Positions 1 through 54,372 of a DNA stretch of 54,372 bases are shown here, one piece after another. The stretch spans positions 1 to 54,372 of the forward strand of contig CALMVO010000129.1 in the NCBI GenBank assembly GCA_937873205.1, written 5' to 3'. Position 1 is the first letter of the stretch. Every line of letters starts with the position of its first letter. Made by a program: the position numbers and the translations under genes. The DNA is from an uncultured Acetobacteraceae bacterium (GTDB lineage Bacteria > Pseudomonadota > Alphaproteobacteria > Acetobacterales > Acetobacteraceae). The notes below the pieces were generated by a model. It was not told where the DNA came from. It saw only the letters and a program-made list of their open reading frames with translations, and made no database searches.

Positions 1-1
1 G

Positions 2-676
2 CGGCGGGTGGTGCAGATCCAGAACCCGCGGCTGCGGCTCGACCGCTTCGACCTCGTGGTCGCCAACCGGCACGACGAGATCGACGGGCCGAACGTGCTG
101 CTGGCGCGGACCGCGCTGCACGGGGTGACGCCTTCGGTGCTGGCAGCGGCGCGAGCGCGGTGGCAGCCGGTGCTGGCCGGGCTGCCGCGGCCGCTGGTGG
201 CGGTGCTGGTCGGCGGCTCGAACGGCCGGTTCCAGCTCGGCCCCGCAGAGACGGCGGAGCTGGCCGAGCGCATCGCGCGGATGATCGCAGCCGATCGGGT
301 GGGGGTGGCGCTGACGCCGTCGCGGCGTACCGGGACGATGGTGCGATCCGTGCTGGAGCAGCGGCTGCGGTCGCTGGGCGCGTGGATCTGGGACATGCAG
401 GGCGACAACCCCTATCTCGGGCTGCTGGCCTGCGCCGACGTGCTGGTGGTGACGGCGGACAGCGTGTCCATGGTGTCGGAAGCGGTAGCCACGGAGGTGC
501 CGGTGATGGTGGTGCCGCTGCCGGGGCGGTCCCGGCGCATCGGGCTGTTCCTGGCCGGTCTGGTTGACGCCGGCCGAATTCGGACCTTCAACGGCAGGCT
601 GGAAGACTGGTTCGTGACACCGATCGATGACACCACGGCGGTCGCCGAGGAAATGCGCCACAGGCTCCGCCTGTAG
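2..676 (+). CDS. ELM1-like (mitochondrial fission ELM1 family) protein, 5' end cut by window
   Basis: The reading frame is already open at the first bases, so the N-terminus lies outside the window and the GTG at base 8 is probably internal. About 225 residues of the C-terminal part are visible. They show a glycosyltransferase-B-like pattern: VQIQNPR, then LVAVLVGGSNGRF, a run beginning VALTPSRRTG, and LACADVLVVTADSVSMVSEA. This matches the ELM1/DUF1022 family, found in plants as a mitochondrial fission factor and in many alphaproteobacteria with no settled function. The fold suggests nucleotide-sugar binding, but no substrate can be named. The next gene starts 38 bases after the stop and could be co-transcribed. 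Confidence 0.75.
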   Translation, partial: RRVVQIQNPRLRLDRFDLVVANRHDEIDGPNVLLARTALHGVTPSVLAAARARWQPVLAGLPRPLVAVLVGGSNGRFQLGPAETAELAERIARMIAADRVGVALTPSRRTGTMVRSVLEQRLRSLGAWIWDMQGDNPYLGLLACADVLVVTADSVSMVSEAVATEVPVMVVPLPGRSRRIGLFLAGLVDAGRIRTFNGRLEDWFVTPIDDTTAVAEEMRHRLRL

Positions 677-713
677 GAGGTTCGGCGCGCCCGCCGGAAG
701 AGAGATTCGGACC

Positions 714-2609
714 ATGCTCGAGATCCAGACCTACGACGCGCAGAAGGGCGGCAACGTGCTCTACAAGGCGCTGGCGCATCCGCTGGCGGCGGAGGCGCTG
801 TCGCGGCTGGGCAGCGTGCTGCGGCGTCAGGGCACGCTCGCGGTGTTCGATCCGGACGGCGCCGCGTCCATGCTGTTCGCGCTCCATCCGGACCTTCCGC
901 CGGCGACAGCGTTGTTCGTGCAGGATATTGGGCTGGTCGGCCACCCGGTCCTGGGCATCCCGGCGCGCGCGCTCGTCGAGCTGCCGGACTGTGCCGCGGC
1001 GACCCTTCTGGTGGCGGCGTTCGATGCCGACCGGATCGTGGCGCGGATCAGCCACCTGCTGCCGAGCGACATGCGCGTCGTGACGCTGGACGAGGCGCGG
1101 CTGCCGGCGCGCCTGCTAACCCGCGCCGGGACCTACCTGGACCGGCTGAATTTCGCCACCAACTACGCGTTCTTCCGGGATGCCGGCGGACTGTCGACCC
1201 GGCTGGTGACGGCGAACTATTGGGCGGCCTACGGGGCCCACCATGTGCGGCTGTGGCTCCGCCTGTTCGACGCCGCCGGCGTGCCGCTGGTGACGTGGGA
1301 AGAGGATGTGGCGCCCGGGGCGGGCGGCATCCTCATCGACAGCCGCACGGTCCGGCGGCGGTTCGAGCTGGCGGAGTTCTGCGGGCAGCTGTTCATCCAC
1401 GCCGTCAACATCGCCGGCCATGACGTGGTGAAATATGCGCTCGACACCTACGACGACGGCGACGGGCCGGACGGCGGCGGCAGCCTTTCGGTGACGCACG
1501 ACGCCAACGCGTGGCCTTCGGACCGCTATGCAAACCTGCCGGCGCCGCGGCCGGACGAGACCGTCGTGCTGTGGCTGCAGAACAGCCATGGGACCCCGAT
1601 CCCGGCGGGTGCAGTCCGCCTGGATCGGATGGGGCGGGAAGAGGCCGTGCCGCTGCCGTTCGCGGTGCCGCCCTATGCGAGCGTCGCGGTCGACGTGTCG
1701 ACGATCCTGCCGGGGGTGTCATGGCCGGCGCAGATCGAGCTGCGTTCGGGCCGGCACGTGGTGCGACCGCGTTACGAGGTCACACGGGAGGGCCGGACCC
1801 GGATCGCCCACATGAACGTCGAGCGGGCGGACCTACGGGCCAATCCCGAGATCCCGCGCCTACCAGCCCCGCTCGGCCGCGGCTACCTGCTGCCGTTCCC
1901 GGTGCTGGCGCCCGACCGGTTCCGCAGCATCGTGCAGCCGACGCCGATGGCGGAGCACCAGGCCGACCTGCCGGTGCGGCTCGACGTGTTCGATGCCGCC
2001 GGCGTTCGGGTGGCGGAGCGGTTCCTGGGGCGGCTGCCGCGTGACCATAACGTGGCGGTGGATTTGGCGGAGCTTGGGGCGCCCGAGGGACATGCGGAGC
2101 TGGTCTACGATTTTCGCGAGGGCGGGTCGGCGGATGGCTGGCTGCATGCGCTGGTGCGCTACGAGCACCGGACGAGCGGGCATGTCGCCGAGACCAGTTT
2201 CGGCGCGCACATCTTCAACACGGCGATGACCTACCGGGACGAGCCGCAATCCTATTCCGGGCCACCGCCCGGGCTGTCGACCCGCCTGTTCCTTCGGCTG
2301 GGCGACCGGACGCGGCGGAGCTTCGCTGCCCTGATCTACCCCGCCTCGGCGCAGTGGCACGGCACGTCGCGTACGCAGTTGGTGCTGCATGACGGGCAGG
2401 GCGAGGTGGTGGCGGAACGGCCGATCGAGATCGCGTGCTCGGGCTCGATGATGGTCTGGCCGCACGAGCAGTTCAGCGACGAGCTGCTCGGGCTGGCGGG
2501 GGCTAGGGGCTACGTGCTGATCCGGGACACGACGTGCCGGCTGTTCGGCTATCATGGTCTGATGGACGGGCAAGGCGGTTTCTCGCTCGACCACATGTTC
2601 GGGTTCTAG
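714..2609 (+). CDS. Conserved hypothetical protein, 631 aa
   Basis: I do not recognise the family with certainty. The ATG at 714 is preferred over an upstream ATG at 627 because that one overlaps the ELM1-like gene and adds low-complexity Arg/Ala sequence, while 714 follows a purine-rich GAGAG and opens with the well-formed MLEIQTYDAQKGGN. No signal peptide or membrane span is visible. The protein looks beta-rich, with many Tyr, Arg and Gly residues and conserved-looking stretches such as FATNYAFFRDAGGL, GHDVVKYALDTYDDG and FGYHGLMDGQGGFSLDH. The short distance to the ELM1-like gene suggests a shared transcript. A carbohydrate-related role would be a guess. Confidence 0.7.
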   Translation: MLEIQTYDAQKGGNVLYKALAHPLAAEALSRLGSVLRRQGTLAVFDPDGAASMLFALHPDLPPATALFVQDIGLVGHPVLGIPARALVELPDCAAATLLVAAFDADRIVARISHLLPSDMRVVTLDEARLPARLLTRAGTYLDRLNFATNYAFFRDAGGLSTRLVTANYWAAYGAHHVRLWLRLFDAAGVPLVTWEEDVAPGAGGILIDSRTVRRRFELAEFCGQLFIHAVNIAGHDVVKYALDTYDDGDGPDGGGSLSVTHDANAWPSDRYANLPAPRPDETVVLWLQNSHGTPIPAGAVRLDRMGREEAVPLPFAVPPYASVAVDVSTILPGVSWPAQIELRSGRHVVRPRYEVTREGRTRIAHMNVERADLRANPEIPRLPAPLGRGYLLPFPVLAPDRFRSIVQPTPMAEHQADLPVRLDVFDAAGVRVAERFLGRLPRDHNVAVDLAELGAPEGHAELVYDFREGGSADGWLHALVRYEHRTSGHVAETSFGAHIFNTAMTYRDEPQSYSGPPPGLSTRLFLRLGDRTRRSFAALIYPASAQWHGTSRTQLVLHDGQGEVVAERPIEIACSGSMMVWPHEQFSDELLGLAGARGYVLIRDTTCRLFGYHGLMDGQGGFSLDHMFGF

Positions 2610-2634
2610 AGCGCTCTATTGACTGTATTTCGGA

Positions 2635-2709
2635 TGGTGGGCGCGACAGGGATTGAACCTGTGACCCCCGCCGTGTGAAGGCGATGCTCTACCGCTGAGC
2701 TACGCGCCC
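2635..2709 (-). tRNA. tRNA-Val (CAC)
   Basis: The minus strand folds into a full cloverleaf. The acceptor arms GGGCGCG and CGCGCCC pair. The D arm carries AGCTCAGCGGTAGAGC, the anticodon loop is TTCACAC with anticodon CAC, and the T arm is CAGGTTCAATCCCTG. The 3' CCA is encoded. It shares its acceptor stem with the tRNA-Val at 8840. Confidence 0.95.
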
Positions 2710-2770
2710 ATCCGCGTCGGCGGCCAGCTTCTATGGGGTTTGCCGGGAGAGGGCAAGAGCCGCCACGACA

Positions 2771-4114
2771 TCAGCCGCGGCCACGGATGACCTGGGCCAG
2801 CTCGGTGGCACGGTTGTCGGTCAGGCTGGAGAGGAAGTCGTTGATCAGCCGGTAGCCGTCTTCCAGGCTCGTCGTGGGCGTCGGCGCAGAATCGCCCATG
2901 AGGCCCAGGATGCGGGAGGCGCGGTAGGACAGAGAGGGGCCGGCGCCAGCGACCAGCTGCTCACGGGCGGCGTCCGAGCAGGCATCCAGGAGGGTGTCGA
3001 CGGCGGCGTAGGCGCCGATCTCGATCTCCATCTTCCGTGTGTGGGTGAAGATCTTCTCGCGGGCCAGCGCCTTGGCGGCGGCGACGCCGCTGGCGACGTG
3101 CGGGCTGCCGGCCTCGACCAGGGTCGATTGGAAGCGGCCGCCGAGGATGGCGTCGGCGTTGCGGAAGAAGCTGGCGACGCAGTCCTCGATCAGCACGTCC
3201 ACGGCCTTGCCGCGCAGCCAGCGCAGGCGCTGACGCTCCGACCGCGCCGGCCTCGCCTGGGCGTACTGGTCACGGATGGCCGGGCCCAGCAGCGAGAGCA
3301 GCAGCGCCTCGACCTCCGCGACGTGCAGGAGGTTCATCTCGACACCGTCCTCGACGTCGATGATGGCGTAGCAGATGTCGTCGGCCGCCTCGACGAAGTA
3401 GACCAGCGGGTGCCGGCAGAACACGCCCGGCTCGATGTCGAGCAGGCCCATCGAGCGCGCGATGATCTCGAAGGCCTGCGATTCGGAGGCGAAGTAGCTG
3501 AACTTGCCGGGTTTGTAGCGGGGCGCGTGCGAGGCCGACCAGGGATACTTGATGAAGCTGCCCAGCGTCGCGTAGGTCAGCCGGAGGCCGACGGTGTCGA
3601 CCAGGCTGGTGAGCAGCCGGAACCCCTGCGCATTGCCTTCGAAGGTGTTGAGGTCCTCGATGCAGGCCTGCCGCATGCCGGCGAAGAAGGCGGCCGGCCG
3701 CTTTCCATACCAGCCGCGGATCGCGTACTCACCGGCATGGCCGAAGGGCGGGTTGCCGATGTCGTGAGCGAGGCAGGCGGCCTGGACGATCGCTGCGACA
3801 TCAGCGGCGACGACGCCGGCTGGAAGCTTGCCATCCGCATGCAGACGCTTGCCGGCGAGCTCGCCCAGCGAGCGGCCGACGCAGGACACCTCAAGGCTAT
3901 GGGTAAGGCGGTTGTGGACCCTGTCGTTCTGCGGCAGCGGATGGACCTGGGTCTTGCGGCCGAGCTTGCGGAAGGGCTCGGAGAAAATCAGGCGATCGTG
4001 GTCCTTCTGGAACTCCGAGCGTCCGGTCTCGGTGCGCCGTCGCCGGTCGGCTGCGGACGAGGGTAGGGGTTCGTCGCCGAGGCGGGTGTCGTCGAGCAGC
4101 CGGTCCCAGCTCAT
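2771..4114 (-). CDS. dgt: Deoxyguanosinetriphosphate triphosphohydrolase (dGTPase), 447 aa
   Basis: HD-superfamily hydrolase that splits dGTP into deoxyguanosine and triphosphate, acting in nucleotide-pool control. The N-terminus has the family's RSEFQKDHDRLIFSEPFRKL block. The metal-binding HD motifs appear as HSLEVS and LAHDIGNPPFGHAGE, and a C-terminal alpha-helical region follows. The ATG at 4114 gives MSWDRLL; an in-frame GTG at 4126 is better spaced from a GAGGG element, so the true start may be four codons upstream. The open frame runs on into pncA sequence, but that extension is not family-like. The gene starts 25 bases after the pncA stop, so htpG-pncA-dgt is probably one operon. Confidence 0.93.
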   Translation of the reverse strand: MSWDRLLDDTRLGDEPLPSSAADRRRRTETGRSEFQKDHDRLIFSEPFRKLGRKTQVHPLPQNDRVHNRLTHSLEVSCVGRSLGELAGKRLHADGKLPAGVVAADVAAIVQAACLAHDIGNPPFGHAGEYAIRGWYGKRPAAFFAGMRQACIEDLNTFEGNAQGFRLLTSLVDTVGLRLTYATLGSFIKYPWSASHAPRYKPGKFSYFASESQAFEIIARSMGLLDIEPGVFCRHPLVYFVEAADDICYAIIDVEDGVEMNLLHVAEVEALLLSLLGPAIRDQYAQARPARSERQRLRWLRGKAVDVLIEDCVASFFRNADAILGGRFQSTLVEAGSPHVASGVAAAKALAREKIFTHTRKMEIEIGAYAAVDTLLDACSDAAREQLVAGAGPSLSYRASRILGLMGDSAPTPTTSLEDGYRLINDFLSSLTDNRATELAQVIRGRG

Positions 4115-4139
4115 CGACGCTGGCACGACGCTCACCCTC

Positions 4140-4799
4140 TCATCCAAGATCGGCAGATCGGAGAAAGGTGACGCCCAGCCCGAGAAGGCGTTCGCGGGCC
4201 AGAACGTCGCTGGTGCGGCCGTCCGGCCGCGCCATGGAGATCGCACGGGTCGCATCCTCGATGACGAAGGTGTCGAAGCCGGCCCGCACGGCGCCCTCGG
4301 CCGACCAGGCGACGCAATAGTCAGCGGCGAGGCCAGCCAGGAACAGCCTGCGGGCGCCGCGGTCGGTGAGCCAGCCGCCGAGGCCGGTGCTGGTTGTGCC
4401 GTCGTTCTCGAAGAAGGCGGAATAGCTGTCGAGCTCGGGCCTCCAGCCCTTGCGGAGCACGAGCTGACACCGCCGGGAGTCGAGATCCGGATGCAGTTCG
4501 GCGTTCGCCGATCCCTGCACCGCATGGTCCGGCCATAGAATCTGGTCACCATGTGGCATCGGGATGGTGTCATAGGGTCGCCGGCCGGCGTGGCTGCTGG
4601 CAAACGAGGCATGGCCGGGCGGGTGCCAGTCCTGGGTGGCGCAGGCATGCCGAAATCGGTCGCACAGCAACCGGTTGATCACGGGGACGATGGCATCCCC
4701 GTCAGGGACGGGGAGCTCGCCGCCCGGCATGAAGGTCGGCTGCACGTCGATGACGGCCAGCACGTCCGTCCGCTGATCGACGTGCAGGCCGGCCGACAC
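4140..4799 (-). CDS. pncA: Nicotinamidase / isochorismatase-family amidohydrolase, 219 aa
   Basis: Converts nicotinamide to nicotinate in the NAD salvage pathway. The catalytic triad is visible: Asp in AVIDVQPTFMPGGELPV, Lys in LRKGWRPELDSYSAFFEN, and Cys in AGLAADYCVAWS. Metal ligands fit DWHPPGHASF. The GTG at 4799 is chosen because it lies just after the htpG stop, with AGGA about 8 bases upstream inside the htpG end; a longer frame from 4892 only adds Pro/Ser-rich shadow sequence. Tight packing between htpG and dgt supports co-transcription. Confidence 0.9.
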   Translation of the reverse strand: MSAGLHVDQRTDVLAVIDVQPTFMPGGELPVPDGDAIVPVINRLLCDRFRHACATQDWHPPGHASFASSHAGRRPYDTIPMPHGDQILWPDHAVQGSANAELHPDLDSRRCQLVLRKGWRPELDSYSAFFENDGTTSTGLGGWLTDRGARRLFLAGLAADYCVAWSAEGAVRAGFDTFVIEDATRAISMARPDGRTSDVLARERLLGLGVTFLRSADLG

Positions 4800-4800
4800 G

Positions 4801-6687
4801 CTAGATGTCCTGGATCGGCAGGGACAGGGCGGCGACCAGGGCGTCCGAGACCCGGTTGGCGAAGGCGGCGGGCTCGCCCGGGGACTCACCATCCTGGATC
4901 CGGGCTAGGTCGAGCAGGGTGCGGGCGGCTTCGTCGATCGACTCGCCACGCTCGAGCCGCCCAGCCAACGCCCGGATCAACGCGTGGTGCGGGTTGATCT
5001 CGAGGATCGGAGCGGAGCTCGGCATCTTCTGGCCGCTGCGGCGCATCAGGCGCTGCATCTGCAGGTCCGGCCCGGATTGCGACGCCGCCAGCACCACGGC
5101 GCTGCTGACCAGGCGGTCGGTGGCGCGGGCCTCGGCGATTTGGGCGCCGAGCGCCGTCTTGAGGGCAGGCAGGAGGGCGGTGACGTCTGCGGCATCGGCC
5201 TGCGGCTCGGTCTCGAACGGGATTTTGGACAGGTCGGCAAGGCCTTGGGTGACGCTGCGCAGCGGCTTGTCCTCGAAGCGGTCGAGGCGCTCGGGCCAGA
5301 AGGCGTCCACCTGATCCGACAGCAGCAGCACCTCGATGCCGCGGGCGCGGAAACCTTCCAGCTGCGGGCTGGATCCCAGCGCCTCCAGGCTGTCGCCGAC
5401 CAGGAAGTAGATCGCCTCCTGCTCCGGCTTCATGCGGGCGACATAGTCCGCGAGCGAGACCCACCCGGTCTCCGCCGACGAGCGGAAGCGGGACAGGCCG
5501 GCCACCTCGTTGCGGTGGTCCTGATCCTCCCAGATGCCCTCCTTCAGCACCGAGCCGAAATTATCCCAGAACGACGCGTAGGCCTCGGGCTCCTTCGCCT
5601 TGGCGCGCAGCTCGCTGATCACCCGGTTGGTGACCGCCTTGCGGATGCGGGCGAGCACCGGGGTGGATTGCAGCATCTCGCGGGAGACGTTGAGCGGCAG
5701 ATCCTCGGTGTCGACGACGCCCTGCACGAAGCGCAGCCATGGCGGCAGGACCGCGGCCTCGTCGGTGATGAACATGCGGCGGACATGCAGGCGAACCCGG
5801 CTCTCCCGCGTCGACTCGACCGGCTCGAACGGGCGCATGCCGGGCACGAACAGCAGCGCGTTGAACTCGATGGTGCCCTCGGCGTGCCAGTGCAACGTCG
5901 CCCACGGGGAGTCGAACATATGGCCGAGGTGCTGATAGAACTCGGTGTATTGCTCCTCGGTGATGTCGGACCGGGACTTGCGCCAGAGCGCCGTGCCCTC
6001 GTTGGCGGCGACCTGCTTGCCGTCGCGCTCGATGGTGATCGGCCAGGTGATGTGGTCGGCCCATTTTCGGACGATGGCCTCGAGGCGGTAGGGCTCGAGG
6101 AACTCGTCGGCATCGGATTTCACGTGCAGGACAATGTCGGTGCCGGCCACGTCGCGGGCTGCAGGCGCAAGCGTGTAGCTGCCCTGGCCTTCCGACGACC
6201 AGCGCCAGGCCTCGCTGTCGCCGATGCGGCGCGAGGTCACCTCGACGCGGTCCGCGACCATGAAGGCGGCGTAGAAGCCGACGCCGAACTGGCCGATCAG
6301 CGTCGGCCGATCCTCCGGTTTGGCGTCCGCGAGACTGGACGTGATGTCCTGGCCGAAGGCGCGGGTGCCGGAGCGGGCGATGGTGCCGAGATTGCGGGCG
6401 AGCTCGTCGCGGCTCATGCCGACGCCGTCGTCGCTAATGCTCAGCAGGCGGCCCGGCTTGTCCGGCACGATGCGGATGGCGGCACCGTCGGGTAGTGCCC
6501 GGGCGGAGTCGGTCAGCGCCTCGAAGCGGCGGCGGTCGGAGGCGTCGGCGGCGTTGGCGACCAGCTCGCGCAGGAATATCTCGCGTTCCGAATAGAGGGC
6601 GTGGACCACCAGATCGAGCAGACGCCCGACCTCGGCTCCAAATTCGTGGCGCTCCTCGCCCGCCTGCATCGTATCGTGATCGCTCAT
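4801..6687 (-). CDS. htpG: Molecular chaperone HtpG (Hsp90), 628 aa
   Basis: Cytosolic ATP-dependent chaperone of the Hsp90 family, full length. The N-terminal GHKL ATPase domain shows [18 protein letters not shown] (a variant of the usual ELISNASDA), [24 protein letters not shown] and [13 protein letters not shown]. The middle domain has [11 protein letters not shown] and [20 protein letters not shown] with the catalytic-arm arginine region [11 protein letters not shown]. The C-terminal dimerisation region ends near residue 628. A sigma-32-like promoter lies upstream (see 6742-6769). pncA begins two bases after its stop, an unusual partner for a chaperone gene. Confidence 0.97.
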
Positions 6688-6741
6688 GCTGTTCCGCTCT
6701 CGTGACGCTCAACCGTGGACCAGGGGGTCCGGACTTCGGCG

Positions 6742-6769
6742 ATATGCGCGAAGAGCGAGGAGGATTCAA
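6742..6769 (-). promoter_or_regulatory. Candidate heat-shock (RpoH) promoter of htpG
   Basis: On the minus strand TTGAA (6769-6765) is followed after 18 bases by CATAT (6746-6742). This resembles the sigma-32 pattern TTGAA plus CATNT at similar spacing. It sits about 55 bases upstream of the htpG start, a typical heat-shock gene. The match is to short motifs only. Confidence 0.4.
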
Positions 6770-6790
6770 CGGGCGGCTCGAGGGCTCCGT

Positions 6791-7609
6791 CTAGCGCGAG
6801 ACCAGGCCGCGCGGCGGGAGGAACGCCATCGCGACCGGCATCGCACGGTAGGCCGCAAGGTCGCGTCCGACGCCGCCTCCGGCGCTGCCCACTGCGCCCG
6901 TGGCCGTGTTGCGGATGATCCGGCCGATGCCGCCGAGCGGTCTGGCCCCCATCGGCGAACCGCTGCCCGCCGCCGCCATGACATTGGACGGGGGCAGGGC
7001 CGAGCCGGACGTCCCGTGCGGCCCGGACCGGATGTGGAAGGGCTGGACGGGATCGGGCCGATCGGTCGGTTCCGCCCAGGCCTCCAGAACCTTGGTCTGG
7101 TAGTCGACGCCGAGATCCGGCGTCTGAGAATGGTAGGCGGCCGCGGCGTGCGGCCAGCTTCCAGTCTGGTGAAACAGGTCGGTCAGGAAGCGGGCGGCAT
7201 AGGCGGCGTTGGCGTGGGGATCGAAGGCCTCATCAAGGCTGGAGAAGCCACCCGGGTGGTACATCAGGTTGATCTGCATGCAGCCGACGTCGATCGATGG
7301 AATGCCCGCGGCCTGGAACGCGCGGGCAGCCGCGACCGCATCCGCTTTGGACTCGTAGAAATGGCCCCTGCCCTGGGCGTTGATAGTCCAGGGCCAGGCG
7401 CGGGTGCCGCCAGCGTCCGGATCGTAGCGCCCGGTCTCCACGCGGCTGATGGCGCCGAGCAGCTGGTTCGGCACGCCGGTCGAGAGCTCGGCTGCGGCCG
7501 TGGCCGCCTGGCAGAGCGCGGCCGGTCCGGACCCGAGCGCCTGCGCCGGGCGCGGCATCGCCGGCAACAGGAACATCGCAGCGAACAGGGGGAAGCCGAG
7601 ACGGGTCAT
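6791..7609 (-). CDS. Secreted lytic transglycosylase, SLT domain, 272 aa
   Basis: Probable periplasmic peptidoglycan-cleaving lytic transglycosylase. The ATG at 7609 begins a clear signal peptide (MTRLGFPLFAAMFLLPAM, then Ala-rich to AQA). The SLT core follows: a candidate catalytic Glu in LLGAISRVETGRYDP, then VGCMQINLMYHPGGF and ANAAYAARFL, with AAAYHSQTP near its end. After about residue 185 the sequence is Pro/Gly/Ser-rich and low complexity, with no recognisable domain. The gene is alone on its strand between htpG and the candidate sRNA. No phage context nearby suggests a viral origin. Confidence 0.88.
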   Translation of the reverse strand: MTRLGFPLFAAMFLLPAMPRPAQALGSGPAALCQAATAAAELSTGVPNQLLGAISRVETGRYDPDAGGTRAWPWTINAQGRGHFYESKADAVAAARAFQAAGIPSIDVGCMQINLMYHPGGFSSLDEAFDPHANAAYAARFLTDLFHQTGSWPHAAAAYHSQTPDLGVDYQTKVLEAWAEPTDRPDPVQPFHIRSGPHGTSGSALPPSNVMAAAGSGSPMGARPLGGIGRIIRNTATGAVGSAGGGVGRDLAAYRAMPVAMAFLPPRGLVSR

Positions 7610-7704
7610 GGCGCGATGGTAGGTGTGAGCGGTTCCGAAAAGGTTAACCGGCCGGTCCACACGACAAGATGAGAATCTTTCGCATTGTGCGCCGCAAAAA
7701 CAGC

Positions 7705-7733
7705 TTGACGGAACAGGTCGGGGCGGGTTATCA
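7705..7733 (+). promoter_or_regulatory. Strong sigma-70-type promoter of candidate sRNA
   Basis: TTGACG (7705-7710) and TTATCA (7728-7733) are separated by exactly 17 bases. Transcription would start near 7740 and meet the intrinsic terminator at 7791-7818. No coding gene lies in between. Confidence 0.65.
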
Positions 7734-7740
7734 GGATCAC

Positions 7741-7818
7741 GGCGGCGCTGCCTTGGCGCGCCGCTTCTTGGACGTTTCCTCCCTAAACTTGGCGGTGCTT
7801 CGGCACCGCCTTTTTTTT
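7741..7818 (+). ncRNA. Candidate small regulatory RNA, about 78 nt, anti-Shine-Dalgarno motif
   Basis: A short transcript is bounded by a good promoter and a strong terminator. It would form a 5' hairpin (GCGGCGC at 7742-7748 with GCGCCGC), then a single-stranded stretch carrying TTTCCTCCC, then the terminator hairpin. Two hairpins flanking an exposed CCUCCC is the architecture of the alphaproteobacterial cuckoo/ar14-type sRNAs, which pair with ribosome binding sites. The family assignment is inference from shape and motif; no significant ORF is present. Confidence 0.6.
7791..7818 (+). terminator. Rho-independent terminator
   Basis: An 8-bp perfect stem GGCGGTGC / GCACCGCC with a TTCG tetraloop is followed directly by eight T. 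It ends the candidate sRNA and sits just before the convergent gene ending at 7829. Confidence 0.92.
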
Positions 7819-7828
7819 GGCCGATTGC

Positions 7829-8734
7829 TCAGCTGGGTAGGTGGCGACTGATCTCGGTCAGATGCTGCAGCAAGGCTGTCATGAGATCGCGGATGCGGCC
7901 GAACGAGCGCAGCGGCAGGTAAGAGCGCTGATCAAGATAGAGCGATCGGCTGATCTCGATCTGCAACACGTGGGTGCGTTGGCGTGGCCGGCCGTAGTGC
8001 CGGGTGACGTAGCCACCGGCATAGGGGTCGTTGCGGCGGACCCGGTAACCGCGTGATTCGAGGAAGCGTTGCGCGGCGTGCGGCAGCAGCGGATCACAGG
8101 AGGTGCCATGCGCATCGCCCAGAACAAAGCCAGGCTCGGTGTCGGCCCGGGCACTGGCCGGCGGGCCGTCACCGGTCGGCATCGAGTGGCAGTCCAACAG
8201 GACGCAGCGGCCGAACGTCTGGACCGTCTCGCAGATCATGCCGGCCAGTGCGGCATGATAAGGCTGCCAGCAGGTCCTGATCCGCGTCTCGGCCTCAGCG
8301 AAGAGCAGCTTCTCGGCGTAGATCGGCTGGCCCAGCGAGACCAGCCGGGCGATCGTGCCAAATCCCGCATGCACCCGCGCGGTGCCGGTGTTGCACCAGT
8401 GCGGGAGCTTGTCGGCGAACATCGCCGGGTCGAGCTCCCACGCCTCACGGTTGACGTCGCAGAAGGCGCGGGGAAACTCGGCGTTCAGGATCGGGATGCC
8501 GTCGTCGACGGCATCGGCCAGTAGGTCGTCGACGAGACAGTCCTCGCTGCGACGCAAGGTCTGGAAGTCGAGCCGCGACGCGGAGACGAAGGCGGGCGTG
8601 TAAGCCCGGCCGGAGTGCGGGGACGATACCAACAAGGGGCCAGCCTGCCGCTCCGGCTTCAGGAGGCGATAGGGCCGGTCGGCCGGCGGTGCGGCGGGGA
8701 CCGGAGCCGGCACCGACGGGATTGACGACGTCAT
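7829..8734 (-). CDS. N-formylglutamate amidohydrolase family protein, about 301 aa
   Basis: Zinc hydrolase family that releases glutamate from N-formylglutamate at the end of one histidine-degradation route; other family members act on other amides. Family features seen: LLVSSPHSGRAYTPAF near the N-terminus, RAFCDVNREAWELDPAMF, VLLDCHSMPT (metal ligand region), VLGDAHGTSCDP, and GGYVTRHYGRP followed by LQIEISRSLYLD. The start is uncertain: ATG at 8734 or 8776. Neither has a clear ribosome site, and the longer open frame runs into tRNA-Val, which excludes it. No hut genes are nearby, so the substrate is unproven. Confidence 0.85.
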   Translation of the reverse strand: MTSSIPSVPAPVPAAPPADRPYRLLKPERQAGPLLVSSPHSGRAYTPAFVSASRLDFQTLRRSEDCLVDDLLADAVDDGIPILNAEFPRAFCDVNREAWELDPAMFADKLPHWCNTGTARVHAGFGTIARLVSLGQPIYAEKLLFAEAETRIRTCWQPYHAALAGMICETVQTFGRCVLLDCHSMPTGDGPPASARADTEPGFVLGDAHGTSCDPLLPHAAQRFLESRGYRVRRNDPYAGGYVTRHYGRPRQRTHVLQIEISRSLYLDQRSYLPLRSFGRIRDLMTALLQHLTEISRHLPS

Positions 8735-8839
8735 GCGCACAGTGTCGCGCGGGTCGGCTGCGCTGTCATCCGACATCGCCGAGAGACCACGGCACGCTTG
8801 CGGAAGCTGTCCCGCGGCAGTAGTAAACGCTCGGCGGAT

Positions 8840-8915
8840 GGGCGCGTAGCTCAGCGGTAGTAGCACTACCTTGACATGGTAGGGGTCACAGGTTCAAATC
8901 CTGTCGCGCCCACCA
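8840..8915 (+). tRNA. tRNA-Val (GAC)
   Basis: The cloverleaf is complete: acceptor GGGCGCG / CGCGCCC, D arm AGCTCAGCGGTAGTAGC, anticodon stem CTACC / GGTAG around loop TTGACAT (anticodon GAC), T arm with GGTTCAAATCC, and encoded CCA at 8913-8915. Confidence 0.95.
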
Positions 8916-9102
8916 TCCGTTTCGTCACCGTCCGTTGCCGATCTGGCCGTGTCAGTTTTGGGGTGGCCTCGAACGTGGCGATTGCGGTCCGCATAGTGTG
9001 CACTGTGTCGATTAAGGCCCCCGGGGCGTGACCGACTGATTGCTGCTTCGGGTGTCATAGGACCGCAGGGTAGTCGAACGCCTTGGCTGGGATGCGCACC
9101 GG

Positions 9103-9225
9103 GTGTGTAGAGCAGCGCATGATGATGCGAGCGTGAAGCTTTACCCCGTAGGCGGCGCGGTCTTCTGCCGCAGGTGCTGGTGCGGGATGGCGCAACGATC
9201 TGGCTCACGGCGGCTCGCGGCTGGC
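9103..9225 (+). pseudogene. Possible remnant of a small zinc-ribbon protein
   Basis: The 289-base stretch between tRNA-Val(GAC) and ruvX has no intact gene. One frame reads VKLYPVGGAVFCRRCWC followed by MAQRSGSRR. This resembles the C-terminal half of small phage/plasmid-type zinc-ribbon proteins, which typically read KLYxxGGxxxCRRCxxLxYxSQRE. The expected upstream CxxC half is not in frame, so this looks like decay beside a tRNA gene. The similarity is judged by eye only. Confidence 0.3.
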
Positions 9226-9675
9226 ATCCAGCGCCGATTGGAGAATGTAGGCGGCGGCCAACTTGTCGACGATTTCGGCTCGCCGTTGCCGGGTCATGTC
9301 CTGGTCCAGTATCAACATACGGTTGACGGCCGATGAGGAGAGGCGCTCGTCCCACAGCGCGGCCGGCAGCCCGGTCGCCTCGGAGAGGCTGCGCAGCCAG
9401 TCGCGAGCGGCCTGGGCGGCCGGTCCAAAGCTGCCGTCGAGCGAGAGCGGCAGCCCCGCCACCAGGCCGCCGACCCGCTCCCTTGCGGCAATCCGCATGA
9501 TCTCTTGGGCGGCGGCGGCGAGTTTGCCGCGCTTCAGGGTGGCGTAAGGCGAGGCCAGCATCAGCGAGACGTCGGATAGGGCGAGCCCGATGGTCCGGCT
9601 GCCCAGGTCCAGCCCGAGCAGCCGGGCGTCCTTTGGCAAGGCGGCGCGTAGCTGCGGCATGTTGAACAGCGTCAT
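9205..9675 (-). CDS. ruvX: Putative pre-16S rRNA nuclease RuvX/YqgF, 156 aa
   Basis: RNase H-fold nuclease of the YqgF family, implicated in maturation of the 16S rRNA 5' end. The first catalytic Asp is in LLGLDLGSRTIGLALSD, the second acidic region is LWDERLSSSAVNRML, and the last lies in IVDKLAAAYILQSALD. Length fits the family (about 140-160). The start could be ATG 9675 or ATG 9660 (MPQLRAAL). It is divergent from gatC with about 150 bases between. Confidence 0.92.
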   Translation of the reverse strand: MTLFNMPQLRAALPKDARLLGLDLGSRTIGLALSDVSLMLASPYATLKRGKLAAAAQEIMRIAARERVGGLVAGLPLSLDGSFGPAAQAARDWLRSLSEATGLPAALWDERLSSSAVNRMLILDQDMTRQRRAEIVDKLAAAYILQSALDASREPP

Positions 9676-9824
9676 CGAGCGGGGTTATGGTCCGGGTGCT
9701 ACCGGGCTACCAGGGTCTCCGTCGAGAGATCCCAACCTGGTGCGCCGGCGCAGCGTCATGCCGGAATGTGCTCTGCTTCGGAATCGCGCCGGCGGAGGGC
9801 TCCAACCACCAGAGGCACTGCCGC

Positions 9825-10112
9825 ATGTCGCTTGAACCCGCGACCGTTCGACGGATCGCCAAGTTGGCCCGGCTCGGGATCGACGACGCCGAGATCGCCC
9901 AACTGCAGGTCGAGCTCGGCGGGATCCTGGGCTGGATCGAGCAGCTGTCGGAGCTCGATGTGGAGGGTGTCGAGCCGATCAGCGGGGTCGGGCAGGCGGC
10001 GCTGCGGATGCGGGCGGACGTCGTCACCGATGGGGCGACGCGGGAAGCCGTGCTGTCGAATGCGCCGGATCGAGCGGGGCCGTTCTTTTCGGTGCCGAAG
10101 GTCGTCGAATGA
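9825..10112 (+). CDS. gatC: Asp-tRNA(Asn)/Glu-tRNA(Gln) amidotransferase subunit GatC, 95 aa
   Basis: Small structural subunit of the GatCAB amidotransferase, which converts misacylated Glu-tRNA(Gln) or Asp-tRNA(Asn) to the amidated form. The ATG at 9825 gives [17 protein letters not shown], the standard GatC opening; the upstream extension of the frame is not family-like. The C-terminal [12 protein letters not shown] is typical. The stop overlaps the gatA start (ATGA), so gatC-gatA-gatB is one operon. Confidence 0.96.
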
Positions 10113-11593
10113 TGCTGACCGATCTCAGCCTAGCGGGCGCACTGCGCGGGCTGGAGCGGCGCGAATTCTCGTCGCGGGAGCTGACACAGGCGCATCTGGA
10201 GGCCATCGAGCAGCTCAACCCGAGGCTGAACGCCTTCATCACGGTCACCGGCGAACAGGCGCTGGAGGCAGCGGAGGCGGCGGACCGGACGAGGGCAGGC
10301 GGCGAAGCGGCGGCGCTGACCGGAGCGCCGTTAGGCATCAAGGACCTGTTCTGCACCGAGGGGGTGCGGACGACGGCGGCCAGCCGGATACTCCAGAACT
10401 TCGTACCGCCTTACGAGAGCACGGTGACGGCGCAGCTGAAGCGCGACGGTGCGGTCGTGTTGGGCAAGACCAACCTCGACGAGTTTGCCATGGGCTCGTC
10501 CAACATGAACTCGGCCTACGGGCCGGTGGAGAATCCGTGGCAGCGGCGGGGCGAGGTGGCCCGGCGCGTGCCCGGCGGGGCGGCGGGTGGACCGCCCGCC
10601 GCGGTGGCGGCCAGGCTACCGCGGGGCGCCACCGGGACCGATACCGGCGGATCGATCCGGCAACCGGCCTCATTCTGTGGCATCGTCGGCATCAAGCCGA
10701 CCTACGGCCGCTGCAGCCGCTGGGGAGTGGTGGCATTCGCAAGTTCGCTCGACCAGGCGGGGCCGCTGGCGCGGACCGTCGAGGATTGCGCGATCCTGCT
10801 GGGCTCGATGGCCGGCTTCGACCCGAAAGACAGCACCAGCGTGGATCGTCCGGTGCCCGACTATCGCGCGGCGTGCGGATGCAGCGTGAAGGGGCTTCGC
10901 ATCGGAGTGCCGGTGGAATACCGCAGTCCGGGCATGTCGGCCGAGATCGAGGCGCTGTGGCGGCAGGGTGTGGACTGGCTCCGCGAGGCGGGATGCGAGA
11001 TCGTCGACGTGTCGCTGCCGCATACGAAGTATGGGCTGGCGACGTACTATATAGTTGCGCCAGCGGAATGCTCCTCCAACCTTGCGCGCTATGACGGGGT
11101 GAGGTTCGGGGAACGCGTCGAGGGCGAGACCCTGGACGCGCTTTACGAGCGGTCGCGGGCGGCGGGGTTTGGGCCCGAGGTCAGGCGGCGGATCCTGATC
11201 GGCACGTACGTGCTTTCGTCCGGCTACTACGATGCCTTCTACCTGCGGGCGCAGAAGGTCCGCAGCCTGATCCTGCGCGATTTTTCGGAGGCGTTCCAAC
11301 GGGTCGATGCGCTGCTGACGCCGACGGCGCCGTCGGCGGCCTTCGCGCAGGGCGAGAAGATGGACGATCCGGTGACGATGTACCTGAACGACATCTTCAC
11401 GGTGCCGGCCAGCATGGCTGGCATCCCCGGCCTGTCGGTTCCGGGTGGTCTCGATGAGGCTGGGCTGCCGCTCGGGCTACAGCTGCTGGGGCGGCCATTC
11501 GACGAGGAGAGCCTGTTCGCGCTGGGCTCGGTCCTGGAAAAGGCGGCCGGTTTCACGCATCTGCCGGCCGTGCGGGCGGGGGCAGCGTCGTGA
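10109..11593 (+). CDS. gatA: Amidotransferase subunit GatA with altered amidase signature, 494 aa
   Basis: Amidase-signature subunit that hydrolyses glutamine and passes ammonia to GatB. Overall length and sequence are normal ([61 protein letters not shown]). The catalytic Lys is K78 and the nucleophile Ser is S182. However, the almost invariant GGSSGGSAA loop, which supplies the cis-Ser of the Ser-cisSer-Lys triad, reads [10 protein letters not shown] (A158, A159; codons 10580-10585). The surrounding 90 bases are extremely GC-rich and also divergent ([10 protein letters not shown] before, RLPRGATG after). Either glutaminase activity is impaired or this stretch is misassembled. The stop overlaps the gatB GTG start. 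Confidence 0.95.
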
Positions 11594-13044
11594 GCTACGA
11601 GATCGCGGGCGAGACGGGTACCTGGGAGCTGGTGATCGGTCTCGAGGTGCATGCGCAGGTGGTGAGCGAGGCGAAGCTGTTCTCGGGCGCCCGGGCAACG
11701 TACGGCGGCGAGCCGAACAGCCAAGTCAGCCTCGTCGACGCGGCGTTTCCCGGCATGCTGCCGGTGATCAATATGAGATGCGTGGCGCAGGCAGTGCGTA
11801 CCGGGCTCGGGCTCGAGGCACAAGTCAACCTGGTGAGCCGTTTCGACCGCAAGAACTACTTCTACGCCGACCTGCCGGCTGGCTACCAGATCAGCCAGTT
11901 CGCGCATCCGATCGTGGGTGCGGGAAAGATCGAGATCGAGCTCGGCGATGGCAGCCGGCGCGAGATTGGCGTGACGCGGCTGCATCTGGAGCAGGATGCC
12001 GGCAAGTCGTTGCATGATCAGAACCCGACGCGGTCGTATATCGACCTGAACCGCGCAGGGGTCGCGCTGATGGAGATCGTCAGCGAGCCGGACATGCGGA
12101 GCCCAGAGGAGGCCGGTGCCTATCTTCGGAAATTGCGAACGATCCTGCGCTACCTCGGCACCTGCGACGGCAACATGGAGGAAGGCTCGCTGCGCGCCGA
12201 CGTGAATGTGTCGGTCCGCAGGGCAGGGGAGGCGTTCCGGACCCGCTGCGAGATCAAGAACGTCAACTCGATCCGCTATGTGATGCAGGCGGTCGAGGCG
12301 GAGGCGAGGCGACAGGTTTCCATTTGGGAGGGCGGCGGGACCGTCGACCAGGAAACGCGGCTGTTCGATCCGCAGCGGGGTCAGACGCGGCCGTTGCGGA
12401 CGAAGGAGGACGCTCACGATTATCGTTACTTCCCGGACCCGGACCTGCTGCCGCTGGTGCTGGAAGAGGACTGGGTCGAAGCGTTGAAGGCGGATCTGCC
12501 GGAGCTGCCGGATGCCAAGCGTGTTCGTTTCGTCTCGGAATACGGGATCTCGCACTATGATGCCGGCGTGCTGGTCGCCGACCAGGCCACCGCCGACTTC
12601 TATGAGATGGTCGCCGGTGGACGGGATGGGCGCCTGGCTGCCAACTGGGTTCTGGGCGATTTCTTCGCGGCGCTGAACCGGACCGGCCGGACCATCGCTG
12701 ATAGCCCGGTAACCGCCGCCGCACTTGGCGGTCTGCTCGATCTCGTCGCCGATGGCACCATCAACGGGCGCATCGCGAAGGACGTGTTCGAGGCGATGGT
12801 GGACACGGGCGAGGGCGCCGCCGCCGTCGTAGAGGCGCGGGGGTTGCGGCAGGTGGTCGATACCGGGCTGATCGACGCCGCGTTAGAGGCCGTGCTCGCG
12901 ACACACGCGGACAAGCTGACCGAATATCGCGGCGGCAAGGAGAAGCTCTTCGGCTTCTTCGTCGGGCAGGTGATCAAGGGCATGGGCGGTAAGGGTAACC
13001 CAGCCCTCGTGAATGACGCACTCCGTCGACGCCTGGCCCAGTGA
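11590..13044 (+). CDS. gatB: Amidotransferase subunit GatB, 484 aa
   Basis: tRNA-binding and kinase/transamidase subunit of GatCAB. The GTG start at 11590 overlaps the gatA stop. Hallmarks: [86 protein letters not shown] and the [12 protein letters not shown] block. The C-terminal YqeY-like tail ends with [23 protein letters not shown]. It is full length and intact, which contrasts with the odd motif in gatA. Confidence 0.97.
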
Positions 13045-13115
13045 TGGTTTGACCGCCGGACGATCAGGCCGTAGAAGGACTGGGCAAACGCCGTGTGATG
13101 AGCACGCTCTTCGGC

Positions 13116-13208
13116 GGAGGGGTGGCCGAGTGGCTGAAGGCGGCGGTTTGCTAAACCGTTAAAGGGGGTCAACCCCTTTCGTGAGTTCGAATCTCATCCC
13201 CTCCGCCA
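13116..13208 (+). tRNA. tRNA-Ser (GCT); likely left boundary of the prophage-like block
   Basis: A class II tRNA with a long variable arm. Acceptor GGAGGGG pairs with CCCCTCC, the anticodon loop TTGCTAA carries GCT, the variable arm contains AAAGGGGGTCAACCCCTTT, and CCA is encoded at 13206-13208. Composition and gene content change right after it. tRNA 3' ends are common phage attachment sites, but I saw no second copy of the 3' end downstream. Confidence 0.96.
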
Positions 13209-13236
13209 AAGCTCTCGAACCTCTGCCAGAGGCACC

Positions 13237-13659
13237 GTGGCCCACAGAAACGACATTTCGCAGCTGACCCGGACGCTCGTGAGGGCGGCCGGACGAGGTC
13301 TATGCGCTACGATGATCCCGTTCGCCCTGTCGAGCATCCTCGCTGCGCATGCTCAGGAAAACGGCCCCTCCCGGGAACAGCTTGATCGCGTGCTAACAGT
13401 ACTGAGGCTGCAACAGCCGGCTGCCAGCCGGGCGTGTCTAGATGCGATGACGCAGATTCATGCGACAGAGCGACAGGTAAAAGAGCACGAGAACGACACG
13501 GGAGAGCATCCCGATCTTGATATCGCGCACGATGTTTTGGATTCTGACTATCAGAATGGAGCGGTGATCTGCGGGGCAGATGCAGAGAGGGCGTGTCGTG
13601 AGACGCATGATACCGGTCTCGTCAAGGCGTGCAGCATCCTGCATCACGGTCCGTCATAG
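13237..13659 (+). CDS. Small secreted protein of unknown function, 140 aa
   Basis: GTG start at 13237 with CAGAGG five bases upstream. A long signal peptide is visible (basic start, core TMIPFALSSILA, cleavage after AHA). The mature part of about 100 residues is charged, with four Cys (one in RACLD, three in VICGADAERACRE and KACSIL) that could form disulfides in the periplasm. I do not recognise the family. It is the first gene after tRNA-Ser and is lower in GC than gatB, so it may be phage cargo (a moron) or a separate acquisition at the tRNA. Confidence 0.65.
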   Translation: MAHRNDISQLTRTLVRAAGRGLCATMIPFALSSILAAHAQENGPSREQLDRVLTVLRLQQPAASRACLDAMTQIHATERQVKEHENDTGEHPDLDIAHDVLDSDYQNGAVICGADAERACRETHDTGLVKACSILHHGPS

Positions 13660-13770
13660 CTGACGATCCGTCCCGCCGCCGATTATTATCAAACGAACTT
13701 ACAGCATCATCGCAGAACGAGGCGTTGCGGGAACGTTAATAGTCCCGGCTGGTATGATCTATACATTGGT

Positions 13771-13791
13771 CAGTACTCAAGTGAGGTACTG
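13771..13791. promoter_or_regulatory. Inverted repeat, possible operator
   Basis: CAGTAC ... GTACTG at 13771-13791 is a near-perfect inverted repeat that continues inward as TCA / TGA with one extra G. It lies downstream of a TATGAT (-10-like) hexamer at 13753-13758, but no matching -35 is found at 16-18 bases. The location, in a 300-base stretch without a clear gene and upstream of regulatory-looking genes, fits a repressor site. This is inference from symmetry only. Confidence 0.3.
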
Positions 13792-13960
13792 ATGGCCGGA
13801 GACTGGGACAGTCTCCAAATTCTACTTAGCCTTCTCGGCCTCGTCTCCACCGGCCACAAAGGTGAAAATATCGTTAAAGCCAGTCGAAATTGTCTTGTAC
13901 AGGCGCCTGCAATTCGCCAGCATTCCGCGTGTTGCCCCTACAGAATGTGGACACCCGGAT

Positions 13961-14242
13961 ATGCCACGCGCCCTCCCCTGGACTCAGGATCAAGACGCTC
14001 GCCTGACCGCGCTGCTCGACCAGCGTGGTTCGACCTTGCGCAAGGCGGCACAGCAGCTCGGCGTTAGCAGGAGTTTCGCACAGCGACGGGCGAAACTCCT
14101 AATGCGACAGAACACGAGATCAATCTGCACCTCCGATCGTGAGGATGCCGGTGCGGCGCCCTTGCCCGCCGGTCACCCAATCACGTGGAGTGCCATAAAC
14201 TGGCATCCGGTCGAGGATCGCGCCCCGGCAGCCCGGCTTTGA
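13961..14242 (+). CDS. Small HTH phage protein, 93 aa
   Basis: The ATG at 13961 gives MPRALPWTQDQDARL. Residues about 7-45 form an Myb/GcrA-like helix-turn-helix (WTQDQDARLTALL then LRKAAQQLGVSRSFAQRRAKLL). The C-terminus carries PLPAGHPITWSAI, a motif I associate with small AsnC-type phage proteins of Acetobacteraceae. It probably binds DNA and regulates the phage. The longer frame from 13862 adds an unlikely N-terminus. A competing frame from 13792 has a plausible ribosome site but an incoherent C-terminus (see rejected items). Confidence 0.55.
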   Translation: MPRALPWTQDQDARLTALLDQRGSTLRKAAQQLGVSRSFAQRRAKLLMRQNTRSICTSDREDAGAAPLPAGHPITWSAINWHPVEDRAPAARL

Positions 14243-14394
14243 CAGGCGCATCGGTGCAGCATTCGATAGAAGCCACCAATCGTCTCGACAGGCGCCGGAA
14301 TCAACCAGAGGTTCCCGGCTTATCGCTTCCGCATAGGTCCCGCCGCGCCCTCGCTGATACACAGGGAAAGATTCTCCTTATCCAGACGCCTGAA

Positions 14395-14898
14395 ATGGCT
14401 GGAAAGATGACGACGTCACCAAGGGCGGAACGGGCGACTGCCGAACGTCTGGCCAAAGGACAGTCTTTTGCTGTTCGAGATGACGTCCAGCACATTGTCG
14501 GGAGTCTTGCCGTACTTGCGAAGAACGGAGACATCGACCAGTCGCAATCGTCTGCTGCCGAACGTTGGTACCGCGACTACGTTATGGGAGTGGTCGGTGC
14601 CCGTGATCCGGAGGCGCGGCGGTCGGGCAAGGCTCCTGATCTTCATGCGTCGATGTTGGCCAGGACGGCGGCAGTCGGTCGTTGCCGCATTGTCCGGGGT
14701 GGGCTCGGTCTCTGTGGTGAGATCAGGCTGAAACTCCTCCTAATCGACGAGCTATCGTTCTCGGCAATTGCCGCGAAGCTCTTTCCTGGCGATATCAACG
14801 GCAGGAAAAAGGTGGCAGCCCAGATATCGTTCCTGCTGGAGCAATTGGCGGAGCTCTACATGAGCGTCGATCGGCGATCGAAACGGGACGTGGCCTAA
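14395..14898 (+). CDS. Phage regulator-like protein, 167 aa
   Basis: Start chosen at ATG 14395; ATG 14407 is also possible. An upstream extension to 14185 overlaps the previous gene and looks random. Residues from about 30 read as an all-helical domain: a YRDYV region, a loop rich in Gly/Arg, then RIVRGGLGLCGEI and LLLIDELSFSAIAAKLFP followed by a C-terminal helix. The last part resembles the HTH-like half of DUF6456-type regulators. It is the last gene before the late control region at 15076-15158, so it is the best candidate in the window for an activator or antiterminator of the late operon (inference). Confidence 0.5.
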   Translation: MAGKMTTSPRAERATAERLAKGQSFAVRDDVQHIVGSLAVLAKNGDIDQSQSSAAERWYRDYVMGVVGARDPEARRSGKAPDLHASMLARTAAVGRCRIVRGGLGLCGEIRLKLLLIDELSFSAIAAKLFPGDINGRKKVAAQISFLLEQLAELYMSVDRRSKRDVA

Positions 14899-15075
14899 CA
14901 TCTGCAGTTTTCACCAACAGTTAGATATCTTACGTTGTTATTGCAAGTCCAGCTGGATGGTTTATGAAACTCATACCGAGAGATTTTTGACAACGTCAAT
15001 CGGTCAATACCAGCCCAGTCTATATCAACCTTCGTTTTTAGCCGCCTTGTAGGTCACGTTTTGGTTAGTTAACGG

Positions 15076-15104
15076 TTGACGCTGGGTCCGGGTCAGCTTA
15101 TAAG
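15076..15104 (+). promoter_or_regulatory. Late-operon promoter candidate
   Basis: TTGACG (15076-15081) and TATAAG (15099-15104) with a 17-base spacer form a strong sigma-70-type promoter in an AT-rich 287-base intergenic region (14899-15185). Transcription would start near 15111. A strong terminator begins about 15 bases later, before the first late gene at 15186. Confidence 0.65.
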
Positions 15105-15124
15105 TTTCTCATACTCGAATATTT

Positions 15125-15158
15125 GAGCCCACTGAGGAAACTCAGTGGGCTTCTTTTT
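15125..15158 (+). terminator. Intrinsic terminator between late promoter and late genes
   Basis: A perfect 10-bp stem GCCCACTGAG / CTCAGTGGGC closes a GAAA tetraloop and is followed by TTCTTTTT. It would stop nearly all transcripts from the promoter at 15076 after about 48 nt unless antiterminated. It could also serve the gene ending at 14898. Confidence 0.88.
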
Positions 15159-15185
15159 GGCCTCTAGACGAACAAGGTGATCTCT

Positions 15186-15593
15186 ATGTTCACGAGCTCG
15201 GCTCAGATCGTGTGTGGAGATGTGGTGTCCTTCGGTGCTTCGATCTTTGTAGTCCAGGACATCGTGGGCGATGATGTGACGCTGTTGCGGTTGGAAAGCC
15301 GCAGCAGCGCGCGTCATCGTGCAGATGTCGTTCCGGAGCATTGGTCCGATATGGCGCTGAGCGGCTTGCCGCTTCAGGATGTCGTCATCCGGTGTGTCCC
15401 GATCCGGCGGCAAGGCACCGTAAACTTGACCCGCCTGGGTGCATTACCAGAGGCTTTGAAGGCCAAGATCCTGCATGCTCTGAAGCGTGAACGACTCGTG
15501 CGACGCTTCGAGAACTCACCGGCGGTGCAGAGCAATCTTCTCGCATCGACGACGTCGCGAGGACGTCGGGTGGGTGCGGTACGGTACGCCTGA
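15186..15593 (+). CDS. Phage protein of unknown function, first gene of the late operon, 135 aa
   Basis: The ATG at 15186 has AAGGTGA about six bases upstream; an in-frame ATG at 15177 would overlap that element. The N-terminal half reads as a small beta-domain (IVCGDVVSFGASIFVVQDIVGDDVTLLRLE). The C-terminal half is basic and helical (LPEALKAKILHALKRERLVRRFE). No family is recognised. Its place just before terS suggests a packaging or regulatory role, but nothing in the sequence proves it. Confidence 0.6.
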   Translation: MFTSSAQIVCGDVVSFGASIFVVQDIVGDDVTLLRLESRSSARHRADVVPEHWSDMALSGLPLQDVVIRCVPIRRQGTVNLTRLGALPEALKAKILHALKRERLVRRFENSPAVQSNLLASTTSRGRRVGAVRYA

Positions 15594-15649
15594 ACACGCA
15601 GCCAACGGAGGTCCCGACCGGACCTCCGGCGCCCTCGGCCGGCGCGGGG

Positions 15650-16090
15650 ATGACGGCGAATGCAGATGCGGCCGTAGACCGCTTTCTCGAGACGCTCAGC
15701 CGCACCGGCAATCCATCCGCCGCATGTCAGGCAAGCCACCTGACCAGGCGATCCGTCAACAGGATGCGTGAGAGCGATCCCGCCTTCGCCAAGGATTACG
15801 ACGAGGCCATGGAGGAGGCAGCCGACCTGCTCGAGGCCGAAGCCTGGCGACGAGCACTAGAAGGAGTTCCACAGCCATTGCTAAGGGCCGGTCAGCCTGT
15901 CTTCGACACCGAAGGCGTTCCAATTACCGTCCGGCGCTACAGCGATCCGCTTCTGGTCATGTTGCTACGTGGCTGCAAGCCGGAAAAGTTCCAGCGACGC
16001 ATCGGGCCATCGGTCATCACACCGGACCCTAATGCTGGCATCAGGGAGATTGCGACTGACGATGATCCCCCGCGCAGCGGGCCGATTTGA
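15650..16090 (+). CDS. Terminase small subunit, 146 aa
   Basis: DNA-recognition subunit of the packaging motor. The N-terminal helix-turn-helix region reads AVDRFLETLSRTGNPSAACQ then LTRRSVNRMRESDPAFAKDYDEA. This is the TerS pattern of a short HTH with an acidic helix (EEAADLLEAEAWRRALEG). The C-terminal part carries VRRYSDPLLVMLLRGCKPEKF, typical of small-terminase relatives. It overlaps the start of terL by 29 bases, so the two are translated together. Confidence 0.85.
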   Translation: MTANADAAVDRFLETLSRTGNPSAACQASHLTRRSVNRMRESDPAFAKDYDEAMEEAADLLEAEAWRRALEGVPQPLLRAGQPVFDTEGVPITVRRYSDPLLVMLLRGCKPEKFQRRIGPSVITPDPNAGIREIATDDDPPRSGPI

Positions 16091-18032
16091 CGGCCATCAG
16101 CGACCGGCGCTGACGCCGGCGCAATGGAGTATCTATGAGGCAGGCTGGGACGAAACAGCGCGGTTTCGGGTCGCAGTGTGTGGACGGCGCTTCGGCAAGG
16201 CGCTGGCACTTGACACCAGTCTGCCATCTCCGGATGGCTGGACCAGCATGGGTAGAGTCCAGATTGGAGACCGCCTATACGATGATCGCGGCCAAGCGTG
16301 CCGGGTTGTCTTCACGACCGAGATCATGCTGGGACGTCCCTGTAACCGTATCGTCTTTGATGATGGCAGCGTCGTCATCGCGGATGATGAGCATCTATGG
16401 CCGGTTTCAGCTCAGGCGGCCTCGGAGCCAGTTCTACTCACCACCCGAGAGATCCGGCTTGGTCTTTCGGCCAGGATGCAGTTCGGGATACGCAGCTGTC
16501 GTTTCCTCAGTGCGGAGGGGGTCGGGGATCGTCATCGCCGGCGCCGCTTGCTCCGTCATCTTTCCAGGCGTCATGGCCGCAAGAATGCGAATGGCACGTG
16601 GCAAGTGTTCGGCTCGGAGGGACTTGTCGAACTGCTCAGACGTCTCTGTATCTCATTAGGTCTTGTTCCCCGGCTCATGAGACAGGATGGCGTCACAGGC
16701 GTTGCTTGGCGAGTTGGACGGGGAGATCGCTGGCGATACATTCTCACGGTTGACCGGATCGCCAGCCGAGCTGTGCGCTGCATCCAGGTGGACAGCCCAT
16801 CCCGGCTGTTCCTCTGCGGTGAGGCTCTTATCCCCACACACAACACCTTTCTCATGGCGGAGGAAATTCGGCGAGCGGCGCGTCTGGCGGTACGGCGCAA
16901 CGTCGGGATCGAGAACGAGATCTGGTACGGCGCACCGAACTTCTTGCAGGCCAAGCGAGTCATGTGGTCTCGACTGAAGCGGGCACTACCGGTCAGCTGG
17001 CTGGCCGGCAAGCCGAACGAGACCAGCTGTATCATCCGGCTTAGATCGGGGCACGTGATCCGTCTTGTCGGGCTTGATGCTTCAGAGAACCTTCGCGGGT
17101 CTGGTCTGTGGTTCTTCGGCGGCGACGAGTGGGCAGATTGTAGACACACGGCCTGGAAGGAAATTCTACGGCCGATGTTGTCTACTTCACGCGGACACGC
17201 GCTCTTCATCGGCACCCCCAAGGGATTCGATCATTTCCGGGATGCCTACCTGCTGGGCCAGCCAGATGGTGATCCGAGCTATCGCTCGTTCATGTTCACC
17301 ACCGCGGATGGGGGTAACGTCCCGGCGGAAGAGATCGCCGCCGCCGAGCGCGAGCTCGACCCCAGGAGCTTCCGCCAGGAATACAGAGCAAGCTTCGAGA
17401 ACTACGCAGGTCGGGTCGTGTATGCCTTCAGCCGTGCTGACAACGTCAAGCGTGCCGATTACGACGCGTCCAGAGCAGTCCATGTCGGGATCGACTTCAA
17501 CGTCAACCCGATGTCAGCGACAATTTGGCAAGAGTATGGCGAGACAATATGCCAGATCGACGAGATCATCCTGCCAACATCGAACACCGATGAAATGGCG
17601 GGGGAGATCGCTCGTCGCTTCGGCCGCGACGGGTTCGAGCCGGGGCAGAAGATGCTGGATCACATCACGGTCTATCCAGATCCCGCCGGAGCTCAGCGAC
17701 GAACGTCGGCGGGCGGCCGGACGGACATCGGGATCTTGCTGCAAAAGGGGTTCAAGGTTTCCGTCCAGCGTTCACACCCGCCGGTCCGCGACAGGATGAA
17801 CGTCATGAACCGGTGCTTCCGAACGGCAGACGACAAGATCATCGCGACGGTCGATCCGCGCTGCGGGAAGTCCATCGAGGCTTACGAGCGGCTGGTGTTC
17901 CGCGATGGAACGGCGGAGCCGGACAAAACTCAGGGCTTTGACCATCTGGTCGATGCGAGCGGCTATTACGTGTTCGGCCGCTATGGAACTCCGTCCACGA
18001 TTGCGACCGTCAGCAGCTTCATGGAGCGCTAG
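16062..18032 (+). CDS. Terminase large subunit with in-frame intein, 656 aa precursor
   Basis: ATPase-nuclease that packages DNA into the prohead. The ATG at 16062, with AGGGAG 13 bases upstream, gives MIPRAAGRFDGHQRPALTP; an upstream ATG at 15969 would lie deep inside terS. The extein Walker A loop CGRRFGK/T is interrupted after the Lys by a 215-residue intein. Walker B is LWFFGGDEWAD, the coupling motif region is HALFIGTPKGFDHF, and the nuclease domain begins HVGIDFNVNPMSATI, with TVYPDPAG and DHLVDASGYYVFG later. The spliced protein would be 441 aa, a normal size. Without splicing the P-loop is destroyed, so packaging depends on the intein. Confidence 0.93.
   Translation: MIPRAAGRFDGHQRPALTPAQWSIYEAGWDETARFRVAVCGRRFGKALALDTSLPSPDGWTSMGRVQIGDRLYDDRGQACRVVFTTEIMLGRPCNRIVFDDGSVVIADDEHLWPVSAQAASEPVLLTTREIRLGLSARMQFGIRSCRFLSAEGVGDRHRRRRLLRHLSRRHGRKNANGTWQVFGSEGLVELLRRLCISLGLVPRLMRQDGVTGVAWRVGRGDRWRYILTVDRIASRAVRCIQVDSPSRLFLCGEALIPTHNTFLMAEEIRRAARLAVRRNVGIENEIWYGAPNFLQAKRVMWSRLKRALPVSWLAGKPNETSCIIRLRSGHVIRLVGLDASENLRGSGLWFFGGDEWADCRHTAWKEILRPMLSTSRGHALFIGTPKGFDHFRDAYLLGQPDGDPSYRSFMFTTADGGNVPAEEIAAAERELDPRSFRQEYRASFENYAGRVVYAFSRADNVKRADYDASRAVHVGIDFNVNPMSATIWQEYGETICQIDEIILPTSNTDEMAGEIARRFGRDGFEPGQKMLDHITVYPDPAGAQRRTSAGGRTDIGILLQKGFKVSVQRSHPPVRDRMNVMNRCFRTADDKIIATVDPRCGKSIEAYERLVFRDGTAEPDKTQGFDHLVDASGYYVFGRYGTPSTIATVSSFMER
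16200..16844 (+). other. Class 3-type intein in terminase P-loop, 215 aa
   Basis: Inserted between GRRFGK and TFLMAEE. It begins ALALDTSLPSPDGWTSMG, so the usual Cys/Ser at position 1 is Ala. Block B reads ADDEHLWPV with Trp at 67 after His65. Block F/G ends LFLCGEALIPTHN with Cys206, His214 and Asn215, and the first extein residue is Thr. Trp, block-F Cys and +1 Thr make the WCT triad of class 3 inteins, in which the internal Cys starts the reaction. Residues about 100-170 (LLRHLSRRHGRKNANGTW, then LVELLRRLCISLGLVPRL) look like a decayed LAGLIDADG endonuclease half, so homing is probably lost. Confidence 0.9.
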
Positions 18033-18035
18033 AGC

Positions 18036-19457
18036 ATGGATTGGCTGGCGCTGCAGTCGCGCATGCCGCGCGACAGTACGATGTCACAACGCAGCTTCAG
18101 GCTGGGAGCGCTGGAGGCCGTGCTCGAGGGGCGGCAATACGATGTCCTGCATCATGCGTTCTCGAAAGAGCGGAGCGACGCGGGGGAATACATCCCGCTC
18201 GATGAGCGGAGACCGTCGGTCCGGACTGGTCTATGCCGTGTTGTCGTGGAGGACTCCGTCTCGCTGCTGTTCAGCGAGGGTCACTGGCCGTCCCTGCGCG
18301 CGTCCGATCCCCATACGGCATCGGTCCTCTCGGACTTGGTGCGGGAGTCCAGGCTCAACGAGACGATGCTCGAGGCGGCGACACGCGGTTCGGTCGGTTC
18401 GGTGGCGATCCAGCTTCGCATCGTGCAGCGTCATGCCTACTTCGAGGTGCTCCCGACGAAATTTCTCTGGCCCATCTGGAGGCGGGATAATCCTCGTGAG
18501 CTGCTGACGGTCACCGAGTGCTACAAGGTGAGCGACCAGGACCTTATTACGCAGGGATATCCAGTCGAGGCGGGATCGGGCCCATGTTGGTTTAAGCGGA
18601 CCTGGGACGATCAGGCGGAGCACTGGTTCCTGCCGGTGCCAATCTCGATCGATCCTACAAAGATGGTGGTGGACGCCGAACGTACGGTCGTCCACAAGCT
18701 TGGCTTCGTACCGATCGTCTGGATCCGCAACATCTCTGGAAGCGGCGGTCATGAGCCAGACGGCCCGGATGGCACCTGTACATTTGCTGCCGGGATCGAT
18801 ACCGTCATTGAGGCAGACTATCTGCTGTCGCAGGCCGGCCGCGGGTTAAAGTATGGCTCCGACCCGACTCTCATCCTGAAGGATCCGTCGGCCGGTTTGG
18901 CCGGTGGCCAGGGTATTCGAACCGGAGGTGCCGCGACGGCGCTGACGTTGCCGCCCGAGGGTGATGCGAAACTGCTGGAGATCAACGGCAACGCGGCCGC
19001 GGCGGTTCTGGCCCATGTTCAGGAGCTGCGAGCCATCGCGCTGGAAGCGATGCACGGCAATCGGGCGCACGGCGATCGACTGGGGTCCGCCCAGAGCGGT
19101 CGGGCGATTGAGCTGATGTGCCAAGGCCTGATCTGGTTAGCCGACCGGCTCCGGATCTCCTATGGCGATGGTGGTCTGCTCGGGCTGCTGAAGATGCTGT
19201 GCCAGGCATCGGCCCGCCTGGAGCGAGGGCTGCTTGTCGCCGGCGAGCCGCATGCGAATCTCGATCCGGCAGGGCTGGCGCTGGTGTGGCCGAGCTGGTT
19301 CCCGGCGAGCTTTGCCGATCGGCAGGCGCAGGCGACCAGCATCACCACGCTGCTTCAGGCGGGCGTGATCGATCAGCAGGCCGCTTTCGACATCGTGGCG
19401 CCGCTCTACGGGCTTGGCGGCCTGCCGCCGCCGTCCGATAGCGATTTGGCCAGTTGA
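18036..19457 (+). CDS. Portal protein, 473 aa
   Basis: Dodecameric portal at the capsid vertex through which DNA enters. It starts 3 bases after terL, the usual portal position. Features fit SPP1 gp6-like portals: an N-terminal helical part, VEDSVSLLFSEGHWP, the wing region VTECYKVSDQ with repeated Trp/Pro strands, PIVWIRNISG followed by a loop containing DGTCTFAAGIDTVIEADYLLS, then the clip/stem helices up to LDPAGLALVWPSWFPASFADRQAQ. The C-terminal ALLQ-type helix pattern (ITTLLQAGVIDQQAAFDIV) is common in portals. Confidence 0.88.
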   Translation: MDWLALQSRMPRDSTMSQRSFRLGALEAVLEGRQYDVLHHAFSKERSDAGEYIPLDERRPSVRTGLCRVVVEDSVSLLFSEGHWPSLRASDPHTASVLSDLVRESRLNETMLEAATRGSVGSVAIQLRIVQRHAYFEVLPTKFLWPIWRRDNPRELLTVTECYKVSDQDLITQGYPVEAGSGPCWFKRTWDDQAEHWFLPVPISIDPTKMVVDAERTVVHKLGFVPIVWIRNISGSGGHEPDGPDGTCTFAAGIDTVIEADYLLSQAGRGLKYGSDPTLILKDPSAGLAGGQGIRTGGAATALTLPPEGDAKLLEINGNAAAAVLAHVQELRAIALEAMHGNRAHGDRLGSAQSGRAIELMCQGLIWLADRLRISYGDGGLLGLLKMLCQASARLERGLLVAGEPHANLDPAGLALVWPSWFPASFADRQAQATSITTLLQAGVIDQQAAFDIVAPLYGLGGLPPPSDSDLAS

Positions 19458-19572
19458 TCTGCGTCAGACCGCTGGGACGCAGTATCGCGAACGACAAGTT
19501 TTCGCCCTCTAAAGCCTCCGCTGCCATGTGGTGACGGGGCCGTGGGCGTATTCGAAAGGACCTGTCCAGCTA

Positions 19573-20118
19573 ATGGCAGAGCAAAGCCCAGATATGCTTG
19601 ATCCGATCGAGGAAAATGTATCCATCGAGACACCGGAGCTTCCTCGGGAGATCAGCGATTACGAGAGAAAGCTCCGACGTGAGGTTGCACGGTATCGGGA
19701 ACAGGCACGTATCGCTCAGAGCGAGCGCGAGATCGCTTGCGCCACTGCGGCCCGTGAGCGTGACGAGGGGATCAAAGCAGCGCGGGAGGAGGCCAGGGGC
19801 CGCGTCCTGCAGGCGGAACTGAAGACGCAGGCGATCCGGTCCGGCATCGTCGATCTCGATGGGCTCCGCTTGGCCGATCTCGATGCGCTGACTGTCAATG
19901 ATGCCGGCGAGGTCGAAGGTGCTGAGCAGGTGATCGCAGCGCTGCGTGAGCGCAAGCCCTACCTGTTCACCTCCGACAAGGGGCCTACGGCTGCGGGAAC
20001 GACGGCGCAGCTCCAGAGACCACCGGTCCCAGCGCAGCCGAGCATCGTGGATGCGCGCAGCCTCAGCCGGGATGCCTGGCAGACAGAACGGGATCGGCTC
20101 CTGGCCGGTTCGCGGTAG
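19573..20118 (+). CDS. Probable capsid scaffolding protein, 181 aa
   Basis: The ATG at 19573 with AAAGGA 12 bases upstream gives MAEQSPDMLDPIEEN. The first third is a charged helical stretch with coiled-coil character (REISDYERKLRREVARYREQ and onward to EEARGRVLQAELKTQA). This is followed by a short domain with IRSGIVDLDGLRLADLDAL and a run of polar Pro/Ala residues before a basic C-terminus. Acidic-helical proteins of this kind between portal and capsid are scaffolds. No protease motif is visible, so prohead maturation may not involve cleavage, or the protease is elsewhere. Confidence 0.75.
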   Translation: MAEQSPDMLDPIEENVSIETPELPREISDYERKLRREVARYREQARIAQSEREIACATAARERDEGIKAAREEARGRVLQAELKTQAIRSGIVDLDGLRLADLDALTVNDAGEVEGAEQVIAALRERKPYLFTSDKGPTAAGTTAQLQRPPVPAQPSIVDARSLSRDAWQTERDRLLAGSR

Positions 20119-20269
20119 TCCAGACGAAGGCGACTGATACGTCCCGGGCGGTCGACACCAAGCTCCGAGCGGCTTTGTGACGCCGTAGGCCCAAGACGAT
20201 CAGCAAATCAAAGATTGACTGCCGTCTGCGTGGTTTTTCCATAGCAGTCAGAAAAGGTAAGGTTCACGT

Positions 20270-21643
20270 ATGCCGATCCAGAACTTCCCGTCCCAGCTTC
20301 AGCCAATCATCCAGCAGGGCTTTCTTGCTCGCGAATTTCAGGACGGACTGCAGTCCCGCCTGGGATTTAGGTCCATCGCTGACCGCGAGATCTTCCCGAA
20401 CCGGATCGGTGAGACCGTAACCAAGACCCGCAAGGGCCTGAAGGCGCCCGTAACATCGCCGATGGTCCCCACCGCGAACACCAACTTCGACAACGGCATG
20501 ACGCCGTCGAGCTGGACCGTGGAGCAATACACGCTCACGATCAACCAGTACGGCGACACGATCGACCTGAACATGGTCACGGAAGGTGTCGGCATTGCCA
20601 GCCAGTTCCTGGCCAACGCCAGAACCAACGGCGTGCAGGCGATGCAATCGCTTGACCGCATCGCACGGAACGCCCTCTTTGGAGGCGCCAGCGGCGGCGT
20701 CGGTGGCTATTTGGGTGGTAACACACGTGTCAATACTGCCCTAGCGTCGGCAAGCAAGACCATCTATGTCGACGACGTTCGTGGTTTCCAGAACGTCATG
20801 AACAGCTACGGCCAAGTGGTATCATTGGCATCGACCAGCGGCATGACCGTGACTGTCGGCAGCAACGCCTACACGCTAGCGACCAGCACTGCTGATACGG
20901 TCAACGTCTCGACCGCACCGAACGGGATGTCGGGTAGCCTGACTTTCACCACAAACATCGCCATGACCGATGGTGCCCTGGCGTCGCCCGCGGTTGCCGC
21001 GACCGCCCCGCTGGTTTTACGACCGAATGGCCGGCTGACCACCGCCGCTTTGACCGCACCTGTCGGAACCTATGGGTCCAGCAGCTATGTTCCTGGTGAT
21101 ACGCTGGGCATCCAGACCGTCCTCTCCGCGGTGGCGGCACTCCGGATGAACAACGTTCCGACGGTGGACGGTTCCTATAACTGCTACCTCGACGACCAGC
21201 AGATGCTTGGCTTGTTCCGTGACGCCGACTTCAAGTACCTGTATCGTGGTGCATACGGGACCGAAACCTATCAGGCCGGGTCGATCGTCGAGCTGCTTGG
21301 TGTCCGGTTTGTTCCGACGACCGAGGCCCCCCAGCAGTCGACGCTGGGAGCAGGCCCTATCCACCGCGCGATCGTCTGCGGCAAAGGGGCCCTGATCGAG
21401 GGCGACTACGCCGATGCCGGTCATCGGGACATCCCGGACGCCGAGCAGTCGTTGATGGAGAAGGTCGATAACGTGGTCATGGTCACCCGCGAGCCGCTCG
21501 ACCGTCTGAAGCAGATCATCGCCCAGTCCTGGTACTGGATCGGCGGCTACGCCCTCCCGACCGACGCCACCGCCAGCACGACGATCATCCCGACGGCCAC
21601 GAACAGCTACCTGAAGCGCGGCGTCGTCATCGAGAGTCTCTAG
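20270..21643 (+). CDS. Major capsid protein, 457 aa
   Basis: HK97-fold-type shell protein, inferred from position and pattern. The N-arm is helical (FPSQLQPIIQQGFLAREFQDGLQ). The E-loop-like region includes NRIGETVTKTRKGLK and SSWTVEQYTLTINQYGDTIDLNM. Residues about 160-270 are a Ser/Thr/Val-rich beta insertion resembling the I-domain of P22/N4-like coats. The C-terminal A-domain has NCYLDDQQMLGLFRDADF, ELLGVRFVPTTEAPQQS and ITTREP-like MVTREPLDRLKQIIAQSWYW. A 150-base leader precedes it, and a strong hairpin follows the stop (21655-21678). Confidence 0.88.
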   Translation: MPIQNFPSQLQPIIQQGFLAREFQDGLQSRLGFRSIADREIFPNRIGETVTKTRKGLKAPVTSPMVPTANTNFDNGMTPSSWTVEQYTLTINQYGDTIDLNMVTEGVGIASQFLANARTNGVQAMQSLDRIARNALFGGASGGVGGYLGGNTRVNTALASASKTIYVDDVRGFQNVMNSYGQVVSLASTSGMTVTVGSNAYTLATSTADTVNVSTAPNGMSGSLTFTTNIAMTDGALASPAVAATAPLVLRPNGRLTTAALTAPVGTYGSSSYVPGDTLGIQTVLSAVAALRMNNVPTVDGSYNCYLDDQQMLGLFRDADFKYLYRGAYGTETYQAGSIVELLGVRFVPTTEAPQQSTLGAGPIHRAIVCGKGALIEGDYADAGHRDIPDAEQSLMEKVDNVVMVTREPLDRLKQIIAQSWYWIGGYALPTDATASTTIIPTATNSYLKRGVVIESL

Positions 21644-21654
21644 TCAATCGCCAT

Positions 21655-21678
21655 CCGGGGGGACGTTGATCTCCCCGG
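21655..21678 (+). terminator. Stable hairpin after the capsid gene, attenuator or mRNA-protecting element
   Basis: CCGGGGGGA / TCTCCCCGG forms a 9-bp stem (one G-U) with a 6-base loop, starting 12 bases after the capsid stop. It lacks a T tract (followed by TTGGCTC), so it is more likely a partial terminator or 3' stabiliser that keeps capsid mRNA above downstream connector genes. Confidence 0.4.
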
Positions 21679-21704
21679 TTGGCTCGGCGTCACCAGGAGG
21701 ACTG

Positions 21705-22106
21705 ATGTCAGGCTCGACGACCCTGCCGACAACCCCGCTCTCGAACTCGGAACGTGTCGATGTTCGTCGGTTCTGCGGCTATCCTGCCTATGGATCCGGC
21801 AGCAGCGGCTTTCAATCCTGGCGCTTCTTCGAAGCCTACGGCACGCTTGAGTATCGGCTGTCGAACCTAGCCGATGAAGAGTTGCAAGTTGTCAGACAGT
21901 ATCTGGCCAACCTGTATGCACTCGAGTCAGCGGTTCCGACAGCCGGCGCTAATTTGGATACAGATCAGGCTTCTGTTTGGAAACATAACAGAGCGGAGGT
22001 CGCTGATCGTATGAGACTATTTGACGATTGGTGTCGTCGGTTGGCGTTCTTTCTCGGTGTTCCTGTTGGCCCCGGCCTCTGCTCTGATACATCGATCGTG
22101 ATCTAG
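21705..22106 (+). CDS. Head-tail connector-region protein, 133 aa
   Basis: The ATG at 21705 follows an excellent AGGAGG. The protein opens with a Ser/Thr/Pro tail and then SERVDVRRFCGYPAYGSGSSGF, FFEAYGTLEYRLSNLADEELQVVRQYLANL and a C-terminal helix pair. The length and helical content fit head-completion/adaptor proteins that sit under the portal. No specific family is recognised; the role rests on its place directly after the capsid gene. Confidence 0.6.
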   Translation: MSGSTTLPTTPLSNSERVDVRRFCGYPAYGSGSSGFQSWRFFEAYGTLEYRLSNLADEELQVVRQYLANLYALESAVPTAGANLDTDQASVWKHNRAEVADRMRLFDDWCRRLAFFLGVPVGPGLCSDTSIVI

Positions 22107-22127
22107 GTCGTCATGAAAGGTTCATGA

Positions 22128-22679
22128 ATGGCAATGTTCTTCAATGGTTGGCTCGGCTACGGGGCCAGCGTCACCGGAGGACTGCTCACGGAACCGCCCG
22201 ATAGCGGTTATGCGCGCAGACCTTTCACGCTTGGCAACATAGACAGCGGCATTGTGAGCGATGTCGGAAGTGGGACGGTCGGACCTGCGGTGGCGCCGTG
22301 GGGTGTCATCGGCTACATGGGTTTGTTCGACGCGCAGTCCGGCGGTAATTTACTACTCTGGGGAGCTCTTCCAATACCGCTTACAATCATGGCAAACGCG
22401 ACGATCACCAGCGGTACCGGTGCGAACCGATTCTTTTTTCCTGATCTCCAAGTCGCTGGACGAAATGCGTATGTCTGGCCAGCCGGCGCACCAGTAGCTC
22501 AGACCTCTGACGGCCGCATTCTAACTGCCGGCATTTCGCTTCAGGTCGTCAACATGCAGCTTGCCGTGCAGACGCAGAACTTTGGCACCGCGGTAACGAT
22601 GGCCGGCTTACCCGTCGCCCAGCAGAGCGCGGGCAGCGGACTTCTTTGGAATAATGGCGGTATCATCTCGGTCTCGTGA
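22128..22679 (+). CDS. Virion surface / minor fibre-like protein, 183 aa
   Basis: All-beta Gly-rich protein with GGLLTEPPDSGYARRPFTLG, a Trp-containing strand AVAPWGVIGYMGLFDAQSGGNLLLWGALPIP-like core (given here in part) and TITSGTGANRFFFPDLQV. This resembles the short phage minor fibre or capsid-decoration proteins whose core reads WGxIxxxGLFDAxxGGNLLxWG. The position between capsid and connector genes favours a head decoration role over a tail one. The evidence is motif-like similarity by eye. Confidence 0.6.
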   Translation: MAMFFNGWLGYGASVTGGLLTEPPDSGYARRPFTLGNIDSGIVSDVGSGTVGPAVAPWGVIGYMGLFDAQSGGNLLLWGALPIPLTIMANATITSGTGANRFFFPDLQVAGRNAYVWPAGAPVAQTSDGRILTAGISLQVVNMQLAVQTQNFGTAVTMAGLPVAQQSAGSGLLWNNGGIISVS

Positions 22680-22694
22680 CAAGAGGCGGTTAGG

Positions 22695-23336
22695 TTGTTA
22701 CAAGCTACCATCAATACCAAGATTTCTCTTGGACTGGCGAAAGCAGCTTCGATCCTGGGAGCCAGTCAGGCGCTCTATCGGCCGTTGACAGCCTACCTAC
22801 CGATTTCCGGTACGCCCTTCGGAAGTATATTCTGCGCGTTCGACGTTAATCCAGACTTCAAAATGATCTCGACAGCGCAGCCGGGTCACAGCTACGTCAC
22901 CCTGCTTGCGGATCCGTCGATCGTTCAGGAGGGCGATTACCTCGTCGGGAATGACATCCATTTTGTCGCCCGGATCGAGCCGCTTCGACCAGTCCTGTGT
23001 GTTCTGTGTAACCAGACCCTAGACTTCCTGGATACTGACATGACGACGATCGCTGGCACGAATGCCTACGGTGGTCGCACGGATGATACCGACGCCATCA
23101 TTGCTCAAGGCTGGCCTGTCAGCATGTCGGCTCGGACCCATTCCGAGCAGGATGTGACGAAACTTCCAAGCGATACGCGATCTGCGTACTATGACGTGCT
23201 GGCACCGCCGATCCCGACTGTTACGCTGACGTTCGGCATGCGTCTGCAAGATGCGAACGGTCAGGACTATGAGATCGTTAGCGCTGAGCTGTCGCTGTTC
23301 GGATGGCGGCTTCTGGTTGGACTCGCGACAACCTAG
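22695..23336 (+). CDS. Head-tail neck protein, unknown family, 213 aa
   Basis: A TTG start at 22695 follows a GAGGCGG element. An alpha-helical N-terminus (INTKISLGLAKAASILGASQALYRP) is followed by a beta-rich part with FVARIEPLRPVLCVLCNQTLDF and a C-terminal TFGMRLQDANGQDYEIVSAELSLFGW, reminiscent of the SH3-like barrel of head-closure or stopper proteins (a sentence-like GxxYxVxxxxxxxxGW ending). The neighbour upstream is a head protein and the one downstream a tail-completion-like protein, which supports a neck role. Confidence 0.55.
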   Translation: MLQATINTKISLGLAKAASILGASQALYRPLTAYLPISGTPFGSIFCAFDVNPDFKMISTAQPGHSYVTLLADPSIVQEGDYLVGNDIHFVARIEPLRPVLCVLCNQTLDFLDTDMTTIAGTNAYGGRTDDTDAIIAQGWPVSMSARTHSEQDVTKLPSDTRSAYYDVLAPPIPTVTLTFGMRLQDANGQDYEIVSAELSLFGWRLLVGLATT

Positions 23337-23386
23337 TTTGCCCTGGTATCTACGCGTTCGTGCTTGGACGGGAGATCATCGGACAG

Positions 23387-25294
23387 ATGGCGGATATTTC
23401 AGACGTAGAGGCGGCCCTCTGCGCACTGGTCGAGACGGCGATCTATCCAACTGGGCTCGCCCAGCCCAGCGTCAGCGGGACGGTGGTCAAGATCTACCGA
23501 GGTTGGCCGATCAACCGAGCCCTCAACGCAGACCTCACGAGTGGCTACCAGACGGTAACGGTCTTCAGCCGCGAGAATACAACTCGGGATACGTCCCGCT
23601 ATCCACGGATCTGGCGAACCTTGAGCCAGACGGCGCCGACGCTTACCCTGGACATTGTCGGCGACACGGCAAGCTTCTCGGGAACAGGTGGCTCGGACCA
23701 GACGGCGGGTCTGACTGTCAACGGCATCGCCTATGCCTGGACTCTGTCGAACACCGATACACCCAGCTCTGTCGCAACCGGCTTTGCAGGGTTGATCGCG
23801 GGTGCAACAGCCGCGGGACCATCCGTGACCATATCGGGTGCGCGGCTGACGGGTCGCGTTGTCGGTAGTGGCACGGCCATCATGGAAACACGGAGGCAAG
23901 AACAGGGAATCATGATCGCGGTCTGGTGCCCGACCCCGACCGGACGGGATCTGCTTGCCTTGAGTATCGACAATGCCTTGTCCGGCACGGATTGGTTTCC
24001 GCTATCCGATGGCACGGTCGCCCGCTTAAAGTATCGTGATACGCTCGAGACTGATGTTTCCGAGAATGCAAATCTCTACCGCCGGAATCTGAACTACCTA
24101 GTCGAATACCCTACGACCATGACCATGACGGGTGCTCAGATGCTGTTCGGCGTCGGCACGCTCAGCGGCACTGGCCCTGAAGTGGGGTTCGGATGTATCC
24201 AGCCACCAACGAAGCTTGTCATTCCACCGCTCGGAGCAATACGCTTCGACGCCTGGTATGATCCATCAAACGTCGTCGATCAGCAATGTTTGGCAGTCCT
24301 CACACCTCCGGAATATCAAAGCCGGCTGCCGTCCAACGCAACCGTCGCGGATGGTGTGGCCTCCTGGCCGCTCGCCACGCAGGCAACAATGGATGCGGAG
24401 ATCGCAGCGGCTTTGCAGGCTGGCTTATCATTTTGGGCATTCGATAGCTACCAGCCAAACGATACCCTAAGTCTCCCCCTCCAGCTTTACCTGAACAGCG
24501 CTCTGCGGGCTCGCCTGAGCTTCTGCATGCTTGGGCAGACGTCGAACTGGGGTGGCGGCGGAACGGATCAGCCCTCGCTCCTCCGCGACATCAGTATGAT
24601 GACGCAGCCTGGTTACATGACCGTGCTCGGCAACAGGCCACTCTACTTGGTGCTGGACTCGTCGGCGGCGCAGACGGCGGGTCTGCCTTCGGGGGGAGTC
24701 CCGGCGGCGATCGCGCTGGTGCGCGAACAGGTTCAGGCGGCCGGCGGCGGTAACCCGTATGTCGTCTGGCTATCTGGCGCGGCGCTGGTGGACTACTCGA
24801 ACGTCAATGCGGCTGAGCTCGCCGGGGCGGATGCATGTGGCGCCTATGCCGTTCCAAGGTTGAATGGTTCAGAGCAGCCTTATGTCTCGCTCACAGCCGT
24901 CGCCCGGAGCGATTGGGCAGATCGTGCGGCAACAGGCTTCGCCATGATACCAACCGCTATGTCTGGCTGGGATCAGAGGCCGTTGATCCAGACGCCGCAG
25001 CCGTTCTATCCGATCCCGGCCTCCCTTAATCTCGAAAACTTCTACGATACTGCAACGAGCCCGGAGCTCGGTGATCATATCGTTGAGATGGTCGACTACA
25101 TCGTCCACAACGTTTCGGCTTGCCCGGCGCAGGTCGGCCTCATTTACGCTTGGAACGAGCTTGCCGAAGGGGGTTGGCTGATGCCGACCTATTCGCCCAA
25201 TGGTCCCGATGCACAACGCGTGGCGGCCGTGGGAGCGGCGCTTGCGGCTGCGGTTCAGCAATCGTCACTTCCCAGTATCGACCTTATCAACTGA
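23387..25294 (+). CDS. Tail-completion-like protein fused to a glycosidase-like TIM-barrel domain, 635 aa
   Basis: The ATG at 23387 follows GGGAG and gives MADISDVEAALCALVETAIYP. Residues 1-245 resemble tail terminator/neck proteins (VVKIYRGWPINRALNADL, then EQGIMIAVWCPTPTGRDLLA, ending NLYRRNLNYLVEYPTT), interrupted at about 85-165 by a beta-sandwich-like Ser/Thr/Gly insert. Residues about 285-620 resemble a GH71/GH99-like (WbsX-type) barrel: RFDAWYDPSN, MDAEIAAALQAGLSFWAFDSY, RPLYLVLDSSAA and the signature YAWNELAEGGWLMPT. It could be a virion-borne glycan-binding or glycan-cleaving domain. The fusion is one open frame with no sign of a frameshift. It lies between the neck genes and the tail sheath. 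Confidence 0.75.
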   Translation: MADISDVEAALCALVETAIYPTGLAQPSVSGTVVKIYRGWPINRALNADLTSGYQTVTVFSRENTTRDTSRYPRIWRTLSQTAPTLTLDIVGDTASFSGTGGSDQTAGLTVNGIAYAWTLSNTDTPSSVATGFAGLIAGATAAGPSVTISGARLTGRVVGSGTAIMETRRQEQGIMIAVWCPTPTGRDLLALSIDNALSGTDWFPLSDGTVARLKYRDTLETDVSENANLYRRNLNYLVEYPTTMTMTGAQMLFGVGTLSGTGPEVGFGCIQPPTKLVIPPLGAIRFDAWYDPSNVVDQQCLAVLTPPEYQSRLPSNATVADGVASWPLATQATMDAEIAAALQAGLSFWAFDSYQPNDTLSLPLQLYLNSALRARLSFCMLGQTSNWGGGGTDQPSLLRDISMMTQPGYMTVLGNRPLYLVLDSSAAQTAGLPSGGVPAAIALVREQVQAAGGGNPYVVWLSGAALVDYSNVNAAELAGADACGAYAVPRLNGSEQPYVSLTAVARSDWADRAATGFAMIPTAMSGWDQRPLIQTPQPFYPIPASLNLENFYDTATSPELGDHIVEMVDYIVHNVSACPAQVGLIYAWNELAEGGWLMPTYSPNGPDAQRVAAVGAALAAAVQQSSLPSIDLIN

Positions 25295-25304
25295 TGGGAT
25301 CAGA

Positions 25305-25484
25305 ATGAACAGATCAGTTCCGACAGCGCTCGTCGTCCTGCACGCATTCGGACGGTATGGCCGCGGCGACCTCATCACCGATCCCGATACCATCCAGGCG
25401 ATCCTCAACGGAGGGAATAGCGCGCTGGTGCTGGTGCCGGTGCTACCGGCAACAGAATCCAACACCTCGAAGGTCGAGCACTGA
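25305..25484 (+). CDS. Small tail protein before sheath, 59 aa
   Basis: The ATG at 25305 is preceded by GGGATC. The protein reads MNRSVPTALVVLHAFGRYG, then GDLITDPDTIQAIL and a Val/Leu-rich end. It ends three bases before the sheath start. In Mu-like phages a gene of this size (gp38, DUF2635) sits at the same place, so it is a positional analogue; sequence similarity is slight. Codon use and tight spacing on both sides support it as a real gene. Confidence 0.55.
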   Translation: MNRSVPTALVVLHAFGRYGRGDLITDPDTIQAILNGGNSALVLVPVLPATESNTSKVEH

Positions 25485-25487
25485 CTG

Positions 25488-27062
25488 ATGGCGCAGATCA
25501 CCCAAGCCGGAGCGTTGAATACCGCGGCGCTCGTCGTTCCCGACCTCTATGTCCAGATTGCCTCTCCGCAGACGCTTGCCCTGAACGGCGTAGCAACCGA
25601 TCGCATCGGCATCGTCGGCACTGCATCGTGGGGGCCGGTCAACCAGCCGGTCGTTCTCGGTAGCATTGCCGACTATAACGCTGCCTTCGGCGCGGTTCTA
25701 CCGCGCCAGTACGACCTCGGCACGCCGCTGGTGTGCGCGCAACAGCAGGGTGCGTCATCATTCGTCGGAGTGAGGGTGACGGATGGGACCGACGTTTCCG
25801 CAACATACGCACTCCTCTACGCCAGCGGCACCTATCCGATGCTGTTGACGGCGGTCTGCTCGGGAACCAGGGGCAACCAGGTCAGTCTCGCTCTCGCGAC
25901 CGGATCGCGGACTGGAAGCTGGAAGCTGACGCTGCAGATGCCCGGCCAGCTGGCCGAGGTTTTCGATAATATTGACGCCACCGCAGGCGCGCCGACATTC
26001 TGGCTGAACCTTGCGAATGCAGTGAACAGCGGCCTGGGATCGACCCGCGGACCATCGGCGCTATGCGTGGCCATCATCGGCAATGGAACATCGACGGTAC
26101 CGGCCCCCGTCAGCGATCAATACCTGCTCAACGGGTCTGACGGTGCGAGCGGCGTTACGGCAACGAGCCTCGTTGGGATGGATGGGTTGTCGCGTACGGG
26201 CATGTATGCGTTGCGTGGGCGTGGCTGTGCGCTGGCCCTGCTCTCGGATTGCGACGATTCAAACCAATGGGTCATACAAAGCTCGTTTGGGCTCTCCGAG
26301 GGCATCTACATGATCCTGGTGAGCCAGAGCGGCGACGGCATCGCCTCGGCGATCCAGACGAAACAGTCGACCGGTCTCGACAGTTATGCCGCCAAGCTGA
26401 TGTTCGGCGATTGGCTGTTCTGGTATGACCAAGCAAACGGACAAACACGCGTCGTCAGTCCACAGGGCTTCGTCGCCGGGTGTTTATCGAGCCTGTCTCC
26501 TGAGCAGTCCAGCCTCAACAAGAGACTGGCCGGTATTGTCGGCAGTCAGAAGAGCGGTCTGGCTTCAAGCGGACAGGCCCTGACCTATTCGTCAGCCGAA
26601 CTGCAGGCGCTGTTCACGGCCGGGATCGATGTGATCTGTAATCCGGCGCCGGGAGGATCATACTGGGCGGCTCGGAGCGGGCATAATAGCTCCAGCAACG
26701 CGGTGATCAGCGGTGACAGCTATACCCGCATGACGAACTTCATCGCCGAGACGCTCGCCGCGGGCATGGGCGGTTATGTCGGGAGCGTGATCAACTCGAC
26801 GCTGCTCTCCAACATTAGGGCGACACTGCTCGGATACCTGTCCAACCTTGTTCAACAGAACATCCTGGGGAGCATTGACGGCAGCCTTCCCTACGCGGTC
26901 GTGTGTGATGGTTCGAACAATCCTCAGTCGAGGACGGCGCTTGGATATGTGCAAGCCGATGTGCAGGTCCAGTATCAGGGGATCAACGAGAAGTTCATCG
27001 TGAACCTACAGGGCGGCCAAAGTGTCACGGTCAGCTCGACGACCAACAATGGACTCAGCTGA
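25488..27062 (+). CDS. Contractile tail sheath protein, 524 aa
   Basis: Forms the contractile outer tube that drives DNA ejection (gpL-like, Mu type). Features: an N-terminal VVPDLYVQIASPQTLALNGVATD, RIGIVGTASWGPVNQPV, and VGVRVTDGTD. Later parts carry YLLNGSDGASGVTATSLVGM, VSPQGFVAGCLSSLSPEQS and the C-terminal attachment domain with YTRMTNFIAETLAAGMG and GYVQADVQVQYQGINEKFIVNLQGGQSV. Length fits the family. It is directly followed by the tube gene, as in Mu and P2. Confidence 0.93.
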   Translation: MAQITQAGALNTAALVVPDLYVQIASPQTLALNGVATDRIGIVGTASWGPVNQPVVLGSIADYNAAFGAVLPRQYDLGTPLVCAQQQGASSFVGVRVTDGTDVSATYALLYASGTYPMLLTAVCSGTRGNQVSLALATGSRTGSWKLTLQMPGQLAEVFDNIDATAGAPTFWLNLANAVNSGLGSTRGPSALCVAIIGNGTSTVPAPVSDQYLLNGSDGASGVTATSLVGMDGLSRTGMYALRGRGCALALLSDCDDSNQWVIQSSFGLSEGIYMILVSQSGDGIASAIQTKQSTGLDSYAAKLMFGDWLFWYDQANGQTRVVSPQGFVAGCLSSLSPEQSSLNKRLAGIVGSQKSGLASSGQALTYSSAELQALFTAGIDVICNPAPGGSYWAARSGHNSSSNAVISGDSYTRMTNFIAETLAAGMGGYVGSVINSTLLSNIRATLLGYLSNLVQQNILGSIDGSLPYAVVCDGSNNPQSRTALGYVQADVQVQYQGINEKFIVNLQGGQSVTVSSTTNNGLS

Positions 27063-27104
27063 TTGCTTAGCCACGTCCACGATCATCAGGCGAAGGAATA
27101 AAGC

Positions 27105-27530
27105 GTGGGAAATCCCTACAGTATTGGCCGCGACTGCCAAGTCATTCTGCTGTGGAACGGGATAAGGCTGGATCTCCGTGACGTCACCGGTTTCCAGGCA
27201 CAGCAGGAGGTTCGTCAGCAACGCGCTGATCCTCTGAACAGTGTCCCGGTCGAGTTCAATACTCCGGCAGGATGGCGCGGCCAGTTTCAGGTCGATCGTG
27301 GCTCTTCGGCCCTAGACGACCTGATCTCCGCGATCGAGGCGGCATTCTGGAATGCGGGCGTCATCGGGTCAGGGACGATCTACCAGTACATCGCGGAGGC
27401 CGACGGCTCTACCAGCACCTACGAGTTCATCGGGGTCTCGCTGACCTTGACAAGCGCCGGGCATTACCAAGCTGAGAATATTGTCAAACAGACGATCAGT
27501 TTCTATGCCAGTCAGCGGAACCGGGTCTGA
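27105..27530 (+). CDS. Tail tube protein, 141 aa
   Basis: Inner tube subunit (Mu gpM-like). GTG start with AAGGAATAAAGC upstream. The protein is beta-rich, with VILLWNGIRLDLRDVTGFQAQ, VPVEFNTPAGWRGQFQVDRGS, a helix ALDDLISAIEAAFWNAG, and a final sheet TYEFIGVSLTLTSAGHY followed by VKQTISFYASQRNRV. This follows the tube fold order of strand pair, helix, strand pair. The stop overlaps the chaperone start by one base. Confidence 0.88.
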   Translation: MGNPYSIGRDCQVILLWNGIRLDLRDVTGFQAQQEVRQQRADPLNSVPVEFNTPAGWRGQFQVDRGSSALDDLISAIEAAFWNAGVIGSGTIYQYIAEADGSTSTYEFIGVSLTLTSAGHYQAENIVKQTISFYASQRNRV

Positions 27531-27859
27531 TGATGCTTCCGTCTGAAATCGACAGCGGCGACGGTCGATGCTTCGCCCTCCGTGAGGTCAATCCGGGGGA
27601 CATGCTCGATCTGATCGAAGCGGCCGGTTCCGCCGCCTCGTCTTCGGCTTGGATGCGCTATGCTCTCATGATCTCCTCGGTCAACGCTATCGACGGAAAG
27701 CCGATCATGATGCCCACGACGAAGCAAGCTGTCCGGGAACTTGGACGCAAGATAGGGAACATCGGCATGGAGGCGCTGGCGCGTATCCACTATCCGGAGG
27801 ACGACAGAACCGAGGAAGACGGAACCATTGACGCCGAGACCCAAGCACTAAAAAACTAA
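27530..27859 (+). CDS. Tail assembly chaperone, short form, 109 aa
   Basis: Position and size match the gpE/gp41-type chaperone that coats the tape measure during tail assembly. Visible: an acidic, helical protein with REVNPGDMLDLIEAAGSAAS, MISSVNAIDGKPIMMPTTKQAVRELGRKIG and a charged end DDRTEEDGTIDAETQALKN. The ATG at 27530 overlaps the tube stop. The last sense codons are CTA AAA AAC before TAA, forming a -1 slippery site (next entries). Confidence 0.82.
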   Translation: MMLPSEIDSGDGRCFALREVNPGDMLDLIEAAGSAASSSAWMRYALMISSVNAIDGKPIMMPTTKQAVRELGRKIGNIGMEALARIHYPEDDRTEEDGTIDAETQALKN

Positions 27860-28032
27860 GTCGGCACTCACTCCTGCGCCAGATTCTTTTTCTGGTGAAG
27901 GGGGGGGTGCCGTGGTCCGAGGTTATGCGCATGTCGGAGCGGCGTAGGACTGCCTGTTGTATCACTCTTGGCGAACTTGAGGGCCAGGTCTTCGATTGGG
28001 CTTCCAAAAGCTGGTTGACGGATCAGCAATAG
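27530..28032 (+). CDS. Tail assembly chaperone, -1 frameshifted long form, 167 aa
   Basis: If ribosomes slip back one base at A AAA AAC (27850-27856), translation continues as LSRHSLLRQILFLVKGGVPW, then SEVMRMSERRRTACCITLGE and a 20-residue end to the TAG at 28030-28032. This adds 58 residues. The added domain (LxRQILxLVxxGVPWSEVM ... GELEGQVFDW) resembles the second reading-frame product of contractile-tail chaperones (E', gp41'). It has no good start of its own right after the first stop. The tape-measure gene follows 24 bases later with a strong AAGGAGG. Lambda G/GT and P2 E/E' are the known precedents. Confidence 0.82.
27850..27911 (+). promoter_or_regulatory. Programmed -1 ribosomal frameshift signal
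   Basis: Slippery heptamer A AAA AAC at 27850-27856 is in the correct phase (CTA AAA AAC TAA). A 6-base spacer TAAGTC follows. Then a stem: GGCACTCACTCC (27863-27874) pairs with GGGGGGGTGCC (27901-27911), 11 pairs including two G-U and one bulged A. Inside is a small hairpin CCAGA / TCTGG (27879-27895). Heptamer, spacer and stem all match the classic signal. Confidence 0.82.
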
Positions 28033-28056
28033 TTGCCGGGGAGAAGGAGGAAAGTC

Positions 28057-29295
28057 ATGCTCACGTCAACCCGGATCTCCATTGATATGCTTGATCGCGC
28101 AGATCGGGTTCGGGTCCCCGGTCTTCCGAATGCGATCTATAGCGAGAAGTCAGAGAGGACGGCCGGCTCAGATGCGACGCACTCACGGGCGCTGGCCTTG
28201 GCTACTCGCATTGCTCGGGTCACCAACCTGATACCGGTCCCACTACCCAAGGCAATGCTTGTAGTCATTCCCACAAACGAGATCACCACCAATAGTGCTG
28301 AATCACCATCATTGGAAACAAAACGGTCGATGCAGGTGCCGGTGAACGAAAGTCGTAAAGATTTGGCGGTATCGGCGGCTAGAGCAACTTCTCTAAATAC
28401 AATCTTATTATCAACGAAAGATCTTGGAAAGAGCAAGTTTTTGGAAGCTCTCGCGCCAAAATCACGTTCTGCGCTGAGCGCAATTACTTCAGTGAACAGG
28501 CTGTCACCTTCGACATTGAGCTCTCAGAATGACGCGCCAAGCTTACCGCGCCCGTCGATGCCACCTGGTGTGATTGCTGCCATAGATACCAATCGAGCCG
28601 ACGGTATAGTCGCTAAACGCCGGAGCGATAAGCCATTGCCCATGAAGTTGGTCGATGAGGTACTTGCGGCTTCGACAAGTACATCCACGCATGAGACGCG
28701 GTTGCCGGCACCCATCGCCATCATGTCGAAAATGCCTGTAGGCTTGGCGGGTGCGGTGCTCCGGCATCCCAAACGACCGGATTTAGAGACTAAACAGACC
28801 GCTCGATCAGCTACAGCCCTTGGACTAGCGGCCGTCCTGAAGTCTCACCGCACGGACCGGGTAAGCGACCAGTTGGCCGGCAACGCGGAACGCCGCGGCT
28901 CGGTACCGATGTGGTTGCCAGGCCGGGGTTCACCAGGACCTCGGTCCGGCTTGGAAGACATGTCAGATAGCCAGTCAGACCTGCGGCAGAGGGCGGTTCC
29001 GACGATATCCGCTCCAACCCATTACCGAACGCAAGACCAGGAAGCGGTGCGACGAAATCCGACTTTGTCGGCTCCGGCTCAAGCTACCCAAGGAGAGAAC
29101 ACCGATAGCGGTGCGCGATCGCTGGCACCGTCCCAAACCATAAATATCGTGGGAGCGCTCACGGTAGATAACCGTCGCCTCGGTCACCTAACCGCATCGT
29201 CCCAGGCCCGAGAAGCATCGCTACCGGCCCGCGGTCCGTCTCGGGTCAATCTTCGCGCGGTGCCAATCTTCTCAGGTATGAAAATTCCATCATGA
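28057..29295 (+). CDS. Probable tail tape measure protein, short and atypical, 412 aa
   Basis: AAGGAGG lies seven bases before ATG 28057. Its place between the frameshifted chaperone and the N-like gene is that of the tape measure. It is short for this role and has no clear membrane span or long coiled coil. It is instead Ser/Thr/Ala/Pro/Arg-rich, with many short hydrophobic segments (for example LATRIARVTNLIPVPLPKAM). Near the C-terminus TINIVGALTVDNRRLGHL recalls the ITI(T/N)GPxTI motif at the end of many tape measures. By the known rule of about 0.15 nm per residue it would set a tail near 60 nm (inference). A non-tape-measure role cannot be excluded. Confidence 0.6.
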   Translation: MLTSTRISIDMLDRADRVRVPGLPNAIYSEKSERTAGSDATHSRALALATRIARVTNLIPVPLPKAMLVVIPTNEITTNSAESPSLETKRSMQVPVNESRKDLAVSAARATSLNTILLSTKDLGKSKFLEALAPKSRSALSAITSVNRLSPSTLSSQNDAPSLPRPSMPPGVIAAIDTNRADGIVAKRRSDKPLPMKLVDEVLAASTSTSTHETRLPAPIAIMSKMPVGLAGAVLRHPKRPDLETKQTARSATALGLAAVLKSHRTDRVSDQLAGNAERRGSVPMWLPGRGSPGPRSGLEDMSDSQSDLRQRAVPTISAPTHYRTQDQEAVRRNPTLSAPAQATQGENTDSGARSLAPSQTINIVGALTVDNRRLGHLTASSQAREASLPARGPSRVNLRAVPIFSGMKIPS

Positions 29296-30182
29296 GCGGC
29301 TTTCTCGGACTTATCGCAGGGCAATCGGCCGCTTTGCTGTCGCAGCCTGCACCCCTCGTCATCGGTGCCCTCACCCTGCAGGGATACGAGGTTCCAAGCC
29401 GAATCACAATCGGTGGCGCCCAGGCGGTTACGATCCACAAGCTGCCAGGCGGCGGTCGTATCATCGACGCCATGGGAGCGGATGACGGCTCGATCGCTTG
29501 GCGCGGCTTGTTCGTCGGTCCAGGTGCAGCACAACGCGCTCGCAGCCTGGATATCATGAGAATTCAAGGGACGCCGCAAACACTGAGTTTTGGCGACTAT
29601 ACGTTCAACGTCATCGTCGTCCATTGTGATTATGACTATCAGCAACGCGGCTCGATTATCAACTATCGGGTCAAAACCGAACGAGTAACGGCCCCTTCCA
29701 GCTTGACAACAGGTCTGCCGAGTCTTGACTTCGCGCTGCAGGACGATCTGAGTGCGAGTCAGACGTTGCTCACCACCGCCGCGGCAGCAGCCCTTACCTA
29801 TGCAACGCTTACCGGGAAGTCGGACGCGGCAAGTATTACTGCCTCGGCTTTCAACATGACGGCAATAGCAACCGGCATCGGTATTACGGCCACCGTTGCA
29901 GCGGCGACGCCCTTGTCAGCCCTCTCGGGAAGCGGAACCGTCCAGGCCGGGTTGCAAACCGCTGGAGCTGCTCTGCAGAGCGGCATCCAAGGCTTTACCG
30001 TACCAACGACGTCATTGTCGTCCACAGATCTTACCTTCACCAGTGCACAGTCGTTGGCCGCATCAACCGCTCAGGCAGCGTCTCTCGCGGCACTTGTACA
30101 GGCAGGCGGCTATGTCAATCGGACGCGTGCAAACATTGCGTCGTCCAACGCGCAAGTCATCACGCCTCTGATTTACGCATAG
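29292..30182 (+). CDS. Tail/DNA-circularisation N-like protein, 296 aa
   Basis: ATG overlaps the previous stop (ATGA). The first 135 residues match the DNA_circ_N pattern of Mu gpN and relatives: IGALTLQGYEVPSRITIGG, GRIIDAMGADDGSIAWRG, FVGPGAAQRARSLDIMRIQG and TLSFGDYTFNVIVVHCDYDY. The rest is Ala/Thr/Ser-rich with hydrophobic segments (ATGIGITATVAAATPL). In Mu this protein belongs to the baseplate/tail tip. Its place before the X-like and hub genes is as expected. Confidence 0.78.
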   Translation: MSGFLGLIAGQSAALLSQPAPLVIGALTLQGYEVPSRITIGGAQAVTIHKLPGGGRIIDAMGADDGSIAWRGLFVGPGAAQRARSLDIMRIQGTPQTLSFGDYTFNVIVVHCDYDYQQRGSIINYRVKTERVTAPSSLTTGLPSLDFALQDDLSASQTLLTTAAAAALTYATLTGKSDAASITASAFNMTAIATGIGITATVAAATPLSALSGSGTVQAGLQTAGAALQSGIQGFTVPTTSLSSTDLTFTSAQSLAASTAQAASLAALVQAGGYVNRTRANIASSNAQVITPLIYA

Positions 30183-30189
30183 GGATCCC

Positions 30190-30375
30190 ATGTACACCGT
30201 CCTCGTTGCTGGAACAAACCTGTTTGCTGTGGCGGCACAGGAGCTCGGCGATGCGACGCAGTGGTTCAGGATCGCTGCGTTGAACGGCCTGACGGACCCA
30301 ATGGTCTTCGGCTTGGTCACGCTCCAGATTCCCAATGTCGATGCGTCGCAGACCGGCGGGCTGCCGACGGCATGA
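30190..30375 (+). CDS. LysM-like tail protein X homologue, 61 aa
   Basis: A very short protein with the LysM-like shape of P2 gpX: MYTVLVAGTNLFAVAAQELG, then DATQWFRIAALNGLTDPM and VTLQIPNV. In contractile-tailed phages it is part of the baseplate hub and may touch peptidoglycan or join hub and tube. The stop overlaps the hub gene start in an ATGA. P2 has X in front of D late control in a similar neighbourhood. Confidence 0.78.
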   Translation: MYTVLVAGTNLFAVAAQELGDATQWFRIAALNGLTDPMVFGLVTLQIPNVDASQTGGLPTA

Positions 30376-31460
30376 GCGGATCACTCATCAGGCGGCCAAG
30401 GTATCGACTCATCCTGAACGGCATGACCACGACCGGCTGCCAGTCGGTGGAGATCGTGGCCTCGCGCGGATCGCAAGCTTCCAGCTTCCACGTCATGGCC
30501 AGCGCCAGTGAGCTGTCCCGTATCCTCGGGCCGGGTTGGGTCGACCAAACCAGCCTGGATGTCGCCGTCGACTTCGGGATGCTTTCCGACGGTTCGGATC
30601 AGGAAGACATAGATTGGGTTCGGATGATCACCGGGACGGCCGACCGCATCCACCTCGACCCGATCTCGGGAAAGGTTTCGCTCGATGGTCGTGATAATGC
30701 AGGACGGTTGATTGATCTTCCGATCCAAGAGAGCTATTTGAACAGTACAAGCTCGGAGCTCGCCCAGAAGCTGGCACAGCTTTGTAGTCTCACGGCGGAC
30801 GTCGATCCCACCATTCAACTTGTTGGCCAGTATTACCAGATTCAGCACACCAAAAACGCCTTTGGAGGCTTTTCACGACATGGAAACGGCTGGGACTTGC
30901 TGGCCGAGTTGGCGGAGGTTGAAACCTACGATCTCTGGGTTGATGGAACGACGTTACATTTCAAGGAGCCCGTATCCGGCAACGATTACCTCTACGACGT
31001 TGTCTACACGCCGGGAACGAATAGCTTCGCATCCCCCAATTTGACGATCTCGAACCTCTCGATGGAGAGGTCGTTCGGCTTGTCGGGCGATCTGCAAGTT
31101 AACGTTGCAAGCTGGAACAGCAGGCAGCGGCGGCAGGTGAATGGCAGCTATCCGGCGCAAAGCGATACGGGCGCGAGACAGTTCCTTCTGCTCAAGCCAA
31201 ACCTGCTACCGGATGAAGCCTCTGCACTCGCCAAGAGCACCTACGTTCGAATGCGAACACATCAGCGTACCGTCAGCGGTATGATGGCAGGGGAGCTCAA
31301 TCTGACGACCCGCGATCGGCTTAGACTTTCCGGGACCGGAACTGGCTGGGACTGCATCTATACCATCGACCGCATCGAGCGGGAGATGTCGCTTGCAGGA
31401 GGGTTTGTCCAGCACATCACTGGGCGGGCCGAGCCGGACGAAGGAGACTCTAATGACTAA
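30372..31460 (+). CDS. Baseplate hub protein, gpD/gpP (gp27) type, 362 aa
   Basis: Start ATG at 30372, overlapping the LysM gene stop. Hub domains are visible: RLILNGMTTTGCQSVEIVAS at the N-terminus, LSRILGPGWVDQTSLDVAVDFG, ISGKVSLDGRDNAGRLIDLP (the typical VxGRDxxxxLxD box) and LTADVDPTIQLVGQYYQI. Later come GNGWDLLAELAEVETYDLWVDG, a GDLQVNVASWNSRQRRQVNG strand pair and VSGMMAGELNLTTRDRLRLSGTG. This is the late-control-D/Mu gpP family, which forms the trimeric hub. It overlaps the spike gene by 8 bases. Confidence 0.88.
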   Translation: MSGSLIRRPRYRLILNGMTTTGCQSVEIVASRGSQASSFHVMASASELSRILGPGWVDQTSLDVAVDFGMLSDGSDQEDIDWVRMITGTADRIHLDPISGKVSLDGRDNAGRLIDLPIQESYLNSTSSELAQKLAQLCSLTADVDPTIQLVGQYYQIQHTKNAFGGFSRHGNGWDLLAELAEVETYDLWVDGTTLHFKEPVSGNDYLYDVVYTPGTNSFASPNLTISNLSMERSFGLSGDLQVNVASWNSRQRRQVNGSYPAQSDTGARQFLLLKPNLLPDEASALAKSTYVRMRTHQRTVSGMMAGELNLTTRDRLRLSGTGTGWDCIYTIDRIEREMSLAGGFVQHITGRAEPDEGDSND

Positions 31461-31989
31461 TTGGATCGAAACCGTCAAGCTCCATGCGGCGACGCAGGCA
31501 GGTGCTCTCGGGCAACCGCGTCATGCGCTTGTCAGCAGTGTGGATCCGACATCGCATTCTGTAAAGGTCTCGATCCAGCCCGAAGGGCTTGAGAGCGGAT
31601 GGATCCCGGATGCGGCCGTCTCGGCTGGAGGACTGCGAGTGGCCTGCCCGGCCGAGATCGGGACCCAAGTGCTGGTTGTGCCCGTCGAGGGGGATGCGGA
31701 GCATCCGGTTCTGGTGGCGCGACTCTTCGATGTCGCGACCGCCCCGCCAACGAGTCCCGCCACCGGGAAGCCGGTCCAGGCTGGCGAGATCGGGATTTTC
31801 CTAGAAGGCGGTTGTTACATGCATCTTGCCGGCAGCAGTGTCTTTCTGGGTGGCCAGATCGTCGTCGATGGCAGTATCCAAGTCTCTGGCGATGTCGTTG
31901 CTGCAGGGGTCAGTCTCACCGGACATGTTCATCGGGGGGTACAGCCCGGTAGTGGCATTTCAGGATCTCCGGTGCCGTCCAATGGCTGA
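31453..31989 (+). CDS. Baseplate spike protein, gpV/gp45 type, 178 aa
   Basis: Membrane-piercing spike. The N-terminal half is an OB-fold (ALVSSVDPTSHSVKVSIQPEG, IGTQVLVVPVEGDAEHPVL). A beta-helix of short repeats follows (LAGSSVFLGGQIVVDGSIQV, SGDVVAAGVSLTG). The tip ends GHVHRGVQPGSGISGSPV. His158 and His160 form the HxH motif that binds iron at the apex in P2 gpV and its relatives. The length is close to Mu gp45. Confidence 0.9.
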   Translation: MTNWIETVKLHAATQAGALGQPRHALVSSVDPTSHSVKVSIQPEGLESGWIPDAAVSAGGLRVACPAEIGTQVLVVPVEGDAEHPVLVARLFDVATAPPTSPATGKPVQAGEIGIFLEGGCYMHLAGSSVFLGGQIVVDGSIQVSGDVVAAGVSLTGHVHRGVQPGSGISGSPVPSNG

Positions 31990-32350
31990 TGTCGCGCATA
32001 TTATTGGCCAGGATCTCCAGCTGGGGCCGACCGGGGATCTCGCCGTGGTTGATGGAAGTGCCGAGACGCAGCAACGAGTCCTTCACAGGCTGCTGACAAG
32101 TGCCGGAACTTACATCTGGCAGCTTTCGTACGGTGCCGGGCTGCCGGCGCTGGTCGGGTCCGTCGCGTCGCTGCAGCAGATCGCCGCCATCATAAGGGCT
32201 CAGATGGCCTATGAGCCTGCGGTCGCGCTGTCACCGGAGCCGCAGGTCATGCTGACCGACGTCGCCCCGACCGAAGTGAACGCCACGATAACCTATACGG
32301 ATGCCGAGTCCGGTAGCATGCAGACCCTCACATTGCCGATCGGTGACTGA
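31982..32350 (+). CDS. Baseplate wedge protein, gp25/gpW (Mu gp46) type, 122 aa
   Basis: ATG 31982 overlaps the spike stop. Typical gp25-like elements: DLQLGPTGDLAVVDGSAETQQRV, HRLLTSAGTYIWQLSYGAGL, IRAQMAYEPAVAL and a final sheet NATITYTDAESGSMQTL. T4 gp25 relatives initiate sheath assembly at the baseplate. Stop and next start share one base. Confidence 0.87.
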   Translation: MADVAHIIGQDLQLGPTGDLAVVDGSAETQQRVLHRLLTSAGTYIWQLSYGAGLPALVGSVASLQQIAAIIRAQMAYEPAVALSPEPQVMLTDVAPTEVNATITYTDAESGSMQTLTLPIGD

Positions 32351-33456
32351 TGCAATTGTCCCTGCAGAACTTCTCGACATTGGTTAACGGGATGGCGGCG
32401 ACGGTGCAGGGCGCCTGCTCGAGCCTGATCGATCTCACGGTTGGCTCGGTGCTCCGCGCCATTCTGGAAGCCTCGGCATCCGTCGCGCTCTGGCTGCAAT
32501 ACCTGCTGTTGCAGGTGCTGACGATGACGCGTCTGGCGACCAGTGTCGGCGCCGACGCCGACAGTTGGGTTCAGGATTTCGGTATGATCCGATTGCCTGC
32601 GACGTTTGCCACCGGACAGGTCGTGATGTCGTCGTTCAACCCGAACTCTCAGGCGGCCACCATCGCAAATGGAGCAACTGTCCGGACCGGTGACGGATCG
32701 CAGAGCTTTGCCGTGATCGGCGGCCCCTACACGAGGCCCGTTGGGGTGCCGACGGTTACGGTCTCTGTACAGGCGGTCACCGGTGGCCCCGGGGGTAATG
32801 TCCAGGCTGGCGCGATATCGCTGCTCGGTGCAGCAATTTCCGGCATCGATACCGTCTCGAACTTGACCGCCCTGGGCGGCGGGACCGCGGCAGAGACCGA
32901 CACCGCACTCCGGCTGCGTTTTGTCACCTATATCAACACGCGATCCCAGGCGACCGAGCAGGCAATCGGCTACGCGATCTCCTCCGTGCAACAAGGATTG
33001 ACGTACAGCATTCAGGAGAACGTCGCGCCCGATGGCACGGCTGCTCCCGGTCACGTGAACATCATCGTGGACGATGGCAGCGGGGCGCCGCCGGCCTCAC
33101 TGCTCACGGCGGTCGCGGCTGCAATCGATCCGGTGCGACCAGTCGGCACGCTGATCACGGTGAACCCGCCCACGCTGCTGATCGCCGCCGTCAGTCTGAT
33201 CATCAGCGTCAGTGCCTCCGAGGCTGCCAGTGTCGCGCAGGCGGCCGTGCAGCTGGCGCTCGGCAACTACATCAACTCGCTCGGCGTCGGACAGGCACTC
33301 CGCTTCTCGCGGCTGGCTGGGCTCTGCTATGATGCGGACGACGCCGTGACCAATGTACAGGACGTCGCGCTCAATACCGGCACGGCGGATGTCGGTGGTC
33401 TTCCGGGTACCGTGGTCCGTGCCGGCGGCGTCGTTGTGCAGACGGTTGCCGCATGA
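32350..33456 (+). CDS. Baseplate J-like wedge protein (Mu gp47), 368 aa
   Basis: Family features: an N-terminal helix region with VLRAILEASASVALWLQYLL, LATSVGADADSWVQDFGM, and a beta-domain with FATGQVVMSSFNPNSQAATI. TVSVQAVTGGPGGNVQAGAI and GGTAAETDTALRLRFVTYIN are the classic J box. A C-terminal region reads HVNIIVDDGSGAPPASLL and TLITVNPPTLLIAAVSLIISV. The protein forms the baseplate periphery with the gp25-like wedge. It overlaps the next gene by 4 bases. Confidence 0.9.
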   Translation: MQLSLQNFSTLVNGMAATVQGACSSLIDLTVGSVLRAILEASASVALWLQYLLLQVLTMTRLATSVGADADSWVQDFGMIRLPATFATGQVVMSSFNPNSQAATIANGATVRTGDGSQSFAVIGGPYTRPVGVPTVTVSVQAVTGGPGGNVQAGAISLLGAAISGIDTVSNLTALGGGTAAETDTALRLRFVTYINTRSQATEQAIGYAISSVQQGLTYSIQENVAPDGTAAPGHVNIIVDDGSGAPPASLLTAVAAAIDPVRPVGTLITVNPPTLLIAAVSLIISVSASEAASVAQAAVQLALGNYINSLGVGQALRFSRLAGLCYDADDAVTNVQDVALNTGTADVGGLPGTVVRAGGVVVQTVAA

Positions 33457-34751
33457 GCGGCTCGTCGCCGGTCGAGGTTGGCAGCATCGCCGACATGGTG
33501 TCCCGGATGAGGGCCGTGATGCCAGCCTCCTGGTTTCCCCTGACGGCACCCAATGCCACGGCGAGCGCGACCCCGATATTCGACGGCCTGCTGAACGGCG
33601 TCGGCGAGGCCTGGTCGTTCTGTTACGGGCTAGCCGTCTTTGTTCGTCAGCAGACGAGGATCGCCACCGCGGCCGGAGGCTTCCTCGACATGATCTGCGC
33701 AGATCTGTTCGGGAACGTTATCAGACGCAATGCGACAGAGGCTGACGATGCGTTCCGAAGCCGGATCCAGGCCAACCTGTTGCTGCCGAGGGCGACACGT
33801 GGCGCATTGTCACAGACGATCTCGACCCTGCTCGGGGAAACGCCGCTGATCTTGGAGCCATCGAGAGCGCTTGACACCGGTGGCTATGGAGGAAGTTCGT
33901 CGCCGGAAGCCGGTGGTGGCGGGGGGTATGGCTCGCCAGGACTGGCGTTTGGATCGGATTCGATGCCGTTCCAATTTCTGGTGGCCGTCGTCGGCGGGAT
34001 GGGGCGAACGTCGAGGGAGTCGCAGGCGACCTACATCGACGCCAACGGCCTGATGCAGATCGCCTCGAGGCACGTGTTGAGGCCGATCTTCGCCAACGGC
34101 GCCGTCACCGGACATCTGATCGAATCAAGGGGCTTCAATCTCATCAAAGATAGCATAGGCTGGGCCGGCTGGAGCTTGCCGCCGTTGCAACAGCCGGCGA
34201 CTTGGTCGGTTGATGCTACAGGCGACGGCGCGCTTCTGGCGGCACAGCCCGTCCTGCAGATGACCATCACGGCAAATGGGAGTTTCATCGGCCCGACGGT
34301 GATGCTGCCCCTGGTGACCGGGCCGGTGACCGCGTCGCTCTGGGTCGAGGTCCCGGCTGGAACTCGGCTGCAGTCTCTCGACCTCGCCCTCGTAGATGAA
34401 ACGGGAACGTACCGAGTGGCAATCGACCTGACCATGATCGGCAGCTGGCAGCACGTATCGGTCAGTTCGCTCGTTCCGAGCGACTTCACGCGGTCGATGT
34501 CCATGCAGCTGGTCGGGATATCTTCCGCGGCAATGGCAGCACCCATTCTTACGCAGTGCTGGCAAATCGAGCCGGGTCTGACGGCGTCCAGCTACATTCC
34601 GAGCAACCGGCAGATCGGCATCCGTGAGGCGGATAGTCAGGTGGCGCTGCCGGTAGAGACAGGCATGCTGATCGATCAAGACGGCCTGAACGAAGCAATC
34701 CGCAGGGTCATCCCGGCAGGCAGTACGGCCTGGACAGCCCTCATCGACTGA
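33453..34751 (+). CDS. Baseplate / tail protein I-like (Mu gp48) with extended C-terminus, 432 aa
   Basis: Residues 1-130 match the I/gp48-type baseplate protein: IADMVSRMRAVMPASWFP, FDGLLNGVGEAWSFCYGL, TRIATAAGGFLDMICADLFG and ADDAFRSRIQANLLLPRAT. After a Gly-rich linker (YGGSSSPEAGGGGGYGSP) the rest is a beta-rich region with SASLWVEVPAG-like strands and AYIP-like SYIPSNRQIG. This looks like a carbohydrate-binding module (jelly-roll type), so this may be a fusion of a baseplate protein to a receptor-binding domain (inference). Confidence 0.75.
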   Translation: MSGSSPVEVGSIADMVSRMRAVMPASWFPLTAPNATASATPIFDGLLNGVGEAWSFCYGLAVFVRQQTRIATAAGGFLDMICADLFGNVIRRNATEADDAFRSRIQANLLLPRATRGALSQTISTLLGETPLILEPSRALDTGGYGGSSSPEAGGGGGYGSPGLAFGSDSMPFQFLVAVVGGMGRTSRESQATYIDANGLMQIASRHVLRPIFANGAVTGHLIESRGFNLIKDSIGWAGWSLPPLQQPATWSVDATGDGALLAAQPVLQMTITANGSFIGPTVMLPLVTGPVTASLWVEVPAGTRLQSLDLALVDETGTYRVAIDLTMIGSWQHVSVSSLVPSDFTRSMSMQLVGISSAAMAAPILTQCWQIEPGLTASSYIPSNRQIGIREADSQVALPVETGMLIDQDGLNEAIRRVIPAGSTAWTALID

Positions 34752-34805
34752 CCCGGACGATCGAGCCCCGTTTCCAGTCCCCCGGAACAGCTGGAGTCCA
34801 GAACC

Positions 34806-36089
34806 TTGGATCGTCAAATCGTCTACGTCGGCGCGGTGCCGCTCGATACCGATCAGCTGCTGCAGTCCCGCAACACAATGGTGGCCCTCGGCTACCTCGC
34901 GAAGATGACGATCGGCGACGACGCCATCTATGCCGACGGTCTCGGGTGTTCGCCGGGCTCGGGCCTGAGCGTCGTGATCGCTCCCGGCAGCATGAGCCTG
35001 CCGACGATCATCGATGGCAGCTCATACGGATCGCTGCCGCCGGACGGCGATCCGCTGGTCAAGCTCGGCATCAACACCGCGCCAACCACGCTGCCGCTTC
35101 CCGCTGGCGGTGAGAGCGTCATATCGGCGATCGTCGTGGAAGCACAGAGCGGCAGCTCCGCCATCTCCTATTATAATGCCGCAACTCCCAGCCAGACGTT
35201 GGTCGGTGAGCAGGGAAACGGGCAGGCGCAGGAAACCGTCGTGCAGCAGCGGATCGTGCTGGCGGCCACGTCGCTGTCGGCGGTGCCATCCGGTTATGTC
35301 CCGCTGTGGCAGGTCAACGTGCCGAGCGTGGCGACGCAGGTCACCTCCGGCATGATCACGGCGGCGCCTGGTGCGCCCTTCCTGCCGGTGAAGCTGCCCA
35401 AGGCGGCGCCGATCCTGTCGCCGAGCTTCATCGGCAACCCGATCGCTCCCACGCCTGCAGCGGGAGATGCCAGCGCGAGTCTGGCGACGACAAGTTTCGT
35501 TGCTGCCGCCAACATACGAAACCGCGCAGCCTGGGGGACCGGCGGCAGCTATAGCTGGACCTGTCCAGCCGGGGTGGCGACGATCCTGATCCGTGCCTGG
35601 GCCGCCGGCGGGAATGGTGGCGCCGCCGCGTCCGGCACCCCCGGCGGCGGCGGCGGCGGCGGCGGTTACGAGGAGGTGCTGATCGGCGTCGCGCCCGGCA
35701 CGAGCTACGCGATCCAGATCGGAAGCGCCTCGGATGGGACCAGCGCCACAAGCTTCAGTTCCATCGTGGTCATCGGCGGCGGCGGCAACGGTCGGGCGGG
35801 CAGCGGCAGTCAGCCAGGACTCGGCGGCACGCCGGGTTCGCCGATCATCAACAACCTGAGCTCGATCACGGATATCGGTGTCGGTGCCGGGCAGGCCGGT
35901 TTTCAGCTTGGCGGGACGAATGTCGGCGGGGCAGGGGGGCCCAGCTTCGGCGTCCAGGGCGGCCAGCCCTGCTTTGGGAGCACGGTCGGAGCGACCGGGC
36001 TTTGGCCGGGCGGCGGCGGGGGCGGCGGCGCGATGGGTCCCGGCGGTCCCGGTGCCGATGGTCTGATGATCATCGAGTGGACCGGCTGA
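34806..36089 (+). CDS. Tail fibre protein with glycine-rich tip, 427 aa
   Basis: TTG start at 34806 with GGAG about ten bases upstream gives MDRQIVYVGAVPLDTDQLLQ. The N-terminal about 200 residues resemble baseplate-attaching fibre sequences (QSRNTMVALGYLAKMTIGD, VQQRIVLAATSLSAVPSGYV). A short segment (FIGNPIAPTPAAGDASASLA, then TTSFVAAANI) is a common fibre link. The final 150 residues are extremely Gly-rich (GTPGGGGGGGGYEEVLIGV onward to GPGGPGADGLMII), the shape of polyglycine-sandwich tips that bind receptors. No separate tail-fibre assembly protein follows. Confidence 0.85.
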   Translation: MDRQIVYVGAVPLDTDQLLQSRNTMVALGYLAKMTIGDDAIYADGLGCSPGSGLSVVIAPGSMSLPTIIDGSSYGSLPPDGDPLVKLGINTAPTTLPLPAGGESVISAIVVEAQSGSSAISYYNAATPSQTLVGEQGNGQAQETVVQQRIVLAATSLSAVPSGYVPLWQVNVPSVATQVTSGMITAAPGAPFLPVKLPKAAPILSPSFIGNPIAPTPAAGDASASLATTSFVAAANIRNRAAWGTGGSYSWTCPAGVATILIRAWAAGGNGGAAASGTPGGGGGGGGYEEVLIGVAPGTSYAIQIGSASDGTSATSFSSIVVIGGGGNGRAGSGSQPGLGGTPGSPIINNLSSITDIGVGAGQAGFQLGGTNVGGAGGPSFGVQGGQPCFGSTVGATGLWPGGGGGGGAMGPGGPGADGLMIIEWTG

Positions 36090-36134
36090 TCGGGTCGGGA
36101 CCGCCGAGGGCCGCCTTTGGCTGACCGTTTGGCG

Positions 36135-36893
36135 TTAGGTGGCCAGGTAATCCCCGGCGAAACGATGGCCTGGCGATCCGTGAAAGTCTGATGAGCCGGA
36201 ATGCGTCAGGACGGCGCATGTGTCGAGCCAGACCTTGCCGCCGATCCGCCGCCAGCGCTTGCAGAAAGTGAAGTCCTCACTGATGTAAGTGCTGGTATCG
36301 GGATCAATCATGCAGTCGAAGAGTGCATGCGCCGCCGGAGCCGATTCATTGCCGGAGCGGTACGCGTCGATCTCGCGGTAAGCGGTCTCCGGGTAGGCGG
36401 CGATCAGGCTGGTGATTGTCTCGCGGGCGATCAGCATGAAGCCGGTGCCGGCAAACGATGCCGTGGCGAACTCGCCATGTCGGAGAAGCTGCTGCTCACT
36501 CTCGAGCTTTCCGACATAGTGCAATCCGGCCGTCTCCAGCGGCTCGCCGGCGCGTAGACGATCCTGGCAGGCCCGGTCCCAGTAGTGGGCCTTGAGCGGG
36601 TAGATGCCGGCAGCGACCGGCTTGGCGGCCCTTAACAGTCGAAAGACGTTCTCCGGCGAGAAGCTGATGTCGGCGTCGATGAAGAGGATGTGCGTGGCCA
36701 GCGGATGCGCCATGAAGTGGCTGACGAGCGTGTTGCGGCACCGGGTGATGAGTGCGTCCTGACCGAGCAGGGCCAGAGTGAGGTCGACCCCGGCGGCGGG
36801 TGCTGCGGCCATCAGGCCGCATACCGACTGCATGTATCCCTGCGTCACCAGGCCGCCGTAGCACGGGGTCGCCAGAAAAAGATGGGGCTGCAT
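36135..36893 (-). CDS. Glycosyltransferase-like protein (GT-A fold), 252 aa
   Basis: The start at 36893 (MQPHLFLATPCYGG) has GGGAG seven bases upstream; the longer frame from 36941 lacks one. The protein has ALITRCRNTLVSHFMAHP, a DxD-type motif in HILFIDADISFSPENVF, VAAGIYPLKAHYWDRAC, and YISEDFTFCKRWRRIGGKVWLD with an acidic catalytic-type residue. Small soluble glycosyltransferases of this type occur in phages and next to them. It sits 45 bases after the fibre gene, convergent, so it might modify the host surface (serotype conversion) or be a host gene. Confidence 0.68.
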   Translation of the reverse strand: MQPHLFLATPCYGGLVTQGYMQSVCGLMAAAPAAGVDLTLALLGQDALITRCRNTLVSHFMAHPLATHILFIDADISFSPENVFRLLRAAKPVAAGIYPLKAHYWDRACQDRLRAGEPLETAGLHYVGKLESEQQLLRHGEFATASFAGTGFMLIARETITSLIAAYPETAYREIDAYRSGNESAPAAHALFDCMIDPDTSTYISEDFTFCKRWRRIGGKVWLDTCAVLTHSGSSDFHGSPGHRFAGDYLAT

Positions 36894-36969
36894 CGACCTG
36901 CTCCCGGAACGGCCTGAGTATGGTGCCTGCTCGGTTGCCAATCAGTTAAGGGCGATGTCCCGCCTTCCA

Positions 36970-37764
36970 TCAGGAATGAATGCGGTCTCCCAACATGCGC
37001 GCTACTTCGGGCTCTATCGTCGCAGCGATCGCCGCCTGGGTCTGCGCCGTCGGGTGCAGGGGCGGGTCGGGCGGCGTCAGTCGGGGGTCGAGGAAGGCGT
37101 TGGGATCGACCCGATCATTCCGGATCATCAGGCGGCCGATATCCCGATAGGTGACGTAGGGCCGCCCGATCTCAATGCTTTGGTGAAGGTTCGCATTCAA
37201 GCGACCGGTGTTCTCGGTCACCCAGTGCGAGCGGATCGACGGCAGCACACCGAGCAACAAGATATGGGTCTGCGGCAGCTTCCGGTGGATCTCGTCAAGT
37301 ATCGCCTCGATGCCCACCTCGGTCTGGGCCGCATCGGTGTGGATATGGCCGAAATTGTTGGCGCCGATCAGCAGGATGAGGCCACGGGGCGACAGGCCGT
37401 CAAGTTCGCCATGGAGAAGCCGCCAGAGCACGTGGCAGGTGCTGTCGCCCTTGAAGCCGAGGTTGACGGCATGCCGGTCCCCGTAAAAGCGTTGCCAGAC
37501 CGGAGCGAACCGTGACCACGGCTGCGGGCCATCTCGCTCCCAGTCCTGGGTGATGGAATCACCGAGCCAGATCAGGTTGACCGGGTCGTGCCGGAGCTCG
37601 GCCTGTTTCTCCTCGAACCGGTGGCGCCACCACGGCTCGGCAAGGCGGGATATCGGGACCTCGGCAATGTTCGAGAGGCTAGCGCGGGACCTGGCTTGGG
37701 CCGCCATTGGCATCCAAATCCAGATCCAGGCCCAAAGCGGACGCGACAGGCGCCTGAAGATCAT
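36970..37764 (-). CDS. SGNH/GDSL-family hydrolase, secreted, 264 aa
   Basis: Esterase fold resembling platelet-activating-factor acetylhydrolase. A signal peptide or anchor is at the N-terminus (MIFRRLSRPLWAWIWIWMPM). Block I with the catalytic Ser is LIWLGDSITQDWERDG, block II NLGFKGDSTCHVLW carries the Gly, block III is LILLIGANNFGH with the Asn, and block V has the His in PLHPTAQTQ. It probably removes acyl groups from envelope glycans or lipids. Neighbours on both sides are envelope genes. Confidence 0.82.
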   Translation of the reverse strand: MIFRRLSRPLWAWIWIWMPMAAQARSRASLSNIAEVPISRLAEPWWRHRFEEKQAELRHDPVNLIWLGDSITQDWERDGPQPWSRFAPVWQRFYGDRHAVNLGFKGDSTCHVLWRLLHGELDGLSPRGLILLIGANNFGHIHTDAAQTEVGIEAILDEIHRKLPQTHILLLGVLPSIRSHWVTENTGRLNANLHQSIEIGRPYVTYRDIGRLMIRNDRVDPNAFLDPRLTPPDPPLHPTAQTQAAIAATIEPEVARMLGDRIHS

Positions 37765-37788
37765 ACGGTCATTCCGGAGACGAGCCGA

Positions 37789-38634
37789 TCAGAGGAAGCG
37801 AAGGACCGCAAAGCTGCCGAGACCGGCGACGATGCTGTAGAAGGCGAACGGGCTGAGCGCCCAATCTTCATGATCCCTGAAATATCGCATCAGGAACGCG
37901 GTGCTCAGCCATGCCGTGACGCCGGCGACCACGGCACCGAATAGGGCGGGTTCCAGGGTCAGCAGGCTGGCGTGAACATGGTGCAGCTTCAGGAACTGCG
38001 ATGCCGTGGCGGCCAGGATGACCGGCAGCGCGATCAGGAACGAGAAACGCGCCGCAGTCTGGTGGTTGATGCCACGGAGCAGGCCTCCGGTCATCGTCGT
38101 GCCTGCGCGCGAGATGCCCGGCAGGAAGGCGACGCACTGCCAGCAGCCGATGAACAGGGCATCGAGGACGGACAGGCTGGCGATCGGACGGTCCTGCTCC
38201 GCCGGCACGCCGGCCCGCAGACGGTCCGCACCGAGCAGGATGATGCCGTTGGCGACCAGGAACAGGGAAGCGGCTTCCGGCGCCGCGAAGAGCGTCCGCA
38301 ACCGGCTCTCCAGGACGTATCCGATGACGACGGCCGGGATCGTGGCGAGGACGATCAGGCCGAGGATGTGTCGGCTCTCATGCACGTGGCGTGGCTCGCC
38401 GGCGCCGACGGCGCCGCGGGCCAAGGCGGCCCAGTCACGCCAGAAGAACACCAGCAGGGCGCCCGCCGTGCCGACATGCATCATGACCAGGAACGGCAGG
38501 AAGATCAGGTCGCGCTCGTCCAGGTGCCAGTGCAGCAGGGCAGGGACGATCACGGCATGGCCGAGGCTGCTGACCGGGAACAGCTCCGTCACGCCCTGAA
38601 GGAGTGCGAGCAAGAGCGCCTGCAGAGTGGTCAT
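37789..38634 (-). CDS. uppP: Undecaprenyl-diphosphatase, 281 aa
   Basis: Integral membrane phosphatase that recycles the C55 lipid carrier used for peptidoglycan and other glycans (BacA family). Conserved motifs: LLQGVTELFPVSSLGHAV (E-rich box) and FLPGISRAGTTMTGGLLRG (P-loop-like PGxSRSxxT). About seven or eight hydrophobic spans are seen, including LIVLATIPAVVIGYVL and FSFLIALPVILAA. ATG at 38634 gives MTTLQALLLALLQG. Length is usual for the family. It faces away from the mlaD-like gene. Confidence 0.94.
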   Translation of the reverse strand: MTTLQALLLALLQGVTELFPVSSLGHAVIVPALLHWHLDERDLIFLPFLVMMHVGTAGALLVFFWRDWAALARGAVGAGEPRHVHESRHILGLIVLATIPAVVIGYVLESRLRTLFAAPEAASLFLVANGIILLGADRLRAGVPAEQDRPIASLSVLDALFIGCWQCVAFLPGISRAGTTMTGGLLRGINHQTAARFSFLIALPVILAATASQFLKLHHVHASLLTLEPALFGAVVAGVTAWLSTAFLMRYFRDHEDWALSPFAFYSIVAGLGSFAVLRFL

Positions 38635-38734
38635 CACGGGTTCCGGCCGGCCTGAGCGCGGTGGTGCCGCATAAATCGGCATGCGGCAAGGCTTGGCATT
38701 GACCGCGGACCGAAGGGCTGACTATGGCTCCGAC

Positions 38735-39250
38735 ATGGTGAACAGCCCGAGTGGAGACACGTCTAAACGCAATCCCGGTGGCTCCCGCCATGGGCCGGCC
38801 GCCATCACGGCGAGCACGCTGGTCCTGCTGATCGCCATCGGTTTCTACCTGTATGCCGCGACGTTGGGCGGCCGGACGGTCGGCGCCGATTACGGGCTGA
38901 AGGCGACCTTCCTGTCGTCGAGCGGGCTGCAGGTCGGCGCCGACGTCCTGCTGGCCGGCGTTCCCGTAGGGACGGTGACGTCGATCGCGCTCGACGACCG
39001 GACGATGCTGTCGGACGTCAGTTTCCGCATCGAGGAGCGGCTGCTGCTGCCGATCGACAGCGGGCTGTCGATCGGCAGCAGCACGCTGACGTCGGCCAAC
39101 GCGCTCATGATCAGTCCAGGCACGTCGCCGCAGATGCTAAATCCGGGTGCCACGCTGACCAACACCTGCGGGCTTACAAGCCTCGAGCAGGAGGTCAGCC
39201 AGTACATCTTCGGCTCCGGCGGCGCTCCATCGCCGTGCGGCGGCGGCTGA
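38735..39250 (+). CDS. MlaD-like protein with MCE domain, 171 aa
   Basis: Periplasmic phospholipid-transport subunit anchored in the inner membrane. The span is ITASTLVLLIAIGFYLYAAT. The MCE core follows: YGLKATFLSSSGLQVGADVL, LAGVPVGTVTSIALDDRTML and LPIDSGLSIGSSTLTSANAL, then ISPGTSPQMLNPGATL. It is a short version ending at GGAPSPCGGG. The other Mla genes (ATPase, permease) are not next to it, so it acts with partners encoded elsewhere. Confidence 0.85.
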   Translation: MVNSPSGDTSKRNPGGSRHGPAAITASTLVLLIAIGFYLYAATLGGRTVGADYGLKATFLSSSGLQVGADVLLAGVPVGTVTSIALDDRTMLSDVSFRIEERLLLPIDSGLSIGSSTLTSANALMISPGTSPQMLNPGATLTNTCGLTSLEQEVSQYIFGSGGAPSPCGGG

Positions 39251-39254
39251 AGGA

Positions 39255-40334
39255 TCAGTCGTTCAGGGGGTAGGACGCCATCAGCCGGCGCTGCAGCCGC
39301 CAGAAGGACAGCAGCTCCAACAGGGGGGTCGGCCTGTTCCCGCGGCGGCGCATCTCGGCGCCGATCTCGAAGGCGGCGCGGTAGTGGCGGAACTGGTCGC
39401 GATAGGCGCTCCAGATCCGCGTTTCCGGGTCCCAGATGTGGGTCGCCTCCGACCCGACTCCGTTCACCTCGATGATCCTGAAGCCCTCGCCGGCGCGGAG
39501 GGCGGCACGGCTCTCGAAGCGGACATCCATCCGCCCGAAGTGGAAGTCGGGCAGGTCCCGCATGATTGCGTCGACCCGGGCGCTGAGTGCCCGGGTGATC
39601 TCCTGCCTGCCATCGCTGAAGATCGAGCCCTTGCAGTGGTTGCCGGCGAACACCAGTCGGAACGGCTCTCCTGGACGCAGAACGTGGTCCAGACGGCCGA
39701 CAAGCCGGGGCATATAGATGTCCGGAATGCGGCCCGACCGCTCGTCCTGCAGGATCAGCTCGCGCAGCGTCGAACGGCCATCGCCGACGAGGATGGGGGC
39801 CTGCTTCAGGGTGAGGGAGGTTACACGGCCGAACTCGGCACCGGGTTCGCGGATGTAGAAGATCCCGGCCTCTCCCTCGAAGTTGACCAGCTCCTGCAGC
39901 ACCAGCTCGACGCCGCGGGGGAACGCCTCGAGGGCGGCGGCGAGCGCCTCGACGGATTCCGCCAGCCGCACGCCGGTGCCGTTGCAGCCGATGTTCGGCT
40001 TGACCACGATCGGCAGGGCGAGGCCGGCGGCCGCGAGCGCGCCGAGTGCCCGTCCGAGATCGTCGGCCGCCGTCGTCAGGACGACGTAGGGGGCGATCCA
40101 GGCGGCGGCCATCGGACCGGCCCGGTCGAGGATCGTGCTCTTCCGTTCGCCGCAGAGCCCGCCGGTCTCGACGACAGGATTGGCCGCGGTCGGCAGGCTG
40201 AGGCAGCGGTGGCGGATACCAAGGAGGATCCAGAACAGGACGACCGGAAGATAGAACAGCCAGTCGGGCCAGAACTCGAACGACGAGATCGGCGGCCTCG
40301 AGACCACCGGTTCCGACGTCGCCAGCACCGTCAT
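39255..40334 (-). CDS. Membrane-associated ATP-grasp enzyme, 359 aa
   Basis: Start ATG 40334 overlaps the dedA stop (ATGA), so both are co-transcribed. One hydrophobic span lies near the N-terminus (WLFYLPVVLFWILLGIR). ATP-grasp elements follow: LPIVVKPNIGCNGTGV (ATP-binding Lys and Gly-rich loop), ELVLQELVNFEGEAGIFY, and the metal-binding IIEVNGVGSEATHI with FHFGRMDVRF. It resembles D-Ala ligase / alpha-L-glutamate ligase-like proteins that make carboxylate-amine bonds. The substrate is unknown; envelope neighbours suggest a wall or surface compound. Confidence 0.78.
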   Translation of the reverse strand: MTVLATSEPVVSRPPISSFEFWPDWLFYLPVVLFWILLGIRHRCLSLPTAANPVVETGGLCGERKSTILDRAGPMAAAWIAPYVVLTTAADDLGRALGALAAAGLALPIVVKPNIGCNGTGVRLAESVEALAAALEAFPRGVELVLQELVNFEGEAGIFYIREPGAEFGRVTSLTLKQAPILVGDGRSTLRELILQDERSGRIPDIYMPRLVGRLDHVLRPGEPFRLVFAGNHCKGSIFSDGRQEITRALSARVDAIMRDLPDFHFGRMDVRFESRAALRAGEGFRIIEVNGVGSEATHIWDPETRIWSAYRDQFRHYRAAFEIGAEMRRRGNRPTPLLELLSFWRLQRRLMASYPLND

Positions 40335-40909
40335 TCTGGCTCTCCCTGCAGCCGCATCACAATGCGCCCCATCAGCACGATGAACAGCGCGAAGACAATG
40401 GCGCCCGCCCACCGCCAAGTGCCGAAATGGGCGATCAGCAGGCTCCCGACATGGCGGGACAGCACGAACAGCAGCGTCGTCCAGACCGACGTTGCCAGCA
40501 CCGCGGCGAATGCGAAGCGGCTGAAGCTCGCCTTCAGGTAGCCGCAACTCGTATAGGTCGGCAGCCGGGCTCCCGGCACGAAACGGCTGATGAAGACGAC
40601 GCGGAAAACGTGCCTCTCGAGCCAATCGCGGCCGCGCCGGCGTCGGTCATCGGGAAGCAGGAGACGGAGCCTCGGGATCAGCGCCGCCAGCCGGCCCGTA
40701 CCATAAAGGCCGAAATCCCCCAGCACGATGCCGATGTAGAGGGCCGACAGGGCTACCCCCCAGCCGATCTTTCCGTCCTGCACCTCCATGGCCGCCAGGA
40801 CGGTCGCCGCATCCTCCAGCACGAACGTCCCCAAGATGATCGCGAGTGCTTGGAGAAGGGGGTGCATACCAGCCCACTTCAGCAGACCCGAGACCGAGAG
40901 GGAGAACAC
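40331..40909 (-). CDS. DedA family membrane protein, 192 aa
   Basis: Polytopic inner-membrane protein of the SNARE-associated/VTT family, several members of which act as lipid flippases, including undecaprenyl-phosphate transport. Motifs: ALSALYIGIVLGDFGLYGTG, and VVFISRFVPGARLPTYTSCGY, the DedA signature RFxPGxRxx. Several hydrophobic helices are present (LLQALAIILGTFVLEDAAT, AGAIVFALFIVLMGRIV). In this uppP-containing neighbourhood a C55-lipid role is attractive but inferred. Confidence 0.87.
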   Translation of the reverse strand: MFSLSVSGLLKWAGMHPLLQALAIILGTFVLEDAATVLAAMEVQDGKIGWGVALSALYIGIVLGDFGLYGTGRLAALIPRLRLLLPDDRRRRGRDWLERHVFRVVFISRFVPGARLPTYTSCGYLKASFSRFAFAAVLATSVWTTLLFVLSRHVGSLLIAHFGTWRWAGAIVFALFIVLMGRIVMRLQGEPE

Positions 40910-41060
40910 GCGTTATCGAATCCAGGTGCCGGTCGGGGGTCGATCGCATGCCAAGCGCTGTCTCCGGCAACAGGTTCGGACGTGATGTTCCGCCCCGGTC
41001 GGCAGACAGGGTGCGGAGGCATATCCTTCCCGCTACCCCCCGTCATCTCATTTTTTTGGA

Positions 41061-43148
41061 TTACCCCGTCCGGCTGCCTCGGCCTCGATGGGTGGGCGCC
41101 TTCGGCACCGGCGCCGCAGCCGGATGGGTCTCGTCCTCGGCCATCGCATTCTCGCAGGCCGACCCCTTGCCGACCCCGAACTGGATCATCGGCAGCAAGG
41201 CCGCCGGCGGGAAGACGATCCCGAGCGCCACGGCGCCGGCGGTGCGCGCCACGACTTCAGTCCCGGGCAGGATAGACGGTTTGCCGAGCTTGCCCGAGAT
41301 GTTTATCGGCCCGGGCAGCGATCCGATGCTGAAGTGCGTCGACCGAGTTGTGAGGCTGTAGTCCAGCGTCTGGTTCTTGAAGTCGATCGTGCCGCGGCCG
41401 ACCGTCCGCGCCTCGCTGGTCTGCAGCAGGAACGTGTCCGTCGATACGATGCCGCTCTTCAAGGGCAGGTTGAGGACGAAACATTGAACCTGGGCACGAT
41501 TGGGCACGCCCAACGCAGAGAGCAGGGCGTTGCCGAACTCCAGCCCGGCGATGTCGGGCAACAACGCACTCACGTTGCCGCCGCCCGACATCACCAGCGA
41601 CAGGCCGCCGTTGCCGTTGCCCAGCATCGTCGCGATCGAGTTACCAGTCGTCGTTATGTCTGCCCGGCCCCCAATGATCCCCTTGCCATGGAAGGCGTGC
41701 GTCGCCTGCATCACGCGCGACAGGTCGATATTATGGACATCGACATGGGCCTTCGTGTGGAAATTGTCGCCAGCCGGATCGAGGGAAGCGCTACTGAAGA
41801 TCGTTCCGGTTCCGACGGCGAAATCGAGCCGCTTCAGATCGATATCGCCGTGCTCGATGTCGAGCTTGGCAACGATGTTGTCGAGCGGAACGTCGGGGTT
41901 CTCGATGTGGTCGCCCTTGTAGGACAGGTGGACCGTCGCCGCATTGATCTTGGGCACGTTGAAGGTGTTCGTGGGCAACACGTCGCCGCTGTTGTTCGCT
42001 CGGGCGATGGCGGATTTCTGGGCGGCCGTCGCAGCCGTCTTCTCCTTGCCGGGGGTGGATCCAAGGAAGCCGCCCAGGTCTGCCAGGTTCACGCTGTGCG
42101 AGTAGAGGTTGGCGTCGATCGTCGGCACCTTGGTCGGCACCACGGTGATGGTTCCGTTCAGATCGGACGAGCCTACGCGGCCGTGGAAATCGCGGAACTC
42201 GATATGGTCCCGGGCATAATCGAGATTGCCCTCGACACGGTATGGCGGGGTCTGGGGGATCGGGACCGCGGTCAACGGGAACAGCAACGACATGTCCGGT
42301 CCGGCGAACAGCAGCTTGAGGCGCGCGCCCCCGAAGCTCAGCGGCTGCTCGATGGTGCCCTCAAGCCTTACGTGGGTCGGACCGTTCGCGACGGTGAGGT
42401 CGATCGGGTAGGGCCGCCGCTTGTCACGCAGGGAGAGCACCGCACCGCCCACGAAATGACCGGTGATCGGCTGGCCGGCATAGGTGCCCTTTGCCTCCGC
42501 GACGATCTGACCCTGGTTCGACGGCAGTGGCCGCTCGGTCGGGTCGGGCGTGTTCCGGGTCGAGATCGTCACGGCGAAATTGGCGCGCACCTTCGCGTCG
42601 TCTACGTGGACGTGACCATCCTCGATCCGCAGCACGCCCAGCTTCGGTCCTGCACCACTGGACGAAGATTTCGTCTTGCCGGAGCCCGGCGACCAGTTGT
42701 TGGCGCCGGTCCGATCTGATTGGGCGTCCACCACGGGATGGTCGATATCGATCAGCGGCACGACGATCGCGAAGTGGCGGATCAATGGCAGCACCTCCAC
42801 ACCGACCGTTAGATGATCGACCGTCGCCAGCGGCTTCGGGAAGGCATCCGTTCCGGCGACGGAGACGTCGTCCGCGACCACGCGCACCGTGCCGCCCAGC
42901 CGGACATGCAGGTGCCGGATGGTGACTTGGCGCCCGATCGCCGCCGAGGCCTGGCTGTCGACGATCGGAATGAACCAGTCCCAGCTCCAGAGGAGGATCA
43001 ACAGGACGATCAGCGCGGCAATCACGGCCAACGCGATCAGGCTCTTGCGTCCGCGTCGCCCACCGCTTCGCCGCCCGGTCGCCGGCCCCGTTGATGTCTG
43101 CGCCACTCGATATTCCCGCCTGGTCCGGCCGGCCAACGCCTGTTCCAC
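41061..43148 (-). CDS. AsmA family protein, 695 aa
   Basis: Large envelope protein, anchored by one N-terminal helix (LIALAVIAALIVLLILLW), with a long periplasmic beta-groove typical of AsmA/TamB bridge proteins that move lipids between membranes. AsmA hallmarks: RQVTIRHLHVRLGG, PKLGVLRIEDGHVHVDDAKV, and the C-terminal AsmA box with GRGTIDFKNQTLDYSLTTRS and GPINISGKLGKPSILPG. The first start is GTG 43148, but GTG 43106 has a better GGGA element. It ends with a basic Arg/Gly tail. Its 3' end is followed by about 150 bases of plain intergenic sequence before dedA. Confidence 0.9.
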   Translation of the reverse strand: MEQALAGRTRREYRVAQTSTGPATGRRSGGRRGRKSLIALAVIAALIVLLILLWSWDWFIPIVDSQASAAIGRQVTIRHLHVRLGGTVRVVADDVSVAGTDAFPKPLATVDHLTVGVEVLPLIRHFAIVVPLIDIDHPVVDAQSDRTGANNWSPGSGKTKSSSSGAGPKLGVLRIEDGHVHVDDAKVRANFAVTISTRNTPDPTERPLPSNQGQIVAEAKGTYAGQPITGHFVGGAVLSLRDKRRPYPIDLTVANGPTHVRLEGTIEQPLSFGGARLKLLFAGPDMSLLFPLTAVPIPQTPPYRVEGNLDYARDHIEFRDFHGRVGSSDLNGTITVVPTKVPTIDANLYSHSVNLADLGGFLGSTPGKEKTAATAAQKSAIARANNSGDVLPTNTFNVPKINAATVHLSYKGDHIENPDVPLDNIVAKLDIEHGDIDLKRLDFAVGTGTIFSSASLDPAGDNFHTKAHVDVHNIDLSRVMQATHAFHGKGIIGGRADITTTGNSIATMLGNGNGGLSLVMSGGGNVSALLPDIAGLEFGNALLSALGVPNRAQVQCFVLNLPLKSGIVSTDTFLLQTSEARTVGRGTIDFKNQTLDYSLTTRSTHFSIGSLPGPINISGKLGKPSILPGTEVVARTAGAVALGIVFPPAALLPMIQFGVGKGSACENAMAEDETHPAAAPVPKAPTHRGRGSRTG

Positions 43149-43227
43149 CGGACGGTTGCCCGTCTCGCCGATGACCGGGGCTGACGCCCGACCACCGATC
43201 GGCTAGCATAGTCCCATCGAGGATGGA

Positions 43228-43650
43228 TTGACCAAGTTGGCGACAACCAAGGCCAAGGTCCTGCCGGCGACCGGCGATGTGACTGAGAAGACGGTGCCGA
43301 CGCGCCGGCGTGCGGACAAGGGGCCGGAGGCGATGCCGGCGGACCCGGAAACGGCCGTCGAGACGGCGCACCAGCTGATCCGCAGCACGATCGGCACCGT
43401 AATCAATCCGATGTCGCTGCTGTTCGACACCGATTGGTATCGGTCGACGTATCCGGACGTCGCCGCGGCCGGGCTCGACCCGATCCGGCACTTCTTCGAC
43501 AACGGTGCCAGGGAAGGGCGCAACCCGAACCCCCACTTCGAGACCAGCTGGTACGTCTCGGCCAACGCCGACGTCGCTGCCTCGATGATGAATCCGTTTC
43601 TCCACTATCTACTCTATGGCGCCAGGGAGGGACGCAAATCGAGGCCCTGA
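43228..43650 (+). CDS. Small protein with two DxxWYxxxYPDV-type repeats, 140 aa
   Basis: TTG start at 43228 after GAGGATGGA. The first 55 residues are polar and disordered-looking. Then two copies of a 35-residue repeat follow: FDTDWYRSTYPDVAAAGLDP with HFFDNGAREGRNPNP, and FETSWYVSANADVAASMMNP with HYLLYGAREGRKSRP. Such repeats are widespread beside glycosyltransferase and surface-polysaccharide genes and may bind sugars or proteins. No signal peptide is seen. It is separated from the AsmA gene by a divergent promoter region. Confidence 0.72.
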   Translation: MTKLATTKAKVLPATGDVTEKTVPTRRRADKGPEAMPADPETAVETAHQLIRSTIGTVINPMSLLFDTDWYRSTYPDVAAAGLDPIRHFFDNGAREGRNPNPHFETSWYVSANADVAASMMNPFLHYLLYGAREGRKSRP

Positions 43651-43751
43651 GCGGTCATGGTGGCATCCCGGGCCGGTCCTGGATGCGACGGAGACGCAAT
43701 CGCGACCGAGGTCTCGTTGTCCGCATCTGACGGCTGTGGCAAATCGTCGTC

Positions 43752-44756
43752 ATGACCACACGACGAGACTTCACGGCCAGGCTGATGTCGGCCGCGGCAT
43801 GCGCGCTGGCCAGCGGCACCGCCTTCGGACATACCCGGCAGCCGGCTGGCGCCATAGGAACCGGCGACTACGCCCGCTTCCTGGACGGCGTCCGCGCACA
43901 GGCCCGGCAGGAGGGGATCCCCGCCGCCGTGCTCGACCAAGCGCTGGCGCTGCAGACACCGAATGCCCGCGTGCTGCAGCTCGACCGGCACCAGCCGGAG
44001 TTCACCCTGACCTGGGCGCAGTATCGCGCGCGCGTCATCTCGCCGCAGCGCGAGCAGAAGGCGGCGCAGGCCTACGGGGAAAATCTCGGTCTGCTGACCG
44101 ACATCTGGCGGCGATACCGGGTCGATCCCAGGATCGTCATCGGCATCTGGGGCCTCGAGTCCAACTTCGGCACCCGCATCGGCAGCTTCAACGTCGTCGA
44201 TGCCCTGGCGACGCTGTCGTTCGACGGGCGCCGGGCCGGCTTCTTCCGATCCGAACTGATGGCGTCGCTGCGGATCCTCGGCAATGGCGACGTCTCGCCC
44301 CCCGACATGCTCGGCAGCTATGCCGGCGCCATGGGCCAGCCGCAATTCATGCCGAGCTCCTATCTCCGCTATGCCGTCGACGAGACCGGGGACGGCAAGC
44401 GGAACATCTGGACCAGCCGGCCCGACGTGTTCGCCTCGATCTCCAACTACCTGGCCAGCAGCGGCTGGATCACCGGCGAGCCCTGGGGACAGCCGGTCAC
44501 CCTGACCCGACCGATCGCCGATGGCGAGTCTGGACGACAGACCGTGCGCAGCCTCAGCCACTGGGATGCGGTCGGCGTCCGCCGTGCCGATGGCGATCGG
44601 TTCTCGCGAACGGATGTCGCCGGCGCGCTGCTGCTGCCCGACGGTCCCGCCGGCGACGCCTTCCTCGTCTATCGCAACTTCAATGTCATCAGACGCTACA
44701 ACCCGTCCGACTTCTATGTGCTGGCGGTCGGGCTCATCGGCGACGCGGCCGCCTGA
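43752..44756 (+). CDS. MltB-type lytic murein transglycosylase, 334 aa
   Basis: Periplasmic enzyme that cuts peptidoglycan. The N-terminus MTTRRDFTARLMSAAACALA is a Tat-like signal. The family core shows RYRVDPRIVIGIWGLESNFG with catalytic Glu in LESNFG, AFDGRR-like FDGRRAGFFRSELMASLRIL, and SYAGAMGQPQFMPSSYLRYAVD. The C-terminal part is ISNYLASSGWITGEPWG. This is the SltB1/MltB family. Its stop overlaps the RlpA-like gene in an ATGA. Confidence 0.93.
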   Translation: MTTRRDFTARLMSAAACALASGTAFGHTRQPAGAIGTGDYARFLDGVRAQARQEGIPAAVLDQALALQTPNARVLQLDRHQPEFTLTWAQYRARVISPQREQKAAQAYGENLGLLTDIWRRYRVDPRIVIGIWGLESNFGTRIGSFNVVDALATLSFDGRRAGFFRSELMASLRILGNGDVSPPDMLGSYAGAMGQPQFMPSSYLRYAVDETGDGKRNIWTSRPDVFASISNYLASSGWITGEPWGQPVTLTRPIADGESGRQTVRSLSHWDAVGVRRADGDRFSRTDVAGALLLPDGPAGDAFLVYRNFNVIRRYNPSDFYVLAVGLIGDAAA

Positions 44757-45649
44757 TGCGCCGATGGCCGGTCGTCGCGATCATCGTGCTGGGCGCCGCC
44801 GGGTGCCAGCGCCGGCCACCGGCACCGGTGGTCGAAGTGGCGCCGCACTACGTCGTCGGCACGCCCTGGCAGGGTACGGACGGTGCCTGGTTCTATCCGA
44901 AGGAACAGTTCGACCTGCATCAGACTGGCCTGGCCATCGTCGGGCCGACGCCGGCATCGCCGCTGACGGCGGATGGCGAGCGCTATGATCCCGCGTCCCC
45001 GGCGGCCGCGCACCAGACGCTGCAGCTGCCGGCGATCCTGCGGGTCACCAATCTCGAAAACGGTCGCCAGCTGCTGGTCCGGGTCGACGATCGTGGACCG
45101 CCCTTGCCCGGGCGGCTGCTGGCGCTGACGCCGGCAGCGGCGCGGCGCCTGGACATGGCGGCCGGCGTGCCGACACGGGTCTCGATCGATCTCGACTCGA
45201 ATCTCAGCCGGGAGGTCGCGGGCGAGGTTGCCGGCGGTCCGCATCTCGACATCGTCGCGGCACCGGTGCAGGGCGTGCAGGAACAGCCGCTCGACGCCCC
45301 GGGCAGCCCGCCCGGACCAGGCTCCACGGCCGCCGCCGGACCGCCCGCGCCCCCGACCGCTTCCGCGGCCGATCGGCCGGAGCAAATAGTACAGCCCTTG
45401 TCGACGGCGGTCCGGCAGGGCATCCCGGACCCGGGCGCGCTCTGGATCGACGCCGGACAATTCAGCCAGCGGATCTATGCCGACGAGGTCGCCGCCACGG
45501 TCGAAGGCGCCGTCGACAGCCAGGGTTCAGGCCGCGAGACGGTCTATACGGTGCGGATCGGCCCGTTCCAGACCGTGCCCGCCGCCGATGCGGCTCTGGA
45601 CCGCGCCCGCCGCGCCGGGGTAACCGGGGCACGCATCGTCGTCGATTAG
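44756..45649 (+). CDS. RlpA-like septal ring lipoprotein with SPOR domain, 297 aa
   Basis: ATG overlaps the mltB-like stop. The signal ends in a lipobox (VLGAAGC), so the protein is lipid-anchored. The double-psi barrel reads LHQTGLAIVGPTPASPLTAD, AAAHQTLQLPAILRVTNLEN and VRVDDRGPPLPGRLLALTPA. A Pro/Ala-rich linker follows, then a C-terminal SPOR repeat (TVRIGPFQTVPAADAALDRA). RlpA enzymes cleave denuded glycan strands at the septum. Catalytic residues usually seen as Asp and His lie near HQTLQLP and VRVDDRG, but I cannot confirm them. Confidence 0.88.
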   Translation: MRRWPVVAIIVLGAAGCQRRPPAPVVEVAPHYVVGTPWQGTDGAWFYPKEQFDLHQTGLAIVGPTPASPLTADGERYDPASPAAAHQTLQLPAILRVTNLENGRQLLVRVDDRGPPLPGRLLALTPAAARRLDMAAGVPTRVSIDLDSNLSREVAGEVAGGPHLDIVAAPVQGVQEQPLDAPGSPPGPGSTAAAGPPAPPTASAADRPEQIVQPLSTAVRQGIPDPGALWIDAGQFSQRIYADEVAATVEGAVDSQGSGRETVYTVRIGPFQTVPAADAALDRARRAGVTGARIVVD

Positions 45650-45657
45650 GGATCATC

Positions 45658-46884
45658 ATGCCCAGCAGAAGGCTTTTGTTGACCGGGGCCGGCGGCGCCG
45701 CGCTTGCCTCGTTCGGGGGCAGCAGCGGCCACGCCCGGCCTCGTCGCGGTGCAGCCGCGACCGCTCCGGCAGCACCGGCGGCCGCGGCGCCGGTGCTGTC
45801 CGACCCAGCCGAGACGCCGGTCGGACCACTCGACACCCCCGCGCGCTGGGCCTTCATCACCGACTTCGACACCGGCGCGGTCCTGCTGCAGAAGGCAGCC
45901 GATGAGCGCATGCCGCCATCGTCGCTCACCAAGATGATGACCGCCTACCTCGTGTTCGGGATGCTGCGGTCTGGTCGTCTACGGCTGGACCAGCTGCTGC
46001 CGGTGAGCGAGAAGGCCTGGCGGATGCAGGGCTCGAAGATGTTCGTGCCGCTCGGCGGCCAGATCGCCGTCGGCGACCTCATCCGCGGCATGCTGATCCA
46101 GTCCGGCAACGACGCCTGCATCGTCCTGGCCGAGGGGATCGCCGGCTCCGAGGACCAGTTCGTGGCAATGATGAACGCCGAGGCGCAGGCGATGGGCCTC
46201 ACGAACTCGCATTTCCGCAACGCGACCGGCTGGCCCGATGCCGACCACTACATGTCGGCGCGCGACGTCGCCACGCTGGCCCGACACCTGATCGCCGACT
46301 TCCCGGAGTATTACCATTTCTTCTCGGAGAAGGACTACAAGTTCAACAACATCAACCAGGGCAACCGGAACGTCCTGGTCGACAAGGGGCTGGCCGACGG
46401 GCTCAAGACCGGCCACACCGACGCGGGCGGCTTCGGCCTCTGCGCCAGCTCCGACCATGGCGGCAACCGCATCATCATGGTGGTGAACGGGCTGCCCTCC
46501 TTACAGGCACGCGCCTCGGAAGGCGAGCGGCTGCTGGGCTGGGCATTCGCCAACTTCGAGAACGTCAAGCTTTTGACCCGCGGCGAGGTCCTGGGCACCG
46601 CGCCGGTCTGGCTCGGCCAGCAATCGACCGTTGCCCTGTCCGCCGGCAGCACCCTGGTGGTCACGGTGCCGCATGGCTGGGAGAACAAGGTCCGCGTGAC
46701 CCTGGACTACGACTCCCCCCTCACGGCCCCGATCGCGGCCGGCCAGAAGGTCGGGCAGGTCACAATCGGCGGCGCTTTGGTCACCGACATCCAGATCCCA
46801 TTGCTGGCCGACGCGTCGGTCCCCCGGAAGAACCTGCCGGATCGCGCGGTCGCCGTGCTGGCCCACTTCGTCGGTGCCGGGTGA
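45658..46884 (+). CDS. D-alanyl-D-alanine carboxypeptidase (PBP5/6 type), 408 aa
   Basis: Peptidase S11 that trims peptidoglycan pentapeptides. A signal with an Arg-rich start precedes the domain. Active-site motifs: SxxK in PPSSLTKMMTAYLVF, SxN in LIQSGNDACIVLAEGI, and KTG in GLKTGHTDAGGFGL. The C-terminal beta-domain ends with VPRKNLPDRAVAVLAHFV and may hold a membrane tether. This is the third cell-wall gene in a row after mltB- and rlpA-like genes, and the three are probably co-transcribed. Confidence 0.94.
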   Translation: MPSRRLLLTGAGGAALASFGGSSGHARPRRGAAATAPAAPAAAAPVLSDPAETPVGPLDTPARWAFITDFDTGAVLLQKAADERMPPSSLTKMMTAYLVFGMLRSGRLRLDQLLPVSEKAWRMQGSKMFVPLGGQIAVGDLIRGMLIQSGNDACIVLAEGIAGSEDQFVAMMNAEAQAMGLTNSHFRNATGWPDADHYMSARDVATLARHLIADFPEYYHFFSEKDYKFNNINQGNRNVLVDKGLADGLKTGHTDAGGFGLCASSDHGGNRIIMVVNGLPSLQARASEGERLLGWAFANFENVKLLTRGEVLGTAPVWLGQQSTVALSAGSTLVVTVPHGWENKVRVTLDYDSPLTAPIAAGQKVGQVTIGGALVTDIQIPLLADASVPRKNLPDRAVAVLAHFVGAG

Positions 46885-46908
46885 GCCGCCGCGATTCCAG
46901 CGCCCGCG

Positions 46909-47571
46909 ATGGGTGAACCGCGTGGCCGCGGCCTCTTCATCACCCTTGAGGGCGGCGAGGGCGCCGGAAAGTCGACTCAGGCGCGCCTGCTCGTCGACCG
47001 CCTGGCCGGCGGCGGTCATCGTCCGCTGCATACCCGCGAGCCCGGCGGCGCCTCGGGGGCCGAGCGGTTGCGCACCTTTCTGCTGGCCGGCGACCACCAG
47101 CTCAGCCTACGGGCCGAGATCCTTCTGCATGTCGCCGCACGCTTCGATCATATCGAGCACACCATCGAGCCTGCCCTGGCCGAGGGAAGGCTGGTCGTCT
47201 GTGACCGCTACTTCGATTCGACGCTGGCCTATCAGGGCTATGGGCTGGGCCGCGGTGACCCGGAGATCATGGCCTTCATCCGCACGCTGATCCGGGCGAC
47301 CCCGCTGGCGCCGGACCTGACCCTGGTGCTCGACCTGCCGCGGGAGCAGGCGCGCATCCGGCTGCGCGACCGCAATGCCGCCCCTGACCGCTACGAGCAA
47401 CTGGACGACGCCTTCCACGTCCGCGTCGCCGACGGTTTTCGCGAGATCGCGCACGAGGCACCCGGCCGAGTCCGGCTGATCGACGCCGCCGGCGACGTCG
47501 AACGGGTCCACCAGGCGCTGCTGGACGCCTTGACCCCCCGGCTGTGCGCGGGCCGCGCGGTACCGGCTTAA
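46909..47571 (+). CDS. tmk: Thymidylate kinase, 220 aa
   Basis: Phosphorylates dTMP to dTDP for DNA synthesis. The P-loop is FITLEGGEGAGKSTQARLL. The DRY motif is VVCDRYFDSTLAYQGYGLG, and the LID region LDLPREQARIRLRDRN is of normal type. Length fits. It is followed by holB seven bases after its stop, the usual alphaproteobacterial tmk-holB-metG-tatD order. Confidence 0.96.
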   Translation: MGEPRGRGLFITLEGGEGAGKSTQARLLVDRLAGGGHRPLHTREPGGASGAERLRTFLLAGDHQLSLRAEILLHVAARFDHIEHTIEPALAEGRLVVCDRYFDSTLAYQGYGLGRGDPEIMAFIRTLIRATPLAPDLTLVLDLPREQARIRLRDRNAAPDRYEQLDDAFHVRVADGFREIAHEAPGRVRLIDAAGDVERVHQALLDALTPRLCAGRAVPA

Positions 47572-47577
47572 TTCGGC

Positions 47578-48576
47578 ATGGCCGGCCCCGATAACGGGAT
47601 CGCGGCCGGACCGCGGGAGCAGCACTGGCTGGTCGGGCACGAAGACGCCGAACGGACGCTCCTGCACGACGCCGTCGGCGCGCGGCTGCATCACGCCTGG
47701 CTGTTCGCCGGCCCGCCCGGCATCGGCAAGGCGACGTTGGCATTCCGGTTCGCCCGCTGGCTGCTGGCCGGCCGCGATGGCGGGAGCCTGGCGGTCGATC
47801 CGGCCGCGCCGGCAGTCCGCCGCATCGCCGCCGGCACCCATGCCGACCTGCTCGCCATCGGCCGCGGCTACGACGAGAAGCGGCAGCGCGCGCGAGCCGA
47901 AATCGTCGTGGACGAGGTGCGCCCGATCGCCGACTTCCTGCGCCGCACGGCGGCCGAGGGCGGGCGGCGCGTGGTCATCCTCGACGAGGCCGAGCTGATG
48001 AACCGAAGCGCCGCCAACACGCTGCTCAAGATCCTGGAGGAGCCGCCGCCGGACGCGGTGCTGATCCTGGTGAGCTCGGTCCCCGGCCGGCTGCTGCCGA
48101 CCATCCGCAGCCGCTGCCGCCGACTGCGCCTTCAGCCGCTCACGCCGCCGCAGATGGAGGCGGCGCTGGCGCGTCTGCTGCCGGCGCAGGACGCCGGATC
48201 GCGCCGGACGCTGGTCGCGCTGGCCCAGGGTGCGCCCGGCCAGGCGCTGTCACTCGCCGCGGAGGACGGCATCGCCCTGGCGGCGCTGGTCCGAGAGGTC
48301 CTGGCTGACGAGCCGCCCGGCGTGTCACGGTCCTACGCCATGGCCGACATCGTGCTGCGGAGGGACCGCGGCTTCGCGACCTTCCTAAGCCTGCTCGGCG
48401 ATGGCATATCGGAGGCGCTGCGCGCCGCCTCCCGCGGCGGCGTCGGCGTGCGGCCTGGCATCGACTGGTTCTCCGCCTGGCAGGAGATCCGCCGGACGCA
48501 GGACGAGACCGAACGGTTCAACCTGGATAAGAGGCAGGCCCTGATCGCCAGCCTGGGCCTGCTGAGCGGACGATGA
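47578..48576 (+). CDS. holB: DNA polymerase III subunit delta', 332 aa
   Basis: Clamp-loader subunit. AAA+ features: AGPPGIGKATLAFRFARWLL (Walker A variant GxxGIGK), IVVDEVRPIADFLRRTAAEG, RVVILDEAELMNRSAANTLL (Walker B and SRC-type region) and KILEEPPPDAVLILVS. SRCRRLRLQPLTPPQMEAAL is the domain II link. Stop overlaps metG start in ATGA. Confidence 0.94.
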   Translation: MAGPDNGIAAGPREQHWLVGHEDAERTLLHDAVGARLHHAWLFAGPPGIGKATLAFRFARWLLAGRDGGSLAVDPAAPAVRRIAAGTHADLLAIGRGYDEKRQRARAEIVVDEVRPIADFLRRTAAEGGRRVVILDEAELMNRSAANTLLKILEEPPPDAVLILVSSVPGRLLPTIRSRCRRLRLQPLTPPQMEAALARLLPAQDAGSRRTLVALAQGAPGQALSLAAEDGIALAALVREVLADEPPGVSRSYAMADIVLRRDRGFATFLSLLGDGISEALRAASRGGVGVRPGIDWFSAWQEIRRTQDETERFNLDKRQALIASLGLLSGR

Positions 48577-50129
48577 CCCAGCGCTACACCATCACCACGC
48601 CGATCTACTACGTGAACGGGGCGCCGCATCTGGGGCACGCCTACACCTCGGTCGCGGCCGACGTCATCGCGCGCTGGCACCGGCTGGATGGCGCCGAGGT
48701 CTTCTTCCTGACCGGCACCGACGAGCACGGCCAGAAGGTCGAGCAGGCGGCACTGTCCGCCGGCGTCGACCCGCAGGCGTTCGTCGACCGGGTGTCGGCC
48801 GACTTCCGGGACCTCGCGGTGGCGATGAACGTCTCCTTCGACGACTTCATCCGCACCACCGAGCCGCGCCACCTGCGCGCCTGCGAGGCGCTCTGGCGGC
48901 GGCTCGAGGCGGCCGGGCAGATCTATCTCGGCGCCTACGCGGGCTGGTACGCCACCCGCGACGAGAGCTTCTACGGCGAGGACGAGCTGGTACTCCGCGC
49001 CGACGGCGTCCGCGTGGCGCCGAGCGGCGCCCCGGTCGAGTGGGTCACCGAACCGTCCTACTTCTTCCGCCTGTCCGAATGGCAGGATCGTCTGCTCGCC
49101 CACTACGAGGCGCATCCCGATTTCATCGGCCCGCCCGGCCGTCGCAACGAGGTGCTGAGCTTCGTCCGCCAGGGGCTGCGCGACCTCTCGATCAGCCGCA
49201 CCAGCTTCCGCTGGGGCGTGCCGGTGCCGGGCGACCCCGACCACGTCATCTATGTGTGGTGGGACGCGCTGGTGAACTACATCACCGCACTGGGCTATCC
49301 CGACGAGACCGCCGAGCTCTGGCGGTTCTGGCCGGCCGACCTGCACCTGGTCGGCAAGGAGATCATCCGCTTCCACGCGGTGTTCTGGCCAGCCTTCCTG
49401 ATGGCCGCTGGCCTGCCGCCGCCCCTGCGGGTGTTCGCCAACGGCTGGTGGACGGCGGACGGCGAGAAGATGAGCAAGTCGATCGGCAACGTGGTCGACC
49501 CGCGCGCCCTGGCGGCGGAGTTCGGCGTCGACGCGGTGCGCTACTTCCTGCTGCGCGAGGTGCCGTTCGGCGGCGACGGCGACTTCAGCCGGCGCGCGCT
49601 GATCTCCCGCCTCAATGTCGAGCTCGCCAACGACCTTGGCAATCTGGCGCAGCGCACGCTCTCTCAGGTCGCCCGCAACTGCGACGGCCGGCTGCCGCAT
49701 CGCGGACCGGTCACCGAGGACGATGCCGCGCTGCTGGCCCAGGCCGAGCTGCTGCCGGAGCGCCTGCGCGCCCTGGTCGAGCGCCAGGCCCTGCACGAGA
49801 TGCTGGAGGAGGTCTGGCGCGTCATCCGCGTCAGCAACGGCTACATCGATCGGCAGGCGCCCTGGGCGCTGAAGAAGACCGATCCGCCGCGCATGGCGGC
49901 CGTGCTGCGCGTGCTGGCCGACGTGCTGCGGCAGGTCGCCACCGTGCTGCTGCCGTTCATGCCGGACAGCATGGGCCGCATGCTCGACCAGCTCGGCGTG
50001 CCGGAGGACGCGCGGCGGCTGGCCTCGCTCGCAGCACCCTTGCCGGCCGGACTGCCGCTGCCGCCGCCGCAGGGCATCTTCCCGCGCCATGTCGAACCCG
50101 CGGCGACGTCCGGTCAGGTCCCATGGTGA
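48573..50129 (+). CDS. metG: Methionine-tRNA ligase, 518 aa
   Basis: Class I aminoacyl-tRNA synthetase. HIGH motif is in YYVNGAPHLGHAYTSVAADV, KMSKS in WWTADGEKMSKSIGNVVDP, and the anticodon-domain region begins SRLNVELANDLGNLAQRTLS. FFLTGTDEHGQKVEQAA and IYVWWDALVNYITALGY are also typical. It lacks the C-terminal tRNA-binding extension of longer MetG forms. It overlaps tatD by 7 bases. Confidence 0.96.
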   Translation: MTQRYTITTPIYYVNGAPHLGHAYTSVAADVIARWHRLDGAEVFFLTGTDEHGQKVEQAALSAGVDPQAFVDRVSADFRDLAVAMNVSFDDFIRTTEPRHLRACEALWRRLEAAGQIYLGAYAGWYATRDESFYGEDELVLRADGVRVAPSGAPVEWVTEPSYFFRLSEWQDRLLAHYEAHPDFIGPPGRRNEVLSFVRQGLRDLSISRTSFRWGVPVPGDPDHVIYVWWDALVNYITALGYPDETAELWRFWPADLHLVGKEIIRFHAVFWPAFLMAAGLPPPLRVFANGWWTADGEKMSKSIGNVVDPRALAAEFGVDAVRYFLLREVPFGGDGDFSRRALISRLNVELANDLGNLAQRTLSQVARNCDGRLPHRGPVTEDDAALLAQAELLPERLRALVERQALHEMLEEVWRVIRVSNGYIDRQAPWALKKTDPPRMAAVLRVLADVLRQVATVLLPFMPDSMGRMLDQLGVPEDARRLASLAAPLPAGLPLPPPQGIFPRHVEPAATSGQVPW

Positions 50130-50908
50130 TCGACAGCCACTGCCACCTGGACCACTACCAGCCGGACGAGATCGACGGCCTGCTCGATCGCGCCGCCGCG
50201 GCCGGGCTCGACGGCATGGTGACCATCGGCACCAGGCTCTCCGCCGCCGCGAGCGGCCGCGCGCTTACCCGCCATGGCCGCCCCGGGCTCGGGATCTGGT
50301 GCACGATCGGCACCCATCCGGACCACGTGGAGGAGGAGAGCCTGCCGGCGCCAGAGCGGCTGGCGACGCTGGCCGAAGCGCCGGAGGTCGTCGGCATCGG
50401 CGAGTCGGGCCTCGACTATTTCCACGGCCGCACCGAGGTGCGCGGCCTGCAGCAGGACAGCTTCCGCGTCCATCTACGCGCCGCCCGTCTGGCCGGGGTG
50501 CCGCTGGTGATCCACGCCCGCGACGCCGACGACGACATCGCCGCGATCCTGCACGAGGAGCACGAGACCGGTGGTCCATTCCGGTTCCTGCTGCACTGCT
50601 TCAGCTCCGGCGCCGGCCTGGCCGAGACCGCCGTGGCACTTGGCGGCTTCATCAGCTTCTCCGGCATCCTCACGTTCCCGAAATCGCGAGCGCTGCGGGA
50701 CATCGCCGCCGCCGTGCCGACTGATCGGCTGCTGGTCGAGACCGATGCCCCCTTCCTGGCCCCGGTACCGTGCCGCGGCCGGCGCAACGAGCCGGCCTAC
50801 GTCGCCCATACCGCCGCGGCGCTGGCCACGCTGCGCGGCCTGTCCCTGCCGGAGTTGGCCCGTCTGACCAGCGACAACTTCCACCGCCTATTCGCCAAGG
50901 CCGCCTGA
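50123..50908 (+). CDS. TatD-family metal-dependent hydrolase, 261 aa
   Basis: Amidohydrolase-like deoxyribonuclease family. Metal-binding motifs: VIDSHCHLDHYQPDEID, GTHPDHVEEESLPAPERLA, IGESGLDYFHGR, VIHARDADDDIAAIL, LHCFSSGAGLAETAV and the final ETDAPFLAPVPCRGRRNEP. ATG 50123 lies inside the metG end. The family removes damaged DNA ends or acts on RNA; its place after metG is conserved. Confidence 0.93.
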   Translation: MVIDSHCHLDHYQPDEIDGLLDRAAAAGLDGMVTIGTRLSAAASGRALTRHGRPGLGIWCTIGTHPDHVEEESLPAPERLATLAEAPEVVGIGESGLDYFHGRTEVRGLQQDSFRVHLRAARLAGVPLVIHARDADDDIAAILHEEHETGGPFRFLLHCFSSGAGLAETAVALGGFISFSGILTFPKSRALRDIAAAVPTDRLLVETDAPFLAPVPCRGRRNEPAYVAHTAAALATLRGLSLPELARLTSDNFHRLFAKAA

Positions 50909-50912
50909 CATC

Positions 50913-51713
50913 GTGGACGCCCCGGCGCTGCGCGTGACCGTGCTCGGATGCGGCGGCTCGGCCGGCGTGCCGATGCTGGGCGGCGCCGATGGGCGCGGCG
51001 ATTGGGGGCTGTGTGATCCGGCCGAGCCGCGCAACCGCCGCAGCCGCGCCTCGATCGTGCTGGAGGCCGCCGATGGGCGCCGCGTGCTGGTCGATACCGG
51101 GCCGGACCTAAAGCAGCAGTTGCTCGCCAACGGCATCGGCCGCATCGACTCGATCCTCTACACCCATGCCCACGCCGATCACGTCGCAGGCCTCGACGAC
51201 GTGCGCACGCTGAACCGCATCCTGGATCAGCCGATCGCCGTGTATGGCACCGGGACGGTGCTGGCCGAGCTGGCGCAGCGCTTCGCCTACGCCTTCCGGC
51301 CGTGGTCGCCGCCCGGCTTCTACCGGCCGGTGCTGGTCCCGCACGAGGTGGCCGCCGGCCAATCCATCGACCCGTCCGGATTGCGGCTGGCACTGTTCGA
51401 GCAGCGCCACGGTCGCGGCACCACGCTCGGCATCCGGATCGGCTCGTTCAGCTACTCGACCGACGTCGTCTCGCTCGACGACGCGGCGTTGGCCGCCATC
51501 GCCGGCAGCGAGGTGTGGCTGGTCGACTGCTTCCAGCGCCAGCCGCATCCCGCCCATGCCGACCTGTCGCTGGTCGTCGGCTGGGCTCGCCGGCTCGGCA
51601 TCCGGCGTACCGTGCTCACCCACATGGGCACCGACATGGACTGGGACTGGATGCGGCGGAACCTACCGGTCGGCGTCGAGGCGGCCTTCGACGGGATGGT
51701 GCTTTCCGTCTAA
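50913..51713 (+). CDS. MBL-fold metallohydrolase, PhnP-like, 266 aa
   Basis: Metallo-beta-lactamase-fold hydrolase with the zinc motif ILYTHAHADHVAGLDDVRTL and VLGCGGSAGVPMLGGADGRG at the N-terminus, as in PhnP/YcbX-type cyclic phosphate or phosphodiester hydrolases. Later metal ligands fit SYSTDVVSLDD and TVLTHMGTDMDWDWM. GTG start at 50913, 5 bases after tatD stop. Genes of this type follow tatD in many alphaproteobacteria; the substrate is unknown. After its stop come about 370 bases (51714-52082) without a recognisable gene, and I see nothing firm there. Confidence 0.88.
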   Translation: MDAPALRVTVLGCGGSAGVPMLGGADGRGDWGLCDPAEPRNRRSRASIVLEAADGRRVLVDTGPDLKQQLLANGIGRIDSILYTHAHADHVAGLDDVRTLNRILDQPIAVYGTGTVLAELAQRFAYAFRPWSPPGFYRPVLVPHEVAAGQSIDPSGLRLALFEQRHGRGTTLGIRIGSFSYSTDVVSLDDAALAAIAGSEVWLVDCFQRQPHPAHADLSLVVGWARRLGIRRTVLTHMGTDMDWDWMRRNLPVGVEAAFDGMVLSV

Positions 51714-52082
51714 CCGATCCGTCACCGACCCTCCGAGCCGCCCGTTGTGACAATCGGGTCACGTCCGCGTCGGCTGCTTCTCCAGCGCATTCCAGCCCTG
51801 CAATTTAGTTGAAACGTGCGTTGGGGCGGCGATAGCCTTCTCGAAGCGGCGGCCGAGGCGGTCGTCGCACGGGATCGCGAACGAGCCACCCGGGCCCTGG
51901 ACGGAAGATGCCGACTCCCTGGCACCTGACCCGCCGAGGCTTCCATCACGGAGGATGCAACCGCCGGCAGGGATATCGAACGGGCCGCTGCGGTCCTGGC
52001 ATCGTGCCGGGTGCGGTGATCCGGCGGCCTCCCAGCCCGGGGCGATCACCGAACGGCTCGGCGACTGACTGGGGGATTGCCA

Positions 52083-54029
52083 ATGGCGCCGCTCGACGAC
52101 GTGTTCACCCTGGCGACGACGATGCGCGATGAGCGTCGCGAGACGGAGATGAGCCTGGCCGAGTATCTCGAGCTCTGCTCGAGCGATCCATCCTGCACCG
52201 CCACAGCCGCCGAGCGCATGCTGAAAGCGATCGGCGAGCCGGACACCATCGACACCTCGAAGGATGCCCGCATGGCGCGGGTGTTCATGAACCGCACCAT
52301 CCGCGTCTATCCGGCCTTCTCGGACTTCCACGGCATGGAGGAGACGGTCGAGCGCATCGTCGGCTTCTTCCGGCACGCGGCGCAGGGGCTTGAGGAGCGC
52401 AAGCAGATCCTCTACCTGCTGGGCCCGGTCGGCGGCGGCAAATCCTCGCTCGGCGAGCGGCTGAAGTCGCTGATGGAGCACGAGCCGATCTACGTGCTGA
52501 AGGCCGGGCGCCACATGAGCCCGGTGTTCGAGAGCCCGCTCGGCCTGTTCGACGTCGAGCGCATGGGTCCCAGCCTGCTGCAGCGCTACGGCATCCCCAA
52601 GCGCGTGCTCACCGGCATCGCCAGCCCCTGGGCGCTGAAGCGGCTGGAGGAGTTCGACGGCGACATCTCGCGCTTCCGCGTGGTGAAGCTGCATCCCTCC
52701 CGGCTGCGCCAGATCGGGATCGCCAAGACCGAGCCCGGCGACGACAACAACCAGGATGTCTCTGCCCTGGTCGGCAAGGTCGACATCCGCCAGCTGGAGA
52801 GCCACAGCCAGAACGACCCCGACGCCTACGGCTTCTCCGGCGGCCTCAACCGCGCCAACCAGGGCATCCTCGAGTTCGTCGAGATGTTCAAGGCGCCGAT
52901 CAAGATGCTGCATCCGCTGCTGACCGCCACGCAGGAGGGCAACTATGTCGGCACCGAGAATATCGGCTCGATCCCGTTCACCGGCATGATCCTGGCGCAC
53001 TCGAACGAGGCCGAATGGCAGAGCTTCCGCAACAACCGCACCAACGAGGCCTTCCTCGACCGAGTCTGCGTGGTCAAGGTGCCGTACTGCCTGCGCGCCG
53101 TCGAGGAGACCCGGATCTACCACAAGCTGATCCAGGGCTCCGCACTCGGCGAGGCGCCGTGCGCGCCCAACACGCTGGAGATGCTGGCGCGATTCGCGGT
53201 GCTGTCGCGGCTGAAGGCGCATCCGAACTCGTCGCAGTTCGCCAAGATGCGTGTCTATGACGGCGAGAACATCCGCGAGACCGATCCCAAGGCCAAGACC
53301 ATGCAGGAATATCGCGACGCCGCCGGCGTCGACGAGGGCATGGACGGCATCTCCACCCGCTTCGCCTTCAAGGTGCTATCGGCCACCTTCAACCACGACC
53401 CGACCGAGATCGCGGCCGACCCGGTACACTTGATGTACGTGCTCGAGCAGGCGGTGCGCCGCGAGCAGTTCCCGGCCGAGGTGGAGGCGTCCTACCTCGC
53501 GGCGCTCAAATCCGATCTTGCCAGCCGCTACGCCGAGTTCGTCGGCAACGAGATCCAGAAGGCCTATCTCGAGAGCTACCACGATTACGGCCAGAACCTG
53601 TTCGATCGCTACCTGGACTACGCCGACGCCTGGATCGAGGACCAGGACTTCAAGGATCCCGACACCGGGCAGATGCTCAGCCGAGAGCTGCTCAACGCCG
53701 AGCTCACCAAGATCGAGAAGCCAGCCGGCATCGCCAACCCAAAGGATTTCCGCAACGAGGTGGTGAAGTTCTCGCTGCGCTCGCGCGCCAACCACGCTGG
53801 CCACAACCCGTCCTGGACCAGCTACGAGAAGATCCGCGACGTCATCGAGAAGCGCATGTTCAGCCAGGTCGAGGACCTGCTGCCGGTGATCAGCTTCGGC
53901 TCCAAGAAGGATGGCGACACCGAGACCAAGCACGGGCAGTTCGTCGCCCGCATGGTGGCGCGCGGCTACACCGAGCGCCAGGTGCGCCGTCTGGTCGAGT
54001 GGTACATGCGCGTGAAGCAGTCGGCATGA
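52083..54029 (+). CDS. prkA: PrkA family serine protein kinase, 648 aa
   Basis: AAA+ domain and kinase-like C-terminus, involved in stress or stationary-phase physiology. ATG 52083 is preferred over a TTG two codons earlier, and GGGGGA lies six bases upstream. PrkA features: SLAEYLELCSSDPSCTATA, FSDFHGMEETVERIVGFFRH, Walker A in YLLGPVGGGKSSLGERLKSL, YGFSGGLNRANQGILEFVEM, and GMILAHSNEAEWQSFRNNRT. Length is normal (about 640). The yeaH-like gene starts 21 bases later, the standard prkA-yeaH-spoVR order. Confidence 0.95.
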   Translation: MAPLDDVFTLATTMRDERRETEMSLAEYLELCSSDPSCTATAAERMLKAIGEPDTIDTSKDARMARVFMNRTIRVYPAFSDFHGMEETVERIVGFFRHAAQGLEERKQILYLLGPVGGGKSSLGERLKSLMEHEPIYVLKAGRHMSPVFESPLGLFDVERMGPSLLQRYGIPKRVLTGIASPWALKRLEEFDGDISRFRVVKLHPSRLRQIGIAKTEPGDDNNQDVSALVGKVDIRQLESHSQNDPDAYGFSGGLNRANQGILEFVEMFKAPIKMLHPLLTATQEGNYVGTENIGSIPFTGMILAHSNEAEWQSFRNNRTNEAFLDRVCVVKVPYCLRAVEETRIYHKLIQGSALGEAPCAPNTLEMLARFAVLSRLKAHPNSSQFAKMRVYDGENIRETDPKAKTMQEYRDAAGVDEGMDGISTRFAFKVLSATFNHDPTEIAADPVHLMYVLEQAVRREQFPAEVEASYLAALKSDLASRYAEFVGNEIQKAYLESYHDYGQNLFDRYLDYADAWIEDQDFKDPDTGQMLSRELLNAELTKIEKPAGIANPKDFRNEVVKFSLRSRANHAGHNPSWTSYEKIRDVIEKRMFSQVEDLLPVISFGSKKDGDTETKHGQFVARMVARGYTERQVRRLVEWYMRVKQSA

Positions 54030-54050
54030 CGGACGGGATGGTCTGAACGC

Positions 54051-54372
54051 GTGGACATCATCGACCGCCGTCCCAATCCGCATGGCAAGAACATCGAGAA
54101 CCGCCGCCGTGTTCTCGTCCGCGCCAGGGAGGCGGTGCAGCGCGCGGCCCGCGATGCGGTGACCTCGGGCAAGCTGCGCGAGGTGGGGCAGGGACGGTCG
54201 ATCTCGATCCCCTCCGACGCGCTGCACGAGCCCAGCCTGCACCGCGTGTTCTCGAGCGGCACCCGCGACGTCGTGCTGTCGGGCAACAAGGTGTTCTCGC
54301 CTGGCGACCGCATCCAGCGGCCGAAGACCGGCCAGGGCAAGGGTGGCGGCGGTGCGGGCGAGGGCGGTCAGG
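54051..54372 (+). CDS. yeaH: YeaH/DUF444 family protein, 3' end cut by window
   Basis: A GTG start at 54051 gives VDIIDRRPNPHGKNIENRRR, the typical YeaH opening. The sequence then continues VREAVQ-like RAREAVQRAARDAVTSGKL and a Gly-rich stretch GQGKGGGGAGEGGQ. About 107 codons are visible; the VWA-like C-terminal domain lies outside. Together with prkA it probably forms the conserved stress operon, with spoVR expected beyond the window. Confidence 0.88.
   Translation, partial: MDIIDRRPNPHGKNIENRRRVLVRAREAVQRAARDAVTSGKLREVGQGRSISIPSDALHEPSLHRVFSSGTRDVVLSGNKVFSPGDRIQRPKTGQGKGGGGAGEGGQ

Follow-up and report, generated by a model that had tools for sequence, protein, structure and literature searches.

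The window, by which we mean the whole 54,372-nucleotide stretch of DNA from an uncultured Acetobacteraceae bacterium that was analysed here, contains a structural cluster of about 23 kb with head, contractile-tail and packaging genes, in which the gene for the terminase large subunit (TerL) carries an in-frame insert. The genes of the cluster and its flanks are as follows (E-values in brackets).

11590..13044, + strand: left host flank, which we take from its sequence to be gatB; it adjoins the cluster in genomes G001, G002 and G003 too
13116..13208, + strand: tRNA-Ser(gct) beside the cluster, a site used for attachment (att) by a related prophage in genome G265
13862..14242, + strand: possible DNA-binding regulator at the cluster start (PHROG 323 transcriptional regulator, 2.4e-5; Pfam HTH_23, 0.0075, below the cut-off), present in 6/6 other cluster genomes
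15650..16090, + strand: terminase small subunit, terS (PHROG 4044, 6.7e-29)
16062..18032, + strand: terL precursor gene, 656 aa, open frame whose ATG at 16062 lies within the 3' end of terS (terminase large subunit by PHROG, 3.4e-30 and 7.4e-28)
18036..19457, + strand: portal protein (PHROG 145, 5.1e-9)
19528..20118, + strand: head scaffolding protein (PHROG 194, 9.2e-7)
20270..21643, + strand: major head protein (PHROG 1357, 4.1e-53)
25488..27062, + strand: contractile tail sheath (PHROG 23, 1.1e-45)
27105..27530, + strand: probable tail tube, by position (PHROG 12993, of unknown function there, 1.2e-43)
28033..29295, + strand: ORF of at most about 420 aa where a tape-measure gene is expected, with no PHROG match
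29292..34751, + strand: tail/baseplate region with ORFs 29292, 30261, 31393, 31826, 32350 and 33453 (PHROG tail or baseplate families for 5/6; 29292 matches families of unknown function)
34806..36089, + strand: tail fibre (PHROG 863 tail fibre assembly, 1.2e-12)
36135..36941, - strand: glycosyltransferase-like gene that accompanies the cluster (PHROG 1574, unknown function, 2e-32; PHROG 34859, glycosyltransferase, 0.00075)
37789..38682, - strand: uppP/bacA, right host flank (Pfam BacA, 1.6e-66); it adjoins the cluster in G001, G004, G005 and G105 too

The cluster has a G+C content of 60.9%, as compared with 68.4% in the flanks, and it retains one regulator-like gene (13862). A tailocin has tail genes but lacks those for head and packaging, and this type of particle is ruled out here by the terminase, portal, scaffold and head genes.

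It is noted that the frame at 16200-16844 codes for exactly 215 residues, with Ala1, His65, Trp67, Cys206, His214 and Asn215 followed by Thr at position +1, which corresponds to residues 47-261 of the precursor and leaves 441 aa once removed, confirming the coordinates and lengths given in the initial annotation. The insert separates the Walker A Lys46 from Thr47 (mature numbering) in the ATP-binding loop of TerL, the site that had been proposed for it, and the joined exteins read GRR(F/W)GK followed by T or S with no gap around the junction in the 7/7 insert-free homologues tested. The parts of the precursor, all on the + strand, are given below, with residue counts among 59 distinct inteins, a set that includes the window's intein and omits the partial matches L111, L116 and L119 and identical sequences; His65 and Trp67 (for both of which the search patterns are partly responsible), Cys194 and Thr213 are present in every member.

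16062..16199: N-extein, last residues GRRFGK with the Walker A Lys, ungapped at the junction against 7/7 insert-free homologues
16200..16844: class 3 intein of 215 aa, Ala1 to Asn215, as judged from reading frame, homology, model and residue conservation
16341..16343: Cys48, aligned with the redox partner Cys48 of MsmDnaB1; Cys in 56/59, a count that the search patterns partly predetermine
16392..16394: His65, block B:10; 59/59
16398..16400: Trp67, block B:12, W of the WCT motif; 59/59
16530..16685: residues 111-162, remnant of a second LAGLIDADG half
16779..16781: Cys194, block F:4, C of WCT and predicted first nucleophile; 59/59
16815..16817: Cys206, not F:4; 38/59, Ala in 6rix and 6bs8
16836..16844: Thr213 (G:5, T of WCT), His214 and Asn215; 59/59 each
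16845..18032: C-extein, open frame, first residue Thr +1

As had been proposed, the insert is, by its sequence, a class 3 intein. With phmmer it matches the three chain sequences of the two solved class 3 DnaB mini-inteins of mycobacteria, MchDnaB1 (6rix) and MsmDnaB1 (6bs8), at 8.4e-29, 4.3e-28 and 6.8e-28, and its AlphaFold2 model (mean pLDDT 85.9) has the Hedgehog/intein (Hint) fold, with the same two inteins as the best structural matches (Z 22.1-22.2, the higher value including 6rix; rmsd 1.5-1.8 A over 127-130 residues), so that the alignment with Hint-fold inteins that had been suggested as a check is found both by phmmer and by predicted structure. Class 3 is defined in the consulted part of PMC5222942 by the WCT motif (Trp at B:12, Cys at F:4, Thr at G:5). 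In the insert we find Trp67 at B:12, Cys194 at F:4 and Thr213 at G:5, a residue 1 (Ala) that is not Cys, Ser or Thr, and a His214-Asn215 end followed by Thr at +1. Note that Pfam and NCBIfam gave no match to the insert at E 1, and that a whole-genome search with the Pfam intein-splicing family gave no match either, so annotation of this kind may miss the insert.

The initial annotation read the WCT triad as Trp67, the Cys206 of LFLCG and the Thr at +1, of which Trp67 stands while the other two are to be replaced. The class 3 nucleophile is predicted to be Cys194, in the sequence VRC, which aligns with the catalytic Cys124 of MchDnaB1 and with Cys118 of MsmDnaB1, whose residue roles are described in the consulted part of PMC6195587; the Thr of the triad is Thr213 at G:5 rather than the +1 Thr. 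That Cys206 acts as the nucleophile is almost certainly wrong: although it is kept in 8/8 inteins at the same site, its position is occupied by Ala in both solved inteins, and it is replaced by Ala, Val or Ile in 21/59 distinct inteins, as compared with none for Cys194. A C206A control would thus aim at the wrong residue, since the F:4 nucleophile is Cys194. As a separate observation, Cys34 and Cys206 occur together in 34 of the 59 inteins, Cys34 alone in 12, Cys206 alone in 4 and neither in 9; we do not treat them as a covarying pair, the rows of this set being related.

If splicing follows the route known for class 3, Cys194 would attack the peptide bond between Lys46 and Ala1, with His65 and Thr213 activating this Cys and Trp67 packing against it; the acyl group would then move to Thr +1, and the cyclization of Asn215 followed by an acyl shift would give the 441-aa TerL. 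It may be asked whether the intein is kept as a splicing switch, with oxidation of Cys48 and Cys194 holding the packaging motor as an inactive precursor. This reading, made by analogy with MsmDnaB1, in which the matching pair forms a disulfide according to the consulted part of PMC6195587, would agree with the presence of both residues in 8/8 same-site inteins; we regard it as unlikely, because Cys48 of MsmDnaB1 is, in the same part of that source, itself required for splicing, so that its conservation calls for no redox role, and because Cys is found at this position in 56/59 inteins of many settings.

The middle of the insert had been described as a decayed LAGLIDADG half, and the profile-profile comparison identifies it as the remnant of a second half (probability 79.4, score 31.4; matched by 0/100 column shuffles), with helix-strand-strand-helix-strand-strand order in the model. 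As a single sequence the remnant scores 10.1 bits, as compared with at most 6.0 in 360 shuffles. Among the rows listed for this comparison, which did not include L052 and L053, only the window stood clear of its shuffles, L121 lying just above them and L001, L049, L050 and L051 not, and for this reason the family profile was needed. Two LAGLIDADG halves are not present, the first being missing, and the motif reads LLRHLSRRHG where LLRGLMDTDG is expected, with the catalytic Asp lost. The old endonuclease thus appears to have been reduced to a second-half remnant, and the insert would have no means of spreading, yet it has every residue required for splicing.

The mycobacterial DnaB mini-inteins share with the window's intein Ala1, D62, H65, W67, the F:4 Cys, the T-H-N end, the Hint fold and Cys48, whereas the latter differs by its TerL host, Thr +1, about 70 more residues in the middle and the extra Cys34 and Cys206. 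It was suggested in the initial annotation that an alphaproteobacterial phage would extend the range of class 3, a subject reportedly treated by Tori and Perler in 2011. This claim is weak, because the public TerL genes of phages that infect Rhodobacter, E. coli and Vibrio already include complete W, C and T signatures. The TerL intein of the alphaproteobacterial Rhodobacter phage RcTiptonus has the WCT signature and lies, as here, between Lys and Thr (GGGK/T), while it differs in having 335 aa, an intact LLQGLMDTDG motif and a 94-kb phage record; none of the papers listed by literature searches aimed at other subjects concerns this intein. Moreover, the Burkholderia vietnamiensis Bvi IcmO intein, likened here by its description in the consulted part of PMC5222942, is a class 3 intein in a proteobacterium that was shown there to splice, differing in its plasmid gene of another kind and its Cys +1. 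By site only, the mycobacteriophage TerL1-a inteins (P-loop Lys/Thr site; PMC5050341, in part) have the same Walker A insertion point, in another terminase family and taxon, whereas the window's intein lies in what looks like an inherited cluster. The TerL intein of Caulobacter phage phiCbK, published since 2012 (PMC3556154, in part), resembles the window's by its Lys/Ser site in TerL, its non-nucleophilic residue 1 and its alphaproteobacterial phage; it was dropped as a class 3 precedent since Phe and Val are aligned at its W and T positions, so that it is not WCT.

We now consider the cluster. It is present in seven Acetobacteraceae genomes of three genera (codes g1, g2 and g102), with a nearly identical reduced gene set and host flanks common to them (uppP is missing from the flank in G002 and G003, and gatB in G005 and G105); it is colinear in G001, G002, G003, G105 and G005, and in G004 too, on two contigs. 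The intein is present in 5/5 genomes of the genus. Host and cluster trees match, with host-tree support of only 81/81 for the three-genus grouping, which the GatB tree alone does not show. In Mantel tests, 22 of 5040 permutations were as high for host against cluster identity, 8 for cluster against intein and 3 for host against intein. In the best intein tree, from which seven near-copies were omitted, the G005 intein stands apart from the other seven, although the AU test does not reject a clade that includes them all (0.377).

The initial annotation spoke of a contractile phage, of which the contractile structural cluster stands; the label of phage is doubtful, because no integrase was detected in the cluster and the cluster tracks its hosts. 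Pfam tyrosine integrases, the only type sought, are absent from the cluster's contigs of G000, G002, G003, G004 and G005, and none lies within 160 kb of the cluster in G105 or within 500 kb in G001; a second copy of the tRNA-Ser end was not found in the window or in the stretches examined of G001, G002, G003, G005 and G105. Thus the integrase with attL and attR of an active temperate phage was not detected by searches for tyrosine integrases and the tRNA-Ser repeat, by which G265 has both. In that genome a related prophage, with an integrase but no intein, occupies the tRNA-Ser next to gatB, and a perfect repeat of 26 bases lies 62.5 kb away. This prophage suggests another explanation, in which the class 3 intein lies in an ordinary, partly decayed prophage of one phage family that entered tRNA-Ser(gct) beside gatB repeatedly, so that the shared flanks would reflect a shared att site rather than descent. 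The lower G+C content of the cluster, and the temperate contractile phages of acetic acid bacteria, one at a tRNA-Ser site (PMC8566455, in part), are in its favour. We consider it quite unlikely, because the intein-bearing clusters show neither tyrosine integrase nor att repeat, the reduced gene set is nearly constant in seven genomes, in G105 and G005 the cluster adjoins uppP and the stretches examined contain no tRNA, and the divergence of the cluster parallels that of the hosts; by contrast, the prophage of G160 and phiKX1, which come from different genera, share 96.5% identity. In the family sample there are six intein-less related terminases, 4/6 of which are near integrases. The Komagataeibacter temperate phage phiKX1 itself has a TerL C-extein 62% identical to the window's and a similar head/tail gene order, and differs in its 53 kb, its integrase and regulators and its lack of an intein. 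The absence of phiKX1 integration and regulation genes was dropped as a hallmark of the cluster: the cluster has no matches, but four prophage stretches lack them too, so this comparison cannot separate cluster from prophages.

The genes of the cluster are under purifying selection. Relative to G004, dN/dS is 0.065 for the head protein, 0.127 for the C-extein, 0.194 for the intein and 0.102 for gatB, with synonymous sites near saturation; computable ratios range from 0.05 to 0.41 among the genes compared, and several are not computable. It could be argued that the cluster is a fossil in which the intein or the terminase no longer works, as some tail genes diverge fast (0.34 and 0.41 for the 33453 ORF). 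This is very unlikely: the splice residues are unbroken in 8/8 same-site inteins, and stops occur in three of the alignments, in every case either upstream of the probable start or at the C-terminus, with all computable ratios in the above range.

On the reading that we prefer, and hold to be very probable, the class 3 intein is homing-dead and has come down together with a domesticated cluster that is possibly gene-transfer-agent-like. The cluster looks handed down by descent in one Acetobacteraceae lineage, and the intein would therefore have been passed on with it, not by homing. As in gene transfer agents, the structural cluster evolves with its host (at the 81/81 support noted for the three genera), and head, packaging and tail genes show purifying selection, a rough measure with synonymous sites near saturation. 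RcGTA, BaGTA and BhGTA, likened by description (PMC9662315, in part), are such phage-derived clusters, from which the window's cluster differs by the contractile sheath gene, phiKX-like ancestry and the TerL intein. Some gene transfer agents show a lower carbon cost. The cost of the cluster proteins is not lower than that of prophage homologues in portal, head and sheath, and slightly lower, with overlap, in TerL. Phage regions without excision genes in peat-moss Acetobacteraceae, also likened by description, are of the same family and have structural and packaging genes and Mu/P2-like baseplate domains; they differ in that the consulted part of PMC12142844 names other flanking genes and mentions neither an intein nor a test of inheritance. 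Literature searches on Acetobacteraceae for an intein or for a gene transfer agent with a contractile tail, limited to open-licence papers, listed nothing on the window's cluster. The particle may be gene-transfer-agent-like or a killing particle.

A bolder version would have the homing-dead intein retained over several genera as a gate that controls the packaging ATPase after translation. In what would be a domesticated gene transfer agent with a contractile tail, the motor would form only once splicing has taken place, and Cys48/Cys194 oxidation would pause it; we give this version only a slim chance.

Finally, we note that the intein by itself adds one member to a known class. What is of interest is that a mobile element incapable of homing is retained in a phage motor gene across three genera, in a cluster that seemingly no longer moves. 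This offers a natural test of why an intein persists after the death of its endonuclease, whether because its removal from an active site is difficult or because it is useful, and it makes the cluster an Acetobacteraceae candidate for a gene transfer agent with a contractile tail, or for a similar particle.

The frame 16200-16844 encodes, by translation, 215 residues (numbered Ala1 to Asn215 here) within the terminase large subunit (TerL). The precursor starting at ATG 16062 has 656 residues, or 441 without the insert, and after the flanks are joined the junction reads GRR(F/W)GK followed by T or S, aligning ungapped with seven of seven insert-free homologues (those of the Komagataeibacter temperate phage phiKX1, of genomes G160, G187 and G265, two further copies in genome G005 and that of viral contig L002). 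Thus the insert lies in the Walker A loop of a terminase, as the initial annotation had placed it. The same P-loop Lys/Thr site is the known insertion point of the TerL1-a inteins of mycobacteriophages (PMC5050341). It is noted that G005 carries three related terminases on separate contigs, of which a single one contains the intein (L171-L172, L182, L183).

Searches of the insert against Pfam and NCBIfam gave no match. Against solved structures, phmmer matches it to MchDnaB1 and MsmDnaB1, the inteins in DnaB of Mycobacterium chimaera and M. smegmatis (E-values of 8.4e-29, 4.3e-28 and 6.8e-28 for three chain sequences), and an AlphaFold2 model made with seven alignment rows (mean pLDDT 85.9, pTM 0.75) has the same two inteins as best match in Foldseek (7.8e-12) and in VIA-align (Z 22.2). 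Alignment and structure prediction, both suggested initially as checks, therefore point to solved class 3 inteins, which bears out the proposed class. The defining residues of class 3 are a Trp at B:12, a Cys at F:4 and a Thr at G:5 (PMC5222942), which are Trp67, Cys124 and Thr143, with His65, in MchDnaB1 (PMC7664689) and Trp67, Cys118 and Thr137 in MsmDnaB1 (PMC6195587). In the phmmer alignments Cys194 (in VRC) falls on Cys124 and Cys118, Thr213 on the Thr preceding the His-Asn of the DnaB inteins, and Cys206 (in LFLCG) on an Ala. As read from the aligned sequences, Cys206 as the class 3 Cys and the +1 Thr as the triad Thr were therefore both wrong, Thr G:5 being Thr213, while the class was named rightly.

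An HMM of alignment A1 was run on 148 sequences (147 loci and the window) and, with three partial matches left out, found 99 complete inteins, 59 of them distinct, including the window's own. His65, Trp67, Cys194, Thr213, His214 and Asn215 are each present in 59 of 59; Cys48 is present in 56, Cys34 in 46 and Cys206 in 38. Note that the locus search patterns included the HLW and RPC stretches, so that the conservation of His65, Trp67 and Cys48 is partly by construction; Cys194, Cys206 and Thr213 were part of no search pattern. Residue 1 is Cys in three of the 59, and thus the common trait of the set is the signature rather than residue 1. Of the 59, 34 inteins have both Cys34 and Cys206, 16 have one of them and nine have neither, and the two are possibly a structural pair; both (16299-16301 and 16815-16817) are present in all eight same-site inteins. 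Two further groups were noted. Genome G001 has a second class 3 intein (L055 1501-2550), of 350 aa, whose LLQGLMDTDG motif is intact; its host protein looks from its sequence like another phage terminase. A third group, of about 365 aa and starting near Pro-Leu-Ala (L054 1495-2589, L123-L131), is found in nine Acetobacteraceae genomes (G019, G040, G067, G146, G189, G220, G221, G367 and G412), in what, judged by eye, looks like another terminase-like protein.

The middle of the intein had been described as a decayed LAGLIDADG half. A motif of the LLRGLMDTDG type is present in 46 of the 47 inteins of at least 300 aa; in register with it the window's intein has LLRHLSRRHG, the entire first half being absent. 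Against a second-half profile this intein scores 10.1 bits (top of 360 shuffles, 6.0) and that of L121 7.2 bits; among the matches listed, which do not include L052 and L053, those of L001, L049, L050 and L051 have no score above shuffles. A seven-row family profile matches the second half with probability 79.4 and score 31.4, as do none of 100 column shuffles (top 27.7), and residues 111-171 of the model follow a helix-strand-strand-helix-strand-strand order, in accord with a second-half remnant. The description is thus supported for the family. The same-site intein of G001, at 153 aa, is without even the remnant.

The suggested extension of class 3 to an alphaproteobacterial phage was overstated. 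Matches by tblastn at E up to 1e-3 come from 348 phage records, and the TerL of Rhodobacter phage RcTiptonus has the full W-C-T signature. Escherichia phage ECD7, Vibrio phage 489E54-1, Stenotrophomonas phage SOVA965 and an Endozoicomonas plasmid each show block A, a Cys at F:4 and a THN end, and a simple pattern finds the block B Trp in three of these four, missing SOVA965. Since such signatures stand in public phages and splicing of a Burkholderia vietnamiensis class 3 intein has been demonstrated (PMC5222942), the occurrence is not new as data. The TerL intein of Caulobacter phage phiCbK, already published (PMC3556154), does not show WCT in the alignment made here. In PMC7947584, inteins were taken out of two TerLs.

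Based on established class 3 chemistry, Cys194 would attack the Lys-Ala bond, the acyl group would then be taken over by Thr +1, and cyclisation of Asn215 would set free the 441-residue TerL. Because the insert separates the Walker A Lys from the Thr, no ATP hydrolysis is expected of the precursor, and packaging would therefore be held until splicing. In MsmDnaB1 a disulfide links the residues matching Cys48 and Cys194, the former being also required for splicing (PMC6195587); by analogy, a redox switch via Cys48/Cys194 is a possibility.

The gene is part of a cluster of contractile-phage structural genes, about 23 kb long (13700-36950), at the same locus in seven Acetobacteraceae genomes (the window's own, G001-G005 and G105). 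No tyrosine integrase was detected with it, and it is a candidate domesticated element that retains a regulator-like gene at 13862. With genus and family taken from the taxon codes assigned to the genomes, the intein is present in five of five genomes of the window's genus; A1 matches 18 of 397 genomes of the family sample, seven of these at the TerL Lys/Thr site, and three of 385 of the class sample, two of the three from the window's genus. From terS to the tail fibre the cluster is colinear in G001, G002, G003, G005 and G105, and in G004 over two contigs. The gatB and tRNA-Ser flank is common to G001, G002 and G003, the gene at 13237 to all but G004, and the SGNH hydrolase and uppP flank to G001, G004, G005 and G105; in G002 and G003 uppP is elsewhere, with no cluster gene adjoining in the stretches read. 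The cluster side of uppP, as read in G160 and G310, is empty of the cluster, and in G187 and G265 the distance between uppP and TerL exceeds 1 Mb, or the two are on separate contigs. A 663-aa protein (23303-25294) matches a phage family over its N-terminal 290 residues, with no Pfam or PDB sequence match beyond; the long form is retained in the other six genomes, whereas the phiKX1 counterpart has only 293 aa. In the six clusters measured, the tape-measure position has an ORF whose maximum length, with Met, Val or Leu allowed as start, is 374-499 residues, as against a 742-residue protein, annotated hypothetical, at the corresponding place in phiKX1; the tail could therefore be shorter.

Whether this is a mobile prophage or an inherited cluster is addressed by its relatives. 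In 299 family genomes there are 13 TerL places at E up to 1e-40, seven long (with the intein) and six short. For four of the short ones a Pfam tyrosine integrase lies at a distance of 15 to 22 kb (that of G310 is interrupted by a stop), the other two short ones being on contigs below 10 kb; near the seven long ones there is none, over the contigs of the window's genome, G002, G003, G004 and G005, within 160 kb in G105 and within 500 kb in G001. The G265 prophage sits at the tRNA-Ser(gct) adjoining gatB, and 62.5 kb farther on there is a perfect repeat of 26 bases (L200 6319-7300 to L201 10857), while no second copy with up to five mismatches occurs in the window or the stretches read of G001, G002, G003, G005 and G105. 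This suggests that the cluster derived from such a phage and lost integration afterwards, the 62.5-kb prophage being a plausible picture of its ancestor. The integrase, dam, DnaQ, antirepressor, XRE and KilA-N genes of phiKX1 have no match in the cluster; this adds little because the four prophage stretches have none either.

Moreover, across the seven genomes the identity of the host GatB is correlated with that of the cluster (r 0.88; 22 of 5040 label permutations as high) and with that of the intein (r 0.85; 3 of 5040), and for cluster against intein 8 of 5040 are as high. The G160 prophage, in contrast, shares 96.5% identity with the Komagataeibacter phage phiKX1. The cluster tree and a tree of three host proteins, which from their sequences we take to be GatB, MetG and PrkA, both recover, with strong support, the genus clade of five genomes and the pairing of G002 with G003; in the latter tree a branch with 81/81, under the strong-support mark, separates the seven genomes from the rest, and a GatB-only tree gives no such grouping. 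Seven of the eight same-site inteins form one clade (98/85), that of G005 lying outside in the best tree (105 columns, rough bootstrap), and a single clade of all eight is not rejected (AU 0.377). Against G004, dN/dS, rough and with some other genes saturated, is 0.065 for head, 0.127 for C-extein, 0.134 for portal, 0.194 for intein and 0.102 for gatB, with pS of 0.54-0.70 for the first four and 0.55 for gatB; three stops in these alignments each lie ahead of a likely start or at the C-terminus.

As to the particle, a tailocin is disfavoured by the presence of genes for head, portal and terminase. Either a PBSX-like killing particle or a gene-transfer-agent-like one would fit. Among the matches listed from open-licence literature there is no report of a contractile gene transfer agent, or of this cluster, in Acetobacteraceae; the closest, in a peat-moss virome, are phage regions in the same bacterial family that have no excision genes and have Mu/P2-like baseplates (PMC12142844). 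Finally, we note that the initial observation is sound, with its class right, two residues wrong and its range overstated, and that the genomic setting of the intein is of more interest than is apparent from the sequence alone.
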